Positions 1 through 64,000 of a stretch of 64,000 bases of DNA are shown piece after piece. A model generated the notes under the pieces. It was given only the letters and a program-made list of their open reading frames with translations, did no database searches and was not told the origin of the DNA. Numbering within the stretch: position 1 is the stretch's first letter; every line of letters begins with the position of its first letter. A program made the position numbers and the translations under genes. Location of the stretch: the NCBI RefSeq assembly GCF_018881905.1, contig NZ_JACVPM010000003.1, forward strand, positions 1 through 64,000. The letters run 5' to 3'. The stretch comes from Polynucleobacter sp. MG-27-Goln-C1 (GTDB lineage: Bacteria; Pseudomonadota; Gammaproteobacteria; Burkholderiales; Burkholderiaceae).

Positions 1-1
1 G

Positions 2-1420
2 ACGAATATAGCGCTTTCTTATTTAGAAAAAATTTCAACAGATCTTCGGAAGTATTTTGAGATGGGGAATAATAATTCCCCTGAACTTGAAAGAGTAATT
101 TCTAGGCTTGATAATTTTGAACATTTGCTAGTCCAGCTTCACGCAAAAGAGATACAAATGGATAGCCCTAGTCCAAACCTTAAAAAAAATAATTTTGGAA
201 TTGCATCGCGTTCAAAATGGAGAACTAGAGCGTTTAATTTTAGGAGAAATATTGTTAATGGAACAGCTGCCGAGCGGGGGAGGTACATAACATACTTATC
301 CAAAAGAATTTTATTTAGAATTGGGTTGATTGGAGATGGTGAAGATAGAAAAAAAATAATTTCGACTATATCGAATATTAAGAAAGCCGGATTAAAGGTG
401 GTGGTATTTCCAGCAACGGTTGATTATTCATACATGATGCAGCGACCTCAAGGTATGGCAGAGGCATTCGCTAATGCAGGCTTTATGGTGATATACGGTA
501 CGTTAAATAGGCAAACTGATAATGTCAAAATTCTTAAGGAGGTTTCAGAGAACTTCTATTTATTGAATGAAAACTACTTTTGCTATCTTGGTGAAATTTA
601 TAAGGCGGAAGAGATTATCTATTTTTGCATGTGGCCCAATAATATTAAACATGTAGATATACTGCCTCACTCATTCCTTATATACGACGTAATGGATGAG
701 CTTGAGCTTCTTGAATTAGATCCAGAGTCAAGACAGGAGGAGCATGAAAAATTATTAACTGCTGCCGATCTTGTTACAGTTTCATCTGATAATTTATTGA
801 AAATCATCCCAAATGAATTCAGACAAAAAGTTATATTGGTAGGTAATGGTGTATCAAGCGAGTTTATAAGTTTGGTGCAAAAAGGCTCAGACATTCCACA
901 TGAGTTGCAAAATCTGGAGGGTTCAACAATAGTTGGATACTATGGGGCAATCGCAGAGTGGATGGATTTTGAATTAATAGAGTTTTTACTGCAAAATAGC
1001 CCTGATATATGCTTCGTCTTCATAGGGCCAATTTCACATGATGTAAGCAGCAAGGTCAATTTTTTGGTTAATAAATACAAAAATATAGTTTTATTGCCGA
1101 AAAAAAATAGAAATGAATTAATTCCGTATTTAAATCGGTTCAATGTCTGTATTATCCCATTTGTAAAAAATAAAATTACAGACTCCGTGTCTCCAGTAAA
1201 ATTGTTTGAGTATTTTTCTGCTCAAAAACCAGTCGTTAGCACTGCTATTAATGAAGTATATAAATACAAAGAAATCTTTATAGCACAAGACTATAATCAA
1301 TTCTTAGATGGAGTTTATATCGCCGCAAATAGTAAAGAAAAAAATAAAAATTTATTGAATGAGGCCTTAGAAAATACCTGGGAATCAAAAGTGAGACAAA
1401 TCATTAAATTTATATGTTAA
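2..1420 (+). CDS. Glycosyltransferase, GT4/GT1-like, 5' end outside the window
   Basis: Probable retaining glycosyltransferase of the surface-polysaccharide locus. The reading frame is open to the left edge of the window. The first ATG (62) has no ribosome binding site, and the 20 codons before it continue a charged, helical, coiled-coil-like segment, so the true start lies upstream. The visible part has this N-terminal coil, a basic linker, then a GT-B core. An MQRPQ motif lies near residue 126 counted from the ATG. A late SPVKLFEYF segment with the donor-site glutamate lies near residue 385 and is typical of GT4 nucleotide-sugar binding. Sugar specificity cannot be read from sequence. Its stop overlaps the next gene by 7 bases. 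A related enzyme with the same QRP and DPVKIYEY motifs is at 14937-16028. Confidence 0.75.
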   Translation, partial: TNIALSYLEKISTDLRKYFEMGNNNSPELERVISRLDNFEHLLVQLHAKEIQMDSPSPNLKKNNFGIASRSKWRTRAFNFRRNIVNGTAAERGRYITYLSKRILFRIGLIGDGEDRKKIISTISNIKKAGLKVVVFPATVDYSYMMQRPQGMAEAFANAGFMVIYGTLNRQTDNVKILKEVSENFYLLNENYFCYLGEIYKAEEIIYFCMWPNNIKHVDILPHSFLIYDVMDELELLELDPESRQEEHEKLLTAADLVTVSSDNLLKIIPNEFRQKVILVGNGVSSEFISLVQKGSDIPHELQNLEGSTIVGYYGAIAEWMDFELIEFLLQNSPDICFVFIGPISHDVSSKVNFLVNKYKNIVLLPKKNRNELIPYLNRFNVCIIPFVKNKITDSVSPVKLFEYFSAQKPVVSTAINEVYKYKEIFIAQDYNQFLDGVYIAANSKEKNKNLLNEALENTWESKVRQIIKFIC

Positions 1421-3828
1421 ATAAAAAAATATTTTTTACCCCTTTGCTATTTTTATCAATAGCGTTTTGCTTTATTCAATACTGTAGAAGTATTACGATT
1501 AATAACTATTGGAATGAATATTTAATGTGGGCTGCAGGGTATGCGATAGCCAGTATTTTATTGAGCAAACTAACAAACATTTCAATACCAAAGCTAACTT
1601 TTTTTATAATATTAATTATCGGTGTAATGTCAGGTAATGGAGTAAATTTAGCGATTCTTTATTTTATTGCCGCTGCCTCAATCACATTTGGTTACAGAAT
1701 AAATCACTTTGTGTCTAGTAGCAACCCTGGAACTCTATATAATTTAATGGCTGGAATAGCATTACTGGCCGCCATGGTTGGTTTAAGTTCCCATTTTCCA
1801 ATTAATTATGCTGGCTTATATGTATCGGTATTAATAATTATCACTGCTGCCTCTTGGAGGCATTTCTCTGAAATTAATCAAATTTTCATTGGTTTTGTAA
1901 AAAATAATCCTGCCTTGGAAAAGTCAACGACAGAGTTGCTTTTAGAGGGGTTGATTGGCAGCCTGGCTATTGTCTATTTTTTAATTGCGTTAATGCCTGA
2001 GATCGGTTACGACGCATTGGTATCACATTTGGTAGTGCCCGAAAGGATGGCTTACTACCATAAATGGATTTATGACCCAAAAATTTTGATATGGTCTTTG
2101 GGTCCACTTAATGCAAACTGGGTTTTCACAATCCCTTACATGATTACAAATTCTGAAGTTGCAGTGCGCATTACTAGCTTAGGATTCTTAGCCATTATTT
2201 GTTATTTGATAAGGGATTTAGTGATCACCTTTAATAGATCAAAAAAAGAATATCTAATTGCAATTTTGCTTTTGTTGTCAACACCACTAACTCTCCTTGA
2301 GTCCTCAACTCTTTTTACAGATTTGATTTGGACGGCCTATCTTGTGGGTGGGGTGGTAATTTTATTTAAAATTTCACTGGACTTATCACTCCATAGCCAA
2401 AAATTTCTTTTTCTTGTCGGTTTATTTTTAGGCATGGCCATGGGGGTAAAGTTAACCACTCTTTTTATCCTTCCCACTATATTTTTACTATATCTATACA
2501 ACTTAAAAAAACATGGCTTTTTGATTTTAGAATTCTTTAAGTCAATTTTGTTTTTTTTACTGATTGGTTGTATTTCATATGCATACTCATATTGGGTAAC
2601 TGGAAATCCACTCTTTCCTTTTTACAATGAAATATTTAAATCACCCCTATATCCCCCTGAGAAATTTATTCATCCATTTAAGCCGGGGATTTCATGGGAT
2701 TTAATTAATCAAATTACATTCAATTCCAAAAATTTCATTGAGGGTGGAAATGGATCCCCTGGGTTTCAATGGGTCTTGCTATTTCTACCCTCATTCCTCT
2801 TAATTTTATTCCTTAGGAATAAATGGGTATTGGCGCTATTGTTATTCGCTTCGACTTTTATTCTGGGTGTCTTTAATACTGTTGGATATTTGCGTTATGT
2901 TTATCCGGCATTTGTTTTGCTCACAATATTCATCGCAATTGCAATTGGACAGTCAAATAAATTTGGAAGCACAGTAAAAATTATTTTTTCAGCATTAGTT
3001 TGCCTTGTATTTTCTTCAAACTTACTATTTTTTAAAGCTGCATCCGGATATAGCGATGTTTCGTTCCCAGTAATTTTTAATAACACCAAGCGAGAGGCCT
3101 ACATAGAGTCACGAGTACCAATGCGCAAGGCAGTTGCAATTGTTAATGAGCTTAATTTAAATAATTCTCCAGTTGCAATCTTATCAACTGCGCCGTACAT
3201 TGCTGGCCTGCATGCGATTCCACTGATTGGCTGGTGGTATAACTATAGTTTTTCAAAGGCTATATTTGAAGTAGAGAATAAGAAGCAATTAGCTCTTCTC
3301 TTTTCAAGGCATAAAATGGAATATCTATTGCTAGATGACTCATGGAGCACCCCCGAAAGACGTGAGTTAGTAAAAAATTTAACAAGTAGTGTTGAGAAAA
3401 TTGGAAATATTTCAGTCTTGAAGGTGGATAATGAAATAAATTTCCAATATGATTTGTTACAGAATATAAAATTCCCACAAGATTGGACGCTCGCAGATGG
3501 GGCTAAAGTTTTAGAGGGAAAATATTTAAAAGTTACAGTTAATTCCCCGGCGGTAACTATGGTGAGTGTTGGTGAGTTTGAGAAAGTTAAATACATAGCC
3601 GAAGCTAAATGTTCGGATCGGGTTACTGATGGTCGATTACAGGTAAATTGGATGGATTCCAAAGGTCAATTTATCTCAACGAGTATTACGACCTTTGAAT
3701 GTGAGCGGGATTTTAAAAGCTATTCAGTTGAAATGAGATCGCCTCCTAAATCTTCAAATGCGATAGTTTATGCAACATCACATTCGGAAATACCAGTAAT
3801 TTTCAAAAAAATTAGCGTATTGGAATGA
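1414..3828 (+). CDS. Large polytopic membrane protein, GT-C-like, with C-terminal periplasmic domain
   Basis: An 804-residue integral membrane protein. About the first 540 residues form roughly a dozen hydrophobic segments. The last 260 residues are soluble and mixed alpha/beta. An acidic luminal loop (PEIGYDALVSHLVVPERM, about residues 195-212) sits between early membrane segments, as in GT-C glycosyltransferases such as ArnT or PMT-like enzymes that use lipid-linked sugars. This suggests a glycosyltransferase acting on the periplasmic face, or a polymerase. I see no diagnostic family signature. It overlaps the preceding glycosyltransferase by 7 bases and is followed after 3 bases by a GT2 gene, so the three are probably co-transcribed. 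The gene is strongly AT-rich. Confidence 0.7.
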   Translation: MLNKKIFFTPLLFLSIAFCFIQYCRSITINNYWNEYLMWAAGYAIASILLSKLTNISIPKLTFFIILIIGVMSGNGVNLAILYFIAAASITFGYRINHFVSSSNPGTLYNLMAGIALLAAMVGLSSHFPINYAGLYVSVLIIITAASWRHFSEINQIFIGFVKNNPALEKSTTELLLEGLIGSLAIVYFLIALMPEIGYDALVSHLVVPERMAYYHKWIYDPKILIWSLGPLNANWVFTIPYMITNSEVAVRITSLGFLAIICYLIRDLVITFNRSKKEYLIAILLLLSTPLTLLESSTLFTDLIWTAYLVGGVVILFKISLDLSLHSQKFLFLVGLFLGMAMGVKLTTLFILPTIFLLYLYNLKKHGFLILEFFKSILFFLLIGCISYAYSYWVTGNPLFPFYNEIFKSPLYPPEKFIHPFKPGISWDLINQITFNSKNFIEGGNGSPGFQWVLLFLPSFLLILFLRNKWVLALLLFASTFILGVFNTVGYLRYVYPAFVLLTIFIAIAIGQSNKFGSTVKIIFSALVCLVFSSNLLFFKAASGYSDVSFPVIFNNTKREAYIESRVPMRKAVAIVNELNLNNSPVAILSTAPYIAGLHAIPLIGWWYNYSFSKAIFEVENKKQLALLFSRHKMEYLLLDDSWSTPERRELVKNLTSSVEKIGNISVLKVDNEINFQYDLLQNIKFPQDWTLADGAKVLEGKYLKVTVNSPAVTMVSVGEFEKVKYIAEAKCSDRVTDGRLQVNWMDSKGQFISTSITTFECERDFKSYSVEMRSPPKSSNAIVYATSHSEIPVIFKKISVLE

Positions 3829-3831
3829 TCA

Positions 3832-4797
3832 ATGATTAGTAATGGTAATGTCGCCGTCATTATTCCTGCATATAAGGTTTCAGCTTATATAGTTGATCTG
3901 CTTGATTGTCTGAATGATATGGGTTATCTGATTTATGTGGTTGATGATTGTTGTCCGGAATATTCTGGAAAATTGGTTGAGAGTAAATTCTGCCATTCTA
4001 AAAATGTTTCAGTGATTTACCACCGTGACAACCAGGGCGTTGGCGGTGCAGTAATGAGTGGATATAGGAAGGCGATTGCAGATGGAGCGGAAATATTAGT
4101 TAAGCTAGATGGCGATGGGCAAATGAATCCACGTTTAATTCCGCGCTTAATAAAACCAATAGAGATGGGTACTGCTGATTATGTTAAGGGCAATAGATTC
4201 TATAATTTAGAAAAATTAAAAATGATGCCTGTTAACAGAATTATTGGTAATGCGGCCCTCTCTTTCATAACAAAATTGTCCTCCGGATATTGGAATATTT
4301 ATGATCCTACGAATGGCTTTACCGCTATAGACAGTGCCTTAGCTAGAAATTTACCTTTTGAAAAAATTAGCAAAAGATACTTTTTTGAAAGTGATATGTT
4401 GTTTAGATTAAATACGGTTAGAGCCGTAGTGCAGGACATGCCTATGGACGCCCATTATGGCGATGAAAAAAGTAATATGAGGATAGGTAAAATCATTCCT
4501 GAATTTATGTATAAAAATCTCAGAAATCTTTTCAAGAGAATATTCTATAACTACTATCTAAGGGATATGACGATTGGATCATTGATGCTTCCTCTGGGTA
4601 CAGCAATGTTTTTATGGGGCTTTATATTTGGAATTCTAAAGTGGCAACTGGCAATGACTAGCGGATTAAACACCCCAATCGGCACTGTCATGATCTCCGT
4701 TCTACCTATTGTTCTGGGCATGCAATTTATTCTTGCGTTTTTAAACGAGGATATATCCTCAGTACCCGCTAAGCCAATAAGTGTCTTTTTGAAATAA
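3832..4797 (+). CDS. GT2 glycosyltransferase, dolichyl-phosphate-sugar synthase-like
   Basis: Family 2 glycosyltransferase of 321 residues. The N-terminal GT-A fold opens with VAVIIPAYK, has the nucleotide-binding VVDDCC strand near residue 38 and the metal-binding LDGDGQMNP segment near residue 97. Two hydrophobic segments at about 245-265 and 280-305 anchor it in the inner membrane. It resembles polyprenyl-phosphate glycosyltransferases that charge a lipid carrier with a sugar, which would supply the GT-C-like membrane protein immediately upstream. That pairing is an inference from order. A purine-rich GGAATGATC precedes the ATG. The 84 bases after its stop are the only sizeable gap in this block and may hold a promoter for the dideoxysugar genes. 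Confidence 0.8.
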   Translation: MISNGNVAVIIPAYKVSAYIVDLLDCLNDMGYLIYVVDDCCPEYSGKLVESKFCHSKNVSVIYHRDNQGVGGAVMSGYRKAIADGAEILVKLDGDGQMNPRLIPRLIKPIEMGTADYVKGNRFYNLEKLKMMPVNRIIGNAALSFITKLSSGYWNIYDPTNGFTAIDSALARNLPFEKISKRYFFESDMLFRLNTVRAVVQDMPMDAHYGDEKSNMRIGKIIPEFMYKNLRNLFKRIFYNYYLRDMTIGSLMLPLGTAMFLWGFIFGILKWQLAMTSGLNTPIGTVMISVLPIVLGMQFILAFLNEDISSVPAKPISVFLK

Positions 4798-4881
4798 ATT
4801 TGGCATGCTTGATGTAGTTTGCCGATTAGGGTGTATGTGTACAGTATTAATTGGCAAAGATTTTTTACATAGGATGAGTAA

Positions 4882-5655
4882 ATGAAAGCAGTTATTCTTG
4901 CAGGCGGATTGGGTACAAGAATTTCCGAGGAAACTGAGAGTAAGCCAAAGCCGATGATTGAAATCGGGGGAATGCCAATCTTATGGCATATTCTGAAGAT
5001 TTATTCTTCTCATGGTGTGAATGATTTTATTATCTGCTGTGGCTATAAAGGCTATGTCATTAAGGAATATTTTGCCAATTATTTCTTGCATATGTCTGAT
5101 GTTACCTTCGATATGGCTAGCAATAAAATGGAGGTTCATCATCGCTATGCTGAGCCCTGGAGGATTACTTTAATAGATACAGGTGCTGAAACTTTGACGG
5201 GAGGTCGCCTAAAGCGCGTCTCAGAGTTTGTAAAAGATGATGAGGCCTTTTGCTTTACTTATGGTGACGGCGTGAGTGATATTGATATTACAGAGCTAAT
5301 TAAGTTTCACAACAGCCATGGTAAGAAGGCAACATTGACCGCCGTTTATCCTCCCGGTCGTTTTGGGGCGATAGATATTAGGGCGGATCAACACGTTGCC
5401 TCATTTACAGAAAAGCCCAAAGGGGATGGCGGTATGATAAATGGAGGATTTTTTGTCTTATCCCCAAAAGTTATAGATTTGATTAAGGATGATTTTGTAA
5501 CCTGGGAGCGTGAGCCATTGGAGATTTTGGCTGGAGAGTCTGAAATAATGGCTTACCAGCATAATGGTTTTTGGCAGCCCATGGATACTCTGAGGGATAA
5601 AAATTTATTAGAGGCGTTATGGTCCTCTGGTAAGGCCCCATGGAAATCTTGGTAA
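4882..5655 (+). CDS. rfbF: Glucose-1-phosphate cytidylyltransferase
   Basis: Makes CDP-glucose from glucose 1-phosphate and CTP, the first step to CDP-3,6-dideoxyhexoses. The N-terminus carries the nucleotidyltransferase signature [13 protein letters not shown] (residues 6-18) and the [10 protein letters not shown] segment. [11 protein letters not shown] metal-binding motif lies near residue 131, and NGGFFVL and EREPLE come later. At 257 residues it has the usual family length. The start has an AGGATGAG ribosome site. The stop overlaps the next start as TAATG, so rfbF and rfbG are translationally coupled. The rfbF-rfbG-rfbH order is that of the Salmonella and Yersinia dideoxyhexose clusters. 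Confidence 0.95.
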
Positions 5656-6737
5656 TGAAATCAGCTAATGTCGAACCTCTTTTTTGGAAGAACAGGAAAG
5701 TCTTTTTGACGGGCCATACTGGATTTAAGGGGAGCTGGCTTTCTCTCTGGTTGTCTTCAATGGGTGCTGATGTAACGGGTTATGCATTAGCGCCTAATAC
5801 AACTCCAAATCTATTTGATGTTTTAGGAGTTAAATCTTTGATTGAAAGATCTCATATTGCCGATATTCGTGATTTGGCATGCCTTCAGGCGGCTATTTCA
5901 GATGCAAAGCCGGAGATAGTAATCCATATGGCTGCTCAACCGCTAGTACGATATTCCTACGTCAAACCAGTGGAAACTTATGCTACAAACATAATGGGTA
6001 CGGTGCATGTATTAGAAAGTTGCCGTAATGCCGATTCCGTTCGCGCTACAGTAGTAGTGACTACTGATAAATGTTACGAAAATAAGGAATGGGTTTGGGG
6101 ATATCGCGAGAATGAGGCGATGGGAGGATATGACCCATACAGCAATAGCAAGGGATGTGCTGAGTTAGTTACTTCTGCATATAGACAATCTTTTTTCTCT
6201 GGTATAAATTCAAGAAATTCAGTCGCATCCGCCAGAGCAGGTAATGTAATCGGCGGAGGGGATTGGTCTGAGGATCGCTTAATCCCGGATGCGATTAAGG
6301 CATTTGAAGCTTGTGAGTCATTAAGGATTCGCAATCCTTTGTCAACGCGTCCCTGGCAGCATGTTTTAGAGCCTCTTTCGGGTTATTTGGTTCTCTCCCA
6401 AGCTCTTTATGAGAATGGCTCGACCTTTGCATCAGGATGGAACCTTGGCCCATCTGATAGCAGTAATTGCACGGTGCAAGAGGTGATTGAACTTTTGATT
6501 TCTAAGTGGGGGGGCGAAGCCACATGGGAAAAAGAGGGTTTTGAGCAACCACATGAAGCTTGCTATCTGAAGCTAGATTGCGCTAAGGCGCATACACAAC
6601 TAGGTTGGGCCCCTAAGTGGGATTTGGAAACGTCAATTCAAAAAACTGTTAGTTGGCAAAAATCATTTCAAACTAAGGAAAATATGCAAGAGATCAGTCT
6701 TGCTCAAATTAATCAATATATGAACTCAAAATCATGA
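5655..6737 (+). CDS. rfbG: CDP-glucose 4,6-dehydratase
   Basis: Converts CDP-glucose to CDP-4-keto-6-deoxyglucose with bound NAD. It is an extended short-chain dehydrogenase. The Rossmann motif [10 protein letters not shown] is near residue 20, [11 protein letters not shown] carries the active-site threonine region near residue 135, and [12 protein letters not shown] holds the catalytic YxxxK. I place the start at 5655, where ATG overlaps the rfbF stop and gives the usual N-terminus. An in-frame ATG at 5640 would add five residues inside rfbF. The stop overlaps the rfbH start by ATGA. Confidence 0.95.
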
Positions 6738-8077
6738 ATACACAAACAATAAGCATAGATAAGCTGGAGCAAGAGAGAATACGCAAACAAATTGCAGCAT
6801 TGGTTGAGCAATATGCCGCTATCGAGTTTGCGCCAAAAAATTTTGAAATGGGGCTAACAACTATTCCACCATCTGGAAAATTAATTGGCGTTGAAGAGCT
6901 AAAAAATATGGTGGATGCTTCTCTTGATGGTTGGTTAACTACTGGTCGATTTAATGAGCAGTTCGAGAAAAATTTAGCCAAGTTTTTGGGGGTTAAATAT
7001 GCGATTACAGTTAATTCCGGCTCCTCTGCTAACTTGGTAGCATTTTCAACTTTGACGTCCTCTAAGTTGGGTGATCGAGCAATCCAAAAAGGTGATGAGG
7101 TGATTGGTGTTGCAGCAGGCTTTCCAACAACGGTAAATCCGATCCTGCAGTTTGGGGCTGTCCCAGTTTTTGTGGATGTAGATCCTATCACTCACAACAT
7201 AGACGCTACTAAGATTGAGGCTGCTATTTCCCCAAAGACTAAGGCCATTATGTTGGCGCATTCTTTGGGAAATCCATTTAATCTTGATGTTGTTACCGCA
7301 TTATGTAAAAAATATAATCTATGGTTAGTTGAGGATTGTTGTGATGCTCTGGGGAGTATGTACAGGGGGCAGATGGTGGGGACTTTTGGTGATATTGCTA
7401 CTTTAAGTTTTTATCCGGCTCACCACATTACGATGGGGGAGGGGGGCGCAGTTTTTACCAACAATCGTGAGTTGAAGCAAATTGCTGAAAGTTTTCGTGA
7501 TTGGGGTCGTGATTGCTACTGTCCTCCAGGAAAAGACAATACCTGCGGTAAACGTTTTTGCTGGAAATTAGGAAATCTGCCTGAGGGTTACGATCATAAA
7601 TATACCTATAGTCACTTAGGTTATAACCTTAAGATTACCGATATGCAAGCTGCTTGTGCTTTAGCGCAGCTTGAGAAGTTACCGATGTTTATCCAGGCTC
7701 GAAAAGATAATTTTAAATTTTTGAAAGATCGCTTGAGTTCATGCGAAGAATTTTTGCAGTTACCGCAGGCTACAGAGCATACAGACCCATCTTGGTTTGG
7801 ATTTCCAATTGCGGTTAAGGATAATGCTCCTGTAAGCAGGGATGAATTGACTGCATATTTAGATCAAAGCAAGGTGGGCACAAGGCTACTATTTGCTGGA
7901 AATTTAACAAGACAACCCTACATGGCTAATGTAAATTATCGAATTTCTGGGGATTTAATTAACTCAGATCGGGTCATGAATAATGTTTTCTGGGTTGGTG
8001 TTCAGCCTGCGCTCACTAGAGAAATGCTTGAATTTGTGGCAATAAAAATTGAAACGTATTTGGGGGTAAATTTTTAA
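6734..8077 (+). CDS. rfbH: CDP-6-deoxy-4-hexulose 3-dehydrase (E1)
   Basis: PMP-dependent, iron-sulfur 3-dehydrase that removes the C3 hydroxyl of CDP-4-keto-6-deoxyglucose. It has the aspartate-aminotransferase fold. The usual cofactor lysine is replaced by histidine (FYPAHH, His230), which marks this family. All four [2Fe-2S] ligands of E1 are present with the characteristic spacing C203-X57-C261-X-C263-X7-C271. The enzyme should therefore be active and needs an electron donor, the flavin/iron-sulfur reductase E3 (ddhD/ascD). No E3 gene lies in this window. It starts inside the rfbG stop (ATGA). Confidence 0.95.
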
Positions 8078-8085
8078 ATTTTTGT

Positions 8086-8628
8086 ATGCAAAAAATTAAC
8101 GAAATTTTGCCAAAAACTTGGTTGGTCAGCTTGGATCGTCTAGATGATTCGCGCGGCACCTTTGTGAAAACTTTATCTAAATCTATGTTGCATGAGCTTA
8201 ATTTTGATTTTTTAATGCATGAGGAATACTACTCAGTTTCGAATAAAGATGTAGTGCGAGGTATGCATTTTCAAGTCCCACCCCATGATCACGTGAAGAT
8301 TGTTTATTGTCCAAAAGGGGCAGTTCTTGATGTACTTTTAGACTTAAGACCTGGCCCTACTTACGGAAAAACGAAATCAATGCTACTCGAGGCATCCTCA
8401 CCTTCATTGCTGATCATTCCTCAGGGCATTGCTCATGGATTTAAATCATTGGCCGATGGGAGTCTATTAGTCTACAAGACTAGTTCAGAATATGCACCCA
8501 AATATGATGCTGGGATTATTTGGAATAGCTTTAGTTTTGATTGGGGGATAAAGAATCCAATTTTATCTAGCCGAGACTTATCACATCCTTCTTTTGAAGA
8601 TTTTCAGACCCCCTTTCCTTGTGTATGA
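8086..8628 (+). CDS. dTDP-4-dehydrorhamnose 3,5-epimerase family protein (cupin)
   Basis: A 180-residue RfbC-type cupin. Visible family features are DSRGTFVKT, VVRGMHFQVPPHDHVKI (the catalytic and substrate-binding region), GAVLDVLLDLR, and IPQGIAHGF followed by the YKTSSEYAP segment. No dTDP-rhamnose genes are nearby, and it sits between rfbH and a reductase. The best inference is a 5-epimerase acting on the CDP-3,6-dideoxy-4-keto sugar, as AscE does in CDP-L-ascarylose synthesis. A rhamnose-type role cannot be excluded. The stop overlaps the next ATG (ATGA). I see no clear ribosome site. Confidence 0.85.
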   Translation: MQKINEILPKTWLVSLDRLDDSRGTFVKTLSKSMLHELNFDFLMHEEYYSVSNKDVVRGMHFQVPPHDHVKIVYCPKGAVLDVLLDLRPGPTYGKTKSMLLEASSPSLLIIPQGIAHGFKSLADGSLLVYKTSSEYAPKYDAGIIWNSFSFDWGIKNPILSSRDLSHPSFEDFQTPFPCV

Positions 8629-9482
8629 GGATTTTTCTGACTGGTGGGACTGGTTTTATAGGCTGCCATTTTATAAACCTTGCGCATTCTTGTGGCATTG
8701 AGATAGTGGCATTAAGGCGTCCGGGGTCTCACTCTAGACTGCCTCTATTGAAGCAGCCCATTTGGGTCGATGGTCATTTGGACGGCGATCTTACAGAACA
8801 TTTATTGGGTATAGAGGTATTAGTTCATTTGGCCTCTCATACCCCCAACCCTCCTTATGATGTTCTTTCAAGATGTTTGTATTGGAATGTATATGCAAGC
8901 ATTAGATTGGCTGAACAAGCAAGGCAATGTGGTGTTGATAAATTTATTGTGGCTGGGTCGTGCTTTGAGTATGGAGACTCTGCTGGTAGATATGAGAAGA
9001 TTCCAGTAGATGCCCCTTTATTGCCAAATTTGTCGTATCCAATTTCAAAGGCCGCAGCTTCTGAAGCCTTTATAGGGTTTGCCACTGAAAATCAGGTTAA
9101 ATTAACCATACTTCGCTTATTTCAGGTTTTTGGGGATGGGGAGCAAGAGTCTCGGTTCTGGCCTTCGTTGAAACATGCGGCACTCTCAGGAAAAGATTTT
9201 TCAATGAGCTTGGGCGAGCAGGTAAGGGATTTTATTCATGTGAGTGACGTTGCCAAAGAATTCATTAAAGCCCTAAGTTTCGAAAATGCAAAACCTGGCA
9301 ATGCCATGGTAAAAAATATTGGTTCGGGTACGGCGCTGACTCTACGTGAATTTGCAGAGATCTGGTGGAGGGAATGGGGGGCATCTGGGAGCTTAAGATT
9401 TGGAGAGGTCCCTTATCGTAAGAATGAAGTTATGCGATTAGTGCCAGAAATTTCCAATTTTAAAAAAGATGAATCAAGTTAA
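8625..9482 (+). CDS. NAD(P)-dependent sugar reductase, RfbJ/AscF-like, apparently frameshifted at its 3' end
   Basis: Extended SDR predicted to reduce the C4 keto group and finish a CDP-3,6-dideoxyhexose. It shows TGGTGFIGCHF at the N-terminus, SCFEYG, a YPISKAA catalytic YxxxK, and GEQVRDFIHVSDVA, which resembles abequose synthase RfbJ. The ATG at 8625 overlaps the preceding stop; a TTG at 8619 is less likely. The ORF ends abruptly after EISNFKK, before the usual C-terminal helix. Removing one base from the six-A run at 9462-9467 restores a plausible ending to 9570. The product shown here may therefore lack its last 35 or so residues. Confidence 0.8.
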   Translation: MRIFLTGGTGFIGCHFINLAHSCGIEIVALRRPGSHSRLPLLKQPIWVDGHLDGDLTEHLLGIEVLVHLASHTPNPPYDVLSRCLYWNVYASIRLAEQARQCGVDKFIVAGSCFEYGDSAGRYEKIPVDAPLLPNLSYPISKAAASEAFIGFATENQVKLTILRLFQVFGDGEQESRFWPSLKHAALSGKDFSMSLGEQVRDFIHVSDVAKEFIKALSFENAKPGNAMVKNIGSGTALTLREFAEIWWREWGASGSLRFGEVPYRKNEVMRLVPEISNFKKDESS

Positions 9483-9570
9483 CGAATGGCCAGCTAGTTG
9501 TGAAAATGCATTAGTAGGGTTTTTAGATAAAAGCATATTCGAGGTGCGTACCTCATTTGTGTTGGATTAA
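9483..9570 (+). other. Out-of-frame continuation of the RfbJ/AscF-like reductase
   Basis: In the +1 frame relative to the reductase, the sequence from the A6 run (9462-9467) stays open to a TAA at 9568-9570. It encodes a segment containing NEWPASCENALVGFLD. This resembles the usual end of sugar-nucleotide reductases, a W-x-P strand followed by an amphipathic helix with paired small and leucine residues. It points to a one-base indel in a homopolymer. Possible causes are a real mutation, slippage during expression or an assembly error. Confidence 0.6.
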
Positions 9571-9738
9571 CTAAAAAGCAGCAATGATCACGAATAATTT
9601 TTTAAAAAAAATCTCTAATGACTAAAATATTATTTGCTTGTTAGGCGAATTAATTTATAGATATCTGTAGGTTTTAGTGTTTTAAATGGAGAGTATTTAT
9701 TTCTAGGATCCATTAGTTCTTGACGAAGTTAACGGATC
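9571..9738. other. Convergent intergenic region
   Basis: About 170 AT-rich bases lie between the frameshifted reductase (+) and the GT2 gene (-). I see no ORF and no strong GC hairpin. Confidence 0.5.
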
Positions 9739-10674
9739 TCAATCCTGTGACCTATATATTTCTTCGATAATTGCGGGTTGAGTTAACTCGCGTTCTAAAT
9801 AAATTCGCCCAATATACTCCCCAATGACCCCTAAAATCAGAAAGTTTATTCCAAAAGAAAACAACACTATAGTGATTGTGAAAGCTACCCCAGATGCGAA
9901 TGGGGCACCAAGATACAATTTAGCAATAACTATATAAAATACTAGCAAAAAAGAAGTGGCAGAAAATAAAAATCCAAAGATGCTTGCCAATCTTAAAGGC
10001 GTAATATTCCCACTTACAAGTCCATCTCTTGCATAAGAAAAATAATGTGGATAATTTACCTTGGAGGTTCCTCGTTTTCTGATTCCTCGATCATATGGCA
10101 CCCCTTTAGACTTAAACCCTAGGCGTGTTATGAGCCCTGGTAGATAGGGGTCAAATTTTGTTTTTTTAAGCTCCTCAATCACGCACCTATCCAAAAACCA
10201 AGAGCCGGTTTCTAGCTGAACTTGATAACCCTTGATGCTATTTTCAATTCGCCTATATGCCTTTCTGAATGCACTAAACAGGCTGCTCTCCACCCTGGTT
10301 ATTCTTTTTCCATACACAACTTTGAAGCCGCCCTCCCAATAATGCAAAAAATCTAGCAAAAGACTTGGGGGGTCTTGAAGATCGCAGTCAAAAATCACGC
10401 AAGCGTCATCTGGTGAATTAATAAAACCCGTATAAATCGATTTCATATAACCAAAATTTCTAGAGTACTTAATTAAAGTTATATTCTTGTTTATTAAACC
10501 TAAGCTTTTGATTTTTTCGCAGGTATCATCTTCGCTATTGTTATCAACAAAAATGTAATTAAACTGGTACCTATCTCTATATGGGAGAGTGCATTTGTTA
10601 AATTCTAAAAAAAAATCCTCTACATTTTCAGACTCATTGTAGACAGGACATAAAATTGAGACAGTTTTAAGCAC
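9739..10674 (-). CDS. GT2 glycosyltransferase, GtrB/ArnC-like, two C-terminal membrane segments
   Basis: A 311-residue polyprenyl-phosphate glycosyltransferase. The GT-A domain begins SILCPVYNESENV, has VDNNSEDDT near residue 43 and the metal-binding FDCDLQDPP near residue 95. RGIRKRGTSKVNY near residue 200 is the GtrB/DPMS-type acceptor loop. Two long hydrophobic helices at about 230-255 and 265-290 anchor the C-terminus. It probably moves a sugar from a nucleotide to undecaprenyl phosphate for a flipped, periplasmic modification. A GtrA-type protein is encoded at 16887-17294. It is read from the strand opposite to its neighbours and starts one base after the upstream flavoprotein gene stops. 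Confidence 0.85.
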   Translation of the reverse strand: MLKTVSILCPVYNESENVEDFFLEFNKCTLPYRDRYQFNYIFVDNNSEDDTCEKIKSLGLINKNITLIKYSRNFGYMKSIYTGFINSPDDACVIFDCDLQDPPSLLLDFLHYWEGGFKVVYGKRITRVESSLFSAFRKAYRRIENSIKGYQVQLETGSWFLDRCVIEELKKTKFDPYLPGLITRLGFKSKGVPYDRGIRKRGTSKVNYPHYFSYARDGLVSGNITPLRLASIFGFLFSATSFLLVFYIVIAKLYLGAPFASGVAFTITIVLFSFGINFLILGVIGEYIGRIYLERELTQPAIIEEIYRSQD

Positions 10675-10675
10675 T

Positions 10676-12058
10676 TTATACCTCGCTCTTAAAAACTGAT
10701 GATTGTGATAGCTTTCCAGAAATCTGAAGCCCTCTTAATATGCAGTCATCAGACCAATAATACTTCCATTGACCAAATCTTCCTGCCAAGATAAGATCCC
10801 CCGTTGAAAATTTTCTGGATGCAACTGAGTGCCAATCTTCATTGGGCTCTAAATCATCAGCTTCTCTTAACAAGCCGAACTTGGAAAGCCAATCAAGAAC
10901 GATTTCTTGGTTGGCTCGTCTATCTTTATTAAAAATTACATTTGCGTAAGGAATATATTTATAAGTTGCCTTATTAATGCCGTCTAGCAACTTCATTTGT
11001 AAAACTTCCTCGCAAACCTTAGCCGTTATTTCTTCGTAGCTCATATTGAATGGTTTGAACGTGGATTCATAAACCTCAACTTGTATACCTATTTTATCTG
11101 CGGGGGTGTTATTGGGAGATAACTTATTTATACAGTGTAATCGGGTGCTCATTTTATTTTCATCGTACACATACATCCAGTGAAAATTAACATTAAGCTG
11201 GCTCGATGCTTCGATATTTATCAACAATACTGACGTGCATGATAGTTTTTTAGAGGCATCCCTTACCTCGGATGGAGCATCAGCCAAATATATTAATTGT
11301 GGTAGCGGGATTGTGCTGATTAATTTTTTATAATTATGTGTTTTCCCATTGGAGAAATGTAAAAGTTTATTCTTTAAATCAATTTTAGATACGATATGTT
11401 CAAAACTGATATCTGAACCCTCTCTCAATAAGCTCGCATAACTATAGAATCCCCCTTGGTTAGGGTAGGAAACCTCATCAACATAGTGGGCTCCGATAAC
11501 TTGATTTCCATGATAGCCGTTAAGTACGGCATCGGACGAGGGCTTAAAAACCCTATTACCTATCCAGTCGACATCCAGCTCACTTGGTGCTTGTGTCCAA
11601 TATTTTTTTGTATATGCCCATGGAAAGTTAACGCTAAAAACAGTTCCAAAAGCCTCCTTTAACCAATCTGCATAGTCTTTAGGGTTCGCTACACTCTTCT
11701 GGGCTGATTGATGCATAAAGCTGTTCAAGCACTCGGTTCGCAATGGCTCCGGAACATATCTTAAGTTAGATTGGACTGGGTGGGGTACCAATGAGCCGTT
11801 AAAATAATTTAAGATAGTAGTCTGAAATTTTGAAGCGCCGCTGCTGACGCTCTTGGTCAATAGTTTTTTTATGTAAGGGTGCTTTGTAAAAGAAACATGC
11901 GGGCCCTCATCCCAATAAAATTTGTTTTCTTCGTGTGTGTAAGCATGCCCGCCTGCGTGATTCTTAGCCTCAAAGATGTGACACAAATCATGCCCAATAT
12001 GGTACGAACAGCTAAGTCCAGCTAAGCCTGCCCCTAAAATGGTATATTCATTATCCAT
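10676..12058 (-). CDS. FAD-dependent oxidoreductase, UDP-galactopyranose-mutase/amine-oxidase-like
   Basis: A 460-residue flavoprotein. The N-terminal dinucleotide-binding motif is ILGAGLAGLSCSYHIG (residues 7-22), followed by an FEAKNHAGGHAYT segment that contacts FAD. Further on are DEGPH and a C-terminal RFGQWKYYWSDDCILRG block typical of protoporphyrinogen-oxidase and UGM-like proteins. In polysaccharide loci such proteins often act on nucleotide sugars, but the substrate is unknown here. It is followed directly by the GT2 gene, making a two-gene unit on the minus strand. The start codon lies at the 5' edge of the oppositely oriented gene, with essentially no intergenic space. Confidence 0.75.
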   Translation of the reverse strand: MDNEYTILGAGLAGLSCSYHIGHDLCHIFEAKNHAGGHAYTHEENKFYWDEGPHVSFTKHPYIKKLLTKSVSSGASKFQTTILNYFNGSLVPHPVQSNLRYVPEPLRTECLNSFMHQSAQKSVANPKDYADWLKEAFGTVFSVNFPWAYTKKYWTQAPSELDVDWIGNRVFKPSSDAVLNGYHGNQVIGAHYVDEVSYPNQGGFYSYASLLREGSDISFEHIVSKIDLKNKLLHFSNGKTHNYKKLISTIPLPQLIYLADAPSEVRDASKKLSCTSVLLINIEASSQLNVNFHWMYVYDENKMSTRLHCINKLSPNNTPADKIGIQVEVYESTFKPFNMSYEEITAKVCEEVLQMKLLDGINKATYKYIPYANVIFNKDRRANQEIVLDWLSKFGLLREADDLEPNEDWHSVASRKFSTGDLILAGRFGQWKYYWSDDCILRGLQISGKLSQSSVFKSEV

Positions 12059-12080
12059 GAGAAAAAAATTAGCAGAAAAA

Positions 12081-13661
12081 ATGAAATTTGTTCATAAAAT
12101 TAATCAGCATTTAAATATATTAGTATTTGGATTTTTTTCAATTATTTTTATATGTATAACTTACTTAAGGGTAAATACGCCAATTTCAATGATGGGCGAT
12201 ACTGGTTTATTATATTCATTGCTGGAAAGCATCCATAATGGAAATGGGCAATATACTCAAATCTTTGCAAGTATATCAGATTTGATTTTTACATCTAATT
12301 TGCCATCGGCCCCACTTGAAAAAGTTTGTGAAATGGGGGTAAGTAGTTTTTCATACACCGAAGAGCAGATGGATTTTTTCAAATACCACACTTACTATAT
12401 CCTATACCCAATATCACTATTAGTATATTTATTTAAAACGCCTTATGTAGTGCAGGGTTTAAATATACTTGCGTTTTTTTCATTATTGTTCATATCATTT
12501 TTTATATTATCAAGGCTAACTCAATCAAGGCTTATTGCGCTTCTGGGCATTAGTTGCGTTGCCTTACATCCTGCTTGGTCCCAATCTATCATTGGGCAAC
12601 CATACATCGATAGGTTATTTCTTCCAGTAGGTCTATTGATATACTATTTTGCAGAAAATAATAAATTAAAATCCCTCCTGTTTTCAATCTTAGTCGGATG
12701 CCTTATCAATGAAAAATGCATTTTATATATAGCAGTTTTTTTAGTTGCACATTCAGTTTTATTTTTTAAAAAAGATTTTTTAAGATATAGAATATTTGAG
12801 TTTATCCTTGGCTTATTATTACTATTATTATTTTATATAATTACAAAGCTTGTAATTAATAATGCTTATTATTCAAGTGCAATACCCAAGGACATTTCAT
12901 CGTTAATAATGTATTTTAATGATGAAAGATTCCTTAATGGATCTATATCATTAATATTAATTAGCTTCATATTTATAGTGGTACCACTATTTAAGAATTT
13001 CAGATATGCATTGATATCAATCATAATGCTACTACCTAACATAATAGGAAATATTGGCGGCGCCGAAAAAACAGGATTTTCTACTCACTATCATTCACTT
13101 TACTTCCCATTTTTAGTATATGGCTTTTTAGTTGGATTTGCATCAATAAAAAAATTTAGTATGTCAATAATAAATACATTTATATTATATTTATTTATAT
13201 TTATTAATATAGCAATTTTTTATTCTACTTATAATATTAACTCTGATCAAATTTTAAGTGTAAAACTTAAATATAATAATTTAACATTATATTCAAGCTT
13301 AAAGAATCTTATTATTAGCAGGCAATCTAATGCACATATTCAAAAAATATTATTTGAAAACATTCCAAAAAATGCGAATATTTCTTCTATCGAAGCGGGT
13401 ATGCCTTATTTATTTAAATATCAAAATGTTAATTATTATCCATTAAATATTGGAAAATCTGATTTTTTAGTGGTCAAATTTAACCCCCATAGTCAGCCAA
13501 AACTGATTGAAGGATACTCTAGTTATCAGGGTGAAACCCATCAGAAAAGTGCAAACATATGCCTTACTCAAAGTATTATCAAGCAAAATTTTGACTTAGA
13601 TAATCCAGTATTTTTTTCAAACTCAGGGCTTGCTCTGATTAAAAAAATACCTTCTAATTAG
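12081..13661 (+). CDS. Polytopic membrane protein, very AT-rich, unknown
   Basis: An integral membrane protein of about 526 residues with around ten hydrophobic segments and a soluble C-terminal portion after residue 400. The length and layout fit O-antigen polymerase or GT-C-type proteins, but I see no diagnostic motif. I chose the ATG at 12081, which follows purine-rich GCAGAAAAA and avoids the divergent gene. ATGs at 12057 and 12039 would overlap the start of the minus-strand flavoprotein. Base composition is extreme even for this locus: 13141-13200 contains only 6 G or C. This suggests recent acquisition. The next 120 bases lead to wecB. Confidence 0.65.
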   Translation: MKFVHKINQHLNILVFGFFSIIFICITYLRVNTPISMMGDTGLLYSLLESIHNGNGQYTQIFASISDLIFTSNLPSAPLEKVCEMGVSSFSYTEEQMDFFKYHTYYILYPISLLVYLFKTPYVVQGLNILAFFSLLFISFFILSRLTQSRLIALLGISCVALHPAWSQSIIGQPYIDRLFLPVGLLIYYFAENNKLKSLLFSILVGCLINEKCILYIAVFLVAHSVLFFKKDFLRYRIFEFILGLLLLLLFYIITKLVINNAYYSSAIPKDISSLIMYFNDERFLNGSISLILISFIFIVVPLFKNFRYALISIIMLLPNIIGNIGGAEKTGFSTHYHSLYFPFLVYGFLVGFASIKKFSMSIINTFILYLFIFINIAIFYSTYNINSDQILSVKLKYNNLTLYSSLKNLIISRQSNAHIQKILFENIPKNANISSIEAGMPYLFKYQNVNYYPLNIGKSDFLVVKFNPHSQPKLIEGYSSYQGETHQKSANICLTQSIIKQNFDLDNPVFFSNSGLALIKKIPSN

Positions 13662-13784
13662 TTTTGATGCTGAATTAATTAAATCTTATTTGGAGTAATT
13701 TTTATCTTGGCTGTTGGCCAATTTCCAAATGAAATGATTGAAGAATATATCTGATTTGAAAATTAACGATGAGGTAAGGGTCGC

Positions 13785-14903
13785 ATGAAAAAAATTCTCT
13801 GTATTGTGGGGACAAGGCCAGAAGCAATCAAGATGGCACCTGTAATTAATTTGTTGAAATCTGACAAATCCATTCAGGTCCGAGTATTGGCTACAGCGCA
13901 GCATAGACAAATGCTCGATCAGGTTTTAAATATATTTAACATAGAGCCAGACCTCGATCTTGATGTTATGCGCCCAAATCAAGATTTAACGACCCTCACT
14001 GCTAGATTACTTAACGGTTTAAATGACGTATTAATTGTAGAAAAGCCAGATATAGTTCTGGCACAAGGGGATACTACAACCGTATTTACTGCAGCGCTTG
14101 CATCTTTTTACCATAAAATTCCATTCGGTCACATCGAAGCTGGATTAAGAACCTGGGATATAAATAATCCATTTCCCGAGGAGATGAATAGGGTTTTGGT
14201 AAGTAAAATTACTAATTGGCACTTTGCCCCAACAGAGCGGTCTAAGTTAAATTTATTGGCAGAAGGAGTTCAGGAAGATAGGATCTTTGTTACTGGAAAC
14301 ACAGTTATTGATGCATTGTTTAGTGTAATAAAAAAATCAGCAGAAATTTCATCTGGGATAGACCCTATTAAAAGGCTGATATTGGTTACAGTGCATCGCC
14401 GTGAAAATTTTGGCAAGCCTTTCGAGGATATTTGCGCCGCATTAATAACTTTGCTAGAAAATAATTCTGATATACAAGTGCTATTTCCAGTGCATCCAAA
14501 TCCAAATATACAAGAATATGCTAATAAGATTTTTGGAGGTCATCCCAGAATTGTGATGTGCAAACCTTTGGATTACCTGCCCTTTATCAATGCAATGCAA
14601 AGAGCTTTTCTGATTTTAAGTGACTCTGGTGGCGTTCAGGAGGAGGCTCCTGCTTTAGGAAAGCCGGTGTTAGTCCTAAGGGAGGCAACCGAAAGGCCTG
14701 AGGCAGTTGAGACGGGCGCTGTTAAGCTAATTGGCGTTAAGTATGAAGTTATTGTTAGTGAGGTGCAAAAATTACTAGATGACAATAATATGTACGAATC
14801 TATGCTAAAAGGTGGCTCTCCCTATGGGGATGGCCGTGCTGCTAGCAGAATTATTGATGTATTGCATAAATATTTTGACAAGCAAAAGATTGTTGAGGGT
14901 TAA
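13785..14903 (+). CDS. wecB: UDP-N-acetylglucosamine 2-epimerase, non-hydrolysing
   Basis: Interconverts UDP-GlcNAc and UDP-ManNAc, giving precursors for ManNAc-type residues. It begins CIVGTRPEAIKMAPVI and contains QGDTTTVF near residue 95, the GHIEAGLRT block near 115, VTVHRRENFG near 205 and LSDSGGVQEEAPALGKPVLVLREATERPE near 275. All are hallmark WecB segments with the conserved Asp, Glu and His positions. At 372 residues it has normal length. A GAGGTAAGGG ribosome site precedes the ATG. No UDP-ManNAc dehydrogenase (wecC) is next to it, so the ManNAc form may be used directly, or wecC lies elsewhere. Confidence 0.95.
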   Translation: MKKILCIVGTRPEAIKMAPVINLLKSDKSIQVRVLATAQHRQMLDQVLNIFNIEPDLDLDVMRPNQDLTTLTARLLNGLNDVLIVEKPDIVLAQGDTTTVFTAALASFYHKIPFGHIEAGLRTWDINNPFPEEMNRVLVSKITNWHFAPTERSKLNLLAEGVQEDRIFVTGNTVIDALFSVIKKSAEISSGIDPIKRLILVTVHRRENFGKPFEDICAALITLLENNSDIQVLFPVHPNPNIQEYANKIFGGHPRIVMCKPLDYLPFINAMQRAFLILSDSGGVQEEAPALGKPVLVLREATERPEAVETGAVKLIGVKYEVIVSEVQKLLDDNNMYESMLKGGSPYGDGRAASRIIDVLHKYFDKQKIVEG

Positions 14904-14936
14904 TTGCTTATTGGAACCCAAGCTGAGTCGAATGTA

Positions 14937-16028
14937 ATGGGCAGGACAATTCTTTACATTATGAATGTGGATTGGGACTGGATAAAGCAACGGCCTCATT
15001 TCTTGGCGGAAAAGCTTTCAGCATCTAACAATGTCTATGTTTTCTATCCTTACACGTGGAGAAGATCAAATCTTGTTCGCAATCCGAGAGAAGGCGTTAA
15101 GCTGTTTCCATTATTTCGACTGCCCTTTGGTGGAAGATTAAAAATAATAAAGAGGATAAATTTTTGGATATGGAAATTCTATTTTTCGATATTGTTGAAA
15201 TTCAAAAATTTTGATTTTATTTGGATTTCATCACCAGAAATATTTGAAACTTTACCCATCAATATCACTCCGGAGATAATTTATGATTGCATGGATGATG
15301 TTTTAGGTTTTTATAAAAATCAGCATAGCTACGAATATATCTTAGAGGCTGAGGAGAGATTGATAAAGAAAAGTAAGCATATTTTTTGCTCTAGCACTAA
15401 TCTTGCAAATAAAATACTTAGACGGGGTGGCCATGAAGATAAATATACAGTTGTATTTAATGGCTTTGAGCCGATTAATTCAGTAATAAACAGCCAAATA
15501 AACAGATCTAATATTAGATATGATTTATTCAGAATTGGCTATATTGGAACAATATCTTCGTGGTTCGATTTTTCAGTCATTTTAGAGGCTGTTATAAAAT
15601 TACCTAATGTAATTTTTTATATTATTGGACCCGAAGAAAATCTTATTGAGTCCAAGCCCGATCATGAGAGAATAGTATTTCTAGGGCCTATCCAACATAA
15701 TGAATTACATCAATATTCGATAGAACTAAATCTTCTAGTGATGCCCTTTATAGTAAATTCCCTGGTGAAATCAGTTGATCCAGTAAAAATTTATGAATAT
15801 ATATATTTTGATAAGCCGATAGTATCTGTTTATTACGCAGGCTTGGAAAAATTTGAACGATTTGTTGATTTTTACATCGATAAAAATGAATTCGTATCTA
15901 TAATCAAAAAGTATTTAAATGGTAGTGCAAAAAAGAAATATTCTTCATTGGAAAGGGAGTCATTTCTTTTGGAAAATTCATGGGATAAGCGCTGCCTTGA
16001 TATTTGCTCGACGTTAAGCCGCCTATAA
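14937..16028 (+). CDS. Glycosyltransferase, GT4/GT1-like
   Basis: A 363-residue GT-B glycosyltransferase. It starts ILYIMNVDWDWIKQRPHFLAE, has an IYDCMDDVLGF segment near residue 120 and the late SVDPVKIYEYIYFDKPIV donor-site block with the conserved glutamate. It shares the QRP and SPVK/DPVK motifs with the gene at 2-1420, so the two are paralogues or close relatives. I placed the start at ATG 14937. A TTG at 14904, directly after the wecB stop, would add 11 residues. It likely adds one sugar of the repeat unit on the cytoplasmic face. Confidence 0.8.
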   Translation: MGRTILYIMNVDWDWIKQRPHFLAEKLSASNNVYVFYPYTWRRSNLVRNPREGVKLFPLFRLPFGGRLKIIKRINFWIWKFYFSILLKFKNFDFIWISSPEIFETLPINITPEIIYDCMDDVLGFYKNQHSYEYILEAEERLIKKSKHIFCSSTNLANKILRRGGHEDKYTVVFNGFEPINSVINSQINRSNIRYDLFRIGYIGTISSWFDFSVILEAVIKLPNVIFYIIGPEENLIESKPDHERIVFLGPIQHNELHQYSIELNLLVMPFIVNSLVKSVDPVKIYEYIYFDKPIVSVYYAGLEKFERFVDFYIDKNEFVSIIKKYLNGSAKKKYSSLERESFLLENSWDKRCLDICSTLSRL

Positions 16029-16095
16029 ATTTTAAGGTAGTAGACGGATTTTGGTGCGTAAGCCTATGTTTGAAAAATAGATGAGTGGAGAATGA

Positions 16096-16890
16096 ATGAG
16101 GCGATTAATAAACTTGTTAAGCGATCCAATGATAAGAGGTATGGATATTGAGGGCGTAAGTCGCTTAGATGCACATCATAAAATGCTCAAAAAAAAACGC
16201 ATGTTGAGAGAGGTTTTTGATGAGTTTCACCACCTATTTAAGCAATTGAATTTGAAGTTTTTAAATGGCCATGGACTTGAGATAGAGCTTGGGTCCGGAG
16301 TTTCATTGATGAGGGATAAATACCCTGAGGTATTGGCAACAGATATTGTTAATGCTCCGCATCTCGATAGAGTTCTAAATGCCGAAAAGATGGACCTAGA
16401 AGATTGCTCAGTAAGAGTGCTGTACGGTCAGAATTGTTTCCATCACTTTCTGCATCCAGACAAATTCTTCGGGGAGTTAGAGCGTGTTCTAGTTCCTGGT
16501 GGCGGATTTATTATGCTTGATCCTTACCATGGTCCATTTGCTCAATTTTTGTTCAAGCGATTATTTAAAACAGAGGGATTTGATAAAAAATTTCCGTCTT
16601 GGGAAACTCCGCTATGTGCGCCAATGCACGGAGCGAACCAAGCATTGAGTTATATCGTATTCGAGAGGGATAGGGTTAAATTTGAACAAAAATATCCTTC
16701 GCTGAAAATTGTCCATAAGCAGACTCTTGGCAATTATTTAAAGTATCTATTGTCTGGGGGATTAAATTTTAGACAGATTCTTCCTGATAAATTGACGGGT
16801 ACGGTAAGCTTCCTTGAAAAAATATTAACCCCCTTTCAGTCTGTCTTAGCTTTGCATCATGTTGTTGTTATCCAAAAGCTAGAACGATGA
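16096..16890 (+). CDS. SAM-dependent methyltransferase, class I
   Basis: A 264-residue protein with a Methyltransferase_11-type core. LEIELGSGVSLM (residues 61-72) is motif I that binds SAM, ATDIVN follows the second strand, and ERVLVPGGGFIMLDPY near residue 130 is the post-core motif. The N-terminus is basic and helical. It may methylate a sugar or a lipid-linked intermediate; the acceptor is unknown. A TGGAGAATGA ribosome site precedes the ATG. The stop overlaps the GtrA gene start by ATGA, so it is coupled to the cassette that follows. Confidence 0.85.
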   Translation: MRRLINLLSDPMIRGMDIEGVSRLDAHHKMLKKKRMLREVFDEFHHLFKQLNLKFLNGHGLEIELGSGVSLMRDKYPEVLATDIVNAPHLDRVLNAEKMDLEDCSVRVLYGQNCFHHFLHPDKFFGELERVLVPGGGFIMLDPYHGPFAQFLFKRLFKTEGFDKKFPSWETPLCAPMHGANQALSYIVFERDRVKFEQKYPSLKIVHKQTLGNYLKYLLSGGLNFRQILPDKLTGTVSFLEKILTPFQSVLALHHVVVIQKLER

Positions 16891-17294
16891 CCTTTCTAAA
16901 ATATTTAGCGGTGCAGGTATTGGCTTATGTCATCGATATGGGGGGTTTTATATTAATCGTAAGTTTGACATTTATTAGTCCCATTGGTGCTAATGTCCTC
17001 TCGAAATTTTTTGCTGGCATCTTCGCATTTACTGTACAAAGAAAATTTACCTTTAAGATTCCAGCTAATTATCAAACGCGTAAACAGGCTGCACTCTACT
17101 TTTTAGTATTAATTATTAATATTCCAATTGCTAGTACAGTACTTTTTCTGGCGCTCTATCTAGTATCCGATGCTGTTTTAGCAAAATTTTTATCAGACAT
17201 AGCTTGTGTTGGGATCTCATATCTGCTGAGTAAGCACCTTATTTTTTCTAAAACCCATAGCACTGCTGATAATTTAGGATTTTTAAAGGGATGA
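16887..17294 (+). CDS. GtrA family membrane protein
   Basis: A 135-residue protein of four hydrophobic helices, matching the GtrA/DPMS3-type fold. The conserved FxxxRKFTF element appears as AFTVQRKFTFK near residue 50, and SYLLSKHLIF lies at the end. GtrA proteins are thought to flip or support polyprenyl-phosphate sugars together with GtrB-type GT2 enzymes, and two such GT2 genes are in this locus. ATGA overlaps join it to the genes on both sides. Confidence 0.85.
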   Translation: MTFLKYLAVQVLAYVIDMGGFILIVSLTFISPIGANVLSKFFAGIFAFTVQRKFTFKIPANYQTRKQAALYFLVLIINIPIASTVLFLALYLVSDAVLAKFLSDIACVGISYLLSKHLIFSKTHSTADNLGFLKG

Positions 17295-18574
17295 AGATAG
17301 CAGTTACTGGATCAACGGGTTATATAGGCAAAAGATTGTTGCTCGCCGCCTTAAAGAGGGGGCACCAAGTTATTTCCCTATCTCGAGTGCCAAGCTCAAC
17401 ATTCGCAACAAATTGGATTAAATATGATTTAGGATCCTACGAACCTCTAAATTTGCCTTTGGATGTTGATGCCATCGTTCATCTTGCTGCAAATACATCA
17501 TTTAATAGTGGATTAACCGAGCGTGAGGAAATTGATGCTGCCGCACGAGTCATAGATATTGCAAGAGCTAGAGGCATCAGGTGTATCTTTATATCGAGTC
17601 AAACCGCACGAAGTGATGCTCCTACCACCTACGGTAGGATTAAATTTCAAATTGAACAAATGGTGATTGACTCAGGTGGTTTTGTTATTAGGCCTGGACT
17701 AGTCTATGGCGGCCCTTCCAATGGCCTATATGGAGAGCTTGTGAGATTGGTCAAAAAGTTCCATTTTTTACCTTTGTTTTTGCCGGGCCCGCGAATTCAG
17801 CCAATTCATGTTGATGATCTGGTGATAGGTATTCTTAAGGTTGCAGAATGTTCGAATAACGCCATTAATTCTATTGTGATGCTTGGCAGTGTAAATTCAA
17901 TATCCTTTTCTTATTTTTTACGAAGTGTTGCGAGATATCGTTTGCGTGTATCAAGAATTTATATTCCCTTCCCTTCGATTATTATTCGCTATCTGGCAGG
18001 GATCTTTGAGAAAATTGGTGGCGGCCTAAACCGACTAAATTCCTTATTCAATCTAGTCGAGATGCGGACTGAAAATGATTTAAGTTTTCTCGATTTGAAT
18101 TTGAGGCCATTAGATTCTGGTTTAAATTGCTCTGGATCAAATAGGAGGCGAAAATTACTTCTTGAGGGACTTGCATTTTATTCATATATAGATGGTGCTA
18201 AAGCAAAAAATATAAACATACGTTATTACGTCAGAATTATTGAAAAGCTTCGTAATGCAATCGCGCTCGATCTTCCATTGTGGCCTAAAACATGGCCGCT
18301 CTGGATTACTCTTCTTGATAGAAAAAAAATAAAGAAATATCCATGGATTGAAGAATTTAAATGGAGGCTTAAGGCTACTACATTATTAGCCGAGGCAAGT
18401 ACGGATGGCGCTTTACATTTTATTGATCCAAAAGGTGGTGGGTTTATGCGTAGCCTTTTTGGAATTTTTGGAGCTTTATTATGTGAAATTTTGTTATTAA
18501 TATGCAAATTCCTGTTCGCCCCATTATTGCAGTTAATAATTTTTAGAAAACTTGAATCGAATCATGAGTTATGA
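17291..18574 (+). CDS. NAD-dependent epimerase/dehydratase family protein with long C-terminal extension
   Basis: A 427-residue protein. Residues 1-230 are an atypical extended SDR: TGSTGYIGKRLLLAAL at the N-terminus, VHLAANT, a TTYGRIKFQ catalytic YxxxK, RPGLVYGG, and the IQPIHVDDLV element seen in sugar and NDUFA9-like SDRs. The remaining 200 residues form no domain I recognise and end in a hydrophobic stretch (about 390-420) that could anchor it to the membrane. It starts in the GtrA stop (ATGA) and its stop overlaps the GMC gene start. Substrate unknown; oxidation or reduction of a lipid-linked sugar is an inference. Confidence 0.75.
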   Translation: MKIAVTGSTGYIGKRLLLAALKRGHQVISLSRVPSSTFATNWIKYDLGSYEPLNLPLDVDAIVHLAANTSFNSGLTEREEIDAAARVIDIARARGIRCIFISSQTARSDAPTTYGRIKFQIEQMVIDSGGFVIRPGLVYGGPSNGLYGELVRLVKKFHFLPLFLPGPRIQPIHVDDLVIGILKVAECSNNAINSIVMLGSVNSISFSYFLRSVARYRLRVSRIYIPFPSIIIRYLAGIFEKIGGGLNRLNSLFNLVEMRTENDLSFLDLNLRPLDSGLNCSGSNRRRKLLLEGLAFYSYIDGAKAKNINIRYYVRIIEKLRNAIALDLPLWPKTWPLWITLLDRKKIKKYPWIEEFKWRLKATTLLAEASTDGALHFIDPKGGGFMRSLFGIFGALLCEILLLICKFLFAPLLQLIIFRKLESNHEL

Positions 18575-20169
18575 ATCCTGATTTTGATGTCATTATTGTC
18601 GGTAGTGGACCCTCAGGAGTCTCAGCTGCATTTCCATTGCTTAACGCTGGCTTAAGAGTGTTAATGGTTGATGGTGGTGCGGCGCCAACTCAAACTTTTC
18701 CTATTGAGGACTTTATTTCTTGGCGTAGTAACGACAAATACCAGTTTAAGCGAATGGTGGGGGATGATTATCATGCGCTCAAGACGCATGATAGCGATTC
18801 TCCAAAGTTAAGAATTCCTTCGCTTGGATATGTTTTCGATCAATTTAAAGTAGTAAATAAAATTAATAGCGACGGTTTTGTGGCGGTAGGATCACTTGCT
18901 ACTGGTGGTCTTTCTAATGCATGGGGATGTGGGGTAGCTCAATATTCAAATGAAGAGTTGGAATCTTTTCCATTCCCAGCATCAGATATCAAGAAATCCT
19001 ATGAGGATGTAGTCGCCAGGATCGGTATTAGCGGGGGCTGTGATGATGATATGTCATCTTATTTTGGACTTGATCAGTGGAGCCAGCCGCCTATAGATTT
19101 GGACGACATTCATAAGCACTTTCTCAGTAGATTCCAAAAGTCAAGAGAGCACTTGCTGGGTCTTGGATTTAGACTTGGCCGTACGCGATTAGCGGTATTG
19201 AGTAAAGATTTTAAGGGTCGACAGGGCTGTAGTTTGACGGGAAATTGTTTGTGGGGTTGCTATAGAAAATCAATGTACTCCGCAAGCGATGAATTGCCAG
19301 TATTAATGAAGTTTAGTAACTTTAAATACATGCCAGGTTTTGTTGTTTCAGATCTATTCAATAAAAGTGATGACATTACTGGCATCAGAGGAAAAAATAT
19401 TTCTCAAAATTGTTATGAAGAAATTACAGCTTCAAAAATACTACTTGGGGCAGGTACTTTGGCTTCGACTAGATTGGCGCTGAAGTTGCTTGGGTATCTT
19501 GAATCATTTAATTTACTATCTTGCCCAACGGCTGCTTTTATGATGTGGATCCCTCGATATTTTGGTCAAATTAGAAAATCAACATTTGGCTCTGGCCAGC
19601 TAGCCTTTAATATTAAAACTGATAAGGGTGTTTCAGCCTATGGGGCCACCTTCCCAACTACCGCAATACCAGTTTCGGAATTTGTGACTCATATGCCGAT
19701 GGGTGTGAGGGCTAGTATAAGTTTTTTGAGAAACATACTAAGCTCCTGCGTTATTGGCAACCTTTTTTTGCCAGGCAGATTTGGGGGTGCAAAAGGTCAA
19801 TTAGATAAATTAGGGGAGCTTAACTTAAGTTACTCGAAGGATCCTTCGATAGACGATTCAATGATGGGAGTTGCTAAGGTTTTGCGTTCAAGCTATGCAA
19901 AGCTAGGAGGGTTTATATTGCCCGGAAGCTTTACTGTGGGGCGTCCAGGAGGAGATATCCATTACTCCGGAACTATGCCTATGAGTTCAGTACCAAATGT
20001 TGGTGAGACCAATCCAAATGGGGTGGTGATTGGCGCAAAAAATATTCACATTATTGATGGAGCTTGCTTGCCGCTGTTGTCAGAAAAGCCGCATACTTTG
20101 ACGATCATGGCAAATGCGGATCGTATTGGAAAAGTTGTGGCTAATGAATTGAGGAAAAGGGGTGCATAA
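18571..20169 (+). CDS. GMC-type FAD oxidoreductase
   Basis: A 532-residue flavoprotein of the glucose-methanol-choline oxidoreductase superfamily. It begins FDVIIVGSGPSGVSAAFPLL with the FAD-binding glycine motif, has GGLSNAWGCGVAQYS near residue 113 and GAGTLASTRLAL near 298. The C-terminal NPNGVVIGAKNIHIIDGACLP plus KPHTLTIMANADRIG is the GMC C-domain. It also has a QGCSLTGNCLWGC cysteine-rich stretch near 220 that is not general in GMC enzymes. It lies inside the polysaccharide operon with ATGA overlap, so a sugar alcohol or acyl substrate is plausible. It differs from the BetA-like GMC enzyme at 37566-39209. Confidence 0.8.
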   Translation: MNPDFDVIIVGSGPSGVSAAFPLLNAGLRVLMVDGGAAPTQTFPIEDFISWRSNDKYQFKRMVGDDYHALKTHDSDSPKLRIPSLGYVFDQFKVVNKINSDGFVAVGSLATGGLSNAWGCGVAQYSNEELESFPFPASDIKKSYEDVVARIGISGGCDDDMSSYFGLDQWSQPPIDLDDIHKHFLSRFQKSREHLLGLGFRLGRTRLAVLSKDFKGRQGCSLTGNCLWGCYRKSMYSASDELPVLMKFSNFKYMPGFVVSDLFNKSDDITGIRGKNISQNCYEEITASKILLGAGTLASTRLALKLLGYLESFNLLSCPTAAFMMWIPRYFGQIRKSTFGSGQLAFNIKTDKGVSAYGATFPTTAIPVSEFVTHMPMGVRASISFLRNILSSCVIGNLFLPGRFGGAKGQLDKLGELNLSYSKDPSIDDSMMGVAKVLRSSYAKLGGFILPGSFTVGRPGGDIHYSGTMPMSSVPNVGETNPNGVVIGAKNIHIIDGACLPLLSEKPHTLTIMANADRIGKVVANELRKRGA

Positions 20170-20226
20170 CGATCCCTTTGGTTGCAGTTAATAATTGGAG
20201 TATTTTGGTTTTCTTTTGGTGGGGGC

Positions 20227-21303
20227 ATGATGGGTTCAATAAAGTTAGAAAATTTTGATCATGACGGGCTTCAGGAGCAAATTGCTGTTGGTAAAACTGT
20301 TTATTCATCGCCAGAAGTTGTAGATTCGGACCACATTAGATGGAAGCACCTTAATGGCCCTTATGGGAAATCTATTGCAATCACCTTAAGGGATGGGAAG
20401 GGTATATTACTTGGACGCTCCTTTCTTCAGCCCAGAAAATTTAGGATTAGCAAAACCCTTTCTTGTAATGGAGCTTTGGTTACTGATTTAGTGATTGATC
20501 CACTTGCAAGAAATGCATCTACTCTAATAGGAATGACTCGTGCAATAACATCTCCTGCTGGAATTGAATTGGTGGCCCATACATCAAATGAAGTTAGTGA
20601 TTTGATTTATCAAAAATTATTTAAGTTTCCCGTTGCATGTAAATTAATGGCGTTGGGGCTGCCTTTATATTTTGCAAAAGTCCTGAAGCCGCACTTAAAA
20701 AACCTCAGAGCGCTTAATGTCATCGACTATTTATTTGCACCCTGGAGATGGGGTCTGATTGGTATCTCAAGTACTTTTGTAGCCCTAAGTGGGGTGGACT
20801 TCATGGCGCGCCCCATGGAGTCTGAGTCGCTAGAAGTGTTTGATGGGTTTCAGGAAATTTCTGGAAGCCATTTTGAAAGAAGTCTTGCATTTCATAGGTG
20901 GCGTTTTGGGGAGGGCCCTATTTTTAATGGTGAGATTAAGTGGATTAAATCTGCTGGAATATGCATTGGATGCGTTGTTTTTAAGCAGGTTGAAATAGGC
21001 GGGCTAAACGCATGCGTGCTAATGGATATTGTTATGCGCAGGAATTTAACTGGGTTGGAGAAAATGGCCATAAAGCTATTAGCGGTTAAATTTTCCCTTA
21101 AATTAACTAGTGATGTTTTATTTACTTTAGTTAATACTGATAATCCTGCATTAAAATGGCTTATAGGTTTTCCATTTATCGTTATTCCAGATCGGTTATT
21201 GCCTCACCCAACCCCAATTTTCATTCATTCCTCAGAGGAAATATACCCATCATCAAATCATAAAAGCATTTATTTAACGCTTGCAGATCTAGATTATTTT
21301 TAA
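20227..21303 (+). CDS. GNAT-like acyltransferase candidate
   Basis: A protein of about 358 residues. The first half looks like a GNAT/FemAB-type acyltransferase, with a VTDLVIDPLARNASTLIGMTR segment near residue 95 recalling the acyl-CoA binding strand and helix. A repeated HFERSLAFHRWRFGEGP motif begins the second half, and HIRWKHLNGPYG in the first half matches it in spacing. This suggests two tandem domains. No named family is certain. A TGGTGGGGGC ribosome site supports the ATG at 20227; a TTG at 20182 is unlikely. The acyl carrier protein gene follows, so transfer of an ACP-bound acyl group to an amino sugar is a reasonable hypothesis. Confidence 0.55.
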   Translation: MMGSIKLENFDHDGLQEQIAVGKTVYSSPEVVDSDHIRWKHLNGPYGKSIAITLRDGKGILLGRSFLQPRKFRISKTLSCNGALVTDLVIDPLARNASTLIGMTRAITSPAGIELVAHTSNEVSDLIYQKLFKFPVACKLMALGLPLYFAKVLKPHLKNLRALNVIDYLFAPWRWGLIGISSTFVALSGVDFMARPMESESLEVFDGFQEISGSHFERSLAFHRWRFGEGPIFNGEIKWIKSAGICIGCVVFKQVEIGGLNACVLMDIVMRRNLTGLEKMAIKLLAVKFSLKLTSDVLFTLVNTDNPALKWLIGFPFIVIPDRLLPHPTPIFIHSSEEIYPSSNHKSIYLTLADLDYF

Positions 21304-21330
21304 CAGCGCAACTATTGAATTGGAACAAAT

Positions 21331-21618
21331 ATGAAAAAATTGGCTCAGAGTATTGTGAGTGAGGCAATCATTGAGGTTAATCTTGATCAGGATCTCGATG
21401 GCAAGATAATAAATTCCCCAGAGATTTTATTATTAAATTCCCAAAGTAATGTTGATTCCTTGACTCTCGTTAGGTTGTTGATTGCGGTTGAGCGGTTAAT
21501 TGAAGAAAAAACTGGAAAATCTGTTGTGGTGGTTGATGAGTCTACATTTGAAGCTGAGGAAAGTCCATTTTCTACCGTTGGCACTCTGATGGCTCATGTT
21601 GAAAGATTGTTGATTTAA
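21331..21618 (+). CDS. Acyl carrier protein
   Basis: A 95-residue acidic helical protein. NVDSLTLVRLL (residues 40-50) contains the DSL motif, whose Ser43 would carry 4'-phosphopantetheine. The surrounding helices fit the ACP fold, although it is slightly longer than the fatty-acid ACP. It is not the housekeeping acpP, which normally sits in the fab operon. Here it lies between the GNAT-like gene and a FabG-like reductase. Its stop and the next start overlap as TAATG. It probably carries the acyl group built by the following genes. Confidence 0.85.
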   Translation: MKKLAQSIVSEAIIEVNLDQDLDGKIINSPEILLLNSQSNVDSLTLVRLLIAVERLIEEKTGKSVVVVDESTFEAEESPFSTVGTLMAHVERLLI

Positions 21619-22325
21619 TGCTGGGCTCAAATAACTCTCTGTTAGTAACTGGTTCTAGTCGCGGGCTCGGAATGTTATTGGCTGAAACATATTTAAGTAT
21701 GGGCATGAAAGTATTCGGCTGTTCCCGTAATGCTTCTACTATTGAGCATCAAAACTATCGGCACTTCGTGCTCGATATCTCTGATGAGGCAAGCATTATC
21801 TCTATGTTTAAAGAAATTTCTTTGCTCAAAATTAGGCTTGATTTAGTCATCAATAATGCGGGCATGACTCAATCTAGCTTAGGAATCTTAACGAGAGCTA
21901 AAGCTGCTAGCGAAATAATTAATACAAATATTTTAGGCACTTTTTTAATTACTCGCGAGGCGCTAAAGTTGATGCAGCGCCAACATTACGGGCGAATAGT
22001 AAATTTTTCATCAATTAATGTACCGCTGGGTAGTGTTGGTAGTTCAATTTACAACGCTAGTAAGGCGGCAATGGAGTCTATGGCTACAACCCTTTCCCGG
22101 GAGAATGCTAAGGCTGATATCACCATCAATACTATAGGACTTTCAGTAGTTGACAAGACGGGAATGTCGGATTCCTTGACCCCAAAAGCCCTTGCTGAAA
22201 AGCAGCGCCTATTAATAAAACCTGATCTTATAAAGGTTGAAGAAATTATTCATGCAATAAACTTCTTGGCCTCTCCTTTATCTAAAAATATTTGTGCTCA
22301 AACTATTTATTTTGGTGGTGCATGA
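21618..22325 (+). CDS. SDR oxidoreductase, FabG-like (3-oxoacyl-ACP reductase)
   Basis: A 235-residue classical SDR. The cofactor motif TGSSRGLG is at 11-18 and NNAG at 79-82. The catalytic Ser is in NFSS (131-132), with Tyr145 and Lys149 in YNASK. Next to an ACP and a FabH-like synthase, the likely job is NAD(P)H-dependent reduction of a 3-oxoacyl-ACP to 3-hydroxyacyl-ACP. Start and stop overlap both neighbours (TAATG and ATGA), showing tight coupling. Confidence 0.85.
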   Translation: MLGSNNSLLVTGSSRGLGMLLAETYLSMGMKVFGCSRNASTIEHQNYRHFVLDISDEASIISMFKEISLLKIRLDLVINNAGMTQSSLGILTRAKAASEIINTNILGTFLITREALKLMQRQHYGRIVNFSSINVPLGSVGSSIYNASKAAMESMATTLSRENAKADITINTIGLSVVDKTGMSDSLTPKALAEKQRLLIKPDLIKVEEIIHAINFLASPLSKNICAQTIYFGGA

Positions 22326-22957
22326 GTAATACTTATCAAGTTGCTGCGGTAGTTAATGGGGCTTGGAAGCAGAATTGCTATCTACTTACTAATGAAAAGC
22401 ATGAGCTGATCATTATTGATCCAGGAAGCAATGCAGGGGAAATTATTTCTCGCATTAACGATCTTGATGCAACTCCATTGGCAATATTGAATACTCATGC
22501 GCACTATGATCATATTGGAGCGGTTTCAGCTTTAGTCCAAAAATTCAGCATCCCCTTTTATTTGCATAAAAAAGATGAGGGGTTAATGAAGCAAGCCAAT
22601 TTATATAAAATTTTATTTGAGTCCAAGGATAGTATTGCAATCCCACTTTTTGATAAAGACTTGGCTACAGAGGAAAAAATATTTTTTATTGGGGATTTTA
22701 AGATTGAGATAATTCATACACCCGGCCATACTCCGGGGGGCGTTTGTATAGTGGCTGATAACAATATTTTTGGTGGTGATACATTGATGTATGGCGGACC
22801 AGGAAGCACTCATTTGCCTGGTGGGGATATTCGGGAGATGGAATCAAGTATGGATACTTTGCGCCAATTGCCTGGGGAGTTCTTGGTCTACCCGGGGCAT
22901 GGGCGGCCATTTACCTTAAATACTTTTTGGAGTAAGAACTTTGCTTCACAGTCTTGA
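22322..22957 (+). CDS. MBL-fold metallo-hydrolase, glyoxalase-II-like
   Basis: A 211-residue metallo-beta-lactamase-fold hydrolase. The metal-binding THAHYDHIGA motif is near residue 60, followed by HTPGHTPGG, GGDTLMYGG and the closing YPGHGRPFT. All metal ligands look intact. Glyoxalase-II-like members cleave thioesters, so within this ACP/ketosynthase cassette it may act as an editing or releasing thioesterase; this is an inference. I start it at 22322, where ATG overlaps the SDR stop (ATGA). The 3' end overlaps the ketosynthase by 17 bases. Confidence 0.8.
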   Translation: MSNTYQVAAVVNGAWKQNCYLLTNEKHELIIIDPGSNAGEIISRINDLDATPLAILNTHAHYDHIGAVSALVQKFSIPFYLHKKDEGLMKQANLYKILFESKDSIAIPLFDKDLATEEKIFFIGDFKIEIIHTPGHTPGGVCIVADNNIFGGDTLMYGGPGSTHLPGGDIREMESSMDTLRQLPGEFLVYPGHGRPFTLNTFWSKNFASQS

Positions 22958-23960
22958 TATCGGAATAGAGGGTGTGGAGTTTTGTTTGGGACAAAACTCA
23001 GTTTCTAATTCACAACTACAAGAAGAAAATCCATCTTGGGATATGTCAAAAACATTAGAAAGGTCAGGGGTAAAGTCTCGTCCTGTGGCCATCCCAGGAA
23101 CAACTGCGCTTGATTTGGCATATGAGGCGGCTAATAAGCTACTAAATCAATTGAAGTGTCCCTCAAGCGAGATTGACGCATTAATTTTTTGCACCCAAAC
23201 GCCAGACTATGTGCTGCCACCAAATTCATCTTTGCTGCATGGTCGATTAAATTTAGCTTCCAATGTAATGGCATTTGATATTAGCCATGCTTGCTCTGGT
23301 TTTATATATGGCCTTGGTATAGCTCGTAGTTTGGTTGCTAGTGGCACAGCAAAGAAAGTACTCTTGATCACTGCGGACACATACACTAGGTTGATTCACC
23401 CTGCCGATAGATCGATACGTCCACTTTTTGGTGATGGAGCGGCGGCCACTATAGTTTCTTCGGGCAATTTGGTTATGAAGATTAAGGATATGAGTTTTGG
23501 AACTGCGGGAAAAAAAGCCGATAGATTCATTGTCGAGGCGGGTGGCGCAAGAAATGAAGCCCCTATTTCTGAGGAAGTTATTCTAGATCGTAGCGGTAGA
23601 ATTACAAGTTCAAGGCATATTTCGATGGATGGTTTGGGGCTTTTAAGTTATTTCAACAATGTAATTCCTATATCAGTTTTGGGGCTTTTGGAAAAAAATG
23701 GTAAGAACGTCTCAGACGTATCCCTATTCTTATTTCACCAGGCTAGCCGACTTGCTTTGGAAGGGATTATGCGTAGTTTAAAAATCCCTGATAATAAAAT
23801 GATTATCGATATGGAGGAGACTGGAAATTTAGTCTCATCATCTATACCGGTATTACTTTCACGACTGCTTAAGGGTGGCGCTATTCCTGAAGGTGAGCCC
23901 GTCATTTTGTGTGGTTTTGGTGTTGGCTTATCTTGGGGAACTGCCCTGGTTGAATTTTAA
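22941..23960 (+). CDS. Beta-ketoacyl-ACP synthase III (FabH-like)
   Basis: A 339-residue thiolase-fold condensing enzyme. The catalytic triad is visible: Cys118 in SHACSGF, His266 in LFHQASR and Asn296 in ETGNLVSSS. IRPLFGDGAAATIV near residue 160 is the usual core. It would condense an acyl-CoA starter with malonyl-ACP to give a 3-oxoacyl-ACP. The start is a TTG at 22941 with GGAG at 22929-22932, overlapping the upstream gene. It differs from housekeeping fabH by context, so a dedicated short-chain pathway is likely. Confidence 0.9.
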   Translation: MLHSLDIGIEGVEFCLGQNSVSNSQLQEENPSWDMSKTLERSGVKSRPVAIPGTTALDLAYEAANKLLNQLKCPSSEIDALIFCTQTPDYVLPPNSSLLHGRLNLASNVMAFDISHACSGFIYGLGIARSLVASGTAKKVLLITADTYTRLIHPADRSIRPLFGDGAAATIVSSGNLVMKIKDMSFGTAGKKADRFIVEAGGARNEAPISEEVILDRSGRITSSRHISMDGLGLLSYFNNVIPISVLGLLEKNGKNVSDVSLFLFHQASRLALEGIMRSLKIPDNKMIIDMEETGNLVSSSIPVLLSRLLKGGAIPEGEPVILCGFGVGLSWGTALVEF

Positions 23961-23970
23961 GGAGTCTCAT

Positions 23971-25317
23971 GTGAGCCATATCAATTTTTTACTAGATAGA
24001 TTTTCTGCCGAGCCAAATAAAATTGCAGTGGTTCTTCGGGGAATCTCTATAAGTTATGGCACTCTTTCGCAAGAGGTATTTGATCAAATTGAATGGTTGG
24101 CTAGTAAAAATATTCAACCAGGTGATGCTGTTATTTTACGTGGAGATTATTCTCCTCTTGCTATTAGTTTGCTTTTGGCATTGATTGAAATGCGTTGCAT
24201 CTTAATTCCTCTGACTCCAGATGCTTTTAATACCCTGAGAGATTCTTTTGGTGAGGTTGCGCCTTCTTGGGTTATAGATGTGACTGGTTCTATCCCAATC
24301 CTAGAGCCCGTTGAAATATTTAATACCCCAACTTTGTATGAAATTATCAGACGCAGAAATGTTCCTGGATTAGTTCTCTTTACTTCGGGATCCTCAGGAA
24401 AACCAAAAGCAGTCGTTCATGATTTTTCAAAGTTGCTAGAAAAGTTTCATGTAGTTCGGCAGGCAATGATTACCTTAAATTTTCTTCTTTTTGATCATTG
24501 GGGTGGTTTAAATACCTTACTGCATTGCTTATCTAATCTTTGCCTTATTGTAGTTCCAGAGAGGCGTACTCCAGATCACATCTGCGAATTGATTGAGTGT
24601 TTCAAAATCGAGCTACTGCCCACAACCCCTAGTTTTTTAAATATGCTACTCATTTCAAAAGCATATATTGGGCGCAATTTAGACTCCCTGAAATTGATTA
24701 CATACGGGGCTGAGCCTATGCCAGAGTCGACTCTAAGAGGTGCAAGAAAAATATTTCCCAAAGTTGAATTCAGGCAGACATATGGAATGATTGAGCTGGG
24801 AGTAATGCGAACAAAGTCACGTTCCGCTGATTCGCTTTGGGTTAAGTTGGGGGGGGAGGGTTACTCAACTAGAGTGGTTGATGGAATATTGCAAATTCGA
24901 GCTGATGCAGCTATGTTGGGATATCTTAATTCAGATAGTCCTTTTACGGATGATGGTTATTTAATCACGGGCGATTTGGTTGAAACGGATGGGGAATGGT
25001 TTCGTATCTTAGGTAGACAATCTGACATTATTAATGTGGGCGGTCAAAAAGTATACCCGGCAGAAGTGGAAGCGATACTCCTTGAATGCCCAGGTGTGGC
25101 TGATGCTGTTGTTTATGGGGAATCCAATCCTATTTTAGGAAAGGTTGTGTGCGCTAATTTAATTCTGGATGTGCACGCTGAAGAATCTATTGTTCGACAA
25201 GCTCTGCGAGAATTATGCAAAGAAAAAATGCAAGCATATATGTCTCCTGTAAAAATTAAGTTTGTTCAGGAAATTGCTCAGACTAATAGGCTGAAGCGTT
25301 CTCGTGCCAAAGCTTAA
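23971..25317 (+). CDS. AMP-dependent acyl-CoA/acyl-ACP ligase
   Basis: A 448-residue ANL-superfamily enzyme that activates a carboxylic acid through an acyl-adenylate. LFTSGSSGKPKAVVHD is the phosphate-binding loop, YGMIELG the A5 motif, ITGDLVETDGEW the ATP ribose site and GRQSDIINVGGQKVYPAEVE the hinge and A8 region. The end, TNRLKRSR, could supply the A10 lysine. The start is a GTG at 23971 with a perfect AAGGAG at 23959-23964, six bases ahead. An ATG at 23969 is out of frame. It may load a free acid onto CoA or onto the ACP of this cassette. Confidence 0.88.
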   Translation: MSHINFLLDRFSAEPNKIAVVLRGISISYGTLSQEVFDQIEWLASKNIQPGDAVILRGDYSPLAISLLLALIEMRCILIPLTPDAFNTLRDSFGEVAPSWVIDVTGSIPILEPVEIFNTPTLYEIIRRRNVPGLVLFTSGSSGKPKAVVHDFSKLLEKFHVVRQAMITLNFLLFDHWGGLNTLLHCLSNLCLIVVPERRTPDHICELIECFKIELLPTTPSFLNMLLISKAYIGRNLDSLKLITYGAEPMPESTLRGARKIFPKVEFRQTYGMIELGVMRTKSRSADSLWVKLGGEGYSTRVVDGILQIRADAAMLGYLNSDSPFTDDGYLITGDLVETDGEWFRILGRQSDIINVGGQKVYPAEVEAILLECPGVADAVVYGESNPILGKVVCANLILDVHAEESIVRQALRELCKEKMQAYMSPVKIKFVQEIAQTNRLKRSRAKA

Positions 25318-25325
25318 TTATTTAT

Positions 25326-26087
25326 ATGATGTCTATAGCCCTTTTTCTATTTGCTCACCAAGATGATGAGTTCGGCGTATTTCAAAAGATTATCGATGAA
25401 CTTGCTGATGGACGAGAAGTTTATTGCGCATATTTAACAGACGGAGTATCGGTTGGCTGCTCTCCTAAAGTAAGAAATCTAGAGTCGATTACGGTGTTGA
25501 CAAAACTTGGTGTCCCTCGAAAAAATATTCTATTTGTCGGCGAGGAATTGATAATTCCTGATGGTAAGCTTGTGAATCATTTAAAAAAAGCAAAAGTATG
25601 GCTAACTAGTTGGCTGTCTGAGAATGCTCAAATTGAGAATATTTATCTTCCTGCATGGGAGGGCGGGCATCCAGATCATGACTCGTTGCATGCTGTTGGA
25701 GTTATAGTTACAAAGCAATTAAATTTGATAGATAAAGTATGGCAGTTCCCTTTATATAATGGTTATAAATGTAAAGGTCAATTTTTCCGCGTCCTTCTAA
25801 CATTGGCAAGTAATGGCGAAGTTTTCAATAGGAAAATAAGCTGGCTTAATCGCTGTCGATTCTTAAGTTTTATTTTGAATTACCCCTCCCAAGCTAGTAC
25901 TTGGGCTGGTCTCGCACCTTTTGTATTGATTCATTACCTGGTTTACGGAACCCAATCTTTGCAACGAGTTTCGTTTTCTCAAATTCAACTACCGCCACAT
26001 TTAGGGCGGCTGTACTATGAGAGACGAAAGTTCTGCACTTGGCAGGTGATGTCAGAGAGACTTCGGGGGGATTTATTGGTTTCATAG
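25326..26087 (+). CDS. PIG-L family deacetylase
   Basis: A 253-residue LmbE/PIG-L-type zinc deacetylase. HQDDE (residues 11-15) and HPDHD (about 118-122) give the metal and catalytic residues. Family members remove N-acetyl groups from GlcNAc-type sugars, including lipid-linked or nucleotide-bound ones. As the last gene of the cassette it could free an amino group that is then re-acylated with the acyl chain made upstream. That link is an inference. The start has ATG codons at 25326 and 25329. It is the last clear gene of the polysaccharide locus. Confidence 0.85.
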   Translation: MMSIALFLFAHQDDEFGVFQKIIDELADGREVYCAYLTDGVSVGCSPKVRNLESITVLTKLGVPRKNILFVGEELIIPDGKLVNHLKKAKVWLTSWLSENAQIENIYLPAWEGGHPDHDSLHAVGVIVTKQLNLIDKVWQFPLYNGYKCKGQFFRVLLTLASNGEVFNRKISWLNRCRFLSFILNYPSQASTWAGLAPFVLIHYLVYGTQSLQRVSFSQIQLPPHLGRLYYERRKFCTWQVMSERLRGDLLVS

Positions 26088-26128
26088 CTCTGGTCTTGCT
26101 ATAAATAATCGAGGTATACGCCTTTCAA

Positions 26129-26263
26129 ATGTCTTATAACCCTGTCGGTTTTGATCCAGCTCCCTTTATTCACAATAGCTGGCTAGATAGCTCCAGCTTG
26201 AAGGAGATTTTGCGCGGCACTATTTCTTTAGGAAGTTTTGCATCTTTAGCTAAACGTTTCTAA
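26129..26263 (+). CDS. Small ORF, possible gene remnant
   Basis: A 44-residue ORF just after the PIG-L gene. The predicted peptide has a mixed, non-repetitive composition ending in LGSFASLAKRF. I recognise no family. It could be the N-terminal remnant of a lost gene or a chance ORF. Confidence 0.2.
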   Translation: MSYNPVGFDPAPFIHNSWLDSSSLKEILRGTISLGSFASLAKRF

Positions 26264-26724
26264 ATGCGATTAATTTGACTACTTTTCAATTCTTGATTGG
26301 TGTCAATTGTATTATTAACTTTCTTTAATAGAATCCCACGTAAAAGCCTTGCTTAATTTCTACAAGTGTAATTACATCGGTGGATCTTTGCGTTATGAAT
26401 ATCCACCTCCCTTAAAGTTTTTGAACGGTTTTACTTATTAGTATTTGGCCTTAATTTGATTTTGCAATCCACCCATTTGGATATCAGCAATTCTTAAGGG
26501 GGCCAAATCGCTAAGTCGGCACCCCTGAAGATCCCTAGGCAATAATCACGCTCTCATCCTCTAGACCTCCTCGCTTTGGCGGTCGAAGAGAAGTCTGGGG
26601 TAGGTTAATAGCCCTCAGTAAGGCAATTATTTTTTTACAGAGCAAAATCCTTCCCCTTTGAGGATGGACAAGTTTTCCTGCTGGTCTTTACTTTTTTCTA
26701 CTTTAGGCAATCTATCTAAAGGTA

Positions 26725-26750
26725 CTTTGAAAAAATAAATTTTTTCAAAG
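26725..26750. repeat. Perfect 11-bp inverted repeat, possible weak terminator
   Basis: CTTTGAAAAAA at 26725-26735 and its exact complement at 26740-26750 flank a TAAA loop. It sits just past the 3' end of the WecA-like gene (- strand). The stem is AT-rich, but the U-rich arm could support termination in either direction. Confidence 0.4.
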
Positions 26751-26802
26751 ATAAATGAGAGCAGAGAATGAGGGGGTAAGAGCGCAAATCCTGTAGCAAT
26801 CC

Positions 26803-27897
26803 CTATCTTCTGTTAATAAGATATTCTGGCACTCTATAGCGCACGATACCCCAGTATATCCAGGCATAACTTATCGCAAAGAGTATTACAAAACCTTTGA
26901 GGGCTAGGTGATATCGCCAGAAAAGCACTGCAGGTATGACACCCAGTAAGCAGATTAGCCACAGATAGGGGGAGGTCATTGAGTTTCGATAGATCAACAT
27001 ACGCTGATCGTTGTTGACATCATCCCAGCGGACAACTCGGCGATAAATGAGTTGGTGAAGATGAGATGCATCAGGCATGCCGGGATGGACTCTCTTGAGA
27101 ATGACTCTGCGATAAATTGTGAAGAGCGTTTCAAAGATGGGGTAGATGCAAAGTAATAATGGAAACCATTTTGATACCTCAGGGTGTCTTGCCGTTAAGA
27201 GGACTGAAAGCTCCGCAATCCAAAAGCCAATCAGATAAGCGCCCCCATCACCCAGGAAGATAAGACCTCGCGGATAGTTCCAAACTAAAAATCCTAATAG
27301 GGCGCCAATCATGGCTAATCCAGCAATCATGATTTGAGTATCACCAACTTGAAATGCTACATAGGCAAGGCCGCCCAAAATAATAATCGCGACCATGCTT
27401 GAAAGCCCGTTATATCCATCAATGATGTTAAAGGCATTTGCAACGCCGGCAACCGCAAAGCAGGTAATGCCAATAGCTATAGCAGGGTAAGCAAGCATTA
27501 AATTATCTATTCCCAGGAGCTGAACGGATGTGAGCCAGCCGCCTAGGAGATGTCCTGCAATAGCAGCTGCGATAAAGGTGGCAATGAGCCTAACCTTAAC
27601 CCCAACCTTTTTTGTAACATCCTCTAAAAATCCTGATAGAAAAGCTGGCAGCGAGGATGCTATAAGAATTAACCCAAACTGTCCTACAGATTCATTTTCA
27701 AAATAGCGCACTACTAATGCAATACAAAGCCCGAGCAATATTCCAAGTCCACCGATTCGGGGCACTGCATGAGTGTGAAATTTTTGTATACCGCTGATAT
27801 CTGAGTCAGCACTAAATTTAGAATGTAAATGACTGTTACGAATCACCCAAAGTGTGATTAATAGGGATGTCAGAAAGGAGATGGCTAAAACACTCAT
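26803..27897 (-). CDS. WecA/MraY-family polyprenyl-phosphate sugar-1-phosphate transferase
   Basis: A 364-residue membrane enzyme with about ten hydrophobic segments. It transfers a sugar 1-phosphate (GlcNAc-type in WecA) to undecaprenyl phosphate, which starts O-antigen repeat synthesis. Family motifs are NAFNIIDGYNGL near residue 155, WNYPRGLIFLGDGGAYLIGF near 208 with the catalytic aspartates, and the HLHQL histidine loop near 285. It is transcribed towards the polysaccharide cluster and is a good candidate for the initiating transferase of that pathway. The sugar it uses cannot be assigned. Confidence 0.88.
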   Translation of the reverse strand: MSVLAISFLTSLLITLWVIRNSHLHSKFSADSDISGIQKFHTHAVPRIGGLGILLGLCIALVVRYFENESVGQFGLILIASSLPAFLSGFLEDVTKKVGVKVRLIATFIAAAIAGHLLGGWLTSVQLLGIDNLMLAYPAIAIGITCFAVAGVANAFNIIDGYNGLSSMVAIIILGGLAYVAFQVGDTQIMIAGLAMIGALLGFLVWNYPRGLIFLGDGGAYLIGFWIAELSVLLTARHPEVSKWFPLLLCIYPIFETLFTIYRRVILKRVHPGMPDASHLHQLIYRRVVRWDDVNNDQRMLIYRNSMTSPYLWLICLLGVIPAVLFWRYHLALKGFVILFAISYAWIYWGIVRYRVPEYLINRR

Positions 27898-27961
27898 AGT
27901 CCCTTGGTAAAAATTTACAGCCTTAACGATGCGATCATTTTAATCTATCTTGCATCTGCTC

Positions 27962-28981
27962 TTATGGCACCAAACTCAAGAATAAATACTCAAAGAAGAT
28001 AATTAGATGTACAACACCCTGCAATAGGGTCGTTCTACCAATAGCAAGTGTTAGTGCACCAATAAAGAAGCTGAGATACATCAGCGTCATATTTAGTGAG
28101 CTAATGCCTAGGCTGAGTGGTAGATTAAAGAAGATGGCAATAGCTGCTACCGTCGGAATGGTTAGTCCAATACTAGCCAAGGCTGAACCCAGCGCTAAGT
28201 TCAAACTGCTTTGTAATCGATTAGCTCTCGCCGCCCTCACTGCCGCATAGCCCTCGGGCAAGAGCACCAACATGGCAATCGCGATACCAACCACCGTTTT
28301 TGGGGCACCAGCAGCTTTTACTCCCGCTTCGATAGCCGGGCTTAGTGCTTCAGCTAAACCAACTACTATTGCTAAAGAGACTAGTAATAGAAGAGCGCTG
28401 ATGGTAGTTTTGAGATTGCTCGGCCCCTCCGCATGAATCTTGCTGTCCAATTTTTTATCGACGGCCTTAGGCAGGTAGTAGTCGCGATGGCTCACTGTTT
28501 GGAAGAATAGGAAGGCGCCATACAGGGCAAACGAAGCAATGCCAGCAAAAGCCAGCTGGCTCTTGGTGAAGTCTGGTCCTGGTGTGCTGACTGTGACCAT
28601 CGGCATAACCAAAATAAAGGTTGCCATCGCAGTCAGTACACCCAATGCAGAATTAGTACCTTCGTTACGGAAGGCCATTTCATGATGCTTTAGCCCACCC
28701 ATAAATATGCACAAGCCCACCACACCGTTAATCACAATCATGACTGTTGCAAATACGGCATCACGAGCAATGAATTCAGATCCCTCATGACCAGCCAGCA
28801 TCATGGCAATAATGAGGGAAACTTCAATAATGGTGACGCTAATCGATAGCACTAAAGTTCCGTAGGGCTCACCCGTTTTATGGGCAATCACCTCAGCATG
28901 ATGGACGGCAGAAAGTACCGCTCCAATGAGGGTGACCCCCATCAAGACGATGAACCAAGTTTGGCTGAGAAGATTTGTCAT
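27962..28981 (-). CDS. chaA: Calcium/proton antiporter, ChaA family
   Basis: A 339-residue CaCA-superfamily antiporter with about eleven hydrophobic segments. Two internally related halves each carry an acidic motif: GEPYGTLVLSISVTIIEVSL in the first half and VLLPEGYAAVRAARANRLQ in the second, with the ion-coordinating glutamates. It exports Ca2+ (and possibly Na+ or K+) in exchange for protons across the inner membrane. It is a single gene with no operon partner; the divergent cbiX starts about 80 bases away. Confidence 0.9.
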   Translation of the reverse strand: MTNLLSQTWFIVLMGVTLIGAVLSAVHHAEVIAHKTGEPYGTLVLSISVTIIEVSLIIAMMLAGHEGSEFIARDAVFATVMIVINGVVGLCIFMGGLKHHEMAFRNEGTNSALGVLTAMATFILVMPMVTVSTPGPDFTKSQLAFAGIASFALYGAFLFFQTVSHRDYYLPKAVDKKLDSKIHAEGPSNLKTTISALLLLVSLAIVVGLAEALSPAIEAGVKAAGAPKTVVGIAIAMLVLLPEGYAAVRAARANRLQSSLNLALGSALASIGLTIPTVAAIAIFFNLPLSLGISSLNMTLMYLSFFIGALTLAIGRTTLLQGVVHLIIFFEYLFLSLVP

Positions 28982-29062
28982 GTGGGTCGATGCTTATAAA
29001 AGATGTTGGGCTAAATTTCAGGGTAAGCTTGGGTATTAATATTGATAGTTTAAAAGGTTTGC

Positions 29063-29431
29063 ATGAATATGAAGGCAATTGTTTTGTTTGGTCATGGCGC
29101 TCGTGATGCACGATGGCGTGAGCCTTTTGATCGCTTAGCTTCCCTCTGGAAGGCTCAGCATCCCAATACTTTGGTGGAAGTAGCCTTTTTAGAGTTGATG
29201 GAGCCTAGCTTAGAGCAGGCAATTGCATCCCAGATTGCTACTGGTGTTACAGAGATAGTGGTTGTGCCAGTCTTTTTTGGTCAAGGCGGCCATTTGCGCA
29301 ATGACTTTCCAGTATTGCTATCAGCCTGCCAGAAGAAATTCCCTGGAGTGACTTTAAGCGCTACGCCTGCTGTTGGTGAGGATCTTGCCGTCTTGCAAGC
29401 TATCATCGATTTTGGTGCTAGAGCTCTGTAA
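29063..29431 (+). CDS. cbiX: CbiX-like sirohydrochlorin chelatase (single domain)
   Basis: A 122-residue small CbiX/SirB-type chelatase half-domain. VLFGHGARDARW holds the active-site histidine, and VVPVFFGQGGHLRNDFP the second conserved block. Next to cobA and cysI, insertion of iron into sirohydrochlorin to make siroheme is the likely role. This explains how a sulfite reductase cofactor is made without CysG in this window. Its last 78 bases overlap the 3' end of cobA, which runs the other way. Confidence 0.85.
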   Translation: MNMKAIVLFGHGARDARWREPFDRLASLWKAQHPNTLVEVAFLELMEPSLEQAIASQIATGVTEIVVVPVFFGQGGHLRNDFPVLLSACQKKFPGVTLSATPAVGEDLAVLQAIIDFGARAL

Positions 29432-30211
29432 CTCTGTTACCTGCTGCTTTTCTCGTAAGGCTTCACCAACCATAATCAATGCTGGAGAGGTACTATCAAA
29501 CCAGTCATTCGCTTTACCAATTTCGAGTTCACCAAGAGTGCTTGACCAGTGGCGCTCATTCTTGGTGCTGACCGCTTCTAGTATGTGAGCAGGTGTTTTG
29601 CTAGTATGTTGAGAATTACCTTCAATTAATTGTTTGGCAATATTGCTAGCATCTTTGCGACCCATGTAATACACCAAGGTATCTGCACTCGGATTTTGCA
29701 AGGGTGCATTCTGATTTCTCTCTATTTCACTTGCTACGTTTTCTGTAGCCTCATTTGCTTGTGCCAGAGTCACAAAAGCTACGCTTCTGCTAACGCCTCG
29801 CAGGGTGAGCGATTGCTGAATAGCGGCTGCACCAGCTAATGCCGCCGTGATACCCGGCACCACCTCTACTTCAATATGGTGTTTTTTGAGTGCTTGGATT
29901 TCTTCATCGGCGCGACCAAACATCATGGGGTCACCACCCTTAAGGCGCACGACAATTTGATATTTATGAGCCGCGTCAACCAGTCGTTTATTGATAAAGT
30001 GTTGCGCGGAAGATAGCTTTCCACAACGTTTACCGACAGGCTCTTTGATGGCTTGGGGGCAGAGCTCCAGCATAGCTGGGTCTACCAAGGCATCATGAAA
30101 CACAATATCTGCCTTTGCCAGTAGATTTGCTCCGCGCACAGTAATGAGATCAGTGGCGCCAGGACCTGCGCCAACCAAATACACTTTTCCGAGTTTGCTT
30201 AGATTGCCCAT
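29354..30211 (-). CDS. cobA: Uroporphyrinogen-III C-methyltransferase
   Basis: Adds two methyl groups to uroporphyrinogen III to give precorrin-2, the branch point to siroheme. It opens GKVYLVGAGPGATDLITVRG, has the RLKGGDPMMFGR motif near residue 90 and EVVPGITAALAGAA near 117. These are standard tetrapyrrole methylase signatures. The C-terminal tail of about 30 residues (after MVGEALREKQQ) is polar, and its coding sequence overlaps cbiX on the other strand. It lies downstream of the DUF934 gene and cysI, in one likely operon. No precorrin-2 dehydrogenase domain is attached. Confidence 0.92.
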   Translation of the reverse strand: MGNLSKLGKVYLVGAGPGATDLITVRGANLLAKADIVFHDALVDPAMLELCPQAIKEPVGKRCGKLSSAQHFINKRLVDAAHKYQIVVRLKGGDPMMFGRADEEIQALKKHHIEVEVVPGITAALAGAAAIQQSLTLRGVSRSVAFVTLAQANEATENVASEIERNQNAPLQNPSADTLVYYMGRKDASNIAKQLIEGNSQHTSKTPAHILEAVSTKNERHWSSTLGELEIGKANDWFDSTSPALIMVGEALREKQQVTELQSSSTKIDDSLQDGKILTNSRRSA

Positions 30212-30234
30212 GATCTGCCTATGCTATCCCTGGC

Positions 30235-30783
30235 TTAGTTGACTTCTTGAGTGCTGCGTTGATCGCGCCAGCTGTTTTGCGTAACTACAGAGAAGAGATT
30301 AAATTGCTTGAGAGCGACATCGAGATTCTGATCAGGACGTAGTTCAAAAGCATCAAAGCCTACGCGTGCACCTTGTAAGAGTTGATCAATTAAGACATCC
30401 CCAATTGCGCGGACTTCGTCTTGCCACTCAAAGCGATCTCTGAGGAGGGCTGCAGTACTAAAGCTTCTACCATCTCTAAAAATAGGGAAATGAGCTCCTA
30501 CTACTGGCCAAAGGCTTTTGCTTTCCTCGATGATGTCAGTATGCTTGAGGATGTCATCATCCGCAGCAAACCAAACCCCAATCTCACCTTTATTGGCACG
30601 TTCAATAATGTCAGCATTTTTATAGTGCGCAATCCACCAATGAAATGGTACCAATACCTTGTGAAATCCATGCTCTAAATCAGGGATGCCGCCTTCATCA
30701 CGCTCGCCATCCCACACCTGCCATTCATTGGCAATGATGGTTGGCTTGCCACCTTTTGGAAAAGAAATAATTTGCTTGTTCAT
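30235..30783 (-). CDS. DUF934 family protein
   Basis: A 182-residue protein of the DUF934 family, which is typically found next to cysI in Beta- and Gammaproteobacteria and is thought to take part in sulfite reduction or electron delivery. WQVWDGERDEGGIPDLEHG and FPIFRDGRSFSTAALLRDRFEW are the recognisable blocks, and DAFELRPDQ lies near the end. I start it at the ATG at 30783; a longer frame would begin at 30828 inside cysI. It lies between cysI and cobA. Confidence 0.8.
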   Translation of the reverse strand: MNKQIISFPKGGKPTIIANEWQVWDGERDEGGIPDLEHGFHKVLVPFHWWIAHYKNADIIERANKGEIGVWFAADDDILKHTDIIEESKSLWPVVGAHFPIFRDGRSFSTAALLRDRFEWQDEVRAIGDVLIDQLLQGARVGFDAFELRPDQNLDVALKQFNLFSVVTQNSWRDQRSTQEVN

Positions 30784-30796
30784 AGTTTTTCTAGGA

Positions 30797-32515
30797 TTAG
30801 GCTGTCGCCCCTTTGGGGTGCTTGCCATTATTTTTATAGGCAGCTTCTTTAAAGGGAGTTACACCTAGTCGGCGATAAGTCTCGATAAAAGGCTCATCAC
30901 TTGTGCGTTGCTCTACATAGGTGTTAATCAGACTGGTCATAACATCAGGAATTTCATTGGCATAGAAAGAAGGCCCAATGACTTTGCCAATAGAGGCGTC
31001 GTTGCCTTGCTCTCCACCTAGAGTAATTTGGTACCACTCTTCACCATCTTTATCGACACCCAGAACCCCAATGTTGCCGACGTGATGGTGGCCGCAGGAG
31101 TTGATGCAACCGGAGATGTTTAAAGTGATATCACCTAAGTCGTGCAGGTAATCCAAATCATCAAAACGCTCTTGAATGGCTTTGGCAATCGGCAGTGATT
31201 TGGCATTAGCTAGTGAGCAGAAGTCACCACCAGGGCAGGCAATGATATCTGTGAGTAAGCCAATATTAGGCAAAACTAAGTTGTAGTTTTTGGCGGCGCG
31301 CCAAAGATTCAATAACTCCGCTTGCTCAACATCAGCTAAGACTAAGTTTTGTTCATGGGTGACACGTAATTCACCAAAACTGTATTGATCTGTCAAGTCA
31401 GCGATGGCATTCATTTGGGCGCTAGAAGCGTCACCAGGTGCAGCGGTGCCATGGGGCTTGAGCGACAGAATGACTGAAGCATAACCAGGCACTTGATGCG
31501 GCCTAACGTTGCGCTCTAGCCAGCGAGTAAATGCAATCTTCTCATTACAGCCTATCTTAGTTTCGGCATGAGTCTGCAATTGCACATTGCTCAATGCTGG
31601 CAAAGTTTTGTAGTTTGGTCTGGTGAAGTGCTTGGCAACACGCTCCCACTCGGCCTGCGTGAAGTTATCTTTACTCTGTTTGGAGTCATTATGTAGTTGA
31701 GCCCATTCGCCTTCCACTTGGCGTGCGAATTCTTCTGGGCCTAAGGCTTTCACTAAAATCTTGATGCGGGCTTTATAGAGATTGTCTCTTCTGCCAAAGC
31801 GGTTATACACACGTAGTAGGGCAGTCAAATAGCTTGGTAAAACTTGCCATGGCAAACCTTGCTTAATTAATGATCCCAGTATCGGTGTGCGTCCCATGCC
31901 ACCACCAGCGTAGATGTCTGCAGTTAATTCTCCTGCAGCGTTTTTCTTGAGTTCAATACCGACGTCATGGCAGAGCAAGACAGTGCGATCTTGTTTCGCG
32001 CCATTAATTGCAAACTTAAATTTGCGTGGTAGATGAGCAAATTCAGGATGTAATGTTGACCATTGGCGGAGTAATTCACAGATAGGTCTTGGGTCGATGT
32101 ATTCATCAGCGGCAACACCAGCAAAGGCGTCGCTTGTAATGTTGCGAATACAGTTGCCTGAAGTTTGGATGGCATGCATTTCAACTTTAGCTAGCTCAGC
32201 TAAGATATCGGGAGTCTGCTCTAGCTCTACCCAATTAAATTGAATGTTTTGACGAGTCGTAAAGTGACCATATCCACGATCGTACTTATCCGCAATGAAG
32301 GCGAGGGTGCGAAGCTGCTTAGCACTCAATAAGCCATAAGGAATGGCGACACGCAGCATGTAAGCATGGCGCTGATGGTAGAGACCATTCTGCAGACGGA
32401 GAGGTCGGAATTCTTCTTCGGCTAAGGTGCCGTTCAGGCGTCGCTCAACTTGGTCTCGGAATTGGATAACCCGTTGATCTACAAGGGTTTGGTCAATATG
32501 GTCATATTTGTACAT
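30797..32515 (-). CDS. cysI: Nitrite/sulfite reductase hemoprotein, CysI-like
   Basis: Siroheme and [4Fe-4S] enzyme of 572 residues that reduces sulfite to sulfide with six electrons. The cluster cysteines are C427 and C433 (CPGGDFC) and C470 and C474 (CINSC), followed by GHHHVGNIG. An early HxFTTRQNIQF block binds siroheme. It heads the operon cysI-DUF934-cobA. No flavoprotein subunit (CysJ) is near, so a ferredoxin or the DUF934 partner may supply electrons. Genes for sulfate activation and APS reduction (cysD, cysN, cysH), which often lie in this position in Burkholderiales, are not in the window. Confidence 0.93.
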   Translation of the reverse strand: MYKYDHIDQTLVDQRVIQFRDQVERRLNGTLAEEEFRPLRLQNGLYHQRHAYMLRVAIPYGLLSAKQLRTLAFIADKYDRGYGHFTTRQNIQFNWVELEQTPDILAELAKVEMHAIQTSGNCIRNITSDAFAGVAADEYIDPRPICELLRQWSTLHPEFAHLPRKFKFAINGAKQDRTVLLCHDVGIELKKNAAGELTADIYAGGGMGRTPILGSLIKQGLPWQVLPSYLTALLRVYNRFGRRDNLYKARIKILVKALGPEEFARQVEGEWAQLHNDSKQSKDNFTQAEWERVAKHFTRPNYKTLPALSNVQLQTHAETKIGCNEKIAFTRWLERNVRPHQVPGYASVILSLKPHGTAAPGDASSAQMNAIADLTDQYSFGELRVTHEQNLVLADVEQAELLNLWRAAKNYNLVLPNIGLLTDIIACPGGDFCSLANAKSLPIAKAIQERFDDLDYLHDLGDITLNISGCINSCGHHHVGNIGVLGVDKDGEEWYQITLGGEQGNDASIGKVIGPSFYANEIPDVMTSLINTYVEQRTSDEPFIETYRRLGVTPFKEAAYKNNGKHPKGATA

Positions 32516-32567
32516 AGACCCATATTGTCTGGGGCTATGCCTATAACTACAAATACTTAAATATTGA

Positions 32568-32595
32568 ATCTATATATTAATTTCTATATATAGAT
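32568..32595. promoter_or_regulatory. 28-bp AT-rich inverted repeat, candidate operator
   Basis: ATCTATATAT (32568-32577) and ATATATAGAT (32586-32595) are exact complements separated by eight bases. They lie in the divergent region between cysI (-) and higB (+), about 50 bases from the cysI start. This could be an operator for cysI or for HigA. AT-rich palindromes arise easily by chance, so support is moderate. Confidence 0.4.
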
Positions 32596-32679
32596 GTAGC
32601 AACTATTTTAGATGGATGCCGCAATAAAAGTAACAAAAGTTCCATATAACGGATTCTGTATGATAGAATATAATTACGC

Positions 32680-32958
32680 ATGATCCATTCATTCTCATGT
32701 GCGGAAACCCAATCCCTCTTTAACAGCCATATGTCGCAGAGATTTAAGAGTGTTGAGAGGGTGGCTAGACGTAAGTTGTTGCAACTACATGCTGCTACTG
32801 AGTTGCAAAGTTTGCGAATTCCGCCGGGCAATAGATTGGAGATGTTGATGGGCGATAGAAAAGGTTGTCATAGCATTCGTATTAATGAGCAGTGGCGTAT
32901 CTGTTTCATTTGGAAAGCCGATGGAGCTTATGAGGTGGAGATAGTGGATTACCACTGA
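32680..32958 (+). CDS. higB: HigB-type toxin (RelE superfamily)
   Basis: A 92-residue HigB-family mRNA interferase. RLEMLMGDRKGCHSIRINEQWRICFIW and the closing VEIVDYH match the conserved RelE/HigB core and C-terminus. Such toxins cut mRNA on the ribosome. The ATG has no ribosome site. A TATAAT hexamer at 32669-32674 (or TATGAT at 32659-32664) lies so close that the transcript may be leaderless or nearly so. The antitoxin gene follows after ten bases, in the toxin-first order typical of higBA. Confidence 0.88.
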   Translation: MIHSFSCAETQSLFNSHMSQRFKSVERVARRKLLQLHAATELQSLRIPPGNRLEMLMGDRKGCHSIRINEQWRICFIWKADGAYEVEIVDYH

Positions 32959-32968
32959 GAGGAACTTG

Positions 32969-33274
32969 ATGTCAAAACTATTAGATGAAATTCATCCTGG
33001 CGAAATATTGCTAGAAGATTTTATGAAGCCGATGGGGATCACTGCGCGCCAGATTGCCGCCGATATTGATGTATCTCCAAGTCGGATTAGTGAAATTGTT
33101 AATGGAGCTCGCCCAATCACTGCAGACACAGCAATACGTCTAGGTCTATTTTTTAGGATGGATCCAAAGTTCTGGTTAAACCTGCAGATGGAATATGACA
33201 TCAGGGTTGCCAAAAGAACCTTGCAGAAAGAAATAGAGCCGCGCATTAGAGTCTTCCAAAGGGAAGCCGCTTAA
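32969..33274 (+). CDS. higA: HigA-type antitoxin, XRE family
   Basis: A 101-residue helix-turn-helix antitoxin. It opens LDEIHPGEILLEDFMKPMGI, with the HTH in ARQIAADIDVSPSRISEIVNGARPIT (about residues 25-50), followed by FWLNLQMEYDIRVA, all typical of HigA (VapI). It should neutralise HigB and repress its own promoter. An AGAGGA ribosome site precedes the ATG at 32969. A TTG one codon upstream is not needed. A strong hairpin follows the stop. Confidence 0.9.
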   Translation: MSKLLDEIHPGEILLEDFMKPMGITARQIAADIDVSPSRISEIVNGARPITADTAIRLGLFFRMDPKFWLNLQMEYDIRVAKRTLQKEIEPRIRVFQREAA

Positions 33275-33276
33275 AC

Positions 33277-33308
33277 AAATAAAGCCCCAATTAACTGGGG
33301 CTTTATTT
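33277..33308. terminator. Bidirectional rho-independent terminator
   Basis: AAATAAAGCCCC at 33277-33288 and its exact complement at 33297-33308 flank an eight-base loop. The stem has A and T runs on its two sides. It separates higA (+) from the convergent membrane protein gene (-), so it can serve both. Confidence 0.85.
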
Positions 33309-33326
33309 ATTGATAGATCAGAAATT

Positions 33327-33698
33327 CTAGAAGCTAAATTCCCTGTAATGCCGATAGAGGTTGGCAATCGATGCAAAGCCTAGAACTACGATCAGAACGG
33401 CAAAAAGGTAGTCAATTGTCAAATAGGTAAAGACGCCTATCTGAATGGCAATAGCTGCGGCAATAAAGGCGGCGATTGCACCGAACACTACTAGCTTGAA
33501 GTTTGGGATAAATGCACCCAGGGTAATGGCAACAAAAAGCAGAATCAGTTCAGAAACCAGTTGATCCGCCATGAAGAAGATCCCATTGGTGAACTCTGGG
33601 TTGGTGATCTTGCCGACAATCGCAAGAACCAGAATGCTGCCCAGTACCGCAAAGTTGAGCTTTGCTTTCTTAAGAATCGTGAGTAACTGATCATTCAT
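33327..33698 (-). CDS. Small membrane protein, unknown
   Basis: A 123-residue protein with about four hydrophobic segments and a short basic C-terminus (LYRHYREF). I recognise no family. Together with the 75-residue membrane protein gene just upstream on the same strand it may form a two-gene unit. Its end faces the higBA terminator. Confidence 0.6.
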   Translation of the reverse strand: MNDQLLTILKKAKLNFAVLGSILVLAIVGKITNPEFTNGIFFMADQLVSELILLFVAITLGAFIPNFKLVVFGAIAAFIAAAIAIQIGVFTYLTIDYLFAVLIVVLGFASIANLYRHYREFSF

Positions 33699-33738
33699 TT
33701 TGCGTGGTGTTCCTAGGTTTTTCTTCTTTTAGTTGCTC

Positions 33739-33966
33739 TTAGTAATTAGGGCTGCCGCTGAAGACCAAGCTGATGCCGATCCACAGGAGGATGAAGGCAA
33801 CCAAAATAGTGAAGCCAAGTTTCTTGAGGAAATATTCCAGGGTATCCATATAGGCTTCGTCATTACGACCAAAGTATTGGTCAAAGCGCTTCCAGACTAA
33901 TCGACCCACTACGAGTGGCAATAGCATGGCAACAATGCCAAGAACAACGGTGAGCGTGTTATCCAT
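33739..33966 (-). CDS. Small membrane protein, unknown
   Basis: A 75-residue protein with hydrophobic helices at about 5-22 and 50-70, separated by a charged loop (KRFDQYFGRNDEAYMDTLEYF). No family recognised. It lies 40 bases upstream of the 123-residue membrane protein gene on the same strand. The next gene on the other side diverges. Confidence 0.55.
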   Translation of the reverse strand: MDNTLTVVLGIVAMLLPLVVGRLVWKRFDQYFGRNDEAYMDTLEYFLKKLGFTILVAFILLWIGISLVFSGSPNY

Positions 33967-34151
33967 CTAATTCAATACTTTCTTATGCTGGCGACCGGTG
34001 AACTAGTCATATAAAAGAAGTAAGAATACCCGTTTTTCCTACGCACCAATTGCGCTTGGTGGCTCGTTTGACCTGATTTATGCTCTAAAACCCTGACTTT
34101 GTTGATACAGTAGAGTCTTTAGCAGTCAATATTTCTTCGAAAGCATTCAAT

Positions 34152-34730
34152 ATGACCGAATTATCCGTAAGCCAAATTAAAGAAATCCGCATTGCGGTCC
34201 TGGGTGCCGCAGCTAAAGTGCCTGGTGCATTAATTGGTATGGGCGTTCTTTTCATTGCCTTGGGAATGATTGGTATTGCTGGTCAGACATTGTTTTCATT
34301 TGTCTCTATTAATGTATTGGGTGCGTTCTTGATCATTGGTGGTGCAGTGCAATTTGCCCATGCCCTTAAATCCACCGGCTGGAAGAGTGTTGGCATTCAA
34401 GTGGTATTAGCTGTTTTATATATTGCCGCTGGTGTCTACACTTGGGCATTTCCAATTCCTGCGCTAGAAGCTATTACCTTATGGCTTGCTGCGATCTTTT
34501 TTATTACCGGATTTTTACGCTTGATCTCTGCATTTCAGCATCGTCATTTCCGTGAATGGTTCTGGTTAGTTTTGTCTTCTGCGATTTCTATCTTGATGGG
34601 CGTTCTCATCATGAATGGCTATCCAGAAAGTAGTTTGTGGTTGCCTGGCTTGCTGATTGCAATTGAGTTGCTTTTGCAAGGCTGGTCATTGTTGTTCTTG
34701 GGTCTAGCCGCACGTTCATTAACTAAATAA
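34152..34730 (+). CDS. HdeD family membrane protein
   Basis: A 192-residue protein of six hydrophobic helices in the HdeD/DUF308 arrangement. The paired repeats of the family are visible as VLGAFLIIGGAVQFAHAL and LWLAAIFFITGFLRLISAF, followed by FREWFWLVLSSAISILMGVLI. HdeD in E. coli is linked to acid resistance, but in environmental bacteria the role is not defined. It is preceded by a 185-base divergent region and followed by a small lysine-rich ORF. Confidence 0.85.
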   Translation: MTELSVSQIKEIRIAVLGAAAKVPGALIGMGVLFIALGMIGIAGQTLFSFVSINVLGAFLIIGGAVQFAHALKSTGWKSVGIQVVLAVLYIAAGVYTWAFPIPALEAITLWLAAIFFITGFLRLISAFQHRHFREWFWLVLSSAISILMGVLIMNGYPESSLWLPGLLIAIELLLQGWSLLFLGLAARSLTK

Positions 34731-34768
34731 AAATAGAGCCGTAGAACTTATTTAGAAATGCAAACGTT

Positions 34769-34957
34769 ATGTCAATGAAAAAAACCGATCTCTATAAAAA
34801 CCTAGCTCTGACAACTGCGCAACGTATGAAGAATGCTGCAAAGACGCCAAAGCCAGGTGCTGCGGAGAGTATTGCAAAAACCAAAAAAGAGCTTGCCAGT
34901 AGTAATCCTATGCTGGCCTCTTTGATGGGCAAGACAAAGTCCGAGAAAACCAAATAA
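34769..34957 (+). CDS. Small lysine-rich protein, unknown
   Basis: A 62-residue, strongly basic, alanine- and lysine-rich peptide (KKTDLYKNLALTTAQRMKNA at the start and a KTKSEKTK tail). Its regular helical pattern and compact length look like a real small protein, possibly nucleic-acid or ribosome associated, but nothing identifies it. It starts 38 bases after the HdeD-like gene. A second ATG two codons downstream is also possible. Confidence 0.5.
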   Translation: MSMKKTDLYKNLALTTAQRMKNAAKTPKPGAAESIAKTKKELASSNPMLASLMGKTKSEKTK

Positions 34958-35008
34958 TTACTCTTTATAGGCACTCTTTATTCATTTGAGTGCCGGTCTA
35001 TTTCTGTT

Positions 35009-36085
35009 TTGAAGCGAACCCAACCCCTTTTCTTAATTGACCTTCTTAAGGTCTTCGCAGCGCTGTTAATCATCCTGCATCACCTATCTAGCTACGGCCA
35101 GATAGCAGAAGATGCGCGCTTAATATTGCCAGGCTTGATGACATGGCTCTTTGAGTATGGTCGCTATGCCGTGCAAATCTTTTTAGTGATGGCTGGCTAC
35201 TTGGCAACTCAGTCCCTCACGCGATTCGCTAATGCGAAATTCAGTAGCCAGAATTTGCTGCGAGTGATCATCAATCGCTATCTGCGTTTGTTTGCGCCAT
35301 ACATTGCCGCTTTGATTTTCACGATTCTCTGTGCTTGGATTGCACGCTTTTGGGTGAATGATGAATTCGTTGGTGAGCAAGAAACGCTGAGTCAATTTAT
35401 TGCCCACCTATTTTTTCTGCAGGGCATTCTGGGTCTTGACTCGATCTCTGCAGGTGCTTGGTATATCGCGATTGACTGGCAGCTCTACTCAGTTTTAGCG
35501 GTATTGCTGATTTCTTTTTCTTCTTATCAAGCCTTGATATGGTTGATTAGTATTGTTGCCGTGAGCTCTTTGCTGTACTTCAATCGTTCCGCACAATACG
35601 AAGCCTACTTTATTTACTTCATTGGCTCTTATGGCCTTGGCGTATTGGCTTATCTTGCTAAGAACTTTGCCGATCAGAGGGTCCAAAGATTGGCTAGGTT
35701 TGCACTCATTGCTATTGGGGTAGTTATTACGATCTCCACATTGCATGAAGTATGGTTACGCAACTTCTTAGCTTGGTTTGTGGCCTTACTATTATTTGTG
35801 TGGGGGAGCGCTACTTATCTCAGCACTGGATCCGCAGTTCACGGATTGAAGACATTAACACTGCGTTCAATTGCTTGGGCTAGTCCACGCTCCTACTGTG
35901 CCTTCTTAATTCACTTTGCATTTATCTTGCTAGCAAATACGCTCTATATTGCCTCTGGAATGCACGCTCACGAAAGCGGCCTCATTGCAATTGGCTTAAT
36001 GTTGGGAGTTTTAGTATGTAGCACTATTGCTGCTAGCTACTTATATCGTTTGGTTGAGATTCCTTCAGCGAAGTTAAAGATTTAG
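35009..36085 (+). CDS. Acyltransferase 3 family (OafA-like) membrane protein
   Basis: A 358-residue integral membrane acyltransferase with about ten hydrophobic helices. The first helix has FLIDLLKVFAALLIILHHL, where the histidine pair matches the conserved catalytic region of acyltransferase 3 proteins. The RLFAPYIAALIF segment after a basic loop (INRYLRLF) is also typical. These enzymes acetylate or acylate sugars of surface glycans. The start appears to be a TTG at 35009 with no obvious ribosome site. It lies outside the main polysaccharide locus but could modify its product. Confidence 0.8.
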   Translation: MKRTQPLFLIDLLKVFAALLIILHHLSSYGQIAEDARLILPGLMTWLFEYGRYAVQIFLVMAGYLATQSLTRFANAKFSSQNLLRVIINRYLRLFAPYIAALIFTILCAWIARFWVNDEFVGEQETLSQFIAHLFFLQGILGLDSISAGAWYIAIDWQLYSVLAVLLISFSSYQALIWLISIVAVSSLLYFNRSAQYEAYFIYFIGSYGLGVLAYLAKNFADQRVQRLARFALIAIGVVITISTLHEVWLRNFLAWFVALLLFVWGSATYLSTGSAVHGLKTLTLRSIAWASPRSYCAFLIHFAFILLANTLYIASGMHAHESGLIAIGLMLGVLVCSTIAASYLYRLVEIPSAKLKI

Positions 36086-36153
36086 AAGATTTTTTTATTT
36101 CAGAATTGAAAACCATTTAATGTTTAGGTGAATTCAGAGATCTTCAAAAGGCG

Positions 36154-36240
36154 TATAATTTATTCACGACTCACCCATTAACCGTTCGGTATATCCGATT
36201 GCTTTTTGGGCGACAGACCACCTTCGGGTGGTTTTGTCTT
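36154..36240 (+). ncRNA. Candidate short transcript: consensus -10 plus UUCG-loop terminator
   Basis: A perfect TATAAT lies at 36154-36159, though its -35 is weak. About 50 bases later comes a hairpin ACCACC-TTCG-GGTGGT (36217-36232) followed by TTTGTCTTTT, a typical intrinsic terminator with a UUCG tetraloop. A transcript of about 75 bases would result. It contains small repeats such as ACCGTTCGGT and CGGTATATCCG. It could be a small RNA or an attenuating leader of the NYN-domain gene. I match it to no known RNA family. Confidence 0.35.
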
Positions 36241-36915
36241 TTCTGGAATGGGAAAATTATCAAAACCACTATTTATATTGATGGTTACAACCTCTATTAC
36301 GGCTTGCTAAGAAATTCAAAATTGAAGTGGGTTGATATTGTTAGGTTGTTTTCTGAGTACATCTTAGGTAAAAATGCAGAATTAACTCAAGTGCGCTATT
36401 ACACAGCGCCTGTCCTAGGAAGGATGTCGGATGACCCGATGTCAACCCAGCGACAACGGTTATATCTTCAGGCCTTAAGAAAAATGTATCCCAGTTCTTT
36501 GGAAATAATACAAGGGAAAATTTTAGCGACAACACCCTACCAAAGATTGGTGAGGCCGATTAATGAGGCCCCTGAATTAAAAATAGTTCAGGTTTATGAC
36601 TTTAATGAAAAAAAGACGGATGTTAATTTGGCATCAGATCTAATTACTGGGGCTTGGACGGGAGCATATGAGCAGGCGGTAGTTTGTAGCAATGATTCTG
36701 ATCTTGAGGGTGCGTTGGCGGCAGTAAAGAGGCACCATGCGCAATTGCGAATCGGTTTAGTTGCGCCAATTCAAAGTAAAGATCACCGACATATTTCGGG
36801 TGATCTAGCAAAGCACTCAGATTGGAGGAAGATTCTTAGTGTTTCGCATATTGCCGCTGCGCAGCTTCCATCTAAGATCCCGAACTCAAAAATCCAAAAG
36901 CCTGATTCTTGGTAA
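36199..36915 (+). CDS. NYN domain protein (LabA/DUF88-like, PIN-fold nuclease)
   Basis: A NYN-domain protein of the PIN nuclease fold. TIYIDGYNLYYGLL supplies the first catalytic aspartate, KKTDVNLASDLITGAW the second and VVCSNDSDLEGAL the third. RNA cleavage is the family's general expectation. The only standard start in frame is the TTG at 36199, which has no ribosome site and would place a terminator-like hairpin inside the gene. The domain itself starts about 20 codons later. ATT (36256) or ATC (36259), behind GGAATGGGA, fits better. Alternatively, one A has been lost after an ATG at 36248. Confidence 0.8.
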   Translation: MLFGRQTTFGWFCLFWNGKIIKTTIYIDGYNLYYGLLRNSKLKWVDIVRLFSEYILGKNAELTQVRYYTAPVLGRMSDDPMSTQRQRLYLQALRKMYPSSLEIIQGKILATTPYQRLVRPINEAPELKIVQVYDFNEKKTDVNLASDLITGAWTGAYEQAVVCSNDSDLEGALAAVKRHHAQLRIGLVAPIQSKDHRHISGDLAKHSDWRKILSVSHIAAAQLPSKIPNSKIQKPDSW

Positions 36916-36924
36916 GAGAGGTGT

Positions 36925-37452
36925 TTATATTCCCATATCCTTTAAGACGCGGAAGATTTCTCGAAAAGCCTTAGGAGGTTTATTGGTTTCTTTTTCTTTA
37001 CGCGCATTACGAATAAGAGTGCGCATATTCTGAATGTCCATATCCGGATATTGCTCAATCATCTTAGTGAAGGCTTCATCATTCGCAATGAGACGATCGC
37101 GATAAGACTCTAGATGGTGGAGCTTTGCAGTCTCTGCCTTGCTAACACCCTGAATCGCATCCAAGCGTTTCTGAATGGCATCCAACTCTTCCTCATCCAA
37201 AAAGCGCATCAGCTTGCCTAGATACTGCTTATGACGACGGATCGCCTCAAAACTCTTAATTTTGTTTGTTTCGGCAATGGAGGTTTTAATAGCCTCATCC
37301 ATTGGTATGGTCTTTAATGCATCACTACTAAGCCCCGCTAGAACTTCGGCCAGCTTTTGGCGCTCGGTCATCAGCCGCTTTAGCTCAGATTTGCTGGGTC
37401 CCTCGTCAAGATCTTCTTTCTTGGGGGTGCGGTTCTTTTCATTGACATGCAT
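36925..37452 (-). CDS. darP: Ribosome-associated protein DarP (YjgA, DUF615)
   Basis: A 175-residue, highly charged helical protein of the YjgA/DarP family, which binds late 50S assembly intermediates. SKSELKRLMTERQKLAEVL near the N-terminus, LRHxKQYLGKLMR-type sequence near residue 80 (RRHKQYLGKLMR), and FREIFRVLKD at the C-terminus are the conserved blocks. It ends nine bases from the end of the convergent NYN gene. Confidence 0.9.
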   Translation of the reverse strand: MHVNEKNRTPKKEDLDEGPSKSELKRLMTERQKLAEVLAGLSSDALKTIPMDEAIKTSIAETNKIKSFEAIRRHKQYLGKLMRFLDEEELDAIQKRLDAIQGVSKAETAKLHHLESYRDRLIANDEAFTKMIEQYPDMDIQNMRTLIRNARKEKETNKPPKAFREIFRVLKDMGI

Positions 37453-37565
37453 GGGGCTATTTTAGACGGGTATTTGCCGTTTCTAGCTGAATCGCCTAAT
37501 TTCTTCGTAATGGGAGATTTGGTAAATAATAGAGTTTAAAAATAGGCATCTATAAAAGTAGAGAC

Positions 37566-39209
37566 ATGAGCACAACAAGCCATCCAAATACCTACGACTA
37601 CATCATCATTGGCGCCGGCAGCGCAGGCTGCATGCTAGCCAAGCGCCTGACTGAGAATCCCGCTAAACGGGTGCTCTTAATTGAAGCTGGCAAGAACGAT
37701 AACTACATCTGGATCCATGTGCCAGTTGGCTATTTGTATTGCATCGATAACCCGAGGGCAGATTGGCGCTTTAAGACTGCTGCTGAAAAAGGTCTGAACG
37801 GGCGCTCATTGTTATATCCGCGCGGTAGAGTTTTGGGCGGTTGCTCTTCTATCAACGGCATGATCTATATGCGCGGCCAAACAGGCGACTACGATTCCTG
37901 GGTTAAGGCAACCGGAGATGAGTCTTGGTCTTGGCAAAACGCATTGCGCCGTTACAAATCATTTGAGGATTATCACGGCGCAGCTAATCAGTGGCACAGT
38001 AAAGGTGGCGAGTGGACTGTTTCTAAGCAGCGCTTGCGTTGGCCCATCATGGATATCTTTAGGGAAGCAGCAGTACAAGCTGGTATCCCCGCATCCGATG
38101 ACTTCAATCAAGGTGATAATTTTGGAGTCGGGTATTTTGATGTCAGTCAGCGCAAAGGTTGGCGACTCAATACCTCTAAAGCATTTTTGCGTGATGCTGC
38201 CAAGCGATCCAATCTCACTGTAGTGACTGAAGCTATGGTCAATAAATTATTGATTGATCCAAGTTCGAAAAATTGCTTCGGTGTTCAATATATTAAAGAT
38301 GGCAAAACCATCGATGTGCATTGCACCGCTTCCGATGCTAGTAATCCAGGCGAAGTGATTTTGAGCGCAGGCGCCATTGGTAGCGTGCAGGTTCTAGAGC
38401 GCTCAGGTGTTGGTTCAGCCGCACACCTCACTATGCTAGGCATTCCGGTGGTTACCGATTTACCTGGTGTAGGCGAGAACTTACAAGACCATTTGCAGTT
38501 GCGCATGATCTACAAGGTCAATGGAATTAAGACTTTGAACACCAAAGCGAATTCTTTATTGGGTAAGTTGTTAATTGGTATGGAGTATGTGTTTAAGCGC
38601 TCTGGCCCGATGTCAATGGCGCCTTCGCAGCTAGGCGCTTTTGCATACAGCTCGCCCGATCAGCCTTCAGCAAATTTGGAATATCACGTACAACCTCTAT
38701 CGCTAGAAAAGTTTGGTGAAGATTTACATTCCTTCAATGCAATTACTGCAAGCGTTTGTAACTTACGCCCAACCTCTCGCGGCAGTGTGCACATCAGCTC
38801 GCTCGATCCAGAAGCGCCTCCAGTGATCGCACCAAATTATTTATCGACTGAGGAAGATCGCAAAGTGGCTGCAGACTCATTGCGCCTCACGCGCAAGATT
38901 GTGGAAAGTCCTGCACTCAAGCCCTACACACCAGATGAGTACAAGCCAGGCAAGCAATATCAAACTGATGAAGAGCTTATTAAAGCTGCTGGTGATATTG
39001 GTACGACGATTTTTCATCCAGTAGGCACTTGCAAGATGGGGCGCGATGACGATCCGATGTCAGTGCTCGATTCACAATTACGCGTGAGAGGCATTCATCA
39101 TCTGAGAGTAGTTGATGCATCTGCAATGCCAACAATTACTTCTGGTAATACTGCAGCGCCGACCATGATGATTGCGCAACGCGCTGCTGAATTGCTCACG
39201 AGTGAGTAG
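37566..39209 (+). CDS. GMC family dehydrogenase, choline-dehydrogenase-like
   Basis: A 547-residue flavoprotein of the BetA type. YDYIIIGAGSAGCMLAKRL binds FAD, and PRGRVLGGCSSINGMIYMRG near residue 85 is GMC signature 1. GEVILSAGAIGSVQVLERSGVG near 275 is signature 2. The C-terminal HPVGTCKMG and ASAMPTITSGNTAAPTMMI hold the catalytic histidine and asparagine. It probably oxidises an alcohol, but choline is not proven and no betB is next to it. Its end overlaps the EamA permease gene, so the two are probably co-transcribed. Confidence 0.9.
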   Translation: MSTTSHPNTYDYIIIGAGSAGCMLAKRLTENPAKRVLLIEAGKNDNYIWIHVPVGYLYCIDNPRADWRFKTAAEKGLNGRSLLYPRGRVLGGCSSINGMIYMRGQTGDYDSWVKATGDESWSWQNALRRYKSFEDYHGAANQWHSKGGEWTVSKQRLRWPIMDIFREAAVQAGIPASDDFNQGDNFGVGYFDVSQRKGWRLNTSKAFLRDAAKRSNLTVVTEAMVNKLLIDPSSKNCFGVQYIKDGKTIDVHCTASDASNPGEVILSAGAIGSVQVLERSGVGSAAHLTMLGIPVVTDLPGVGENLQDHLQLRMIYKVNGIKTLNTKANSLLGKLLIGMEYVFKRSGPMSMAPSQLGAFAYSSPDQPSANLEYHVQPLSLEKFGEDLHSFNAITASVCNLRPTSRGSVHISSLDPEAPPVIAPNYLSTEEDRKVAADSLRLTRKIVESPALKPYTPDEYKPGKQYQTDEELIKAAGDIGTTIFHPVGTCKMGRDDDPMSVLDSQLRVRGIHHLRVVDASAMPTITSGNTAAPTMMIAQRAAELLTSE

Positions 39210-40131
39210 TTCAAAAATACAAGGCAGTTCGCAGTCCCATCCTGGGCTTCCAGCAAGTCACTTACTTTTGGCGCTCGCCATTGTTGCGGTATGGGGAACA
39301 AACTTTGTAGTTATTAAGATATCTCTCGATAGCTTCCCGCCATTTTTCTTTGCAGCTCTGCGATACATTTTTGCTTTATTGCCGGTGGTATTTTTTATGC
39401 CCAAGCCTAAGGTCTCTTGGGGCAATCTTTGCGTCTATGGTCTGGCAACCGGGGTGGGGCAGTTTGGTGTGATGTACTTTGCGATAGATGGACGTATTTC
39501 TCCAGGGCTCGCTTCTTTGGTTATTCAGACGCAGGTGTTTTTCACCATTGGCTTTGCAATGTTCTTTGCCAAGGAGGGTCTGAGGCTCTATCAGGCAGTA
39601 GCTGTTGCGGTAGCAATGACAGGTTTAGTAATTATTGCGCTGCACACAGATTCCACAACGACTTTCTTGGGCCTTGCTTTGGTGGTATTTGCTGGTTTCT
39701 CCTGGGGGATTGCCAATACCGTGAGCCGTAGGGCGGGTGCCATCAATATGCTGTCCTATGTAGTTTGGGCAAGCGCCTTCTCAATACCCCCTCTACTGAT
39801 CACTTCACTCATCTTTGAGGGTGGCGTTAATCATTTATGGGAAGTCACCTTGGCAGCCCCCGTGGGGGCTTGGGTGGGCGTGCTCTGGCAGTCCTGGGCT
39901 AACACCTTATTTGGCTATGCAGCGTGGGGCTGGTTGCTCTCAAAGCACCCAGCAGCCGTGGTAGCCCCTGCACCCTTGCTAGTACCCATTTTTGGAATGG
40001 GGGCTTCAGCCTTCTTCCTGGGCGAGGCTTTGCCAAGCTGGAAAGTCATGGCTGCTGGCTTGGTAATTGCCGGTCTTGTGGTCAATCTTTTCTGGCCAAC
40101 ATTGCGAGAGAAAAGTCGTCAGTTTTTTTAA
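39202..40131 (+). CDS. EamA family (DMT) transporter
   Basis: A 309-residue ten-helix drug/metabolite-type transporter with two EamA repeats. LLLALAIVAVWGTNFVVIKI is the first helix, and FSWGIANTVSRRAG begins the second repeat near residue 175. It is probably an inner-membrane exporter of amino acids or small metabolites. I placed the start at the GTG at 39202, which overlaps the end of the GMC gene. A TTG at 39172 would add ten residues of poor quality. Substrate unknown. Confidence 0.85.
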   Translation: MSSSKIQGSSQSHPGLPASHLLLALAIVAVWGTNFVVIKISLDSFPPFFFAALRYIFALLPVVFFMPKPKVSWGNLCVYGLATGVGQFGVMYFAIDGRISPGLASLVIQTQVFFTIGFAMFFAKEGLRLYQAVAVAVAMTGLVIIALHTDSTTTFLGLALVVFAGFSWGIANTVSRRAGAINMLSYVVWASAFSIPPLLITSLIFEGGVNHLWEVTLAAPVGAWVGVLWQSWANTLFGYAAWGWLLSKHPAAVVAPAPLLVPIFGMGASAFFLGEALPSWKVMAAGLVIAGLVVNLFWPTLREKSRQFF

Positions 40132-40277
40132 AACGACTTTTATCCTCAAGGGCTAATGTAAAACCCTAATACAAACCCCTTTTTTTGCCCCTACATTAAC
40201 TGTAAGATGGCTATTCGTTTCAAGTTGTACCTAAAAAAGAATTTATTTAATTAAGCATTTTTAGTCATGGAGACTTT
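40132..40277 (+). promoter_or_regulatory. Upstream region of the liv-type ABC operon
   Basis: The 146 bases before the binding-protein gene contain TTGTAC, a 17-base AT-rich spacer and TAATTA, an imperfect promoter match, then GGAG before the ATG. No ORF and no other strong repeat was seen. Confidence 0.3.
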
Positions 40278-41462
40278 ATGAATATTCGTCATCACATTTT
40301 TGCAGTAGCTGCTGCTGCAATGTTTACAACCGGCGCATACGCTGCCGATATCAAACTTGGTGTTGCAGGCCCGTTCACTGGCGGCTCAGCATCCATGGGC
40401 GTAAGTATGCGTGACGGCGTGCGTCTTGCCGCAAAAGAAATTAATGCTGCCGGCGGTGTTAATGGCAACAAGATTGTTTTAGTTGAACGCGATGATGAAG
40501 CCAAGAATGAACGTGGCGTACAAATTGCTCAAGAATTGATTAACAATGAAAAAGTAGTTGCTACTCTCGGTTATATCAACACTGGTGTTGCTTTGGCTTC
40601 ACAGCGTTTCTACCAAGAGGCGAAGATCCCTGTAATGAACAACGTGGCAACTGGCACATTGATCACTAAGCAGTTCCCTAATGCACCAGAGAACTACATC
40701 TTCCGTAACGCAGCAGCTGACAACATTCAAGCACCAATGATCGCTAAAGAAGCGGTTGAGAAGCGTGGTTTGAAGAAGGTAGCTATCTTGGCTGACTCTA
40801 CAAACTACGGTCAGTTGGGTCGCGAAGACTTAGAAAAGGCTTTGAAGGGCTATGGCGTAACTCCAGTAGCTACAGAGAAGTTCAACATTGGCGACGTGGA
40901 TATGACTTCACAATTGCTCAAAGCAAAAAATGCTGGTGCAGAAGTGATTTTGACTTACGCAATTGGACCTGAGTTGGCACAAATTGCTAACGGTATGGCG
41001 AAGTTGGGTTGGAAGAAGCCAATGATCGGTTCATGGACATTGTCTATGGCTAGCTTCATTGATACTGCTGGTAAGAACGGTAACGGCGCAACAATGCCTG
41101 AGACTTTCATTCAGAATCCTGCAACTACACCAAAGCGTAAAGCTTTCGTAGATGCTTACCTGAAGGATTTCAAACCTAAGAACGGTATCATCGCTTCCCC
41201 AGTATCAGCAGCTCAAGGCTACGACTCTGTATACCTCTTGGCAGCCGCTATCAAGCAAGCAAATAGCACAGAAGGACCAAAGATCTTGGCAGCTTTGCAA
41301 GACTTAAAGACTCCGGTTGAAGGCGTTGTAATTACTTACAACAAGCCATTTAGCGCTACTAACCACGAGGCTATCGCAGCTAAGGACGTAGTCATGGGTG
41401 TTGTTGAGAACGGTAAAGTTGAGTTCTTGAATGCTGAAGACGCTACAGCTAAGAAGAAGTAA
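40278..41462 (+). CDS. livK: ABC transporter substrate-binding protein, LivK-like
   Basis: A 394-residue periplasmic binding protein. A signal peptide of about 22 residues ends in GAYA-A. IKLGVAGPFTGGSASMGVSMRDG and AAKEINAAGGVNGNKIVLVERDDE are the usual start of the branched-chain amino-acid binding (Peripla_BP_6) family. Codon use is markedly biased and the ribosome site GGAG is good, so high expression is likely. It supplies the permease and ATPases downstream. The ligand may be an amino acid, amide or urea; the sequence alone does not decide. Confidence 0.9.
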   Translation: MNIRHHIFAVAAAAMFTTGAYAADIKLGVAGPFTGGSASMGVSMRDGVRLAAKEINAAGGVNGNKIVLVERDDEAKNERGVQIAQELINNEKVVATLGYINTGVALASQRFYQEAKIPVMNNVATGTLITKQFPNAPENYIFRNAAADNIQAPMIAKEAVEKRGLKKVAILADSTNYGQLGREDLEKALKGYGVTPVATEKFNIGDVDMTSQLLKAKNAGAEVILTYAIGPELAQIANGMAKLGWKKPMIGSWTLSMASFIDTAGKNGNGATMPETFIQNPATTPKRKAFVDAYLKDFKPKNGIIASPVSAAQGYDSVYLLAAAIKQANSTEGPKILAALQDLKTPVEGVVITYNKPFSATNHEAIAAKDVVMGVVENGKVEFLNAEDATAKKK

Positions 41463-41520
41463 TTAGCTGAAGTGTGCAGGCAATAGCACTAATTATTTTG
41501 CACTGCAACATTTGTTAGAT

Positions 41521-41549
41521 CAAAGCGCCGCCCAAAAGGCGGCGTTTTG
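41521..41549 (+). terminator. Intrinsic terminator between livK and livH
   Basis: CGCCGCC (41526-41532) pairs with GGCGGCG (41538-41544) around a CAAAA loop, followed by TTTT. The flanking CAAAG and TTTTG extend the stem. It can partly stop transcription after the binding protein gene, a common way to make more binding protein than membrane parts. Confidence 0.8.
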
Positions 41550-41609
41550 CTTACAATGTCGAATTCGTTAATAAAACAGTTTTAAGTATTTTCTTTTAGG
41601 CCAATAAAA

Positions 41610-42488
41610 ATGGACATGCTTGCACAAATCCTCTCAAGCGGTATCGCGGTGGGGATGATCTATGCGGTAATCGCTTTCGGTTTCCAGCTAACTTTTGCCA
41701 CATCAGGCACTCTGAACTTCGGTCAAGGTGAAGCACTGATGTTGGGTGCTCTAGTAGGTTTAACCTGCGTAGACACTTTTGGCATGAACTACTGGGTCAT
41801 GATTCCCGTAGTTTGTTTGTTCGGCATGATTCAAGGTAGCTTTGTAGAGCTCATTGGTGTGCGTCCTGCAATCAAGATTAAATCTGAGTTTGGTTGGATT
41901 ATGTCCACCATCGCACTCGGCATTATTTTCAAGAACGTAGCAGAAAATATCTGGGGACGCGACGCATTGCCATTCCCTTCACCATTGCCGATGGAGCCAA
42001 TGGAGTTCCTTGGCGCAAACATTTTGCCAATGGAAATTTTGGTGGTGGTTGGTGCGCTTGTGATGATGCTATTGGTCGAGTTTTTTAACCGTAAAACGAT
42101 TTACGGTAAGGCTGTTGTAGCAACAGCAAACGATCGTGATGCTGCTGGTTTGATGGGCATCAATACCAGCTTGGTAATTACTTTCTCTTACGCTCTTTCT
42201 TCATTGACTGCAGCGTTTGCCGGTGTATTGATTGCCCCTCTGACATTGACGGGCGCAAGTATGGGTGGCGCCTTAGGCTTAAAGGCTTTCGCGGTTGCGA
42301 TTATTGGTGGACTCTCCAGCGGTATGGGAATCATTGTGGGTGGTTTGATTCTGGGAATCGTTGAGACAGCTACAGGTTTTTATATCTCTACTGGTTATAA
42401 AGATGTACCAGGTTTGATTTTGCTGTTGCTAGTGCTTGCATACAAACCATCTGGTCTCTTTGGTAAATCTGCAATTAAGAAAGTTTAA
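41610..42488 (+). CDS. livH: Branched-chain amino-acid ABC transporter permease, LivH-like
   Basis: A 292-residue permease with about eight hydrophobic helices. LAQILSSGIAVGMIYAVIAFGFQL at the start and NFGQGEALMLGALVG are typical of LivH. ATANDRDAAGLMGINT near residue 170 is the EAA-like loop that contacts the ATPase. The stop overlaps the next gene's start by one base. Confidence 0.92.
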   Translation: MDMLAQILSSGIAVGMIYAVIAFGFQLTFATSGTLNFGQGEALMLGALVGLTCVDTFGMNYWVMIPVVCLFGMIQGSFVELIGVRPAIKIKSEFGWIMSTIALGIIFKNVAENIWGRDALPFPSPLPMEPMEFLGANILPMEILVVVGALVMMLLVEFFNRKTIYGKAVVATANDRDAAGLMGINTSLVITFSYALSSLTAAFAGVLIAPLTLTGASMGGALGLKAFAVAIIGGLSSGMGIIVGGLILGIVETATGFYISTGYKDVPGLILLLLVLAYKPSGLFGKSAIKKV

Positions 42489-44416
42489 TGATGAAGAAGT
42501 CTCTAATACCTCTATTAATTGCGATTGCGGGGCTGTTTGTATTACCCCTGTTTATTCATAACCCTTATTACATTCACTTAGTTGAAACGATTCTGATTTA
42601 CACCATTCTGTTGTTTGGTTTGGATATCGTGGTGGGCTATGTGGGTCAGGTTTCCTTAGGGCACGCTGCCTTATTTGGAATCGGTTCATATACCGCCGGT
42701 GTTTTATATTTCCACTTTGGCTTGCCAATTTGGATCAATATTCCAGCATCTATTATTGTCACTGCGATCTTTGGCGGCATCTTAGCGTTGCCAGCATTGA
42801 AAGTAATCGGACCATATCTTGCGATGGTGACCTTGGCATTTGGCACAATCGCACAGATTCTGATTAACGAGATGACTTGGTTGACTGAAGGCCCATTAGG
42901 TATCAAGATTCCAAAGCCAGAGTTGATGGGCGTACCTATGACCAAAGCAGAGTATTTCTGGTTGGTCTCTGCCATTTTGATCATCTCTCTGATCATCGTT
43001 GACCGCTTTGTAAAATCCCAAATCGGTCGTGCCTTCGAAGCTTTGCGTGACAGCCCAATTGCTTGTGACTGTATGGGTGTATCCGTATATCGCTTTAAGG
43101 TGATTGCGTTTGTGATCAGTGCGGGCTTTGCTGGTTTGGCTGGTTGCTTGTATGCCTACTCTGAACAGTACATCTCACCAAATACCTATAACAACGAACT
43201 TGCTGTTTTGTTCTTGCTAGGCATCATCATGGGTGGACGCAAGTCACGCCTTGGTGCAGTTATTGGTGCGGCGATCATTGTGTTGTTGCCAAAACTCTTG
43301 GATGACATCAACCTATTCCGTATTGTTGCCTCTGTCATTGCAATCGTTGTAGTGGTAGGTGCTGCGATGGCTTTGTCGAAAAAGGTCACTACAGTACGCC
43401 GCGTTGCAGTTCCGATTGCAGGCGTTGTTGGTTTGGCGGCATTCTCATTCTGGCTCAATAGCATTTCAGATTGGCGCTTGAGTATTTTCGGCTTCATGAT
43501 TTTGTTAGTTGTGTACTACTTGCAAAACGGTATTGTTGGTTTTGCGAAGAGCTTCTACCAATCCATCGTTGGCAAAACAAAAACTACTCGCGGTGAAGAA
43601 GTTGAAGCGGTAGACGACTCCATTAGCTTTATCAGCAAAGTTAGCGATCAAAATTCCGGCGCTGAGCTCCTGAAAGTAGACTCTGTATTGATGCAGTTCG
43701 GTGGCTTGAAAGCATTGAACAATGTTGATCTGAGTATCAAGCGCGGAACTATTCATGGTCTGATCGGTCCTAACGGTTCCGGTAAGAGCACGATGATGAA
43801 CGTGTTGACGGGTATTTATGTGCCTACCGCCGGTAATGTTCTCTATGCTGGCGAGAGCGTAGTTGGTAAAACTTCATCTGATATCGCCTTGTCAGGTATT
43901 GCACGTACTTTCCAAAACGTTCAGCTCTTCGGTGAAATGACAGCAATCCAAAATATTTTGGTTGGCTTACACCACACCTTCAGATCAAACATGGTGGAGA
44001 TTGCCTTAAATCTGCCGCGTTACAAGAAAGAAGAAACCGAAGCCCACGCTCGCGCAATGGCTCTCCTGAAGTTTGTTGGTTTAGATGATTTGGCAAATGA
44101 AGAAGCGCGTAACTTGCCATACGGTAAGCAACGTCTCTTGGAGATTGCCCGTGCATTGGCATTGGATCCAGAGTTGCTCTTGTTGGATGAGCCTGCGGCT
44201 GGTTTGACAGCGCCTGATATCAAAGAGCTCTTGCGCATTATTCGTAAGATCCGCGATAACGGTATTACCTTCATCCTGATTGAGCATCACATGGATGTGG
44301 TGATGTCAGTATGCGATACCGTTTCTGTATTGGACTTCGGTCAGAAGATTGCAGAAGGTAAACCAGCTGAAGTTCAGGCAGACGAGAAGGTGATTCATGC
44401 CTACTTGGGTACTTAA
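42488..44416 (+). CDS. Fused ABC permease and ATPase, LivM-LivG
   Basis: A 642-residue two-domain protein. Residues 1 to about 310 are the LivM permease (IVVGYVGQVSLGHAALFGIGSY and FEALRDSPIACDCMGVSVYRFK). Two more hydrophobic segments and a linker follow to about 390. Residues 395-642 are the LivG ATPase, with Walker A GPNGSGKST near 426, the signature replaced by NLPYGKQRLLEIARAL, and Walker B LLLLDEPAAGL. Fusing permease and ATPase in one chain is less common than separate genes but known in Betaproteobacteria. The ATG may be 42488 or 42491. Confidence 0.93.
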   Translation: MMKKSLIPLLIAIAGLFVLPLFIHNPYYIHLVETILIYTILLFGLDIVVGYVGQVSLGHAALFGIGSYTAGVLYFHFGLPIWINIPASIIVTAIFGGILALPALKVIGPYLAMVTLAFGTIAQILINEMTWLTEGPLGIKIPKPELMGVPMTKAEYFWLVSAILIISLIIVDRFVKSQIGRAFEALRDSPIACDCMGVSVYRFKVIAFVISAGFAGLAGCLYAYSEQYISPNTYNNELAVLFLLGIIMGGRKSRLGAVIGAAIIVLLPKLLDDINLFRIVASVIAIVVVVGAAMALSKKVTTVRRVAVPIAGVVGLAAFSFWLNSISDWRLSIFGFMILLVVYYLQNGIVGFAKSFYQSIVGKTKTTRGEEVEAVDDSISFISKVSDQNSGAELLKVDSVLMQFGGLKALNNVDLSIKRGTIHGLIGPNGSGKSTMMNVLTGIYVPTAGNVLYAGESVVGKTSSDIALSGIARTFQNVQLFGEMTAIQNILVGLHHTFRSNMVEIALNLPRYKKEETEAHARAMALLKFVGLDDLANEEARNLPYGKQRLLEIARALALDPELLLLDEPAAGLTAPDIKELLRIIRKIRDNGITFILIEHHMDVVMSVCDTVSVLDFGQKIAEGKPAEVQADEKVIHAYLGT

Positions 44417-44447
44417 TCACTAGAACTATATTGAATCGGTAAATACC

Positions 44448-45176
44448 ATGTTATCTATTAAGAATCTTGAAGCAGGCTACGGCAAAGTAAAAGTTCTGCA
44501 CGGCATCAATATTGATGTGCCTAAAGGACAAGTTATTACTTTGATCGGGTCAAACGGCGCCGGTAAAACAACGACCATGCGTGCTATCACCGGCATGATT
44601 AAACCAACTGGTGGTGAAGTAACCTTGGGCGGTGAAAAAATTGATGGTTACGACTCTCATAAAATCGCTCGCTTAGGTTTAGCTCATAGCCCAGAAGGTC
44701 GTCGTGTATTTACGACTATGTCAGTCAATGACAACCTCCTGTTAGGCGCATTTCCACGCTTTACAGGTAGCCGTCCAAAGGGTGATATTAAGAACGATCT
44801 AGAGCGCGCTCTAGAAATGTTCCCGCGCTTAAAAGAGCGTCGTAACCAATTGGCTGGAACATTGTCCGGTGGTGAGCAACAGATGCTGGCGATGGCTCGT
44901 GCTGTGATGCTCAACCCAGAGATCATTCTCTTGGATGAGCCATCAATGGGTCTTGCACCAATTTTGGTTGAGGAAGTATTTAAGATTATTTCTAACCTCA
45001 AATCTCAGGGTGTGACGATGTTATTGGTTGAGCAGTTTGCTGCTGCGGCTCTTAACGTTGCTGACTACGGATATGTACTCGAGAATGGCAAGATTGCTAC
45101 TCATGGTCCAGCCGACAAGCTGATGCATGATCCAGCTGTGAAAGCAGCTTACTTGGGTGGTGCTGGCGGTCACTAA
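44448..45176 (+). CDS. livF: Branched-chain amino-acid ABC transporter ATP-binding protein, LivF-like
   Basis: A 242-residue ATPase. Walker A is GSNGAGKTT near residue 34, the signature LSGGEQQMLAMARAVM near 138 and Walker B IILLDEPSMGLAP near 158. It pairs with the LivG half of the preceding fusion to form the ATPase dimer. It is the last gene of the importer operon and is followed by a strong terminator. Confidence 0.93.
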   Translation: MLSIKNLEAGYGKVKVLHGINIDVPKGQVITLIGSNGAGKTTTMRAITGMIKPTGGEVTLGGEKIDGYDSHKIARLGLAHSPEGRRVFTTMSVNDNLLLGAFPRFTGSRPKGDIKNDLERALEMFPRLKERRNQLAGTLSGGEQQMLAMARAVMLNPEIILLDEPSMGLAPILVEEVFKIISNLKSQGVTMLLVEQFAAAALNVADYGYVLENGKIATHGPADKLMHDPAVKAAYLGGAGGH

Positions 45177-45199
45177 GATTTAGTTGTGTGCTGATTGTT

Positions 45200-45225
45200 A
45201 AAAAGCCCTCGAAAGAGGGCTTTTT
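45200..45225. terminator. Rho-independent terminator after livF
   Basis: AAAAAGCCCTC (45200-45210), a GAAA tetraloop and GAGGGCTTTTT (45215-45225) form a perfect 11-bp stem. It ends the importer operon and also faces the convergent gene at 45257. Confidence 0.9.
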
Positions 45226-45256
45226 CTATTGAGGTGCAATCAAACCACTTGCCAAA

Positions 45257-45817
45257 CTAATTCTGAAGCAGTGAGATCGCCTCTCTAATGAGTAGGGCGC
45301 GATAACCCATATACATAGCGACACCTACAAAACCAATCAAAAATAACTTAGGTACTAATGCGCCCTCAGCCGCTAGTTCTGAGTTGAGAAGCCCTAGGGC
45401 AACTGCTAAGAAGAATAGGGCGCCTAGGCCCAAGACAATCCAATTCTCATGCTTGCTCATCTTCTGGCTCTGATTGACATAAGCGAGCACCTGAAAGCCA
45501 TTGCCTTTTTGATAGCCGGAGACTGTCACGGTATCACCATCACTCACCACCATAGGTGTTGAGAATTTAGCTTCGATAGCCTGATTGCCTAAATTGAATT
45601 TGGATACAAAGAAACGCTGGTAATACACCGAAGAATGATCATGAGTGGGCTTTTCAGGATTTACATATTCCAGGAGCTCATTATTGAGATTACTGACCGT
45701 TCCAGAAATAGTGCTCACAGAGTTAGTTAGAAAAGAGCTGGGTTTGAGTGTCATGAGTAGAGCTCCCAACAGTATGAGAGAGAAAATAAGAGGAAAAGAT
45801 TGAAGCGGTTGTTTCAC
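45257..45817 (-). CDS. Membrane protein with an OB-like extracytoplasmic segment, unknown
   Basis: A 186-residue protein. One hydrophobic helix lies at the N-terminus (about 8-30). A soluble stretch (about 35-120) rich in beta strands follows, with VSDGDTVTVSGYQKGNGFQVLAY resembling an OB-fold. Two more helices lie at about 125-180. I recognise no family. It starts in the stop of the TSUP exporter gene (ATGA overlap), so it should share that gene's function or control. Gene order suggests a link to sulfur stress. Confidence 0.6.
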   Translation of the reverse strand: MKQPLQSFPLIFSLILLGALLMTLKPSSFLTNSVSTISGTVSNLNNELLEYVNPEKPTHDHSSVYYQRFFVSKFNLGNQAIEAKFSTPMVVSDGDTVTVSGYQKGNGFQVLAYVNQSQKMSKHENWIVLGLGALFFLAVALGLLNSELAAEGALVPKLFLIGFVGVAMYMGYRALLIREAISLLQN

Positions 45818-46638
45818 GGATTCAAAGTTAGCACACCTTTAATGAGCAGGCTAATTGCAATCGCTAAAGTGAAGATCGAGAAAATGAGTTGAGTATGCGG
45901 ACCGCTTAACTTTTTACCTAAGAGGAGCCCAATCAACAGCCCTCCTAAAGCCGCTAGCGCAAATGGTGCTGCCACCAATATATTGAGACTGCCAGAAGCT
46001 GCTGAGAAAATCGCACCTCCACCAGTGATGATGGCAAGAACACCGAGTGAGGTAGCAACAATCGATTTGATTGGTAAATCGGTATAGCGCTTGAGTGCAG
46101 GGACGATGATGAAACCGCCGCCAACACCGAGTAATCCAGATAAGAAGCCAGCGATACTGCCGGCAAACATCAATGCACGTGCGCAGGGCAGGGTCCATTG
46201 GAGCTTTCCAATGGCTGGGTTCATTAGGCAAGGAGGTGGCTTTCTGCTGGCTTCGGGAATGCTATTGATTTGATTGCGCGCTTGACTCAATAGCTGGATG
46301 GCTACATATAAGAGAATCAAGCTAAACAGAATCTGTAGCGGTGCGTTCGGAATCTGTGGGGCAAGCCAAAGGCCTAAAGGGGATAGCGCCAATCCAAAGA
46401 GGGCCATGAACCCTGCGGCCTTATAGCGCAGGATCTTATCTCTCAGTCCTAGAATGGCCCCAACACTAGAAGCGAGGGCAACGGCACACAGTGCAATCGG
46501 AGCAGCCTCCGCAATAGGGAGGCCCAGAAAGAAGACCAGCAAAGGAACCGACAAAATACCGCCCCCAGCGCCGGTGAGGCCCATAAGGACGCCCACTAGG
46601 ATTCCTAGTGCTGGGCTGATAAGGGTTGAGTAGTCCAT
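45814..46638 (-). CDS. TSUP family transporter, sulfite exporter TauE/SafE-like
   Basis: A 274-residue protein of eight hydrophobic helices. LGILVGVLMGLTGAGGGILSVPLLV and the second-half SGLLGVGGGFIIVPAL are the two TauE/SafE repeats with their glycine-rich GxGGG motifs. Members export sulfite, sulfoacetate or related sulfur compounds. It is divergent from an ETHE1/Blh-like hydrolase and an ArsR regulator, an arrangement known from BigR persulfide operons. It would discharge the sulfite made by sulfide oxidation. Confidence 0.88.
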   Translation of the reverse strand: MDYSTLISPALGILVGVLMGLTGAGGGILSVPLLVFFLGLPIAEAAPIALCAVALASSVGAILGLRDKILRYKAAGFMALFGLALSPLGLWLAPQIPNAPLQILFSLILLYVAIQLLSQARNQINSIPEASRKPPPCLMNPAIGKLQWTLPCARALMFAGSIAGFLSGLLGVGGGFIIVPALKRYTDLPIKSIVATSLGVLAIITGGGAIFSAASGSLNILVAAPFALAALGGLLIGLLLGKKLSGPHTQLIFSIFTLAIAISLLIKGVLTLNP

Positions 46639-46704
46639 TGCAATTTATTTTAGATTAATATAGTATATAAATATATATAATATTTATTCAATCGAAAGAA
46701 TCTC
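46639..46704. promoter_or_regulatory. Divergent AT-rich control region, candidate BigR-type operator
   Basis: The 66 bases between the TSUP gene and the hydrolase gene contain a run from 46642 to 46688 with two G and no C. It includes several overlapping TA-rich inverted repeats (AATATAGTATATAAATATAT and following). BigR is known to bind an AT-rich palindrome over its own promoter, and an ArsR regulator of that kind is encoded just downstream. The exact operator is not resolved. Confidence 0.5.
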
Positions 46705-47577
46705 GTGACCACACAGCAAACCCCGCTAATTAAGGACTTTTTTGACCCAGAAACCTGGACCTACACCTATGTGGTCTATGAAGGTGATGGCAGTTCGTGC
46801 GTCATCATCGACTCTGTATTGAACTACGACCCTAAGTCGGGCAGAACTAGCACCAAATCTGCTGATGAGGTAATTACTTTCGTTAAAGCGCACAAGCTTC
46901 AGGTAAGTTGGATTCTGGAGACCCATGCCCATGCAGACCATCTAACTGCTGCTCCTTACTTGCAAAGTCACCTGGGTGGTAAGTTGGTGATTGGGGATCA
47001 CATCAAAAATGTACAGATAGTATTTAAAGGTGTTTTCAATCTAGATGATCGCTTTAAAGCTGATGGCACCCAGTTTGACTACTTGCTTAAAGAAGGTGAG
47101 TCACTCGTCTTTGGAAATCTTTCCTTGAAGGCGCTTTTTGTGCCGGGCCATACCCCCGCATGTATGGCTTATGAAATCGGTGATGCCATCTTTGTAGGCG
47201 ACACCTTGTTTATGCCGGATGTTGGTACGGCGCGCTGTGATTTTCCTGGTGGCGATGCGAAGACCCTCTATCGCTCGATTCAGAAGCTCTTGTCTTACCC
47301 TGGCCAGACCAAGCTATATATGTGCCATGACTACCCGCCAAACAATCGTCCCGCGTCGGGTATGACTACCGTTGCCGATGAGAAGGCAAACAATATTCAT
47401 GTGCATGATGGTGTCACTGAGGATCAATTTGTACAGATGCGTACAGCGCGCGATAAAACCTTGGAAATGCCAACATTAATTTTGCCTTCCATTCAGGTGA
47501 ATATTCGGGCTGGACATTTTCCTGAGCCAGATGCCAATGGCGTTGCCTACCTAAAAATTCCTTTAAACGCGCTTTGA
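46705..47577 (+). CDS. MBL-fold hydrolase, ETHE1/Blh-like (persulfide dioxygenase type)
   Basis: A 290-residue metallo-beta-lactamase-fold protein. ETHAHADHLTAAPYL near residue 70 is the metal site, FVPGHTPACMAYEIGD is next, then FVGDTLFMPDVGTARCDFPGG and YMCHDYPP. These are the diagnostic ETHE1/Blh blocks, where the iron site oxidises glutathione persulfide to sulfite. The start is a GTG at 46705. The gene heads a likely operon with an ArsR regulator and a DUF2892 protein, and diverges from the TSUP exporter gene. Confidence 0.88.
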   Translation: MTTQQTPLIKDFFDPETWTYTYVVYEGDGSSCVIIDSVLNYDPKSGRTSTKSADEVITFVKAHKLQVSWILETHAHADHLTAAPYLQSHLGGKLVIGDHIKNVQIVFKGVFNLDDRFKADGTQFDYLLKEGESLVFGNLSLKALFVPGHTPACMAYEIGDAIFVGDTLFMPDVGTARCDFPGGDAKTLYRSIQKLLSYPGQTKLYMCHDYPPNNRPASGMTTVADEKANNIHVHDGVTEDQFVQMRTARDKTLEMPTLILPSIQVNIRAGHFPEPDANGVAYLKIPLNAL

Positions 47578-47584
47578 TTGGGTG

Positions 47585-47908
47585 ATGACAATGAATATGC
47601 CTATCTCTAAAGCAGAGTTAAAGAAGATGCAGTCATCGGCAGATGAGGCTTGCAAGCTCATGAAGGTCTTATCGAACCGTGATCGCATGATGCTCTTATG
47701 TGAAATTGGGCAAGCAGAAAAATGCGTTGGTGAGCTGGAGGCAGCATTAGATTTGCATCAGCCAACCCTTTCCCAGCAGCTCACCGTATTACGTAAGGAA
47801 AATCTGGTTAAAACGCGTAGAGAGGGTAAACAAATTTATTACTCCCTATCAAGCCAGGTTGCTGTAGCAGTAATGAGCTTGCTATACAAGCATTACTGTA
47901 AAAAGTAA
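47585..47908 (+). CDS. ArsR family regulator, BigR/SqrR-like persulfide sensor
   Basis: A winged-helix repressor of about 107 residues. VLSNRDRMMLLCEIGQAEKC and the recognition helix LHQPTLSQQLTVLRKENLV give the ArsR fold. Two cysteines, one in LLCEIG and one in the C-terminal HYCKK, are 66 residues apart, as Cys41 and Cys107 are in SqrR/BigR, where they form a polysulfide bridge that releases DNA. No metal-site motif of ArsR or SmtB is seen. I start at the ATG 47585; a GTG precedes it. Confidence 0.88.
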   Translation: MTMNMPISKAELKKMQSSADEACKLMKVLSNRDRMMLLCEIGQAEKCVGELEAALDLHQPTLSQQLTVLRKENLVKTRREGKQIYYSLSSQVAVAVMSLLYKHYCKK

Positions 47909-47947
47909 TTTAAAGAATTGTTTAATCGTTTTTAAAGGGAGTTCATT

Positions 47948-48160
47948 ATGAAATGTAACGTCGGTGGTATCGATCGTATCTTAAGAATCTCGGTAGGTAT
48001 TGTGCTGGTAGCACTTGCAGCTAACGGTACCGTAGGTTGGTGGGGCTGGCTTGGAGTGATTCCTTTGGCTACGGGCATTTTCCGTTTCTGCCCAGCTTAC
48101 CCATTGTTGGGAATCAATTCTTGCGGAACATCTAGCGACAAAGATTCTTGCTGTAAGTAA
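47948..48160 (+). CDS. DUF2892 family small membrane protein
   Basis: A 70-residue protein with the DUF2892 (YgaP transmembrane-like) pattern: a NVGGIDRILRISVGIVLV first helix, then a second helix near 28-50 and FRFCPAYPLLGINSCGTSS. Three or more cysteines at the C-terminus (CGT, SCCK) are notable. Such proteins often accompany persulfide and rhodanese genes. A strong AAAGGGAG ribosome site precedes the ATG. It ends the persulfide operon just before a terminator. Confidence 0.85.
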   Translation: MKCNVGGIDRILRISVGIVLVALAANGTVGWWGWLGVIPLATGIFRFCPAYPLLGINSCGTSSDKDSCCK

Positions 48161-48177
48161 GTTTTCTACTGTGTGAT

Positions 48178-48213
48178 TAAGGCGTATTGAGAGATAAAAC
48201 TCAATACGCCTTA
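48178..48213. terminator. Bidirectional terminator between DUF2892 and cytochrome-like genes
   Basis: TAAGGCGTATTGAG (48178-48191) and CTCAATACGCCTTA (48200-48213) are exact complements with an eight-base loop. The stop codon of the minus-strand gene at 48201-48647 lies inside the stem, so the hairpin closes both converging operons. Confidence 0.85.
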
Positions 48214-48647
48214 TTTCCATTTGGAGTACCCACTTTTTTAGCATAAACGGCGTGCAACAAAAAGATGGCAAAGAAAGCAATGCCAATCACCCAGTGGGTT
48301 GTGATGACGCTATCTCGAATTTCTTCAGGGCCGTAGTACAACAAGGCGCCTGATATCAATAAAGTAGCCAAAAAAGCCAATTGGCTTAATCCGCTCCACA
48401 ACTTCCTCTTAGACTTGAGGCCCGCTTTTAGGTGAAAAGGTAAGACTGAGCCCAAAGCCATCGTAGCAATCATTGCGGCAATGCCATGCCACATCAGGAT
48501 AGAGGGAGCGCCCAATACAGGGCCTTGAATGTGAAATTCATGCCCAAGCAAATAGGCTGTACCGGTAAGAGAGCAGCTCAACATGCCAATGAGGACGAAA
48601 TGTTTTTGCCATGCTGGCATCTTGCCAAGGCGACTAGTGTTGTTCAT
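48201..48647 (-). CDS. Four-helix membrane protein, cytochrome-b561-like
   Basis: A 148-residue protein with four hydrophobic helices. Histidines in or next to the helices (MWHGIAAM, LPFHLK, TTHWVIGI and FLLHAVY) are placed as in small b-type cytochromes that bind one or two haems. It probably passes electrons across the inner membrane. Its start overlaps the apbE stop, and it is the last gene of a Fur-box operon with a flavinylated protein. No named family is certain. Confidence 0.6.
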   Translation of the reverse strand: MNNTSRLGKMPAWQKHFVLIGMLSCSLTGTAYLLGHEFHIQGPVLGAPSILMWHGIAAMIATMALGSVLPFHLKAGLKSKRKLWSGLSQLAFLATLLISGALLYYGPEEIRDSVITTHWVIGIAFFAIFLLHAVYAKKVGTPNGNKAY

Positions 48648-49471
48648 AGGGTAGTAGCGTGAGGAATTTTGATGGCTTGAGCAGAGAAATGACTCAAGCA
48701 GGGATGTTGGGTATTGCCAGAAATGCTGACCACTTTAGTTAGGGCATCCGCATAGACACATTCATTAGCGATGACTGAGTAAGACTCGGAAAACTCTATG
48801 TGTTCATGATTAAGGGGATTGACCATATAACTTTTGGCATCAGTGTCGCGTTTTGCAAAGTAGAGGCTACTAGTCGCAATAGAACCTGCCCTCATGCTAC
48901 CAATCTGAATTAACTCTAGAGGCTTACTCGGATTTCGGACTTGAATGTCTTGTGCTTTATCACCAAAGACTCTCATATCACCTCCTGCATTGACCGAACC
49001 AGATACAACGCCTGTAGCCTGTAGAGCCTCAACGGCTTTGTCTACAGCGTAGCCTTTGGCAATGCCACCAAGATCAAGGCAGAGTGGGGGCTTAGATTGA
49101 ACTAGGTTTGGCTCAATAAATCGAAGATCTTCAATGCCTCCGAATGAGTGATCATTTAAGTTGATATGCCTTGGCAGTAGACCTGCTTCTACCAGGCGGT
49201 GACCAACCCCACAATTAAATATGCCTTGAGACTCAATATGAATCTCTTTAGCAATGGCCAGTACCTCGGCTGTCCAGGAGTGAATGCGAATCGGCTCTAA
49301 ATGGGATCTAGCATTAATTTGAGAAAGCTCACTCTCCGGATCATGAAATCCCATCAAGGATTGAACCTGTTCAATGGCAGTGAATGCCATCTCTATTGCA
49401 TGCAGGGAGTGTTCTCCATCTTCAGTTGAAATTTCAACAAAGGTGCCTAAGAGTGGTTTGCAGCGAATCAT
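48644..49471 (-). CDS. apbE: FAD:protein FMN transferase
   Basis: A 275-residue ApbE family enzyme that attaches FMN to a threonine of a partner protein. MRCKPLLGTFVEI-type start (MIRCKPLLGTFVEI), CLDLGGIAKGYAVDKAVEAL near residue 145 and SGSVNAGGDMRVFGDK near 170 are the hallmark blocks. The likely partner is the FMN-binding protein encoded directly upstream, with which it overlaps by four bases. It lacks an obvious lipoprotein or long signal sequence, so the working compartment is uncertain. Confidence 0.9.
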   Translation of the reverse strand: MIRCKPLLGTFVEISTEDGEHSLHAIEMAFTAIEQVQSLMGFHDPESELSQINARSHLEPIRIHSWTAEVLAIAKEIHIESQGIFNCGVGHRLVEAGLLPRHINLNDHSFGGIEDLRFIEPNLVQSKPPLCLDLGGIAKGYAVDKAVEALQATGVVSGSVNAGGDMRVFGDKAQDIQVRNPSKPLELIQIGSMRAGSIATSSLYFAKRDTDAKSYMVNPLNHEHIEFSESYSVIANECVYADALTKVVSISGNTQHPCLSHFSAQAIKIPHATTL

Positions 49472-50022
49472 TTTGCTTTGGGCGCTTGGTATTGGTTTTT
49501 GAGTGCAATGTCATAAAGCACTGCAATACGCTTGACGCCATCAGTGAGGTGTTTGCAAGAGAGGGTGGCGCCACCAATGTTTTGAATATCTTGGTTAAGC
49601 TTAATGGGATCTGCTGCTGTTTTGCCAATAAACTGATTACGCCACTGGGCTTCAGCTACTTCGTACCCATAGGATTCAACATAGTCTAGGATTTCAATGC
49701 CGGTGACTGCACCCGATGGGCTTAGTGCTACGGCATAGGTAATCATTTCGTGTTTACCGACCACCTCATCTACGATGAACCAACTTCCGTCAGCTGCTTT
49801 CCAAATGCGATCTCCTTGAAAAGCTTGTCGGACACTCGATGCTGAGCGCATTTTGTCTTGCAGTTCATCTGTAATGATGATGGGATTTTTGATAAGCGGT
49901 TTATTGGGTATGAGTATCTTTTGTGCTTGCTCCACGGATACGTAAATCTTGGCATGCGCGACCATCGGTATCGTTGTTGCAGCCAGCCCAATAATGAATA
50001 GAGGATTAAGTTTCCAGTTCAT
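49468..50022 (-). CDS. Periplasmic FMN-binding domain protein, flavinylated by ApbE
   Basis: A 184-residue protein. The signal peptide ends after VAHA (about residue 24). The FMN_bind domain covers roughly 75-170: VVGKHEMITYAVALSPSGAV, then IGGATLS, where Thr153 matches the (S/T)GAT flavinylation site. The mature protein should carry covalent FMN in the periplasm. It overlaps apbE by ATGA, and the 59-residue ORF and the outer-membrane protein gene lie upstream in the same operon. Confidence 0.88.
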   Translation of the reverse strand: MNWKLNPLFIIGLAATTIPMVAHAKIYVSVEQAQKILIPNKPLIKNPIIITDELQDKMRSASSVRQAFQGDRIWKAADGSWFIVDEVVGKHEMITYAVALSPSGAVTGIEILDYVESYGYEVAEAQWRNQFIGKTAADPIKLNQDIQNIGGATLSCKHLTDGVKRIAVLYDIALKNQYQAPKAK

Positions 50023-50055
50023 GTTCTAAATTCTTTTTCTTGAGGGGGATATAAA

Positions 50056-50235
50056 TTAATTTGCCAGTAATGCATTGGCCTCAAAGCAAAGATCATCAAG
50101 ATCTTCAGTGCTTTCACTTATTTGAGCTAAGGCCTCAAACATCATCAATGCCCGCTCTCTCGCAGTCGCGCAATGAGTAGACTGAAACTTAATCAAATGT
50201 ATCAGTGCGGCCATTAATAAATTTTGCTTTTCCAT
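50056..50235 (-). CDS. Small protein of 59 residues, unknown
   Basis: A 59-codon ORF between the outer-membrane protein gene and the FMN-binding gene on the same strand. The ATG at 50233-50235 has AAAGG (50241-50245) five bases upstream, a good ribosome site. The peptide is helical and amphipathic, with three cysteine or histidine positions and an acidic C-terminal half (STEDLDDL). No family recognised. The spacing and ribosome site make it a likely real member of the operon. Confidence 0.6.
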   Translation of the reverse strand: MEKQNLLMAALIHLIKFQSTHCATARERALMMFEALAQISESTEDLDDLCFEANALLAN

Positions 50236-50270
50236 AATTACCTTTAAATTAAAAATATGAGAGATCTTGT

Positions 50271-51185
50271 TTAGTTCAGCGGGAAGCCAACTTTGACGAT
50301 AAATTCATTAACCGAGTGACTATCCCAAACGCGAGCATTGGAGCATTCTGCGGTTCCGTCACCCATACACGTATTGCCTTTGAGTTGATAGCGCCAAGCA
50401 CCAGTGACCCACCAGTCTTTTTCTGCGTAATGTAAGTTGGGGCCGACAAAAGTGGCTCTTTGTACTTGGTTTTGTAAGTTGTAGCTAGAGTAGTCATTAT
50501 GAAAACGTGCCTCAACGCCACCAGACCACTTGGGTGCAAATCGATAGCTTGCACCCACTAGGAAATCCAGCATCGATTCAGGAACATTGCCATTGCCAAC
50601 AAACTTCAATTGCTCATTTGCAACTACAACGTTGCCGGCTAGAACTAATTTATCGTCAATAAAGTTGGATTGCAGTAATAAACGCGCTTCAATCTCATTC
50701 TTGTTCTTACCAATAGTTGGTTCTAAATACAGGCCAACTCCGACTGGAGAGGTGACTGGATTGGTGATGCGATAAATTGCCTCTAGTGAACCACCCTCAA
50801 TGCCACCTTTTCTGTAGGGTGAGGCAGGATTATGTGATTCAGGGACAGGTTGCCCACCAGTGCAGGATGCGGCGCCATCGCATGCATCTGAGTTGGTGTA
50901 ATTTTGATTTGCATTCACGTAATAGGCATTAAGGTAGCCGGCAAGTTGAAAGTCATTCGTGACGCCATATTCCAATTCCGATCTAGAAAACCAAGCGTTA
51001 TAAGAACCGGCTGCTTGTTGTTTATTGAGCTGTAAGCGCTGCTCAAACTCAAGCTTTCCTTTTGGCTGTAGATCTAGGGTGTAAATCCATCCAAACGCAC
51101 CTTCACCCGCATTGGCGAATGAGAAGTGCAAGGCGGTGGCTAATAGGATGCTAAAGGCAACAAGTCTTTTGATAGTCATTTTCAT
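50271..51185 (-). CDS. Secreted outer-membrane-type protein, DUF6662-like
   Basis: A 304-residue protein with a signal peptide ending near FANA (about residue 27). The rest is rich in alternating beta strands: FEQRLQLNKQQAAG, FQLAGYLNAYYVNANQNY and WSGGVEARFHND, ending in VKVGFPLN. This suggests an outer-membrane beta-barrel. Two short cysteine-bearing loops (DACDGAASCTGG and NTCMGDGTAEC) are notable and look like extracellular disulfides. I believe this is the DUF6662 type, whose function is unknown. It is the first gene after a Fur box, so iron starvation should induce it. Confidence 0.7.
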   Translation of the reverse strand: MKMTIKRLVAFSILLATALHFSFANAGEGAFGWIYTLDLQPKGKLEFEQRLQLNKQQAAGSYNAWFSRSELEYGVTNDFQLAGYLNAYYVNANQNYTNSDACDGAASCTGGQPVPESHNPASPYRKGGIEGGSLEAIYRITNPVTSPVGVGLYLEPTIGKNKNEIEARLLLQSNFIDDKLVLAGNVVVANEQLKFVGNGNVPESMLDFLVGASYRFAPKWSGGVEARFHNDYSSYNLQNQVQRATFVGPNLHYAEKDWWVTGAWRYQLKGNTCMGDGTAECSNARVWDSHSVNEFIVKVGFPLN

Positions 51186-51228
51186 AGTGAGGTGGTCTGG
51201 TTAGTAAAAGTAATTAAGAATCATTCGC

Positions 51229-51257
51229 AATATACAGTAAATGAGAATAATTCTCAA
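51229..51257 (-). promoter_or_regulatory. sigma70 promoter overlapped by a perfect Fur box
   Basis: On the minus strand, TTGAGA (-35, 51252-51257) and TATATT (-10, 51229-51234) are separated by exactly 17 bases. The 15-base palindrome TGAGAATAATTCTCA (51242-51256) is a perfect 7-1-7 repeat matching the Fur consensus in form. It covers the -35 and spacer, so Fur-Fe(II) would block transcription of the five-gene operon ending at 48201. A weaker half-site follows at about 51215-51229. A Fur role for the divergent DUF3820 gene is possible too. Confidence 0.85.
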
Positions 51258-51332
51258 TTGAGAAAATGACCCTATGTGCTTTGGTGTTGAGATTTGACTG
51301 GGTTGACTGCCAAGCTTGTAAGATCCGTAGCT

Positions 51333-51572
51333 ATGGATTCAGAAGCCCTTGTGAAGCTGGTCACTATGAAGATGCCTTATGGCAAGCATGCTGGTCGTGC
51401 GCTTGCGGACTTGCCTGGTAATTACTTGGCCTGGTTCGCTCGTGAAGGCTTTCCTAAGGGCGAGCTTGGACAGCTCCTGGAGCTAATGCATACCCTTGAT
51501 CACAATGGATTACGAGGCTTATTGGCGCCCATTCAGCGGGCCCATGGAATTTCTCCCCGCACTCGGGAGTAA
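51333..51572 (+). CDS. DUF3820 family protein
   Basis: A 79-residue protein with the DUF3820 pattern: MKMPYGKHAGRALADLPGNY, LAWFAREGFPKGELG, and GLLAPIQR near the end. Its function is not known; in some gammaproteobacteria a relative is linked to quorum sensing. I start at the ATG 51333; a TTG at 51294 would add 13 poor residues. It diverges from the Fur-box operon and converges on the nuclease gene. Confidence 0.85.
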   Translation: MDSEALVKLVTMKMPYGKHAGRALADLPGNYLAWFAREGFPKGELGQLLELMHTLDHNGLRGLLAPIQRAHGISPRTRE

Positions 51573-51576
51573 TAAT

Positions 51577-52596
51577 TTATTTGGAGTGCACTATCGCGAT
51601 GACGCGATGACGTTCATAAGTCACACTGACTGAATCCGGCGGACTGCTTTGCGAGAGTGTGACCACGATTGAGCTCTGAGCTTCAATCTCTTTCGCTAAG
51701 CTTTGAGCCAAATTGAGGTTGCGGTCATATTGAAGCTCTATGCTGGCAACCCTTCCTGACTTGATGTTGGAGATGAGTGCCGCCACCTTCTCAGGTGAGT
51801 ATTGGTCAAAAAAGACCGGATACCAACCGCCCACTACTTGCCTGGGTGCTGATGCGCTCTTCGTAGTCGATTTGATTGATTTACTTTCGGCGCTCTCTAC
51901 TGGCAAGTGAAAGTCGATACCGGTTTTCTGAATCAGATCAGCGTAAGAGATTGGCGCGCTCATTTGCGCATCATCAGCATTCTCAACCCAATAAGCCCAA
52001 GCCAATTTTTTGTTGGGGTCGTAGACCAGCTTATATAGATGGCTTGGAATAGTGACCTTGCTTTTACCTATGCTGCCAGCATTGCCAACTGATCCTGTAA
52101 AGACGTACACATCGCCTTGCGCGCGTTTGATATACATCCTCGTAGGTTCTTCAACCCGTTTTGCCCAGATACCCTGATTGTTTTGCCTGGCTTGCGGCAT
52201 CATATTTGCCAGGGAGAATGACTGCGCCATCCCCTTTTCACTTGTCATGTCCCCAGCTGGCACGTTGTGGCCACGGTCATACCCACTGCCGCGATAGTCT
52301 GCCAGTAGGGCGCGCTCATGAAAAGGCAGTCTAGCCTCTTCATAAAACTGATTGGTGCGGCGTGGGTGAGGCGCTTGGAGCTGCTCGCCATTGAGTTTCT
52401 CAATGGTGTAGATGGGCTTTTTATCTGAAGGTGAGTAGTAGATCGCAAAATCGTCGAAGCAAAGGTCTCGTCCTACCTGAGTCGTTGTCGGTATTTGCTG
52501 GGCCGGGAACAGATCTTTACATTGATCGAAGAGGGCGAACGCACTGAGCGGTAGCCAAAGTAGGCTAAGTAAGAATGGTTTGACCAGGAATTTCAT
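51577..52596 (-). CDS. Secreted DNA/RNA non-specific endonuclease
   Basis: A 339-residue protein with a signal peptide of about 21 residues ending in AFA. The DNA/RNA non-specific (NUC1/Serratia-type) endonuclease domain follows: GYDRGHNVPAGDM contains the catalytic DRGH, and SFSLANMMPQARQNN supplies the metal-binding asparagine. A longer C-terminal portion after residue 240 has basic and polar character and no known domain. It degrades nucleic acids outside the cell, probably for phosphate or nucleotide scavenging. Confidence 0.9.
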   Translation of the reverse strand: MKFLVKPFLLSLLWLPLSAFALFDQCKDLFPAQQIPTTTQVGRDLCFDDFAIYYSPSDKKPIYTIEKLNGEQLQAPHPRRTNQFYEEARLPFHERALLADYRGSGYDRGHNVPAGDMTSEKGMAQSFSLANMMPQARQNNQGIWAKRVEEPTRMYIKRAQGDVYVFTGSVGNAGSIGKSKVTIPSHLYKLVYDPNKKLAWAYWVENADDAQMSAPISYADLIQKTGIDFHLPVESAESKSIKSTTKSASAPRQVVGGWYPVFFDQYSPEKVAALISNIKSGRVASIELQYDRNLNLAQSLAKEIEAQSSIVVTLSQSSPPDSVSVTYERHRVIAIVHSK

Positions 52597-53115
52597 TGCA
52601 TGTCAGTGTAATGAGTGGTGCCATGAGGATGTAAAAGTTTTTCGTCTACTGGGCATTTAAGTTAGCTCTAGAGCTAGTGTGGACGGGGCTTAAGAAGCAT
52701 TTTGTGCAGCTGCCTTACGTCACCGTAAGGCGTAAATAATGCAAGATCCTCAACTGGCAGAGAAGGCCATCAGAACACTACCGGTAGAAAATACAGTCCG
52801 CCGGAATACTAGATGTATGGGTCAGACAGTGCTTTTGAAGTTGAAAAATAGTAAAAAAGTTGGATTTTGAGCACTTTTTTATTATATGAAATAAGTCCTC
52901 ACTAACTTATTTAAGTCATTGAATTTAAAGAGTTAAATATAAAAATCAGGGGCCTCATTAGGGATCATCCTTATTTCAAGACCTAAAAGTTATCGAAACA
53001 GAGTTCTTTATTCTTGACTTGATATAAGAACCTTCTTAGGATGACTCATGTTTTTTACTTATTGCATCGCAACATAAATCAGAAGCTTGATTTTAGGTGT
53101 GCTGCAAGACCATGA
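52597..53115. other. 519-base gap with palindromes and a small ORF
   Basis: No long ORF on either strand. A 14-bp perfect palindrome TAGCTCTAGAGCTA lies at 52663-52676 and a hairpin at 52712-52731. A 43-codon ORF at 52739-52870 (+), beginning MQDPQLAEKAIRTLPVENT, has no good ribosome site and could be a remnant. AT-rich sequence with no recognisable element leads to the transglycosylase gene. Confidence 0.5.
52712..52731. repeat. Perfect 8-bp inverted repeat, operator- or hairpin-like
   Basis: GCCTTACG (52712-52719) and CGTAAGGC (52724-52731) flank TCAC. The short centre and CTTACG...CGTAAG form resemble operators of MerR-type regulators, but no U run follows, so it is a poor terminator. No regulator gene is adjacent. 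Confidence 0.4.
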
Positions 53116-54099
53116 ATGATTAAATGTTTTTCTACCAATTCGAGTGACTTGCAACTAGCGCAACCAGCAACGGTTAACGCTAAAGAGTTGTTAGCTCACG
53201 CACTATCGCCTGTGTATCGGGTGATGAATGGTTTGGTGATCGTGACTATTTTCATGATCGTGGGGCTCTGGCTCTCCGGCAATGGAACTCAAGCAGGTGC
53301 TTTTGATTTAGCTCGCATCCTGGTTCCCGATGAATCGCGCCATATGGTGTGGCAAAACGGTTTTGGAATGCTTGATCAGTACCAAGAAGAAGCTCCAAAG
53401 GTCATCGCAGATAAAGAGATTGCCAATGTGATCTACGGGAAAGCTTCGGTCAGTCCTAGTAGCGGCCTCATGAGCGCTAAGCAACAAACAGTTGCTCTCT
53501 TGATGCCTTCAGTGGCTCATGCCCAAGTAAAGCCGATTTCTCATCTATCAGATCGCATCCCCGCTTCAAAAATCGATCCGCAGGCGCTCGATTCAAAGTT
53601 GATGGTGTCGATTCAGAATCAACGTGCTGTCGCTGACTTCTTTGAAAAGAAGTACAAGTTAGATCGTGCCAAGATTGAGGAATACGTTTCCAATACGGTG
53701 TTGATCGCAAAAGAAGTCAACATTGATCCAGTTTTGTTGCTTGCCGTAATTTCAGTTGAGTCGAACTTTAATCCCCTGACTAAAAGCCAGGCTGGTGCTG
53801 AAGGTTTGATGCAGGTGATGACCACCATTCATAAAGATAAATATGCTTTGTACGGTGGAGCTACTGATGCTGTGAAGCCTGAAGTAAATATTCGGGTAGG
53901 CGCTTATATTTTGAAATATTTGATTGCCACCAGTGGTTCATTACGCAATGGCTTGAAATATTACGTCGGCGCTGCAAATGCGGATAACGATGGTGGCTAT
54001 ACCGATAAGGTAATGGCTGAAAGAAATCGTTTGATTGGCTTGTGTCAGCCAGCAATGCAAAATAAATTAACCTTGAATGGAAAAGACTTGCGTTCGTAA
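53116..54099 (+). CDS. Lytic murein transglycosylase, SLT domain
   Basis: A 327-residue protein with one N-terminal membrane helix (about 33-53, VIVTIFMIVGLWLSG), then a long linker and an SLT lysozyme-like domain from about 195. The catalytic glutamate is in AVISVESNFNPLT, followed by SQAGAEGLMQVM. NGLKYYVGAAN completes the fold. It cuts peptidoglycan with formation of anhydro-muramic ends and is tethered to the inner membrane. The ATG 53116 is out of frame with an overlapping ATG at 53112 that ends after three codons. Confidence 0.88.
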   Translation: MIKCFSTNSSDLQLAQPATVNAKELLAHALSPVYRVMNGLVIVTIFMIVGLWLSGNGTQAGAFDLARILVPDESRHMVWQNGFGMLDQYQEEAPKVIADKEIANVIYGKASVSPSSGLMSAKQQTVALLMPSVAHAQVKPISHLSDRIPASKIDPQALDSKLMVSIQNQRAVADFFEKKYKLDRAKIEEYVSNTVLIAKEVNIDPVLLLAVISVESNFNPLTKSQAGAEGLMQVMTTIHKDKYALYGGATDAVKPEVNIRVGAYILKYLIATSGSLRNGLKYYVGAANADNDGGYTDKVMAERNRLIGLCQPAMQNKLTLNGKDLRS

Positions 54100-54124
54100 G
54101 ATCGGCAGTTTTTCTCTGGTAAAA

Positions 54125-54153
54125 AATAAGGCCACTCATCGAGTGGCCTTATT
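54125..54153. terminator. Bidirectional rho-independent terminator
   Basis: AATAAGGCCACTC (54125-54137) and GAGTGGCCTTATT (54141-54153) are exact complements around an ATC loop. It lies between the transglycosylase (+) and the convergent FKBP gene (-). Confidence 0.9.
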
Positions 54154-54175
54154 ACTTGCAGATGCTAGCTTGGAA

Positions 54176-54523
54176 TTAATTTACTCCGTGTAGCTCTACG
54201 TCAAATACTAGGGTTGCATTTGGGGGAATGACGCCACCAGCGCCGCGTGCGCCATAGCCCATTTCAGAAGGAATGATGAGAGTGCGTTTGCCGCCGATCT
54301 TCATGCCTTGTACGCCTTGATCCCAGCCCTTGATTACATGCCCAGCACCCAAAGGGAAGCTAAACAGTTGGCCGCGGTCCAGGGAGCTATCAAACTTCTG
54401 ACCTTTGTGATCTGGCGCTTTGTCATCAAACAACCATCCGGTGTAATGCACATCTACATGATTGCCGGCAGTCGCTTCTTTGCCATCACCAACAACGGTA
54501 TCTATTTTTTGGAGTTCGCTCAC
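54176..54523 (-). CDS. FKBP-type peptidyl-prolyl cis-trans isomerase
   Basis: A 115-residue single-domain FKBP without signal peptide. VDVHYTGWLFD, KFDSSLDRGQLFSFPLGAGHVIKGWDQG (about residues 48-72) and IPSEMGYGARGAGGVIPPNATLVF are the FK506-binding core with the usual aromatic pocket. It isomerises X-Pro bonds in the cytoplasm. The start is a GTG at 54523 behind AGAGGA. A longer frame from 54658 would overlap the divergent gene and adds no domain, so it is rejected. Confidence 0.92.
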   Translation of the reverse strand: MSELQKIDTVVGDGKEATAGNHVDVHYTGWLFDDKAPDHKGQKFDSSLDRGQLFSFPLGAGHVIKGWDQGVQGMKIGGKRTLIIPSEMGYGARGAGGVIPPNATLVFDVELHGVN

Positions 54524-54598
54524 GTTTATCTTCCTCTTTGGCTGAAATTGAAGGGCTAGTATATTCTGAGCGTAATCTTTTTGTTCGAGCAAACTAAC

Positions 54599-55615
54599 AT
54601 GACAAACTTTTGGCCCCATTCTGCGTATAAAACCCTTGCGGTTGGCTCGGACAATCAACTGCAGGTGACGGATGATTTTCTGCGCACCTACTTATTGCGC
54701 CCAGAGTTAAACCTCGTTCCTGAATCCTGCGATGCAGAGCGTGCTCTGCACCAGCGCTTAAGTGAGAACCCCCGAGCAACTATTTCAGAGCAAGAAGTAG
54801 CTGCCATGGCGGATCCAGATATTCAGGTCAACTATCAAGTTTGGTTGAGGTATCGAGCCAAGCTATTGGCAGCCAGCTCTTTAGAAAACTTCTATATGAG
54901 TTTGTTTAAAGGTGATGGCGTTGATGTACCGCCATTATTTATTTCTCAGCTGGCGGAAATATTTATTCGACACATCTTGGGTGAGGATTGCCACCCCTTG
55001 GATGCGCGTATGGGCGAGATTTTTTTCCGGACTCAAAAGATCACCGTACTAGAAGACGGCGTTGTGATGGGCGCGGATGATGAGGTGGTCACTCGCAATG
55101 CGCAAGCTGGTGAGACTGGAAACATTCTGGATCTTCTGAAGAGTAAGTCGATGTCCATGCGCTCGATCGATTTAGATGTCCTGCATGAAGAAAATGCTGA
55201 TCTGTATTGGGAGAAGAATGAAGATCATGATTTTGCAGTTCAGCTCAATTTTGGTCAGCCACCCATCAATCATTTTTGCCGCGTTCTCGAAAAATGGGTG
55301 CAACACTTTTTAGGTGCCCAAGTGCGCATTACTCCAATGCAGCAAATTTCCGATCCTAAGTGGTCTTGGCATGTTGGCCTAGATGCTGCTGCAACCGATA
55401 TCTTGAATAAGCTCTACAACAAAGAGTCAGTCGATTCTGACGAGCTTGAGAAGGTGATTTGTTTATTCCGCCTAGACTTTATTGATGAGGCTGCTGTTAC
55501 TCAGTCTCAGGCTGGCAAGCCGGTATATATGGCTATTGCCATGAATGATGAAAAGCAACTCAAACTCAAACCGCAAAACTTACTCTTCAATTTGCCCTTA
55601 GCTAAAGCTTCCTAA
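54599..55615 (+). CDS. DUF6352 family protein
   Basis: A 338-residue cytoplasmic protein. The start TNFWPHSAYKTL, then LRTYLLRPELNLVPESCDAERALH near residue 25, VDVPPLFISQLAEIFIRHIL near 108 and AQAGETGNILDLLKSKSM near 170 match what I recall of DUF6352 in Burkholderiales. Its function is unknown. It begins at ATG 54599 (a TTG at 54581 is possible) and its stop overlaps the convergent MFS gene by four bases. The divergent FKBP gene starts 75 bases away. Confidence 0.8.
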   Translation: MTNFWPHSAYKTLAVGSDNQLQVTDDFLRTYLLRPELNLVPESCDAERALHQRLSENPRATISEQEVAAMADPDIQVNYQVWLRYRAKLLAASSLENFYMSLFKGDGVDVPPLFISQLAEIFIRHILGEDCHPLDARMGEIFFRTQKITVLEDGVVMGADDEVVTRNAQAGETGNILDLLKSKSMSMRSIDLDVLHEENADLYWEKNEDHDFAVQLNFGQPPINHFCRVLEKWVQHFLGAQVRITPMQQISDPKWSWHVGLDAAATDILNKLYNKESVDSDELEKVICLFRLDFIDEAAVTQSQAGKPVYMAIAMNDEKQLKLKPQNLLFNLPLAKAS

Positions 55616-56814
55616 GTAGCAGAGGCTGCGCCAGTCTTCTTACGATTGGCGCTCAGCCAAATCAAGGCACCCGCTGTGACGGCGACGGGGAGTAGTGATC
55701 CGAAGTTCAGGATGCTCCAGCCCTGCGAAGTAATGAGCGCACCCGATCCAAATGAAGTGAAGGCCATGGTGCCAAATACAAAGAAGTTAATTGCTGCCTG
55801 AGCTTTGTCACGCTCTTCTGGTCGGTAAGCGGTCATCGCTAGTGAGGTGGATCCTGTAAACAAAAAGTTCCAACCAACACCCAATAAAAATAGTGCGATT
55901 AAGAATTGATGCAAGTTGGTGCCGGAAAGTGCGATTGCAATGCAGATGAGATTGAGGATTACTCCAACGCCCATGATCTTGAGTGTGCCAAAGCGCTGAA
56001 TGAGTGAGCCAGTAAAAAATCCGGGTGCGAACATACCAATCACATGCCATTCCAATACCAGTGCCGTCTCGGAAAAGGGTAGTCCACAAATCTGCATCGC
56101 CAGTGGCGTTGCTGCCATCAGGAGGTTCATGACGCCATAACCCAGGGAGGCGCCAATCACAGCAACCATAAAAACGGGTTGGCGAAGAATAGTCTTAAGA
56201 TCTCTGCCATCAGAAAGTGAGTGTTGGGTTTTGAACTCTTCTGGGAAGTGGATGAACTGCATCACGATGATCCCGATAAAGCCGGCTATCGAGAGGGTGA
56301 GGTAAGCCCCCAAAAAAGCAGTGTCAAAGAAGTCTTTAGTCCAGGAGGCGAGGTTAGGTCCAATGACAGCCCCAAGGATTCCTCCGGCAAGCACCCAGGA
56401 GACCGCCCTGTCCCTCTGGCTGATAACGGTTAGCTCAGCAGCTGCAAATCGATATAGTTGCCCATTGGCGCTGTAATAGCCCGCAATAAAGGTGCCTAGC
56501 ACTAGAAGCCAGAAGTTCTTGGTAATGGCGGCATAGGCGCACAGAAGCGCTGAAAAGACGGCTACCAGGAGGCCTAGCTGAAAGGAAATCTTCCGGCCAA
56601 AGTAATTTTGGGTTTTGGCCACAATCGAGGTGGAGAATGCGCCGCCTACAACGTAGCCCATCACTGGCAAGGTAGCCATCCAGGCAACCGGGCTCAAACT
56701 AAGCCCAACTAGGCCATTAATGGCGATAAAGGTCACATTATTGGTTAAAAACAAGCCCTGGCAGAGAATCAACAGTACGAGGTTTTTGTTGAGTAGGGGG
56801 TGCTTGTTGGTCAT
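55612..56814 (-). CDS. MFS transporter
   Basis: A 400-residue major facilitator with twelve hydrophobic helices. QNYFGRKISFQLGLLVAVFSALL carries the GxLxxRxGRR-like loop 2-3 motif in variant form, and QRDRAVSWVLAGGILGAVIGPNLAS near residue 130 is the motif C-type helix 5. The second half repeats the fold. The substrate is unknown, and the gene stands alone on its strand. Confidence 0.88.
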   Translation of the reverse strand: MTNKHPLLNKNLVLLILCQGLFLTNNVTFIAINGLVGLSLSPVAWMATLPVMGYVVGGAFSTSIVAKTQNYFGRKISFQLGLLVAVFSALLCAYAAITKNFWLLVLGTFIAGYYSANGQLYRFAAAELTVISQRDRAVSWVLAGGILGAVIGPNLASWTKDFFDTAFLGAYLTLSIAGFIGIIVMQFIHFPEEFKTQHSLSDGRDLKTILRQPVFMVAVIGASLGYGVMNLLMAATPLAMQICGLPFSETALVLEWHVIGMFAPGFFTGSLIQRFGTLKIMGVGVILNLICIAIALSGTNLHQFLIALFLLGVGWNFLFTGSTSLAMTAYRPEERDKAQAAINFFVFGTMAFTSFGSGALITSQGWSILNFGSLLPVAVTAGALIWLSANRKKTGAASAT

Positions 56815-57065
56815 GCACAGCAGTTTACGATGTAAGTAAGTTCGATATTGGCTTGGTGGATTCCCTTAAATTGACCGACTTCAGCCAATTTGGTGCCTAA
56901 AAGCCCTTAAATTGCTGGGGTCGATGATTTAAAATAGATGTCTCGGTCCAGTGCGTGAAATTACACCCAAGACAGCCAAAAGCGCCTGAAGTGTTGCGTG
57001 CGGAATGCGAGAGTGGTTCGGTATAAGACCGGGCCCTAATATTTATCCATATCGAGGAAAAATCA
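56815..57065 (+). promoter_or_regulatory. Upstream region of icd
   Basis: A divergent 251-base region between the MFS gene and icd. No ORF was found. A TTGACC at 56870-56875 with a 17-base spacer gives a poor -10. GAGGA lies just ahead of the icd ATG and is a good ribosome site. A short stem, CGGTATAAGACCG, lies near the end. Confidence 0.3.
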
Positions 57066-59300
57066 ATGGCTTCAGAGAAATCAAAGATCATTTACACGCT
57101 GACAGACGAAGCGCCCTTATTGGCGACCTGTGCATTTTTACCAATCATTCGTACTTTTACAGCGCCAGCTGGAGTACAGGTTGTAGAAAGCGACATTTCT
57201 GTTGCGGCACGTATCTTGTCAGAGTTCTCTGATTGCTTAACGGCCGAGCAGAAAGTTCCTGATAATTTGGCTGAGCTTGGCCGCATGACTCTATTGCCTG
57301 ATACCAACATCATTAAGCTGCCTAATATCAGTGCTTCAGTTCCGCAATTGCTCGCTGCTATTAAAGAGTTGCAATCGAAGGGCTACAAGCTCCCTGATTT
57401 CCCAGATGATCCTAAGGATGATGCTGAAAAATCAATCCGTGCTCGTTACTCTAAATGCTTGGGTAGTGCTGTAAACCCAGTATTGCGTGAGGGTAACTCT
57501 GATCGCCGCGCACCAAATGCTGTTAAGCGCTATGCCCGTAAGAACCCGCACTCGATGGGTGACTGGAGCCAGGCTTCCCGTACGCATGTATCCCACATGC
57601 ATGGTGGCGACTTCTACGCAGGTGAGAAGTCAATGACCATGACTAAGGCATGTGATGTGAAGATGGATTTAGTGACGAAGAGCGGTAAGACAATTGTTCT
57701 TAAGCCAAAAGTCTCTTTGCTCGCTGGTGAAATTATTGACAGCATGTATATGAGCAAGAAAGCACTTTGCGAGTTCTATGAAAAAGAAATCGAAGATGCT
57801 TACAAGACTGGCATGATGTTGTCCTTGCACGTGAAGGCAACCATGATGAAGGTGTCACACCCAATCGTGTTCGGTCACGCTGTAAAGATTTTCTACAAAG
57901 ATGCTTTTGAAAAGCACGGTAAGTTGTTTGAAGAGTTGGGTGTTAATCCTAACAACGGTATGAGCAGCTTGTATGACAAGATCAAAACTTTGCCAGAATC
58001 CAAGCGCGAAGAAATCATTCAAGATTTGCACGCTTGCCATGAGCACCGCCCAGCATTGGCGATGGTAGATTCTGCTAAAGGCATTACCAACCTCCATTCA
58101 CCAAGCGATGTGATTGTGGACGCATCTATGCCAGCGATGATTCGTGTAGGCGGCAAGATGTGGGGTGCTGACGGCCGTTTGCATGACACCAAGGCGGTTA
58201 TTCCGGAAAGTACTTTTGCCCGTATCTACCAAGAGATGATTAACTTCTGTAAGACTCACGGTAACTTTGATCCAACAACGATGGGTTCTGTGCCAAACGT
58301 GGGCTTGATGGCTCAGCAGGCAGAAGAGTATGGTTCACATGACAAGACTTTTGAAATCCCTGAAGCTGGCGTAGCCCGTATTGTTGCGGATGACGGCACA
58401 GTATTGCTTGAGCAGAACGTTGAAGAGGGTGATATCTGGCGTATGTGTCAGGTTAAAGATGCGCCAATTCGTGACTGGGTTAAGTTGGCAGTCAATCGTG
58501 CGCGTTTGTCTGGCACTCCAGCGGTATTCTGGTTGGATGAGTACCGTCCACATGAAGCTGAGTTGATCAAGAAGGTTCAAACCTATTTGAAAGATCATGA
58601 CTTAACTGGTGTGGATATTCAGATCATGTCTCAGACTCGCGCAATGCGCTACACCTTGGAGCGCATCATTCGCGGTAAAGATACGATCTCAGTAACAGGT
58701 AATATTTTGCGTGACTACCTCACGGATTTGTTCCCAATTATGGAACTCGGTACCAGCGCCAAGATGTTGTCTATCGTGCCATTGATGGCGGGCGGCGGCC
58801 TCTTTGAAACTGGTGCGGGCGGTTCTGCTCCTAAGCACGTTCAGCAATTAGTTGAAGAGAACCATTTACGTTGGGATTCTCTAGGTGAGTTTTTGGCCTT
58901 AGCTGTTTCATTGGAAGATATCGGTGACAAGACTAATAATCCAAAAGTGAAGATTTTGGCTCGTACCCTAGATGAAGCAACTGGTACATTGTTGGACAAC
59001 AATAAGTCACCATCACCACGTACTGGTGAGTTGGATAACCGCGGTAGCCAGTTCTACTTGGCGATGTACTGGGCTCAAGCCTTGGCAGTGCAAACCGAAG
59101 ACAAAGAGCTACAAGCCCACTTTGCTCCGATTGCAAAAGCACTAACTGAGAATGAGCAAAAGATTGTTGCTGAGTTCAAGGCAGTGCAAGGCAAGCCAGC
59201 CGATATTGGCGGCTACTTTATGCCTGATCAAGCTAAGTTCAAAGCGGTAATGTGCCCAAGCACTACGCTTAACGAGATCTTGAAAAAAGCTGCAGCTTAA
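57066..59300 (+). CDS. icd: NADP-dependent isocitrate dehydrogenase, monomeric type
   Basis: A 744-residue monomeric (IDH-II) enzyme of the TCA cycle that converts isocitrate to 2-oxoglutarate with [26 protein letters not shown] at the start, [23 protein letters not shown] near residue 140 and [16 protein letters not shown] near 580 are signature regions of this family. The length is as expected. Codon bias points to strong expression. It is a single gene with a clear terminator after it. Confidence 0.96.
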
Positions 59301-59316
59301 GCTGAGTTAGCGTCAC

Positions 59317-59348
59317 AAAAAAGGCAAACCAAGCGGTTTGCCTTTTTT
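59317..59348 (+). terminator. Rho-independent terminator after icd
   Basis: AAAAAAGGCAAACC (59317-59330) and GGTTTGCCTTTTTT (59335-59348) form a 14-bp stem around AAGC, ending in a run of T. Confidence 0.92.
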
Positions 59349-59458
59349 CTTATGCGGCTCTATTTGCTGGAATTCAGCAGTTCAGCAAGAAATTGGTAGG
59401 CGTAGGAGAATGGTCGGTATTAGCAATGTTGGCCTATATCCATTGAGGAGAATTGAAT

Positions 59459-60421
59459 ATGCGCGCAAATGAACTGAAGCGGCTATCTCAGGAGGTAACC
59501 CCCAAGGCAGTTTTTGAGGGACGTCGTGACTTGATTAAAAGTGCCGCTGCCGGCGCTTTTGGGCTTGCACTTGCTCCCTGGTTCTCGCGCGAGGCGCTTG
59601 CCAGTAATCCACAGAAGTTACTCGCTACACCGAACCCAAACTTTGTTCTGAAGGACGAGTCGACTAGCTATAAGTATGTGACCAGCTATAACAACTTCTA
59701 TGAGTTTGGTACGGATAAGTCAGATCCCGCCGCCTATGCTGAAAGCTTGCAGACGCGTCCGTGGACAGTAACGATTGAAGGTTTAGTTAAAAAGCCAATG
59801 ACCTTGGATATGGATGCATTGCTCAAGCTTGCCCCGATGGAGGAGCGCATCTATCGCATGCGCTGTGTTGAAGGTTGGTCGATGATTATTCCATGGGATG
59901 GTTACTCTTTATCCAAGTTGCTGAATCAAGTTCAGCCTTTAGGCTCCGCCAAGTATGTCGAATTTATTTCCTTGGCGGATCGCAAGCAAATGCCAGGACT
60001 CAAGAGTCAGATTATTGAATGGCCTTATCGCGAAGGTCTGCGCTTGGATGAGGCAATGAATCCATTGACTCTGCTTACCTTTGGTCTTTATGGTGAGACT
60101 CTGCCAAAGCAAAATGGCGCCCCAGTACGCATTGTGGTGCCTTGGAAATATGGCTTTAAGAGTGCTAAGTCGATTGTCAAAATTCGTTTGACAGAAGAGA
60201 TGCCGAAGACTAGCTGGAGCCAGTTCGATGCAAGGGAATATGGCTTTTATTCCAACGTGAATCCTTTAGTAGATCATCCACGCTGGAGTCAGGCGACCGA
60301 GCGGCGTATTGGCGATCCCAAAGGTGTCTTTGCTCCCAAAATCAAAACCCAAATGTTCAATGGATATGGTGATCAGGTAGCAAGCATGTACTCCGGGATG
60401 GACCTCAAGAAGTTTTACTAA
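59459..60421 (+). CDS. msrP: Protein-methionine-sulfoxide reductase, molybdopterin catalytic subunit
   Basis: A 320-residue periplasmic sulfoxide reductase. The Tat signal has [16 protein letters not shown] (from residue 22). The molybdenum ligand is Cys136 in [12 protein letters not shown], and [13 protein letters not shown] and [19 protein letters not shown] are the MsrP/YedY core. It repairs oxidised methionines of periplasmic proteins. The start is ATG 59459 with GAGGAG eight bases upstream; a TTG at 59453 is too close to that site. msrQ follows after 23 bases. Confidence 0.94.
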
Positions 60422-60444
60422 GGTCATGTGATAAGTACAGCTTG

Positions 60445-61032
60445 ATGAAGTTACTGATTTTCCTGTTGGCGCTACTGCCTTTAGATCGTTTGATCTGGCT
60501 AGGCTTTACTGATAGCTTGGGCGCTAACCCCATTGAGTTCATTACGCGTTCAACTGGCACATGGTCACTAGTTTTTCTATGTTTGACACTGGCGATGACG
60601 CCATTACGTTTACTCACAAATTCAGTTGCATGGATTCGGTATCGCAGAATGTTGGGCCTATTTAGTTTTTTCTATGCCTGCCTACATTTTGGTATTTGGC
60701 TTTGGCTGGATCAAGACTTCGATCTAGCGGGAATGATTAAAGATGTGGTGAAGCGGCCATTTATCACCATGGGCTTTATTAGCTTTGTGTTGCTCATCCC
60801 ATTAGCTTTGACTTCGACTCATTGGGCTCAAAGAAAGCTAGGTCGTCGTTGGGCACAACTACATCGACTTATTTATCTTATTGCTTGCACCGTGATCCTG
60901 CATTATTGGTGGCACAAGGCAGGCAAGAACGATCTAGATACCGTGACAATCTATGCAGTTGTTTTGCTATTACTGTTATGTTGTAGGATTCCTTATATCC
61001 GCAAGCTCCTGAGCAAGCAGTTCATTACTTAA
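60445..61032 (+). CDS. msrQ: Protein-methionine-sulfoxide reductase haem-binding subunit
   Basis: A 195-residue membrane cytochrome b of the MsrQ/YedZ type with six hydrophobic helices. TGTWSLVFLCLTLAMTPLR and RRMLGLFSFFYACLHFGIW (haem histidine) are visible, then LHRLIYLIACTVILHYWWHKAG (two further histidines). It passes electrons from the quinone pool to MsrP. The start is ATG 60445, just after a TTG in frame. Confidence 0.93.
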   Translation: MKLLIFLLALLPLDRLIWLGFTDSLGANPIEFITRSTGTWSLVFLCLTLAMTPLRLLTNSVAWIRYRRMLGLFSFFYACLHFGIWLWLDQDFDLAGMIKDVVKRPFITMGFISFVLLIPLALTSTHWAQRKLGRRWAQLHRLIYLIACTVILHYWWHKAGKNDLDTVTIYAVVLLLLLCCRIPYIRKLLSKQFIT

Positions 61033-61055
61033 CATCACCTCATCTCAACTCACCT

Positions 61056-61631
61056 ATGACTTTGTTTTCACATTCTCGCGCTTCACTTACTTCCATATTG
61101 GGCGCGCTGCTGATTTGCATGGGATCATCGCAGGCCATAGCTCAGCAGGGTGACCAAGCAGTAAAGACCATAGCGACTCTAGATGTTCCTCGCTATCTAG
61201 GAACCTGGTATGAGATAGCGAAGTTTCCGAACTGGTTTCAGAAAAAATGCATTTCGAATACCAAGGCTGTATATACCGCTAAGCCCGATGGCAATCTTCG
61301 AGTACTCAATAGCTGTAAAACTGCTGGTGGAGAGACTTCAGAGGCAGAGGGTTTGGCTCGTCAAATTGGCGCTAAGGACTCCCCAAAACTGGAAGTACGC
61401 TTTGCTCCGGACTGGCTTTCTTTTTTACCAATGGTATGGGGCGATTACTGGGTAATTGATTTGGATGCGCAATATCAGGTGGCGGCTGTAAGCGACCCGA
61501 GAAGAGAATATCTTTGGGTTTTATCGAGAACGCCGCAGCTCGATCCCAAAGTGTATGCCGATTTATTGCAGCGTTTGAAGCAGCAGCAGTTCGACATTCA
61601 AAAGCTCGAGCTCACTTCCCAGAAAAATTAA
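61056..61631 (+). CDS. Lipocalin family protein, Blc-like
   Basis: A 191-residue secreted lipocalin. The signal peptide ends around AIAQ (about residue 31). DVPRYLGTWYEIAKFPNWFQ has the GxWYEIA motif of bacterial Blc lipocalins, and the DPRREYLWVLSRTP motif is the second structural block. There is no lipobox cysteine, so it should be soluble and periplasmic. Blc proteins bind lysophospholipids and respond to envelope stress. It follows msrPQ on the same strand and could belong to an envelope-repair operon. Confidence 0.88.
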   Translation: MTLFSHSRASLTSILGALLICMGSSQAIAQQGDQAVKTIATLDVPRYLGTWYEIAKFPNWFQKKCISNTKAVYTAKPDGNLRVLNSCKTAGGETSEAEGLARQIGAKDSPKLEVRFAPDWLSFLPMVWGDYWVIDLDAQYQVAAVSDPRREYLWVLSRTPQLDPKVYADLLQRLKQQQFDIQKLELTSQKN

Positions 61632-61632
61632 C

Positions 61633-62571
61633 GTGTCTGAAAAGCGAATCGGCAATTACTTGCTACCCCCTGGAATCGATATCTTCGAACGTGGTTGGTT
61701 ATCGGCAAATAATATTTTTCTTTTCGGCGATGATGATGTTTCCTTGGTCGATACTGGGTACTGCGCTCATCAGCAGATGACGGTTGACTTAGTCGTCAAT
61801 GCGCTCAAGCGGCATGGCTTAAAAACGCTCAATAAAGTAGTCAATACCCATTTGCACTCAGATCATTGTGGTGGCAATGCAGCTCTATCAAACGAATTTG
61901 ATTGCGAGATCTGGATACCAGAGGCCGAGGCAATTGCTGTCCAAGACTGGGATGAGAATTTACTCAGCTTTAAGCAATTGGGGCAAGAATGCCCGCGCTT
62001 TAGACATCATGCTCTCCTCCTGCCTGGCAAAGAAATTACCTTAGGCCCTTATCGCTGGCAAATTCTTGCAGCTCCTGGCCATGATAATCATTCCATCATG
62101 CTGTACCAAGAGGAGCATCAAATCTTGATCTCTGCTGATGCACTTTGGGAGGAGGGCTTTGGAGTTATCTTCCCCGAGCTTTGGGGTGAGGGTGGCTTTG
62201 AAGAGGTGGCGCAGACGCTAGAGTTAATTGAAAGCCTCTCTGTTGCCCTGGTTATTCCGGGGCATGGCAAACCTTTTACTGATGTAAAGAAGTCTATCGA
62301 GACTGCTAAATCCCGCCTGGATTACCTCTCAAGCGATGCCGATCGCAATGCCCGTCATGGAGCCAAGGTGCTTCTCAAGTACAAATTATTGGAATGGCGC
62401 AATCAGGATTTGGCAACGGTGAATCAGTGGATTTCAGGTACGCCCGCACTGGAAAGTATCCGTCAGCAAATGAATCTCGGTGCTGAAGAGTTTCAAGACT
62501 GGTTAGTGCAGGCTTTAGTGAAATCGAAAGCGGCAACTATCGAAAAAGATTACCTGGTAAATCTTGATTAA
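61633..62571 (+). CDS. MBL-fold metallo-hydrolase
   Basis: A 312-residue metallo-beta-lactamase-fold enzyme. VVNTHLHSDHCGGNAAL near residue 75 binds the metals, LAAPGHDNHSIML near 150 and VIPGHGKPF near 210 complete the site. A C-terminal helical portion of about 90 residues follows, as in some lactonase or hydroxyacylglutathione hydrolase relatives. The substrate is unknown. It starts at a GTG one base after the lipocalin stop, so co-transcription is likely. Confidence 0.85.
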   Translation: MSEKRIGNYLLPPGIDIFERGWLSANNIFLFGDDDVSLVDTGYCAHQQMTVDLVVNALKRHGLKTLNKVVNTHLHSDHCGGNAALSNEFDCEIWIPEAEAIAVQDWDENLLSFKQLGQECPRFRHHALLLPGKEITLGPYRWQILAAPGHDNHSIMLYQEEHQILISADALWEEGFGVIFPELWGEGGFEEVAQTLELIESLSVALVIPGHGKPFTDVKKSIETAKSRLDYLSSDADRNARHGAKVLLKYKLLEWRNQDLATVNQWISGTPALESIRQQMNLGAEEFQDWLVQALVKSKAATIEKDYLVNLD

Positions 62572-62580
62572 CTCTTTTAA

Positions 62581-63414
62581 CTAGAAATTAAATGAGAGCT
62601 TTCCATAGAAAGACCAGTCGTAAACAGGATAGCTCTGCACTACCTGTTTGCTAGCCCCTACCGCAAATAAGAAGTGTTTATTGAGTCGATGAGTCACCAT
62701 GGCATCAATTGGCACAAACCAGCCACCACCCCCACCAGTATTCCACGCAATCCCGTTTTCATCCCAAAAACGAATTTGAGTATCGGGAAAGATGTTAAAT
62801 CCTAGCGTTGGAAAAATATTCAGATTGCGAACTAAAGGTGGCTGGTTGGAATTATTGGCAAAGGAATTGCCTTTGGTGTTAAACCCGTACATATATCGCA
62901 AGAGTGGTGAAAAATCTGAGAGCCGTGAGTCAGATCCCTCTTTGGGAACATATACGGTCCCTATCTGAGGTCCAGCTGCCCACTGCCCATAATTACCAAA
63001 TGGAAAGATGATTCGACCGCCCAAAGTGCCTTCCCAATTTTTTAGAATGCTAGGATGGTTTCCCCAAACGGTAAGCATGGTGTTACCCGCGCTATAGGTT
63101 CCAGATGATTGCTCTGGAAGTTGTGGTCCATAAGTAGATACATAGGAGGTATCTAAGCGCAATGTGCCCCGCCATTGATCAAGCTGTAGAGGTTGGTAGT
63201 AGCGCAGTTTCAGGGTGTCGCTTTGAGTTTGCTCTCCGAAGGTATTGTGATATCCCCAAAATTCGAGCACCCGTTGACTAGAGTACTGATCAGACGCTTT
63301 CTCAAGATCTAAAAATCCGCCTGAGAATTTGCTTTCATCGGCCAAAGCTGACCCCATTAATCCCAGAAGAGCCATGGAAATCAGATGGTGAGTAAAAATC
63401 CGCAGCAATGTCAT
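62581..63414 (-). CDS. Outer-membrane beta-barrel protein, unknown
   Basis: A 277-residue protein with a signal peptide ending in ALA (about residue 25) and a C-terminal phenylalanine (GKLSFNF), a hallmark of barrel proteins recognised by BAM. Alternating strands run throughout, with glycine-rich loops (NTGGGGGWFVP). I see no TonB box. It may be a porin-like or transport-linked protein; the substrate is unknown. It converges on the MBL gene after nine bases. Confidence 0.7.
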   Translation of the reverse strand: MTLLRIFTHHLISMALLGLMGSALADESKFSGGFLDLEKASDQYSSQRVLEFWGYHNTFGEQTQSDTLKLRYYQPLQLDQWRGTLRLDTSYVSTYGPQLPEQSSGTYSAGNTMLTVWGNHPSILKNWEGTLGGRIIFPFGNYGQWAAGPQIGTVYVPKEGSDSRLSDFSPLLRYMYGFNTKGNSFANNSNQPPLVRNLNIFPTLGFNIFPDTQIRFWDENGIAWNTGGGGGWFVPIDAMVTHRLNKHFLFAVGASKQVVQSYPVYDWSFYGKLSFNF

Positions 63415-63467
63415 ATAGGCATTAATATAAATGACTCAGTCAATTAAAAAAGATAAGCAGAAAGAAT

Positions 63468-64000
63468 ATGGAACATACAGTTTTAGTAACTGGCGCTACC
63501 GCTGGCTTTGGAGAGGCAACTGCTAGACGATTCCTAGCGAATGGCCATAAAGTGATTGCTGTAGGCAGAAGGGTAGAGCGCTTAGAGGCTTTAAAAGCAT
63601 CCCTTCCGGCGGAGCAGCAGAAAAAATTACTGACTTTAGCTGTGGATGTATGTGACAGCGCCAAGGTTGATGGTCTTGCGGCAACATTGCCGGCAGACTT
63701 TGCTAAGGTGACAGTGCTAGTGAATAACGCTGGCTTGGCTTTAGGCTTAGAGCCAGCACATCAAGCATTTCTCTCTGACTGGGATCAGATGATTGATACC
63801 AACATCAAAGGCCTCGTGCATATGACGCGTGCTTTCTTACCGGGAATGGTGGAGCGTAAATGTGGGCATGTGATCAATCTAGGTTCCGTGGCGGCAAACT
63901 ATCCCTACCCAGGCGGCAACGTTTACGGTGGTACTAAAGCCTTTGTGCAGCAATTTAGTTTGAACCTCAGAGCGGATTTAATTGGCACACCAGTACGCGT
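63468..64000 (+). CDS. SDR family oxidoreductase, YdfG-like, 3' end outside the window
   Basis: An open frame from ATG 63468 runs off the window; 177 residues are visible. The start HTVLVTGATAGFGEATARRF has the cofactor glycine motif, NNAGLALG follows near residue 85, INLGSVAANYPY has the catalytic serine and VYGGTKAF the YxxxK. It resembles the 3-hydroxy acid (serine/allo-threonine) dehydrogenase YdfG. It diverges from the outer-membrane protein gene. Confidence 0.88.
   Translation, partial: MEHTVLVTGATAGFGEATARRFLANGHKVIAVGRRVERLEALKASLPAEQQKKLLTLAVDVCDSAKVDGLAATLPADFAKVTVLVNNAGLALGLEPAHQAFLSDWDQMIDTNIKGLVHMTRAFLPGMVERKCGHVINLGSVAANYPYPGGNVYGGTKAFVQQFSLNLRADLIGTPVR

Follow-up and report, generated by a model that had tools for sequence, protein, structure and literature searches.

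Eleven adjacent genes and two more distant glycosyltransferase genes of Polynucleobacter sp. MG-27-Goln-C1 appear to encode a single pathway. On balance, we favour the view that this pathway takes an undecaprenyl-phosphate (Und-P)-linked amino sugar, swaps its N-acetyl group for a custom short acyl group, flips it out and attaches it to a surface polysaccharide; both the substrate sugar and the acyl chain are what we infer. The basis is gene content and gene order, the conservation of catalytic residues, co-occurrence in other genomes and slot replacement, together with folds that are predicted. It is also possible, and we advance this more tentatively, that a bacterial enzyme with the N-myristoyltransferase (NMT) fold and a catalytic C-terminal carboxylate N-acylates the just-deacetylated polyprenyl-phosphate sugar with acyl-ACP from its own mini-pathway, in an edit-then-export GtrA/ArnT branch whose redox, O-capping, deacetylation and acyl-supply modules would be swappable.

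The window is the whole stretch of 64,000 nucleotides that was analysed. According to the ORF list and the Pfam and NCBIfam matches, all eleven gene types named in the original prediction are present as ORFs at 16096-26087, all on the plus strand, in the order MT-GtrA-SDR-GMC-GNAT-ACP-FabG-MBL-KASIII-ligase-PIG-L. The features are the following:

1414..3828, +, GT-C glycosyltransferase (PMT), predicted ArnT-like fold at model residues ~170-672
within 1414..3828, residues ~673-804, C-terminal beta-sandwich of the PMT in the model, probably carbohydrate-binding
3832..4797, +, GT2 polyprenyl-phosphate-sugar synthase (PF00535, 65 bits)
16096..16890, +, class I methyltransferase, MT (PF08241, 29 bits)
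16887..17294, +, GtrA-family putative polyprenyl-P-sugar flippase (PF04138, 52.6 bits)
17291..18574, +, extended SDR with a C-terminal hydrophobic tail (PF01370, 45.8 bits)
18571..20169, +, GMC-type FAD oxidoreductase (PF05199, 26.4 bits, cut-off 24.6)
20230..21303, +, GNAT-like acyltransferase of predicted NMT fold (tandem GNAT; no Pfam family)
21331..21618, +, dedicated acyl carrier protein, ACP (Ser43 in alignment A2; no Pfam match)
21618..22325, +, FabG-type 3-oxoacyl-ACP reductase (PF00106, 127.7 bits)
22322..22957, +, metallo-beta-lactamase-fold (MBL) hydrolase (PF00753, 102.6 bits)
22941..23960, +, FabH-like KASIII (PF08541, 88.9 bits; PF08545, 82 bits)
23971..25317, +, AMP-forming acyl-CoA/acyl-ACP ligase (PF00501, 102.2 bits; PF13193, 53.8 bits)
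25326..26087, +, PIG-L-family de-N-acetylase (PF02585, 45.1 bits, cut-off 28.2)

The ORF caller had placed three starts too far upstream, and these were reset by homologue alignment to ATG 20230 for the GNAT-like protein (previously 20182), ATG 22322 for the MBL hydrolase and GTG 23971 for the ligase (previously 23875). With the start at GTG 23971, the ligase gene therefore does not overlap the KASIII gene; the gap between them is 10 bases in the window and 9 in L005 and L007. The genes had been described as joined mostly by overlaps, which holds for six of the ten junctions (1-17 bases, corrected starts) and fails at the ligase.

Five core gene types co-occur in five further bacterial genomes. 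The order of all 11 genes is identical in L005 and also in L007, save for two replaced slots, where a different small membrane protein stands for GtrA and a hexapeptide-repeat protein for the MT; because the order is kept in the one and nearly so in the other, the cassette is beyond chance. A GT2 gene is found in 6/6 loci and a PMT gene in 4/6; L007 has no more than a distant PMT homologue, and none was found in the L008 genome. The joint occurrence of ACP, KASIII, PIG-L and GMC genes, which had been suggested as a check, is seen in the full order of L005. GMC was not seen at L006 or L009, and ACP, MBL hydrolase and ligase are absent from L008, which is interrupted by a contig end, and from L009. 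No homologue of the cassette ACP was found in the whole L008 and L009 genomes; the core can thus do without a dedicated ACP.

The original prediction assigned acyl transfer to the GNAT-like protein. Context and fold support this assignment; however, the predicted fold matches N-myristoyltransferases over the whole chain, with two GNAT lobes in the NMT arrangement, and is predicted to differ from the ordinary single-GNAT or PseH type. Residue 356 of 358 in the model pairs with NMT chain residues 492, 451, 496 or 455, which we take to be the last residues of the matched NMTs, and the same C-terminal motif ends all 120 homologues listed (the best 120 of 129). The C-terminal carboxylate is a candidate for the base. 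Sequence identity to the NMT structures is 10-13%, no Pfam family matched at E up to 0.01, and a profile of alignment A1 (the window protein and 49 of 82 homologues), run against the sequences of solved structures, picked out no NMT even at E 1; by sequence, the protein appears to lie outside the NMT family. Could it nevertheless be a true bacterial NMT analogue that acylates a protein N-terminus, with the deacetylase and acyl genes serving another step? The whole-chain fold match would agree with this, but fold alone says nothing on substrate, the sequence comparisons speak against it, and sugar or lipid-sugar enzymes surround the gene in 6/6 loci, so that we regard it as very improbable.

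As in eukaryotic NMT, then, an amide formed from an acyl thioester is expected and the C-termini coincide in the model; a review regards the C-terminal-carboxylate chemistry as a feature that NMT shares with no other member of the GNAT superfamily (PMC4964394). In contrast to the eukaryotic enzyme, the cassette protein is bacterial, has no detectable sequence similarity to it, is expected to act on a sugar amine and shares its cassette with an amino-sugar deacetylase and with acyl-ACP genes of its own. No hexapeptide family matched in 16096-26087, and the cassette does not fit a PglD-type N-acyltransferase. The GNAT proteins of L044 and L045 are not supported as NMT-fold homologues, the A1 profile scoring below 0 for both, and were used only as an acyltransferase adjoining the ligase. 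A weak GNAT-like match, G211 (E 5.5e-5, residues 10-109), was left out of all locus counts; its locus, L011, has no further cassette gene at the cut-off used.

An ACP, a KASIII and a 3-oxoacyl-ACP reductase stand together in this glycan locus, as in loci of the Vio and Wfp type. The catalytic residues named in advance are conserved: Ser43 of the ACP is invariant in 7/7 aligned sequences (four cassette ACPs and three from ligase loci; alignment A2), and Cys118, His266 and Asn296 of the KASIII are kept in 7/7 (six cassette loci and L043). The FabG scores 131.7 bits against TIGR01830, under that model's cut-off. In the MBL hydrolase, which is probably an acyl-ACP/CoA thioesterase, residues that we take to be metal ligands are invariant in 5/5. 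Ligase scores among 398 genomes reach 302-387 bits in five genomes and fall to 110 in the next, a clear gap. An SDR lies within 1.5 kb of the ligase in four of the five close relatives (L013, L015, L016 and L017; not L014) and also in 16 of the next 24 hits given loci (L018-L041), which weakens ligase-FabG adjacency as a special signature; the signature rests instead on the score gap and, tentatively, on the acyltransferase context.

A separate housekeeping-type fab cluster is present elsewhere in the genome (KASIII at C1:81486-81755, FabG, and ACP at C1:83654), and the cassette KASIII and FabG are ~28% identical to their counterparts there. Therefore, a housekeeping role of the cassette ACP and KASIII, which had been named beforehand as grounds for abandoning the idea, was not seen, and we reject it. 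In metabolite pathways, too, KASIII, FabG, ACP, ligase, MBL hydrolase and FAD oxidoreductase are found together, and SolJ, from the biosynthesis of solanimycin, comes third among the NCBIfam matches of the MBL hydrolase, at 65.9 bits, which falls far short of the cut-off of 350. The product might accordingly be an acylated small molecule or lipid, a specialised metabolite whose genes lie in a polysaccharide island incidentally. We consider this improbable, given the distribution of GT2 and PMT across the loci and a deacetylase in 6/6; moreover, the Pfam matches in the cassette include no elongating KASII or dehydratase family.

The deacetylase slot is occupied by unrelated enzyme families across the loci. 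The original idea of a dedicated acyl-ACP mini-pathway and a deacetylase is supported. In the window, the slot holds the sole PIG-L match in the genome; the motifs AHQDDE and HPDH/HHDH (H[PH]DH), presumably metal-binding, occur in 4/4 sequences, and the PF02585 score points to a PIG-L/LmbE de-N-acetylase. No solved structure matched it at E up to 0.1. No aminotransferase was found in 16096-26087 by Pfam. A DegT-family gene at 6734-8077 lies inside a CDP-sugar block and may, we assume, be a dehydrase.

The GT2 and PMT genes (1414-4797) lie outside the region considered in the original prediction, which missed them and the three-component character. In the window, they are 11 kb away from the remaining cassette genes; therefore, their link to the cassette rests on other genomes. 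The GT2 protein matches the solved structures of a dolichol-phosphate-mannose synthase (5mlz, E 7.8e-12) and ArnC (9hwj, E 1.1e-4), has two C-terminal hydrophobic segments in 6/6 sequences and, judged by sequence, fits a polyprenyl-phosphate-sugar synthase of the GT-A type whose C-terminus carries membrane segments. The PMT (alignment A7: the window protein, three locus proteins and 20 of 30 homologues found) has the GT-C fold in its model, and the window GtrA is a candidate for the small flippase; neither L006 nor L009 showed a GtrA nearby. Together with the cassette, these three look like a three-component transmembrane glycosylation system (GtrA/GtrB/GT-C). Because the C-terminal domain of the PMT has many beta-sandwich matches at similar Z (12.6-13.9), acceptor binding by this domain is a guess. 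The Arn and Francisella lipid A pathways (ArnC-ArnD-ArnE/F-ArnT; FlmF-NaxD-FlmK) comprise an Und-P-sugar synthase, a lipid-linked-sugar deacylase, a flippase and an ArnT-fold transferase. These pathways leave the amine free, whereas the cassette would re-acylate it via a dedicated system.

The SDR adjoins the GMC gene in 5/5 loci having both (window, L005, L007, L008 and L049); neither was seen at the L006 or L009 loci, and no SDR match was found across these two whole genomes. The pair is separable from the cassette. It combines an FAD oxidoreductase with an SDR, as in the DprE1/DprE2 epimerase pair; the oxidoreductase itself is not a DprE1-type flavoprotein, a family distinct from GMC, and matched GMC/FAD families instead. 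It scores 37.8 bits against TIGR04542, far under the cut-off of 400, and its matches to solved structures are confined to the FAD-binding N-terminus. The roles of SDR and GMC in the pathway are inferred. The C-terminal hydrophobic segment of the SDR exceeds the threshold in three of four sequences (window, L007 and L008; not L005).

That tail bears on the stage at which the sugar is edited. PIG-L might deacetylate UDP-HexNAc and the GNAT-like protein acylate it before GT2 loads the finished sugar on undecaprenyl phosphate. We think this rather unlikely: the constant partner of the cassette is a lipid-sugar synthase, the SDR is mostly tailed, an aminotransferase is lacking in 16096-26087, and NaxD is a precedent for deacetylating a polyprenyl-P sugar. 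On the other side, the GNAT-like, PIG-L and GMC proteins of the window have no hydrophobic segment over threshold, and the known acyl-ACP systems are proposed to acylate nucleotide sugars, WfpG acting on UDP-Qui2NAc4NH2 (PMC6519341) and the Pseudomonas syringae system on dTDP-viosamine (PMC3927599), which runs counter to a lipid-linked stage. De-N-acetylation and N-acylation probably take place on the undecaprenyl-phosphate sugar.

According to the favoured pathway, GT2 would put HexNAc on undecaprenyl phosphate, and PIG-L would take off the acetyl group inside the cell. The ligase and KASIII would provide the primer and lengthen it, on the dedicated ACP, into 3-oxoacyl-ACP; reduction by FabG would give 3-hydroxyacyl-ACP, and the MBL hydrolase may remove wrong or stalled acyl-ACP. 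Amide formation would then fall to the NMT-fold protein, whose C-terminal carboxylate would probably act as the base. SDR and GMC may oxidise and re-reduce one sugar hydroxyl, an epimerisation comparable to that by DprE1/DprE2, and the methyltransferase may cap one hydroxyl. Finally, GtrA would flip the lipid-linked sugar and the ArnT-like GT-C enzyme would transfer it, its C-terminal domain perhaps binding the acceptor.

Both halves of this scheme are already known separately, and what would be new is their joining, with an unusual transferase. The combination had been called unfamiliar. No description of the whole was found in the open-access literature, searched also by halves, an absence that is weak evidence; its parts are published, as amino-sugar acylation by ACP, KASIII and reductase (PMC3927599, PMC6519341) and as ACP, FabG and AMP-ligase (PMC7874193). 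The P. syringae viosamine island (vioS KASIII, vioR reductase, acp, vioB, vioM) shares the ACP, KASIII, reductase and methyltransferase and a proposed 3-hydroxybutyryl-type N-acyl amino sugar; however, its amine arises via an aminotransferase on a dTDP-sugar, and the seven-gene table of that source has no deacetylase, ligase, MBL hydrolase, GMC/SDR, GtrA or ArnT-like enzyme (PMC3927599). VioB, named there a dTDP-viosamine acetyltransferase, is set beside the GNAT-like protein by description only. The Flavobacterium psychrophilum O-antigen genes wfpC-wfpG likewise encode an ACP, 3-ketoacyl-ACP synthases, a reductase and an acyltransferase, with 3,5-dihydroxyhexanoyl predicted on an amino sugar, but the acyltransferase is of PglD type, its predicted substrate comes from PglE/PglF, and the available text describes no deacetylase or three-component export (PMC6519341). 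Aeromonas group II flagellar glycosylation islands have an ACP, a 3-oxoacyl-ACP reductase and an AMP-dependent synthetase beside glycosyltransferases, and the available part of the report makes no mention of KASIII, PIG-L, GMC or an NMT-fold protein (PMC7874193). Three-component periplasmic systems (GtrA/GtrB/Gtr; GT136 pentofuranose) share the polyprenyl-P-sugar synthase, the flippase (GtrA in the Gtr type, MATE-family in GT136) and the GT-C enzyme, which carries a C-terminal CBM in GT136; in Araf systems, DprE1/E2 homologues epimerise the lipid-linked sugar by redox. Unlike the proposed pathway, these systems, as far as the available portions describe them, neither de-N-acetylate nor N-acylate the lipid-linked donor (PMC11127046, PMC8035078).

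If our reading is true, dedicated acyl-ACP amino-sugar pathways and lipid-linked three-component glycosylation would be united in one modular cassette, and unusual N-acyl sugars would be predicted on the surfaces of the bacteria that bear it. Furthermore, the NMT architecture, and perhaps the C-terminal-carboxylate chemistry too, would reach a bacterial enzyme family without annotation, and at least 120 unnamed GNAT-like proteins would gain a testable reaction.

All eleven plus-strand genes listed in the original prediction were confirmed by open reading frames and Pfam or NCBIfam matches in 16096-26087 of the window, which belongs to a 2.0 Mb genome, and homologue alignments moved the starts of the GNAT-like, MBL (metallo-beta-lactamase-fold hydrolase) and ligase genes to 20230, 22322 and 23971, respectively. 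The predicted active sites, Ser43 of the ACP and Cys118/His266/Asn296 of the KASIII, are each invariant in seven of seven aligned sequences. The THxHxDH motif, His137, Asp154 and His194 of the MBL, presumably metal ligands, are invariant in 5/5 sequences, and the PIG-L motifs AHQDDE and H-x-D-H were found in 4/4. No Pfam family matched the cassette ACP or the GNAT-like protein, a predicted N-myristoyltransferase (NMT)-fold acyltransferase, and the Pfam ACP search of the whole genome detected three other ACPs and missed this one.

Used as a query, the GNAT-like protein matched 82 proteins, and a profile search found 129 (details for 120). Where sources name any of the 82, or of the best 120 of the 129, they call it a hypothetical or uncharacterized protein, and none of these carries a precomputed Pfam domain. 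The gene is scarce: only its own copy was found among 101 relatives, and only that copy and one weak partial match in 300 genomes of the order. A genome-collection scan yielded five loci, listed with PMT for the GT-C, ArnT-like transferase, GT2 for the polyprenyl-phosphate-sugar synthase and MT for methyltransferase.

Gene orders of the five loci
L005, betaproteobacterium MOLA814: PMT-GT2-MT-GtrA-SDR-GMC-GNAT-ACP-FabG-MBL-KASIII-ligase-PIG-L
L006, Variovorax gossypii: PMT-GT2-GNAT-ACP-FabG-MBL-KASIII-ligase-PIG-L
L007, Polynucleobacter hallstattensis: GT2-hexapeptide protein-small membrane protein-SDR-GMC-GNAT-ACP-FabG-MBL-KASIII-ligase-PIG-L
L008, alphaproteobacterial MAG, contig end: KASIII-FabG-type SDR-methyltransferase-GNAT-GT2-MT-GtrA (partial match)-SDR-GMC-polysaccharide deacetylase
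L009, Omnitrophica MAG: PMT-GT2-radical SAM-KASIII-FabG-type SDR-methyltransferase-GNAT-polysaccharide deacetylase

Common to all six loci, the window included, are GT2, KASIII, a FabG-type reductase (distant in L008 and L009, 24-26% identity), the GNAT-like protein and a deacetylase. The strongest sign that N-acyl removal would belong to the pathway is this deacetylase slot, kept throughout with PIG-L in four loci and PF01522 in two. The original interpretation is partly supported, with deacetylation a probable pathway step, and is extended here; it missed PMT and GT2.

In the window, these two lie 11 kb upstream of the other cassette genes, and the conserved cassette extends past 16096-26087; a CDP-sugar-type block and further glycan genes lie between.

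Features of the window outside 16096-26087
1414-3828: PMT homologue
3832-4797: GT2 homologue
4882-9482: glucose-1-phosphate cytidylyltransferase-like, CDP-glucose 4,6-dehydratase-like, DegT-family, epimerase and SDR genes, a set of CDP-6-deoxysugar type
9739-12058, minus strand, inverted within the island: GT2-like protein whose C-terminus looks hydrophobic by eye, and a PF01593 protein (amine-oxidoreductase family) that by eye resembles UDP-galactopyranose mutase
30797-32515, minus strand: protein presumably of sulfite-reductase type (by eye)

PMT has close homologues in the L005, L006 and L009 genomes and a distant one in that of L007, and was not found in that of L008. In L007, the methyltransferase slot is taken by a hexapeptide-repeat protein and the GtrA slot by a small membrane protein with a single Pfam match, which falls under the cut-off. 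L009, and L008 with its contig edge, lack ACP, MBL and ligase, so a general ACP or CoA may serve instead in these two. The same two loci carry a small methyltransferase between the FabG-type SDR and GNAT-like genes (L008 1913-2629, PrmA/MTS-type by Pfam; L009 8911-9651, alike by eye). The L008 GMC gene (7292-8900) is split into three fragments that differ in reading frame, and the GtrA of this locus is matched only in part, reflecting decay or assembly error.

A housekeeping role for the cassette ACP and KASIII was rejected: the second of two genomic KASIII copies, at C1:81486, forms a separate cluster with an ACP at C1:83654 and a FabG located between the two, and the cassette KASIII and FabG are ~28% identical to their counterparts there. 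PIG-L has a single match in the whole genome. This genome has another specialised acyl cluster (L051, G000:C1:312000-331000, about 8800-16000), presumably aryl-polyene-like, with two ACPs (PF00550) and genes that by eye resemble those for a ketosynthase, an acyltransferase, an AMP-ligase and a GT2.

Among 398 genomes of the phylum, its own included, five others hold ligases with 41-44% identity (302-387 bits), the next match scoring 110 bits. FabG and an acyltransferase occur in all five ligase regions, which supports a putative acyl supply to a transferase.

Acyltransferases near the five ligases
L042: hexapeptide
L043: GNAT PF13302, about 6 kb from the ligase
L044: GNAT PF00583
L045: weak PF13527 match
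L046: GNAT PF13302, adjacent to the ligase

The L043 locus (9252-17271), from a different organism, encodes a more complete dedicated acyl pathway, with two ACPs, a MaoC-SDR fusion ORF, MBL, KASIII, GNAT and a protein we take to be FkbH-like. As a control, an SDR lies within 1.5 kb of the ligase in 4/5 close relatives versus 16/24 next matches with loci, so ligase and FabG alone are a common pairing. ACP, FabG and AMP-synthetase have already been described in Aeromonas islands (PMC7874193).

SDR and GMC are adjacent in the window, L005, L007, L008 and L049 (G477, 2978-5837). Neither was seen at the L006 or L009 loci, SDR had no match in either whole genome, and no acyl genes were found in the 16 kb examined around the L049 pair, whose neighbours resemble polysaccharide genes by eye. 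The putative sugar-redox module is therefore separable from the acylation module.

G+C is 39-41% from 16 to 26 kb and 43-49% beyond 28 kb, as expected for an exchanged island. The 30797-32515 protein, 94% identical to its P. hallstattensis counterpart, marks the host as probably a Polynucleobacter, yet the GNAT-like proteins of the two share 43%; the distance from this gene to the cassette start is about 14 kb there versus about 5 kb here. Such a pattern fits cassette replacement at a single surface-polysaccharide locus.

We know of no bacterial NMT-fold N-acyltransferase in such a gene context, and none was found in the open-access literature searched. The parts of the predicted pathway are known separately, the predicted NMT-fold transferase in this context excepted, and the logic of the cassette is new in combination.
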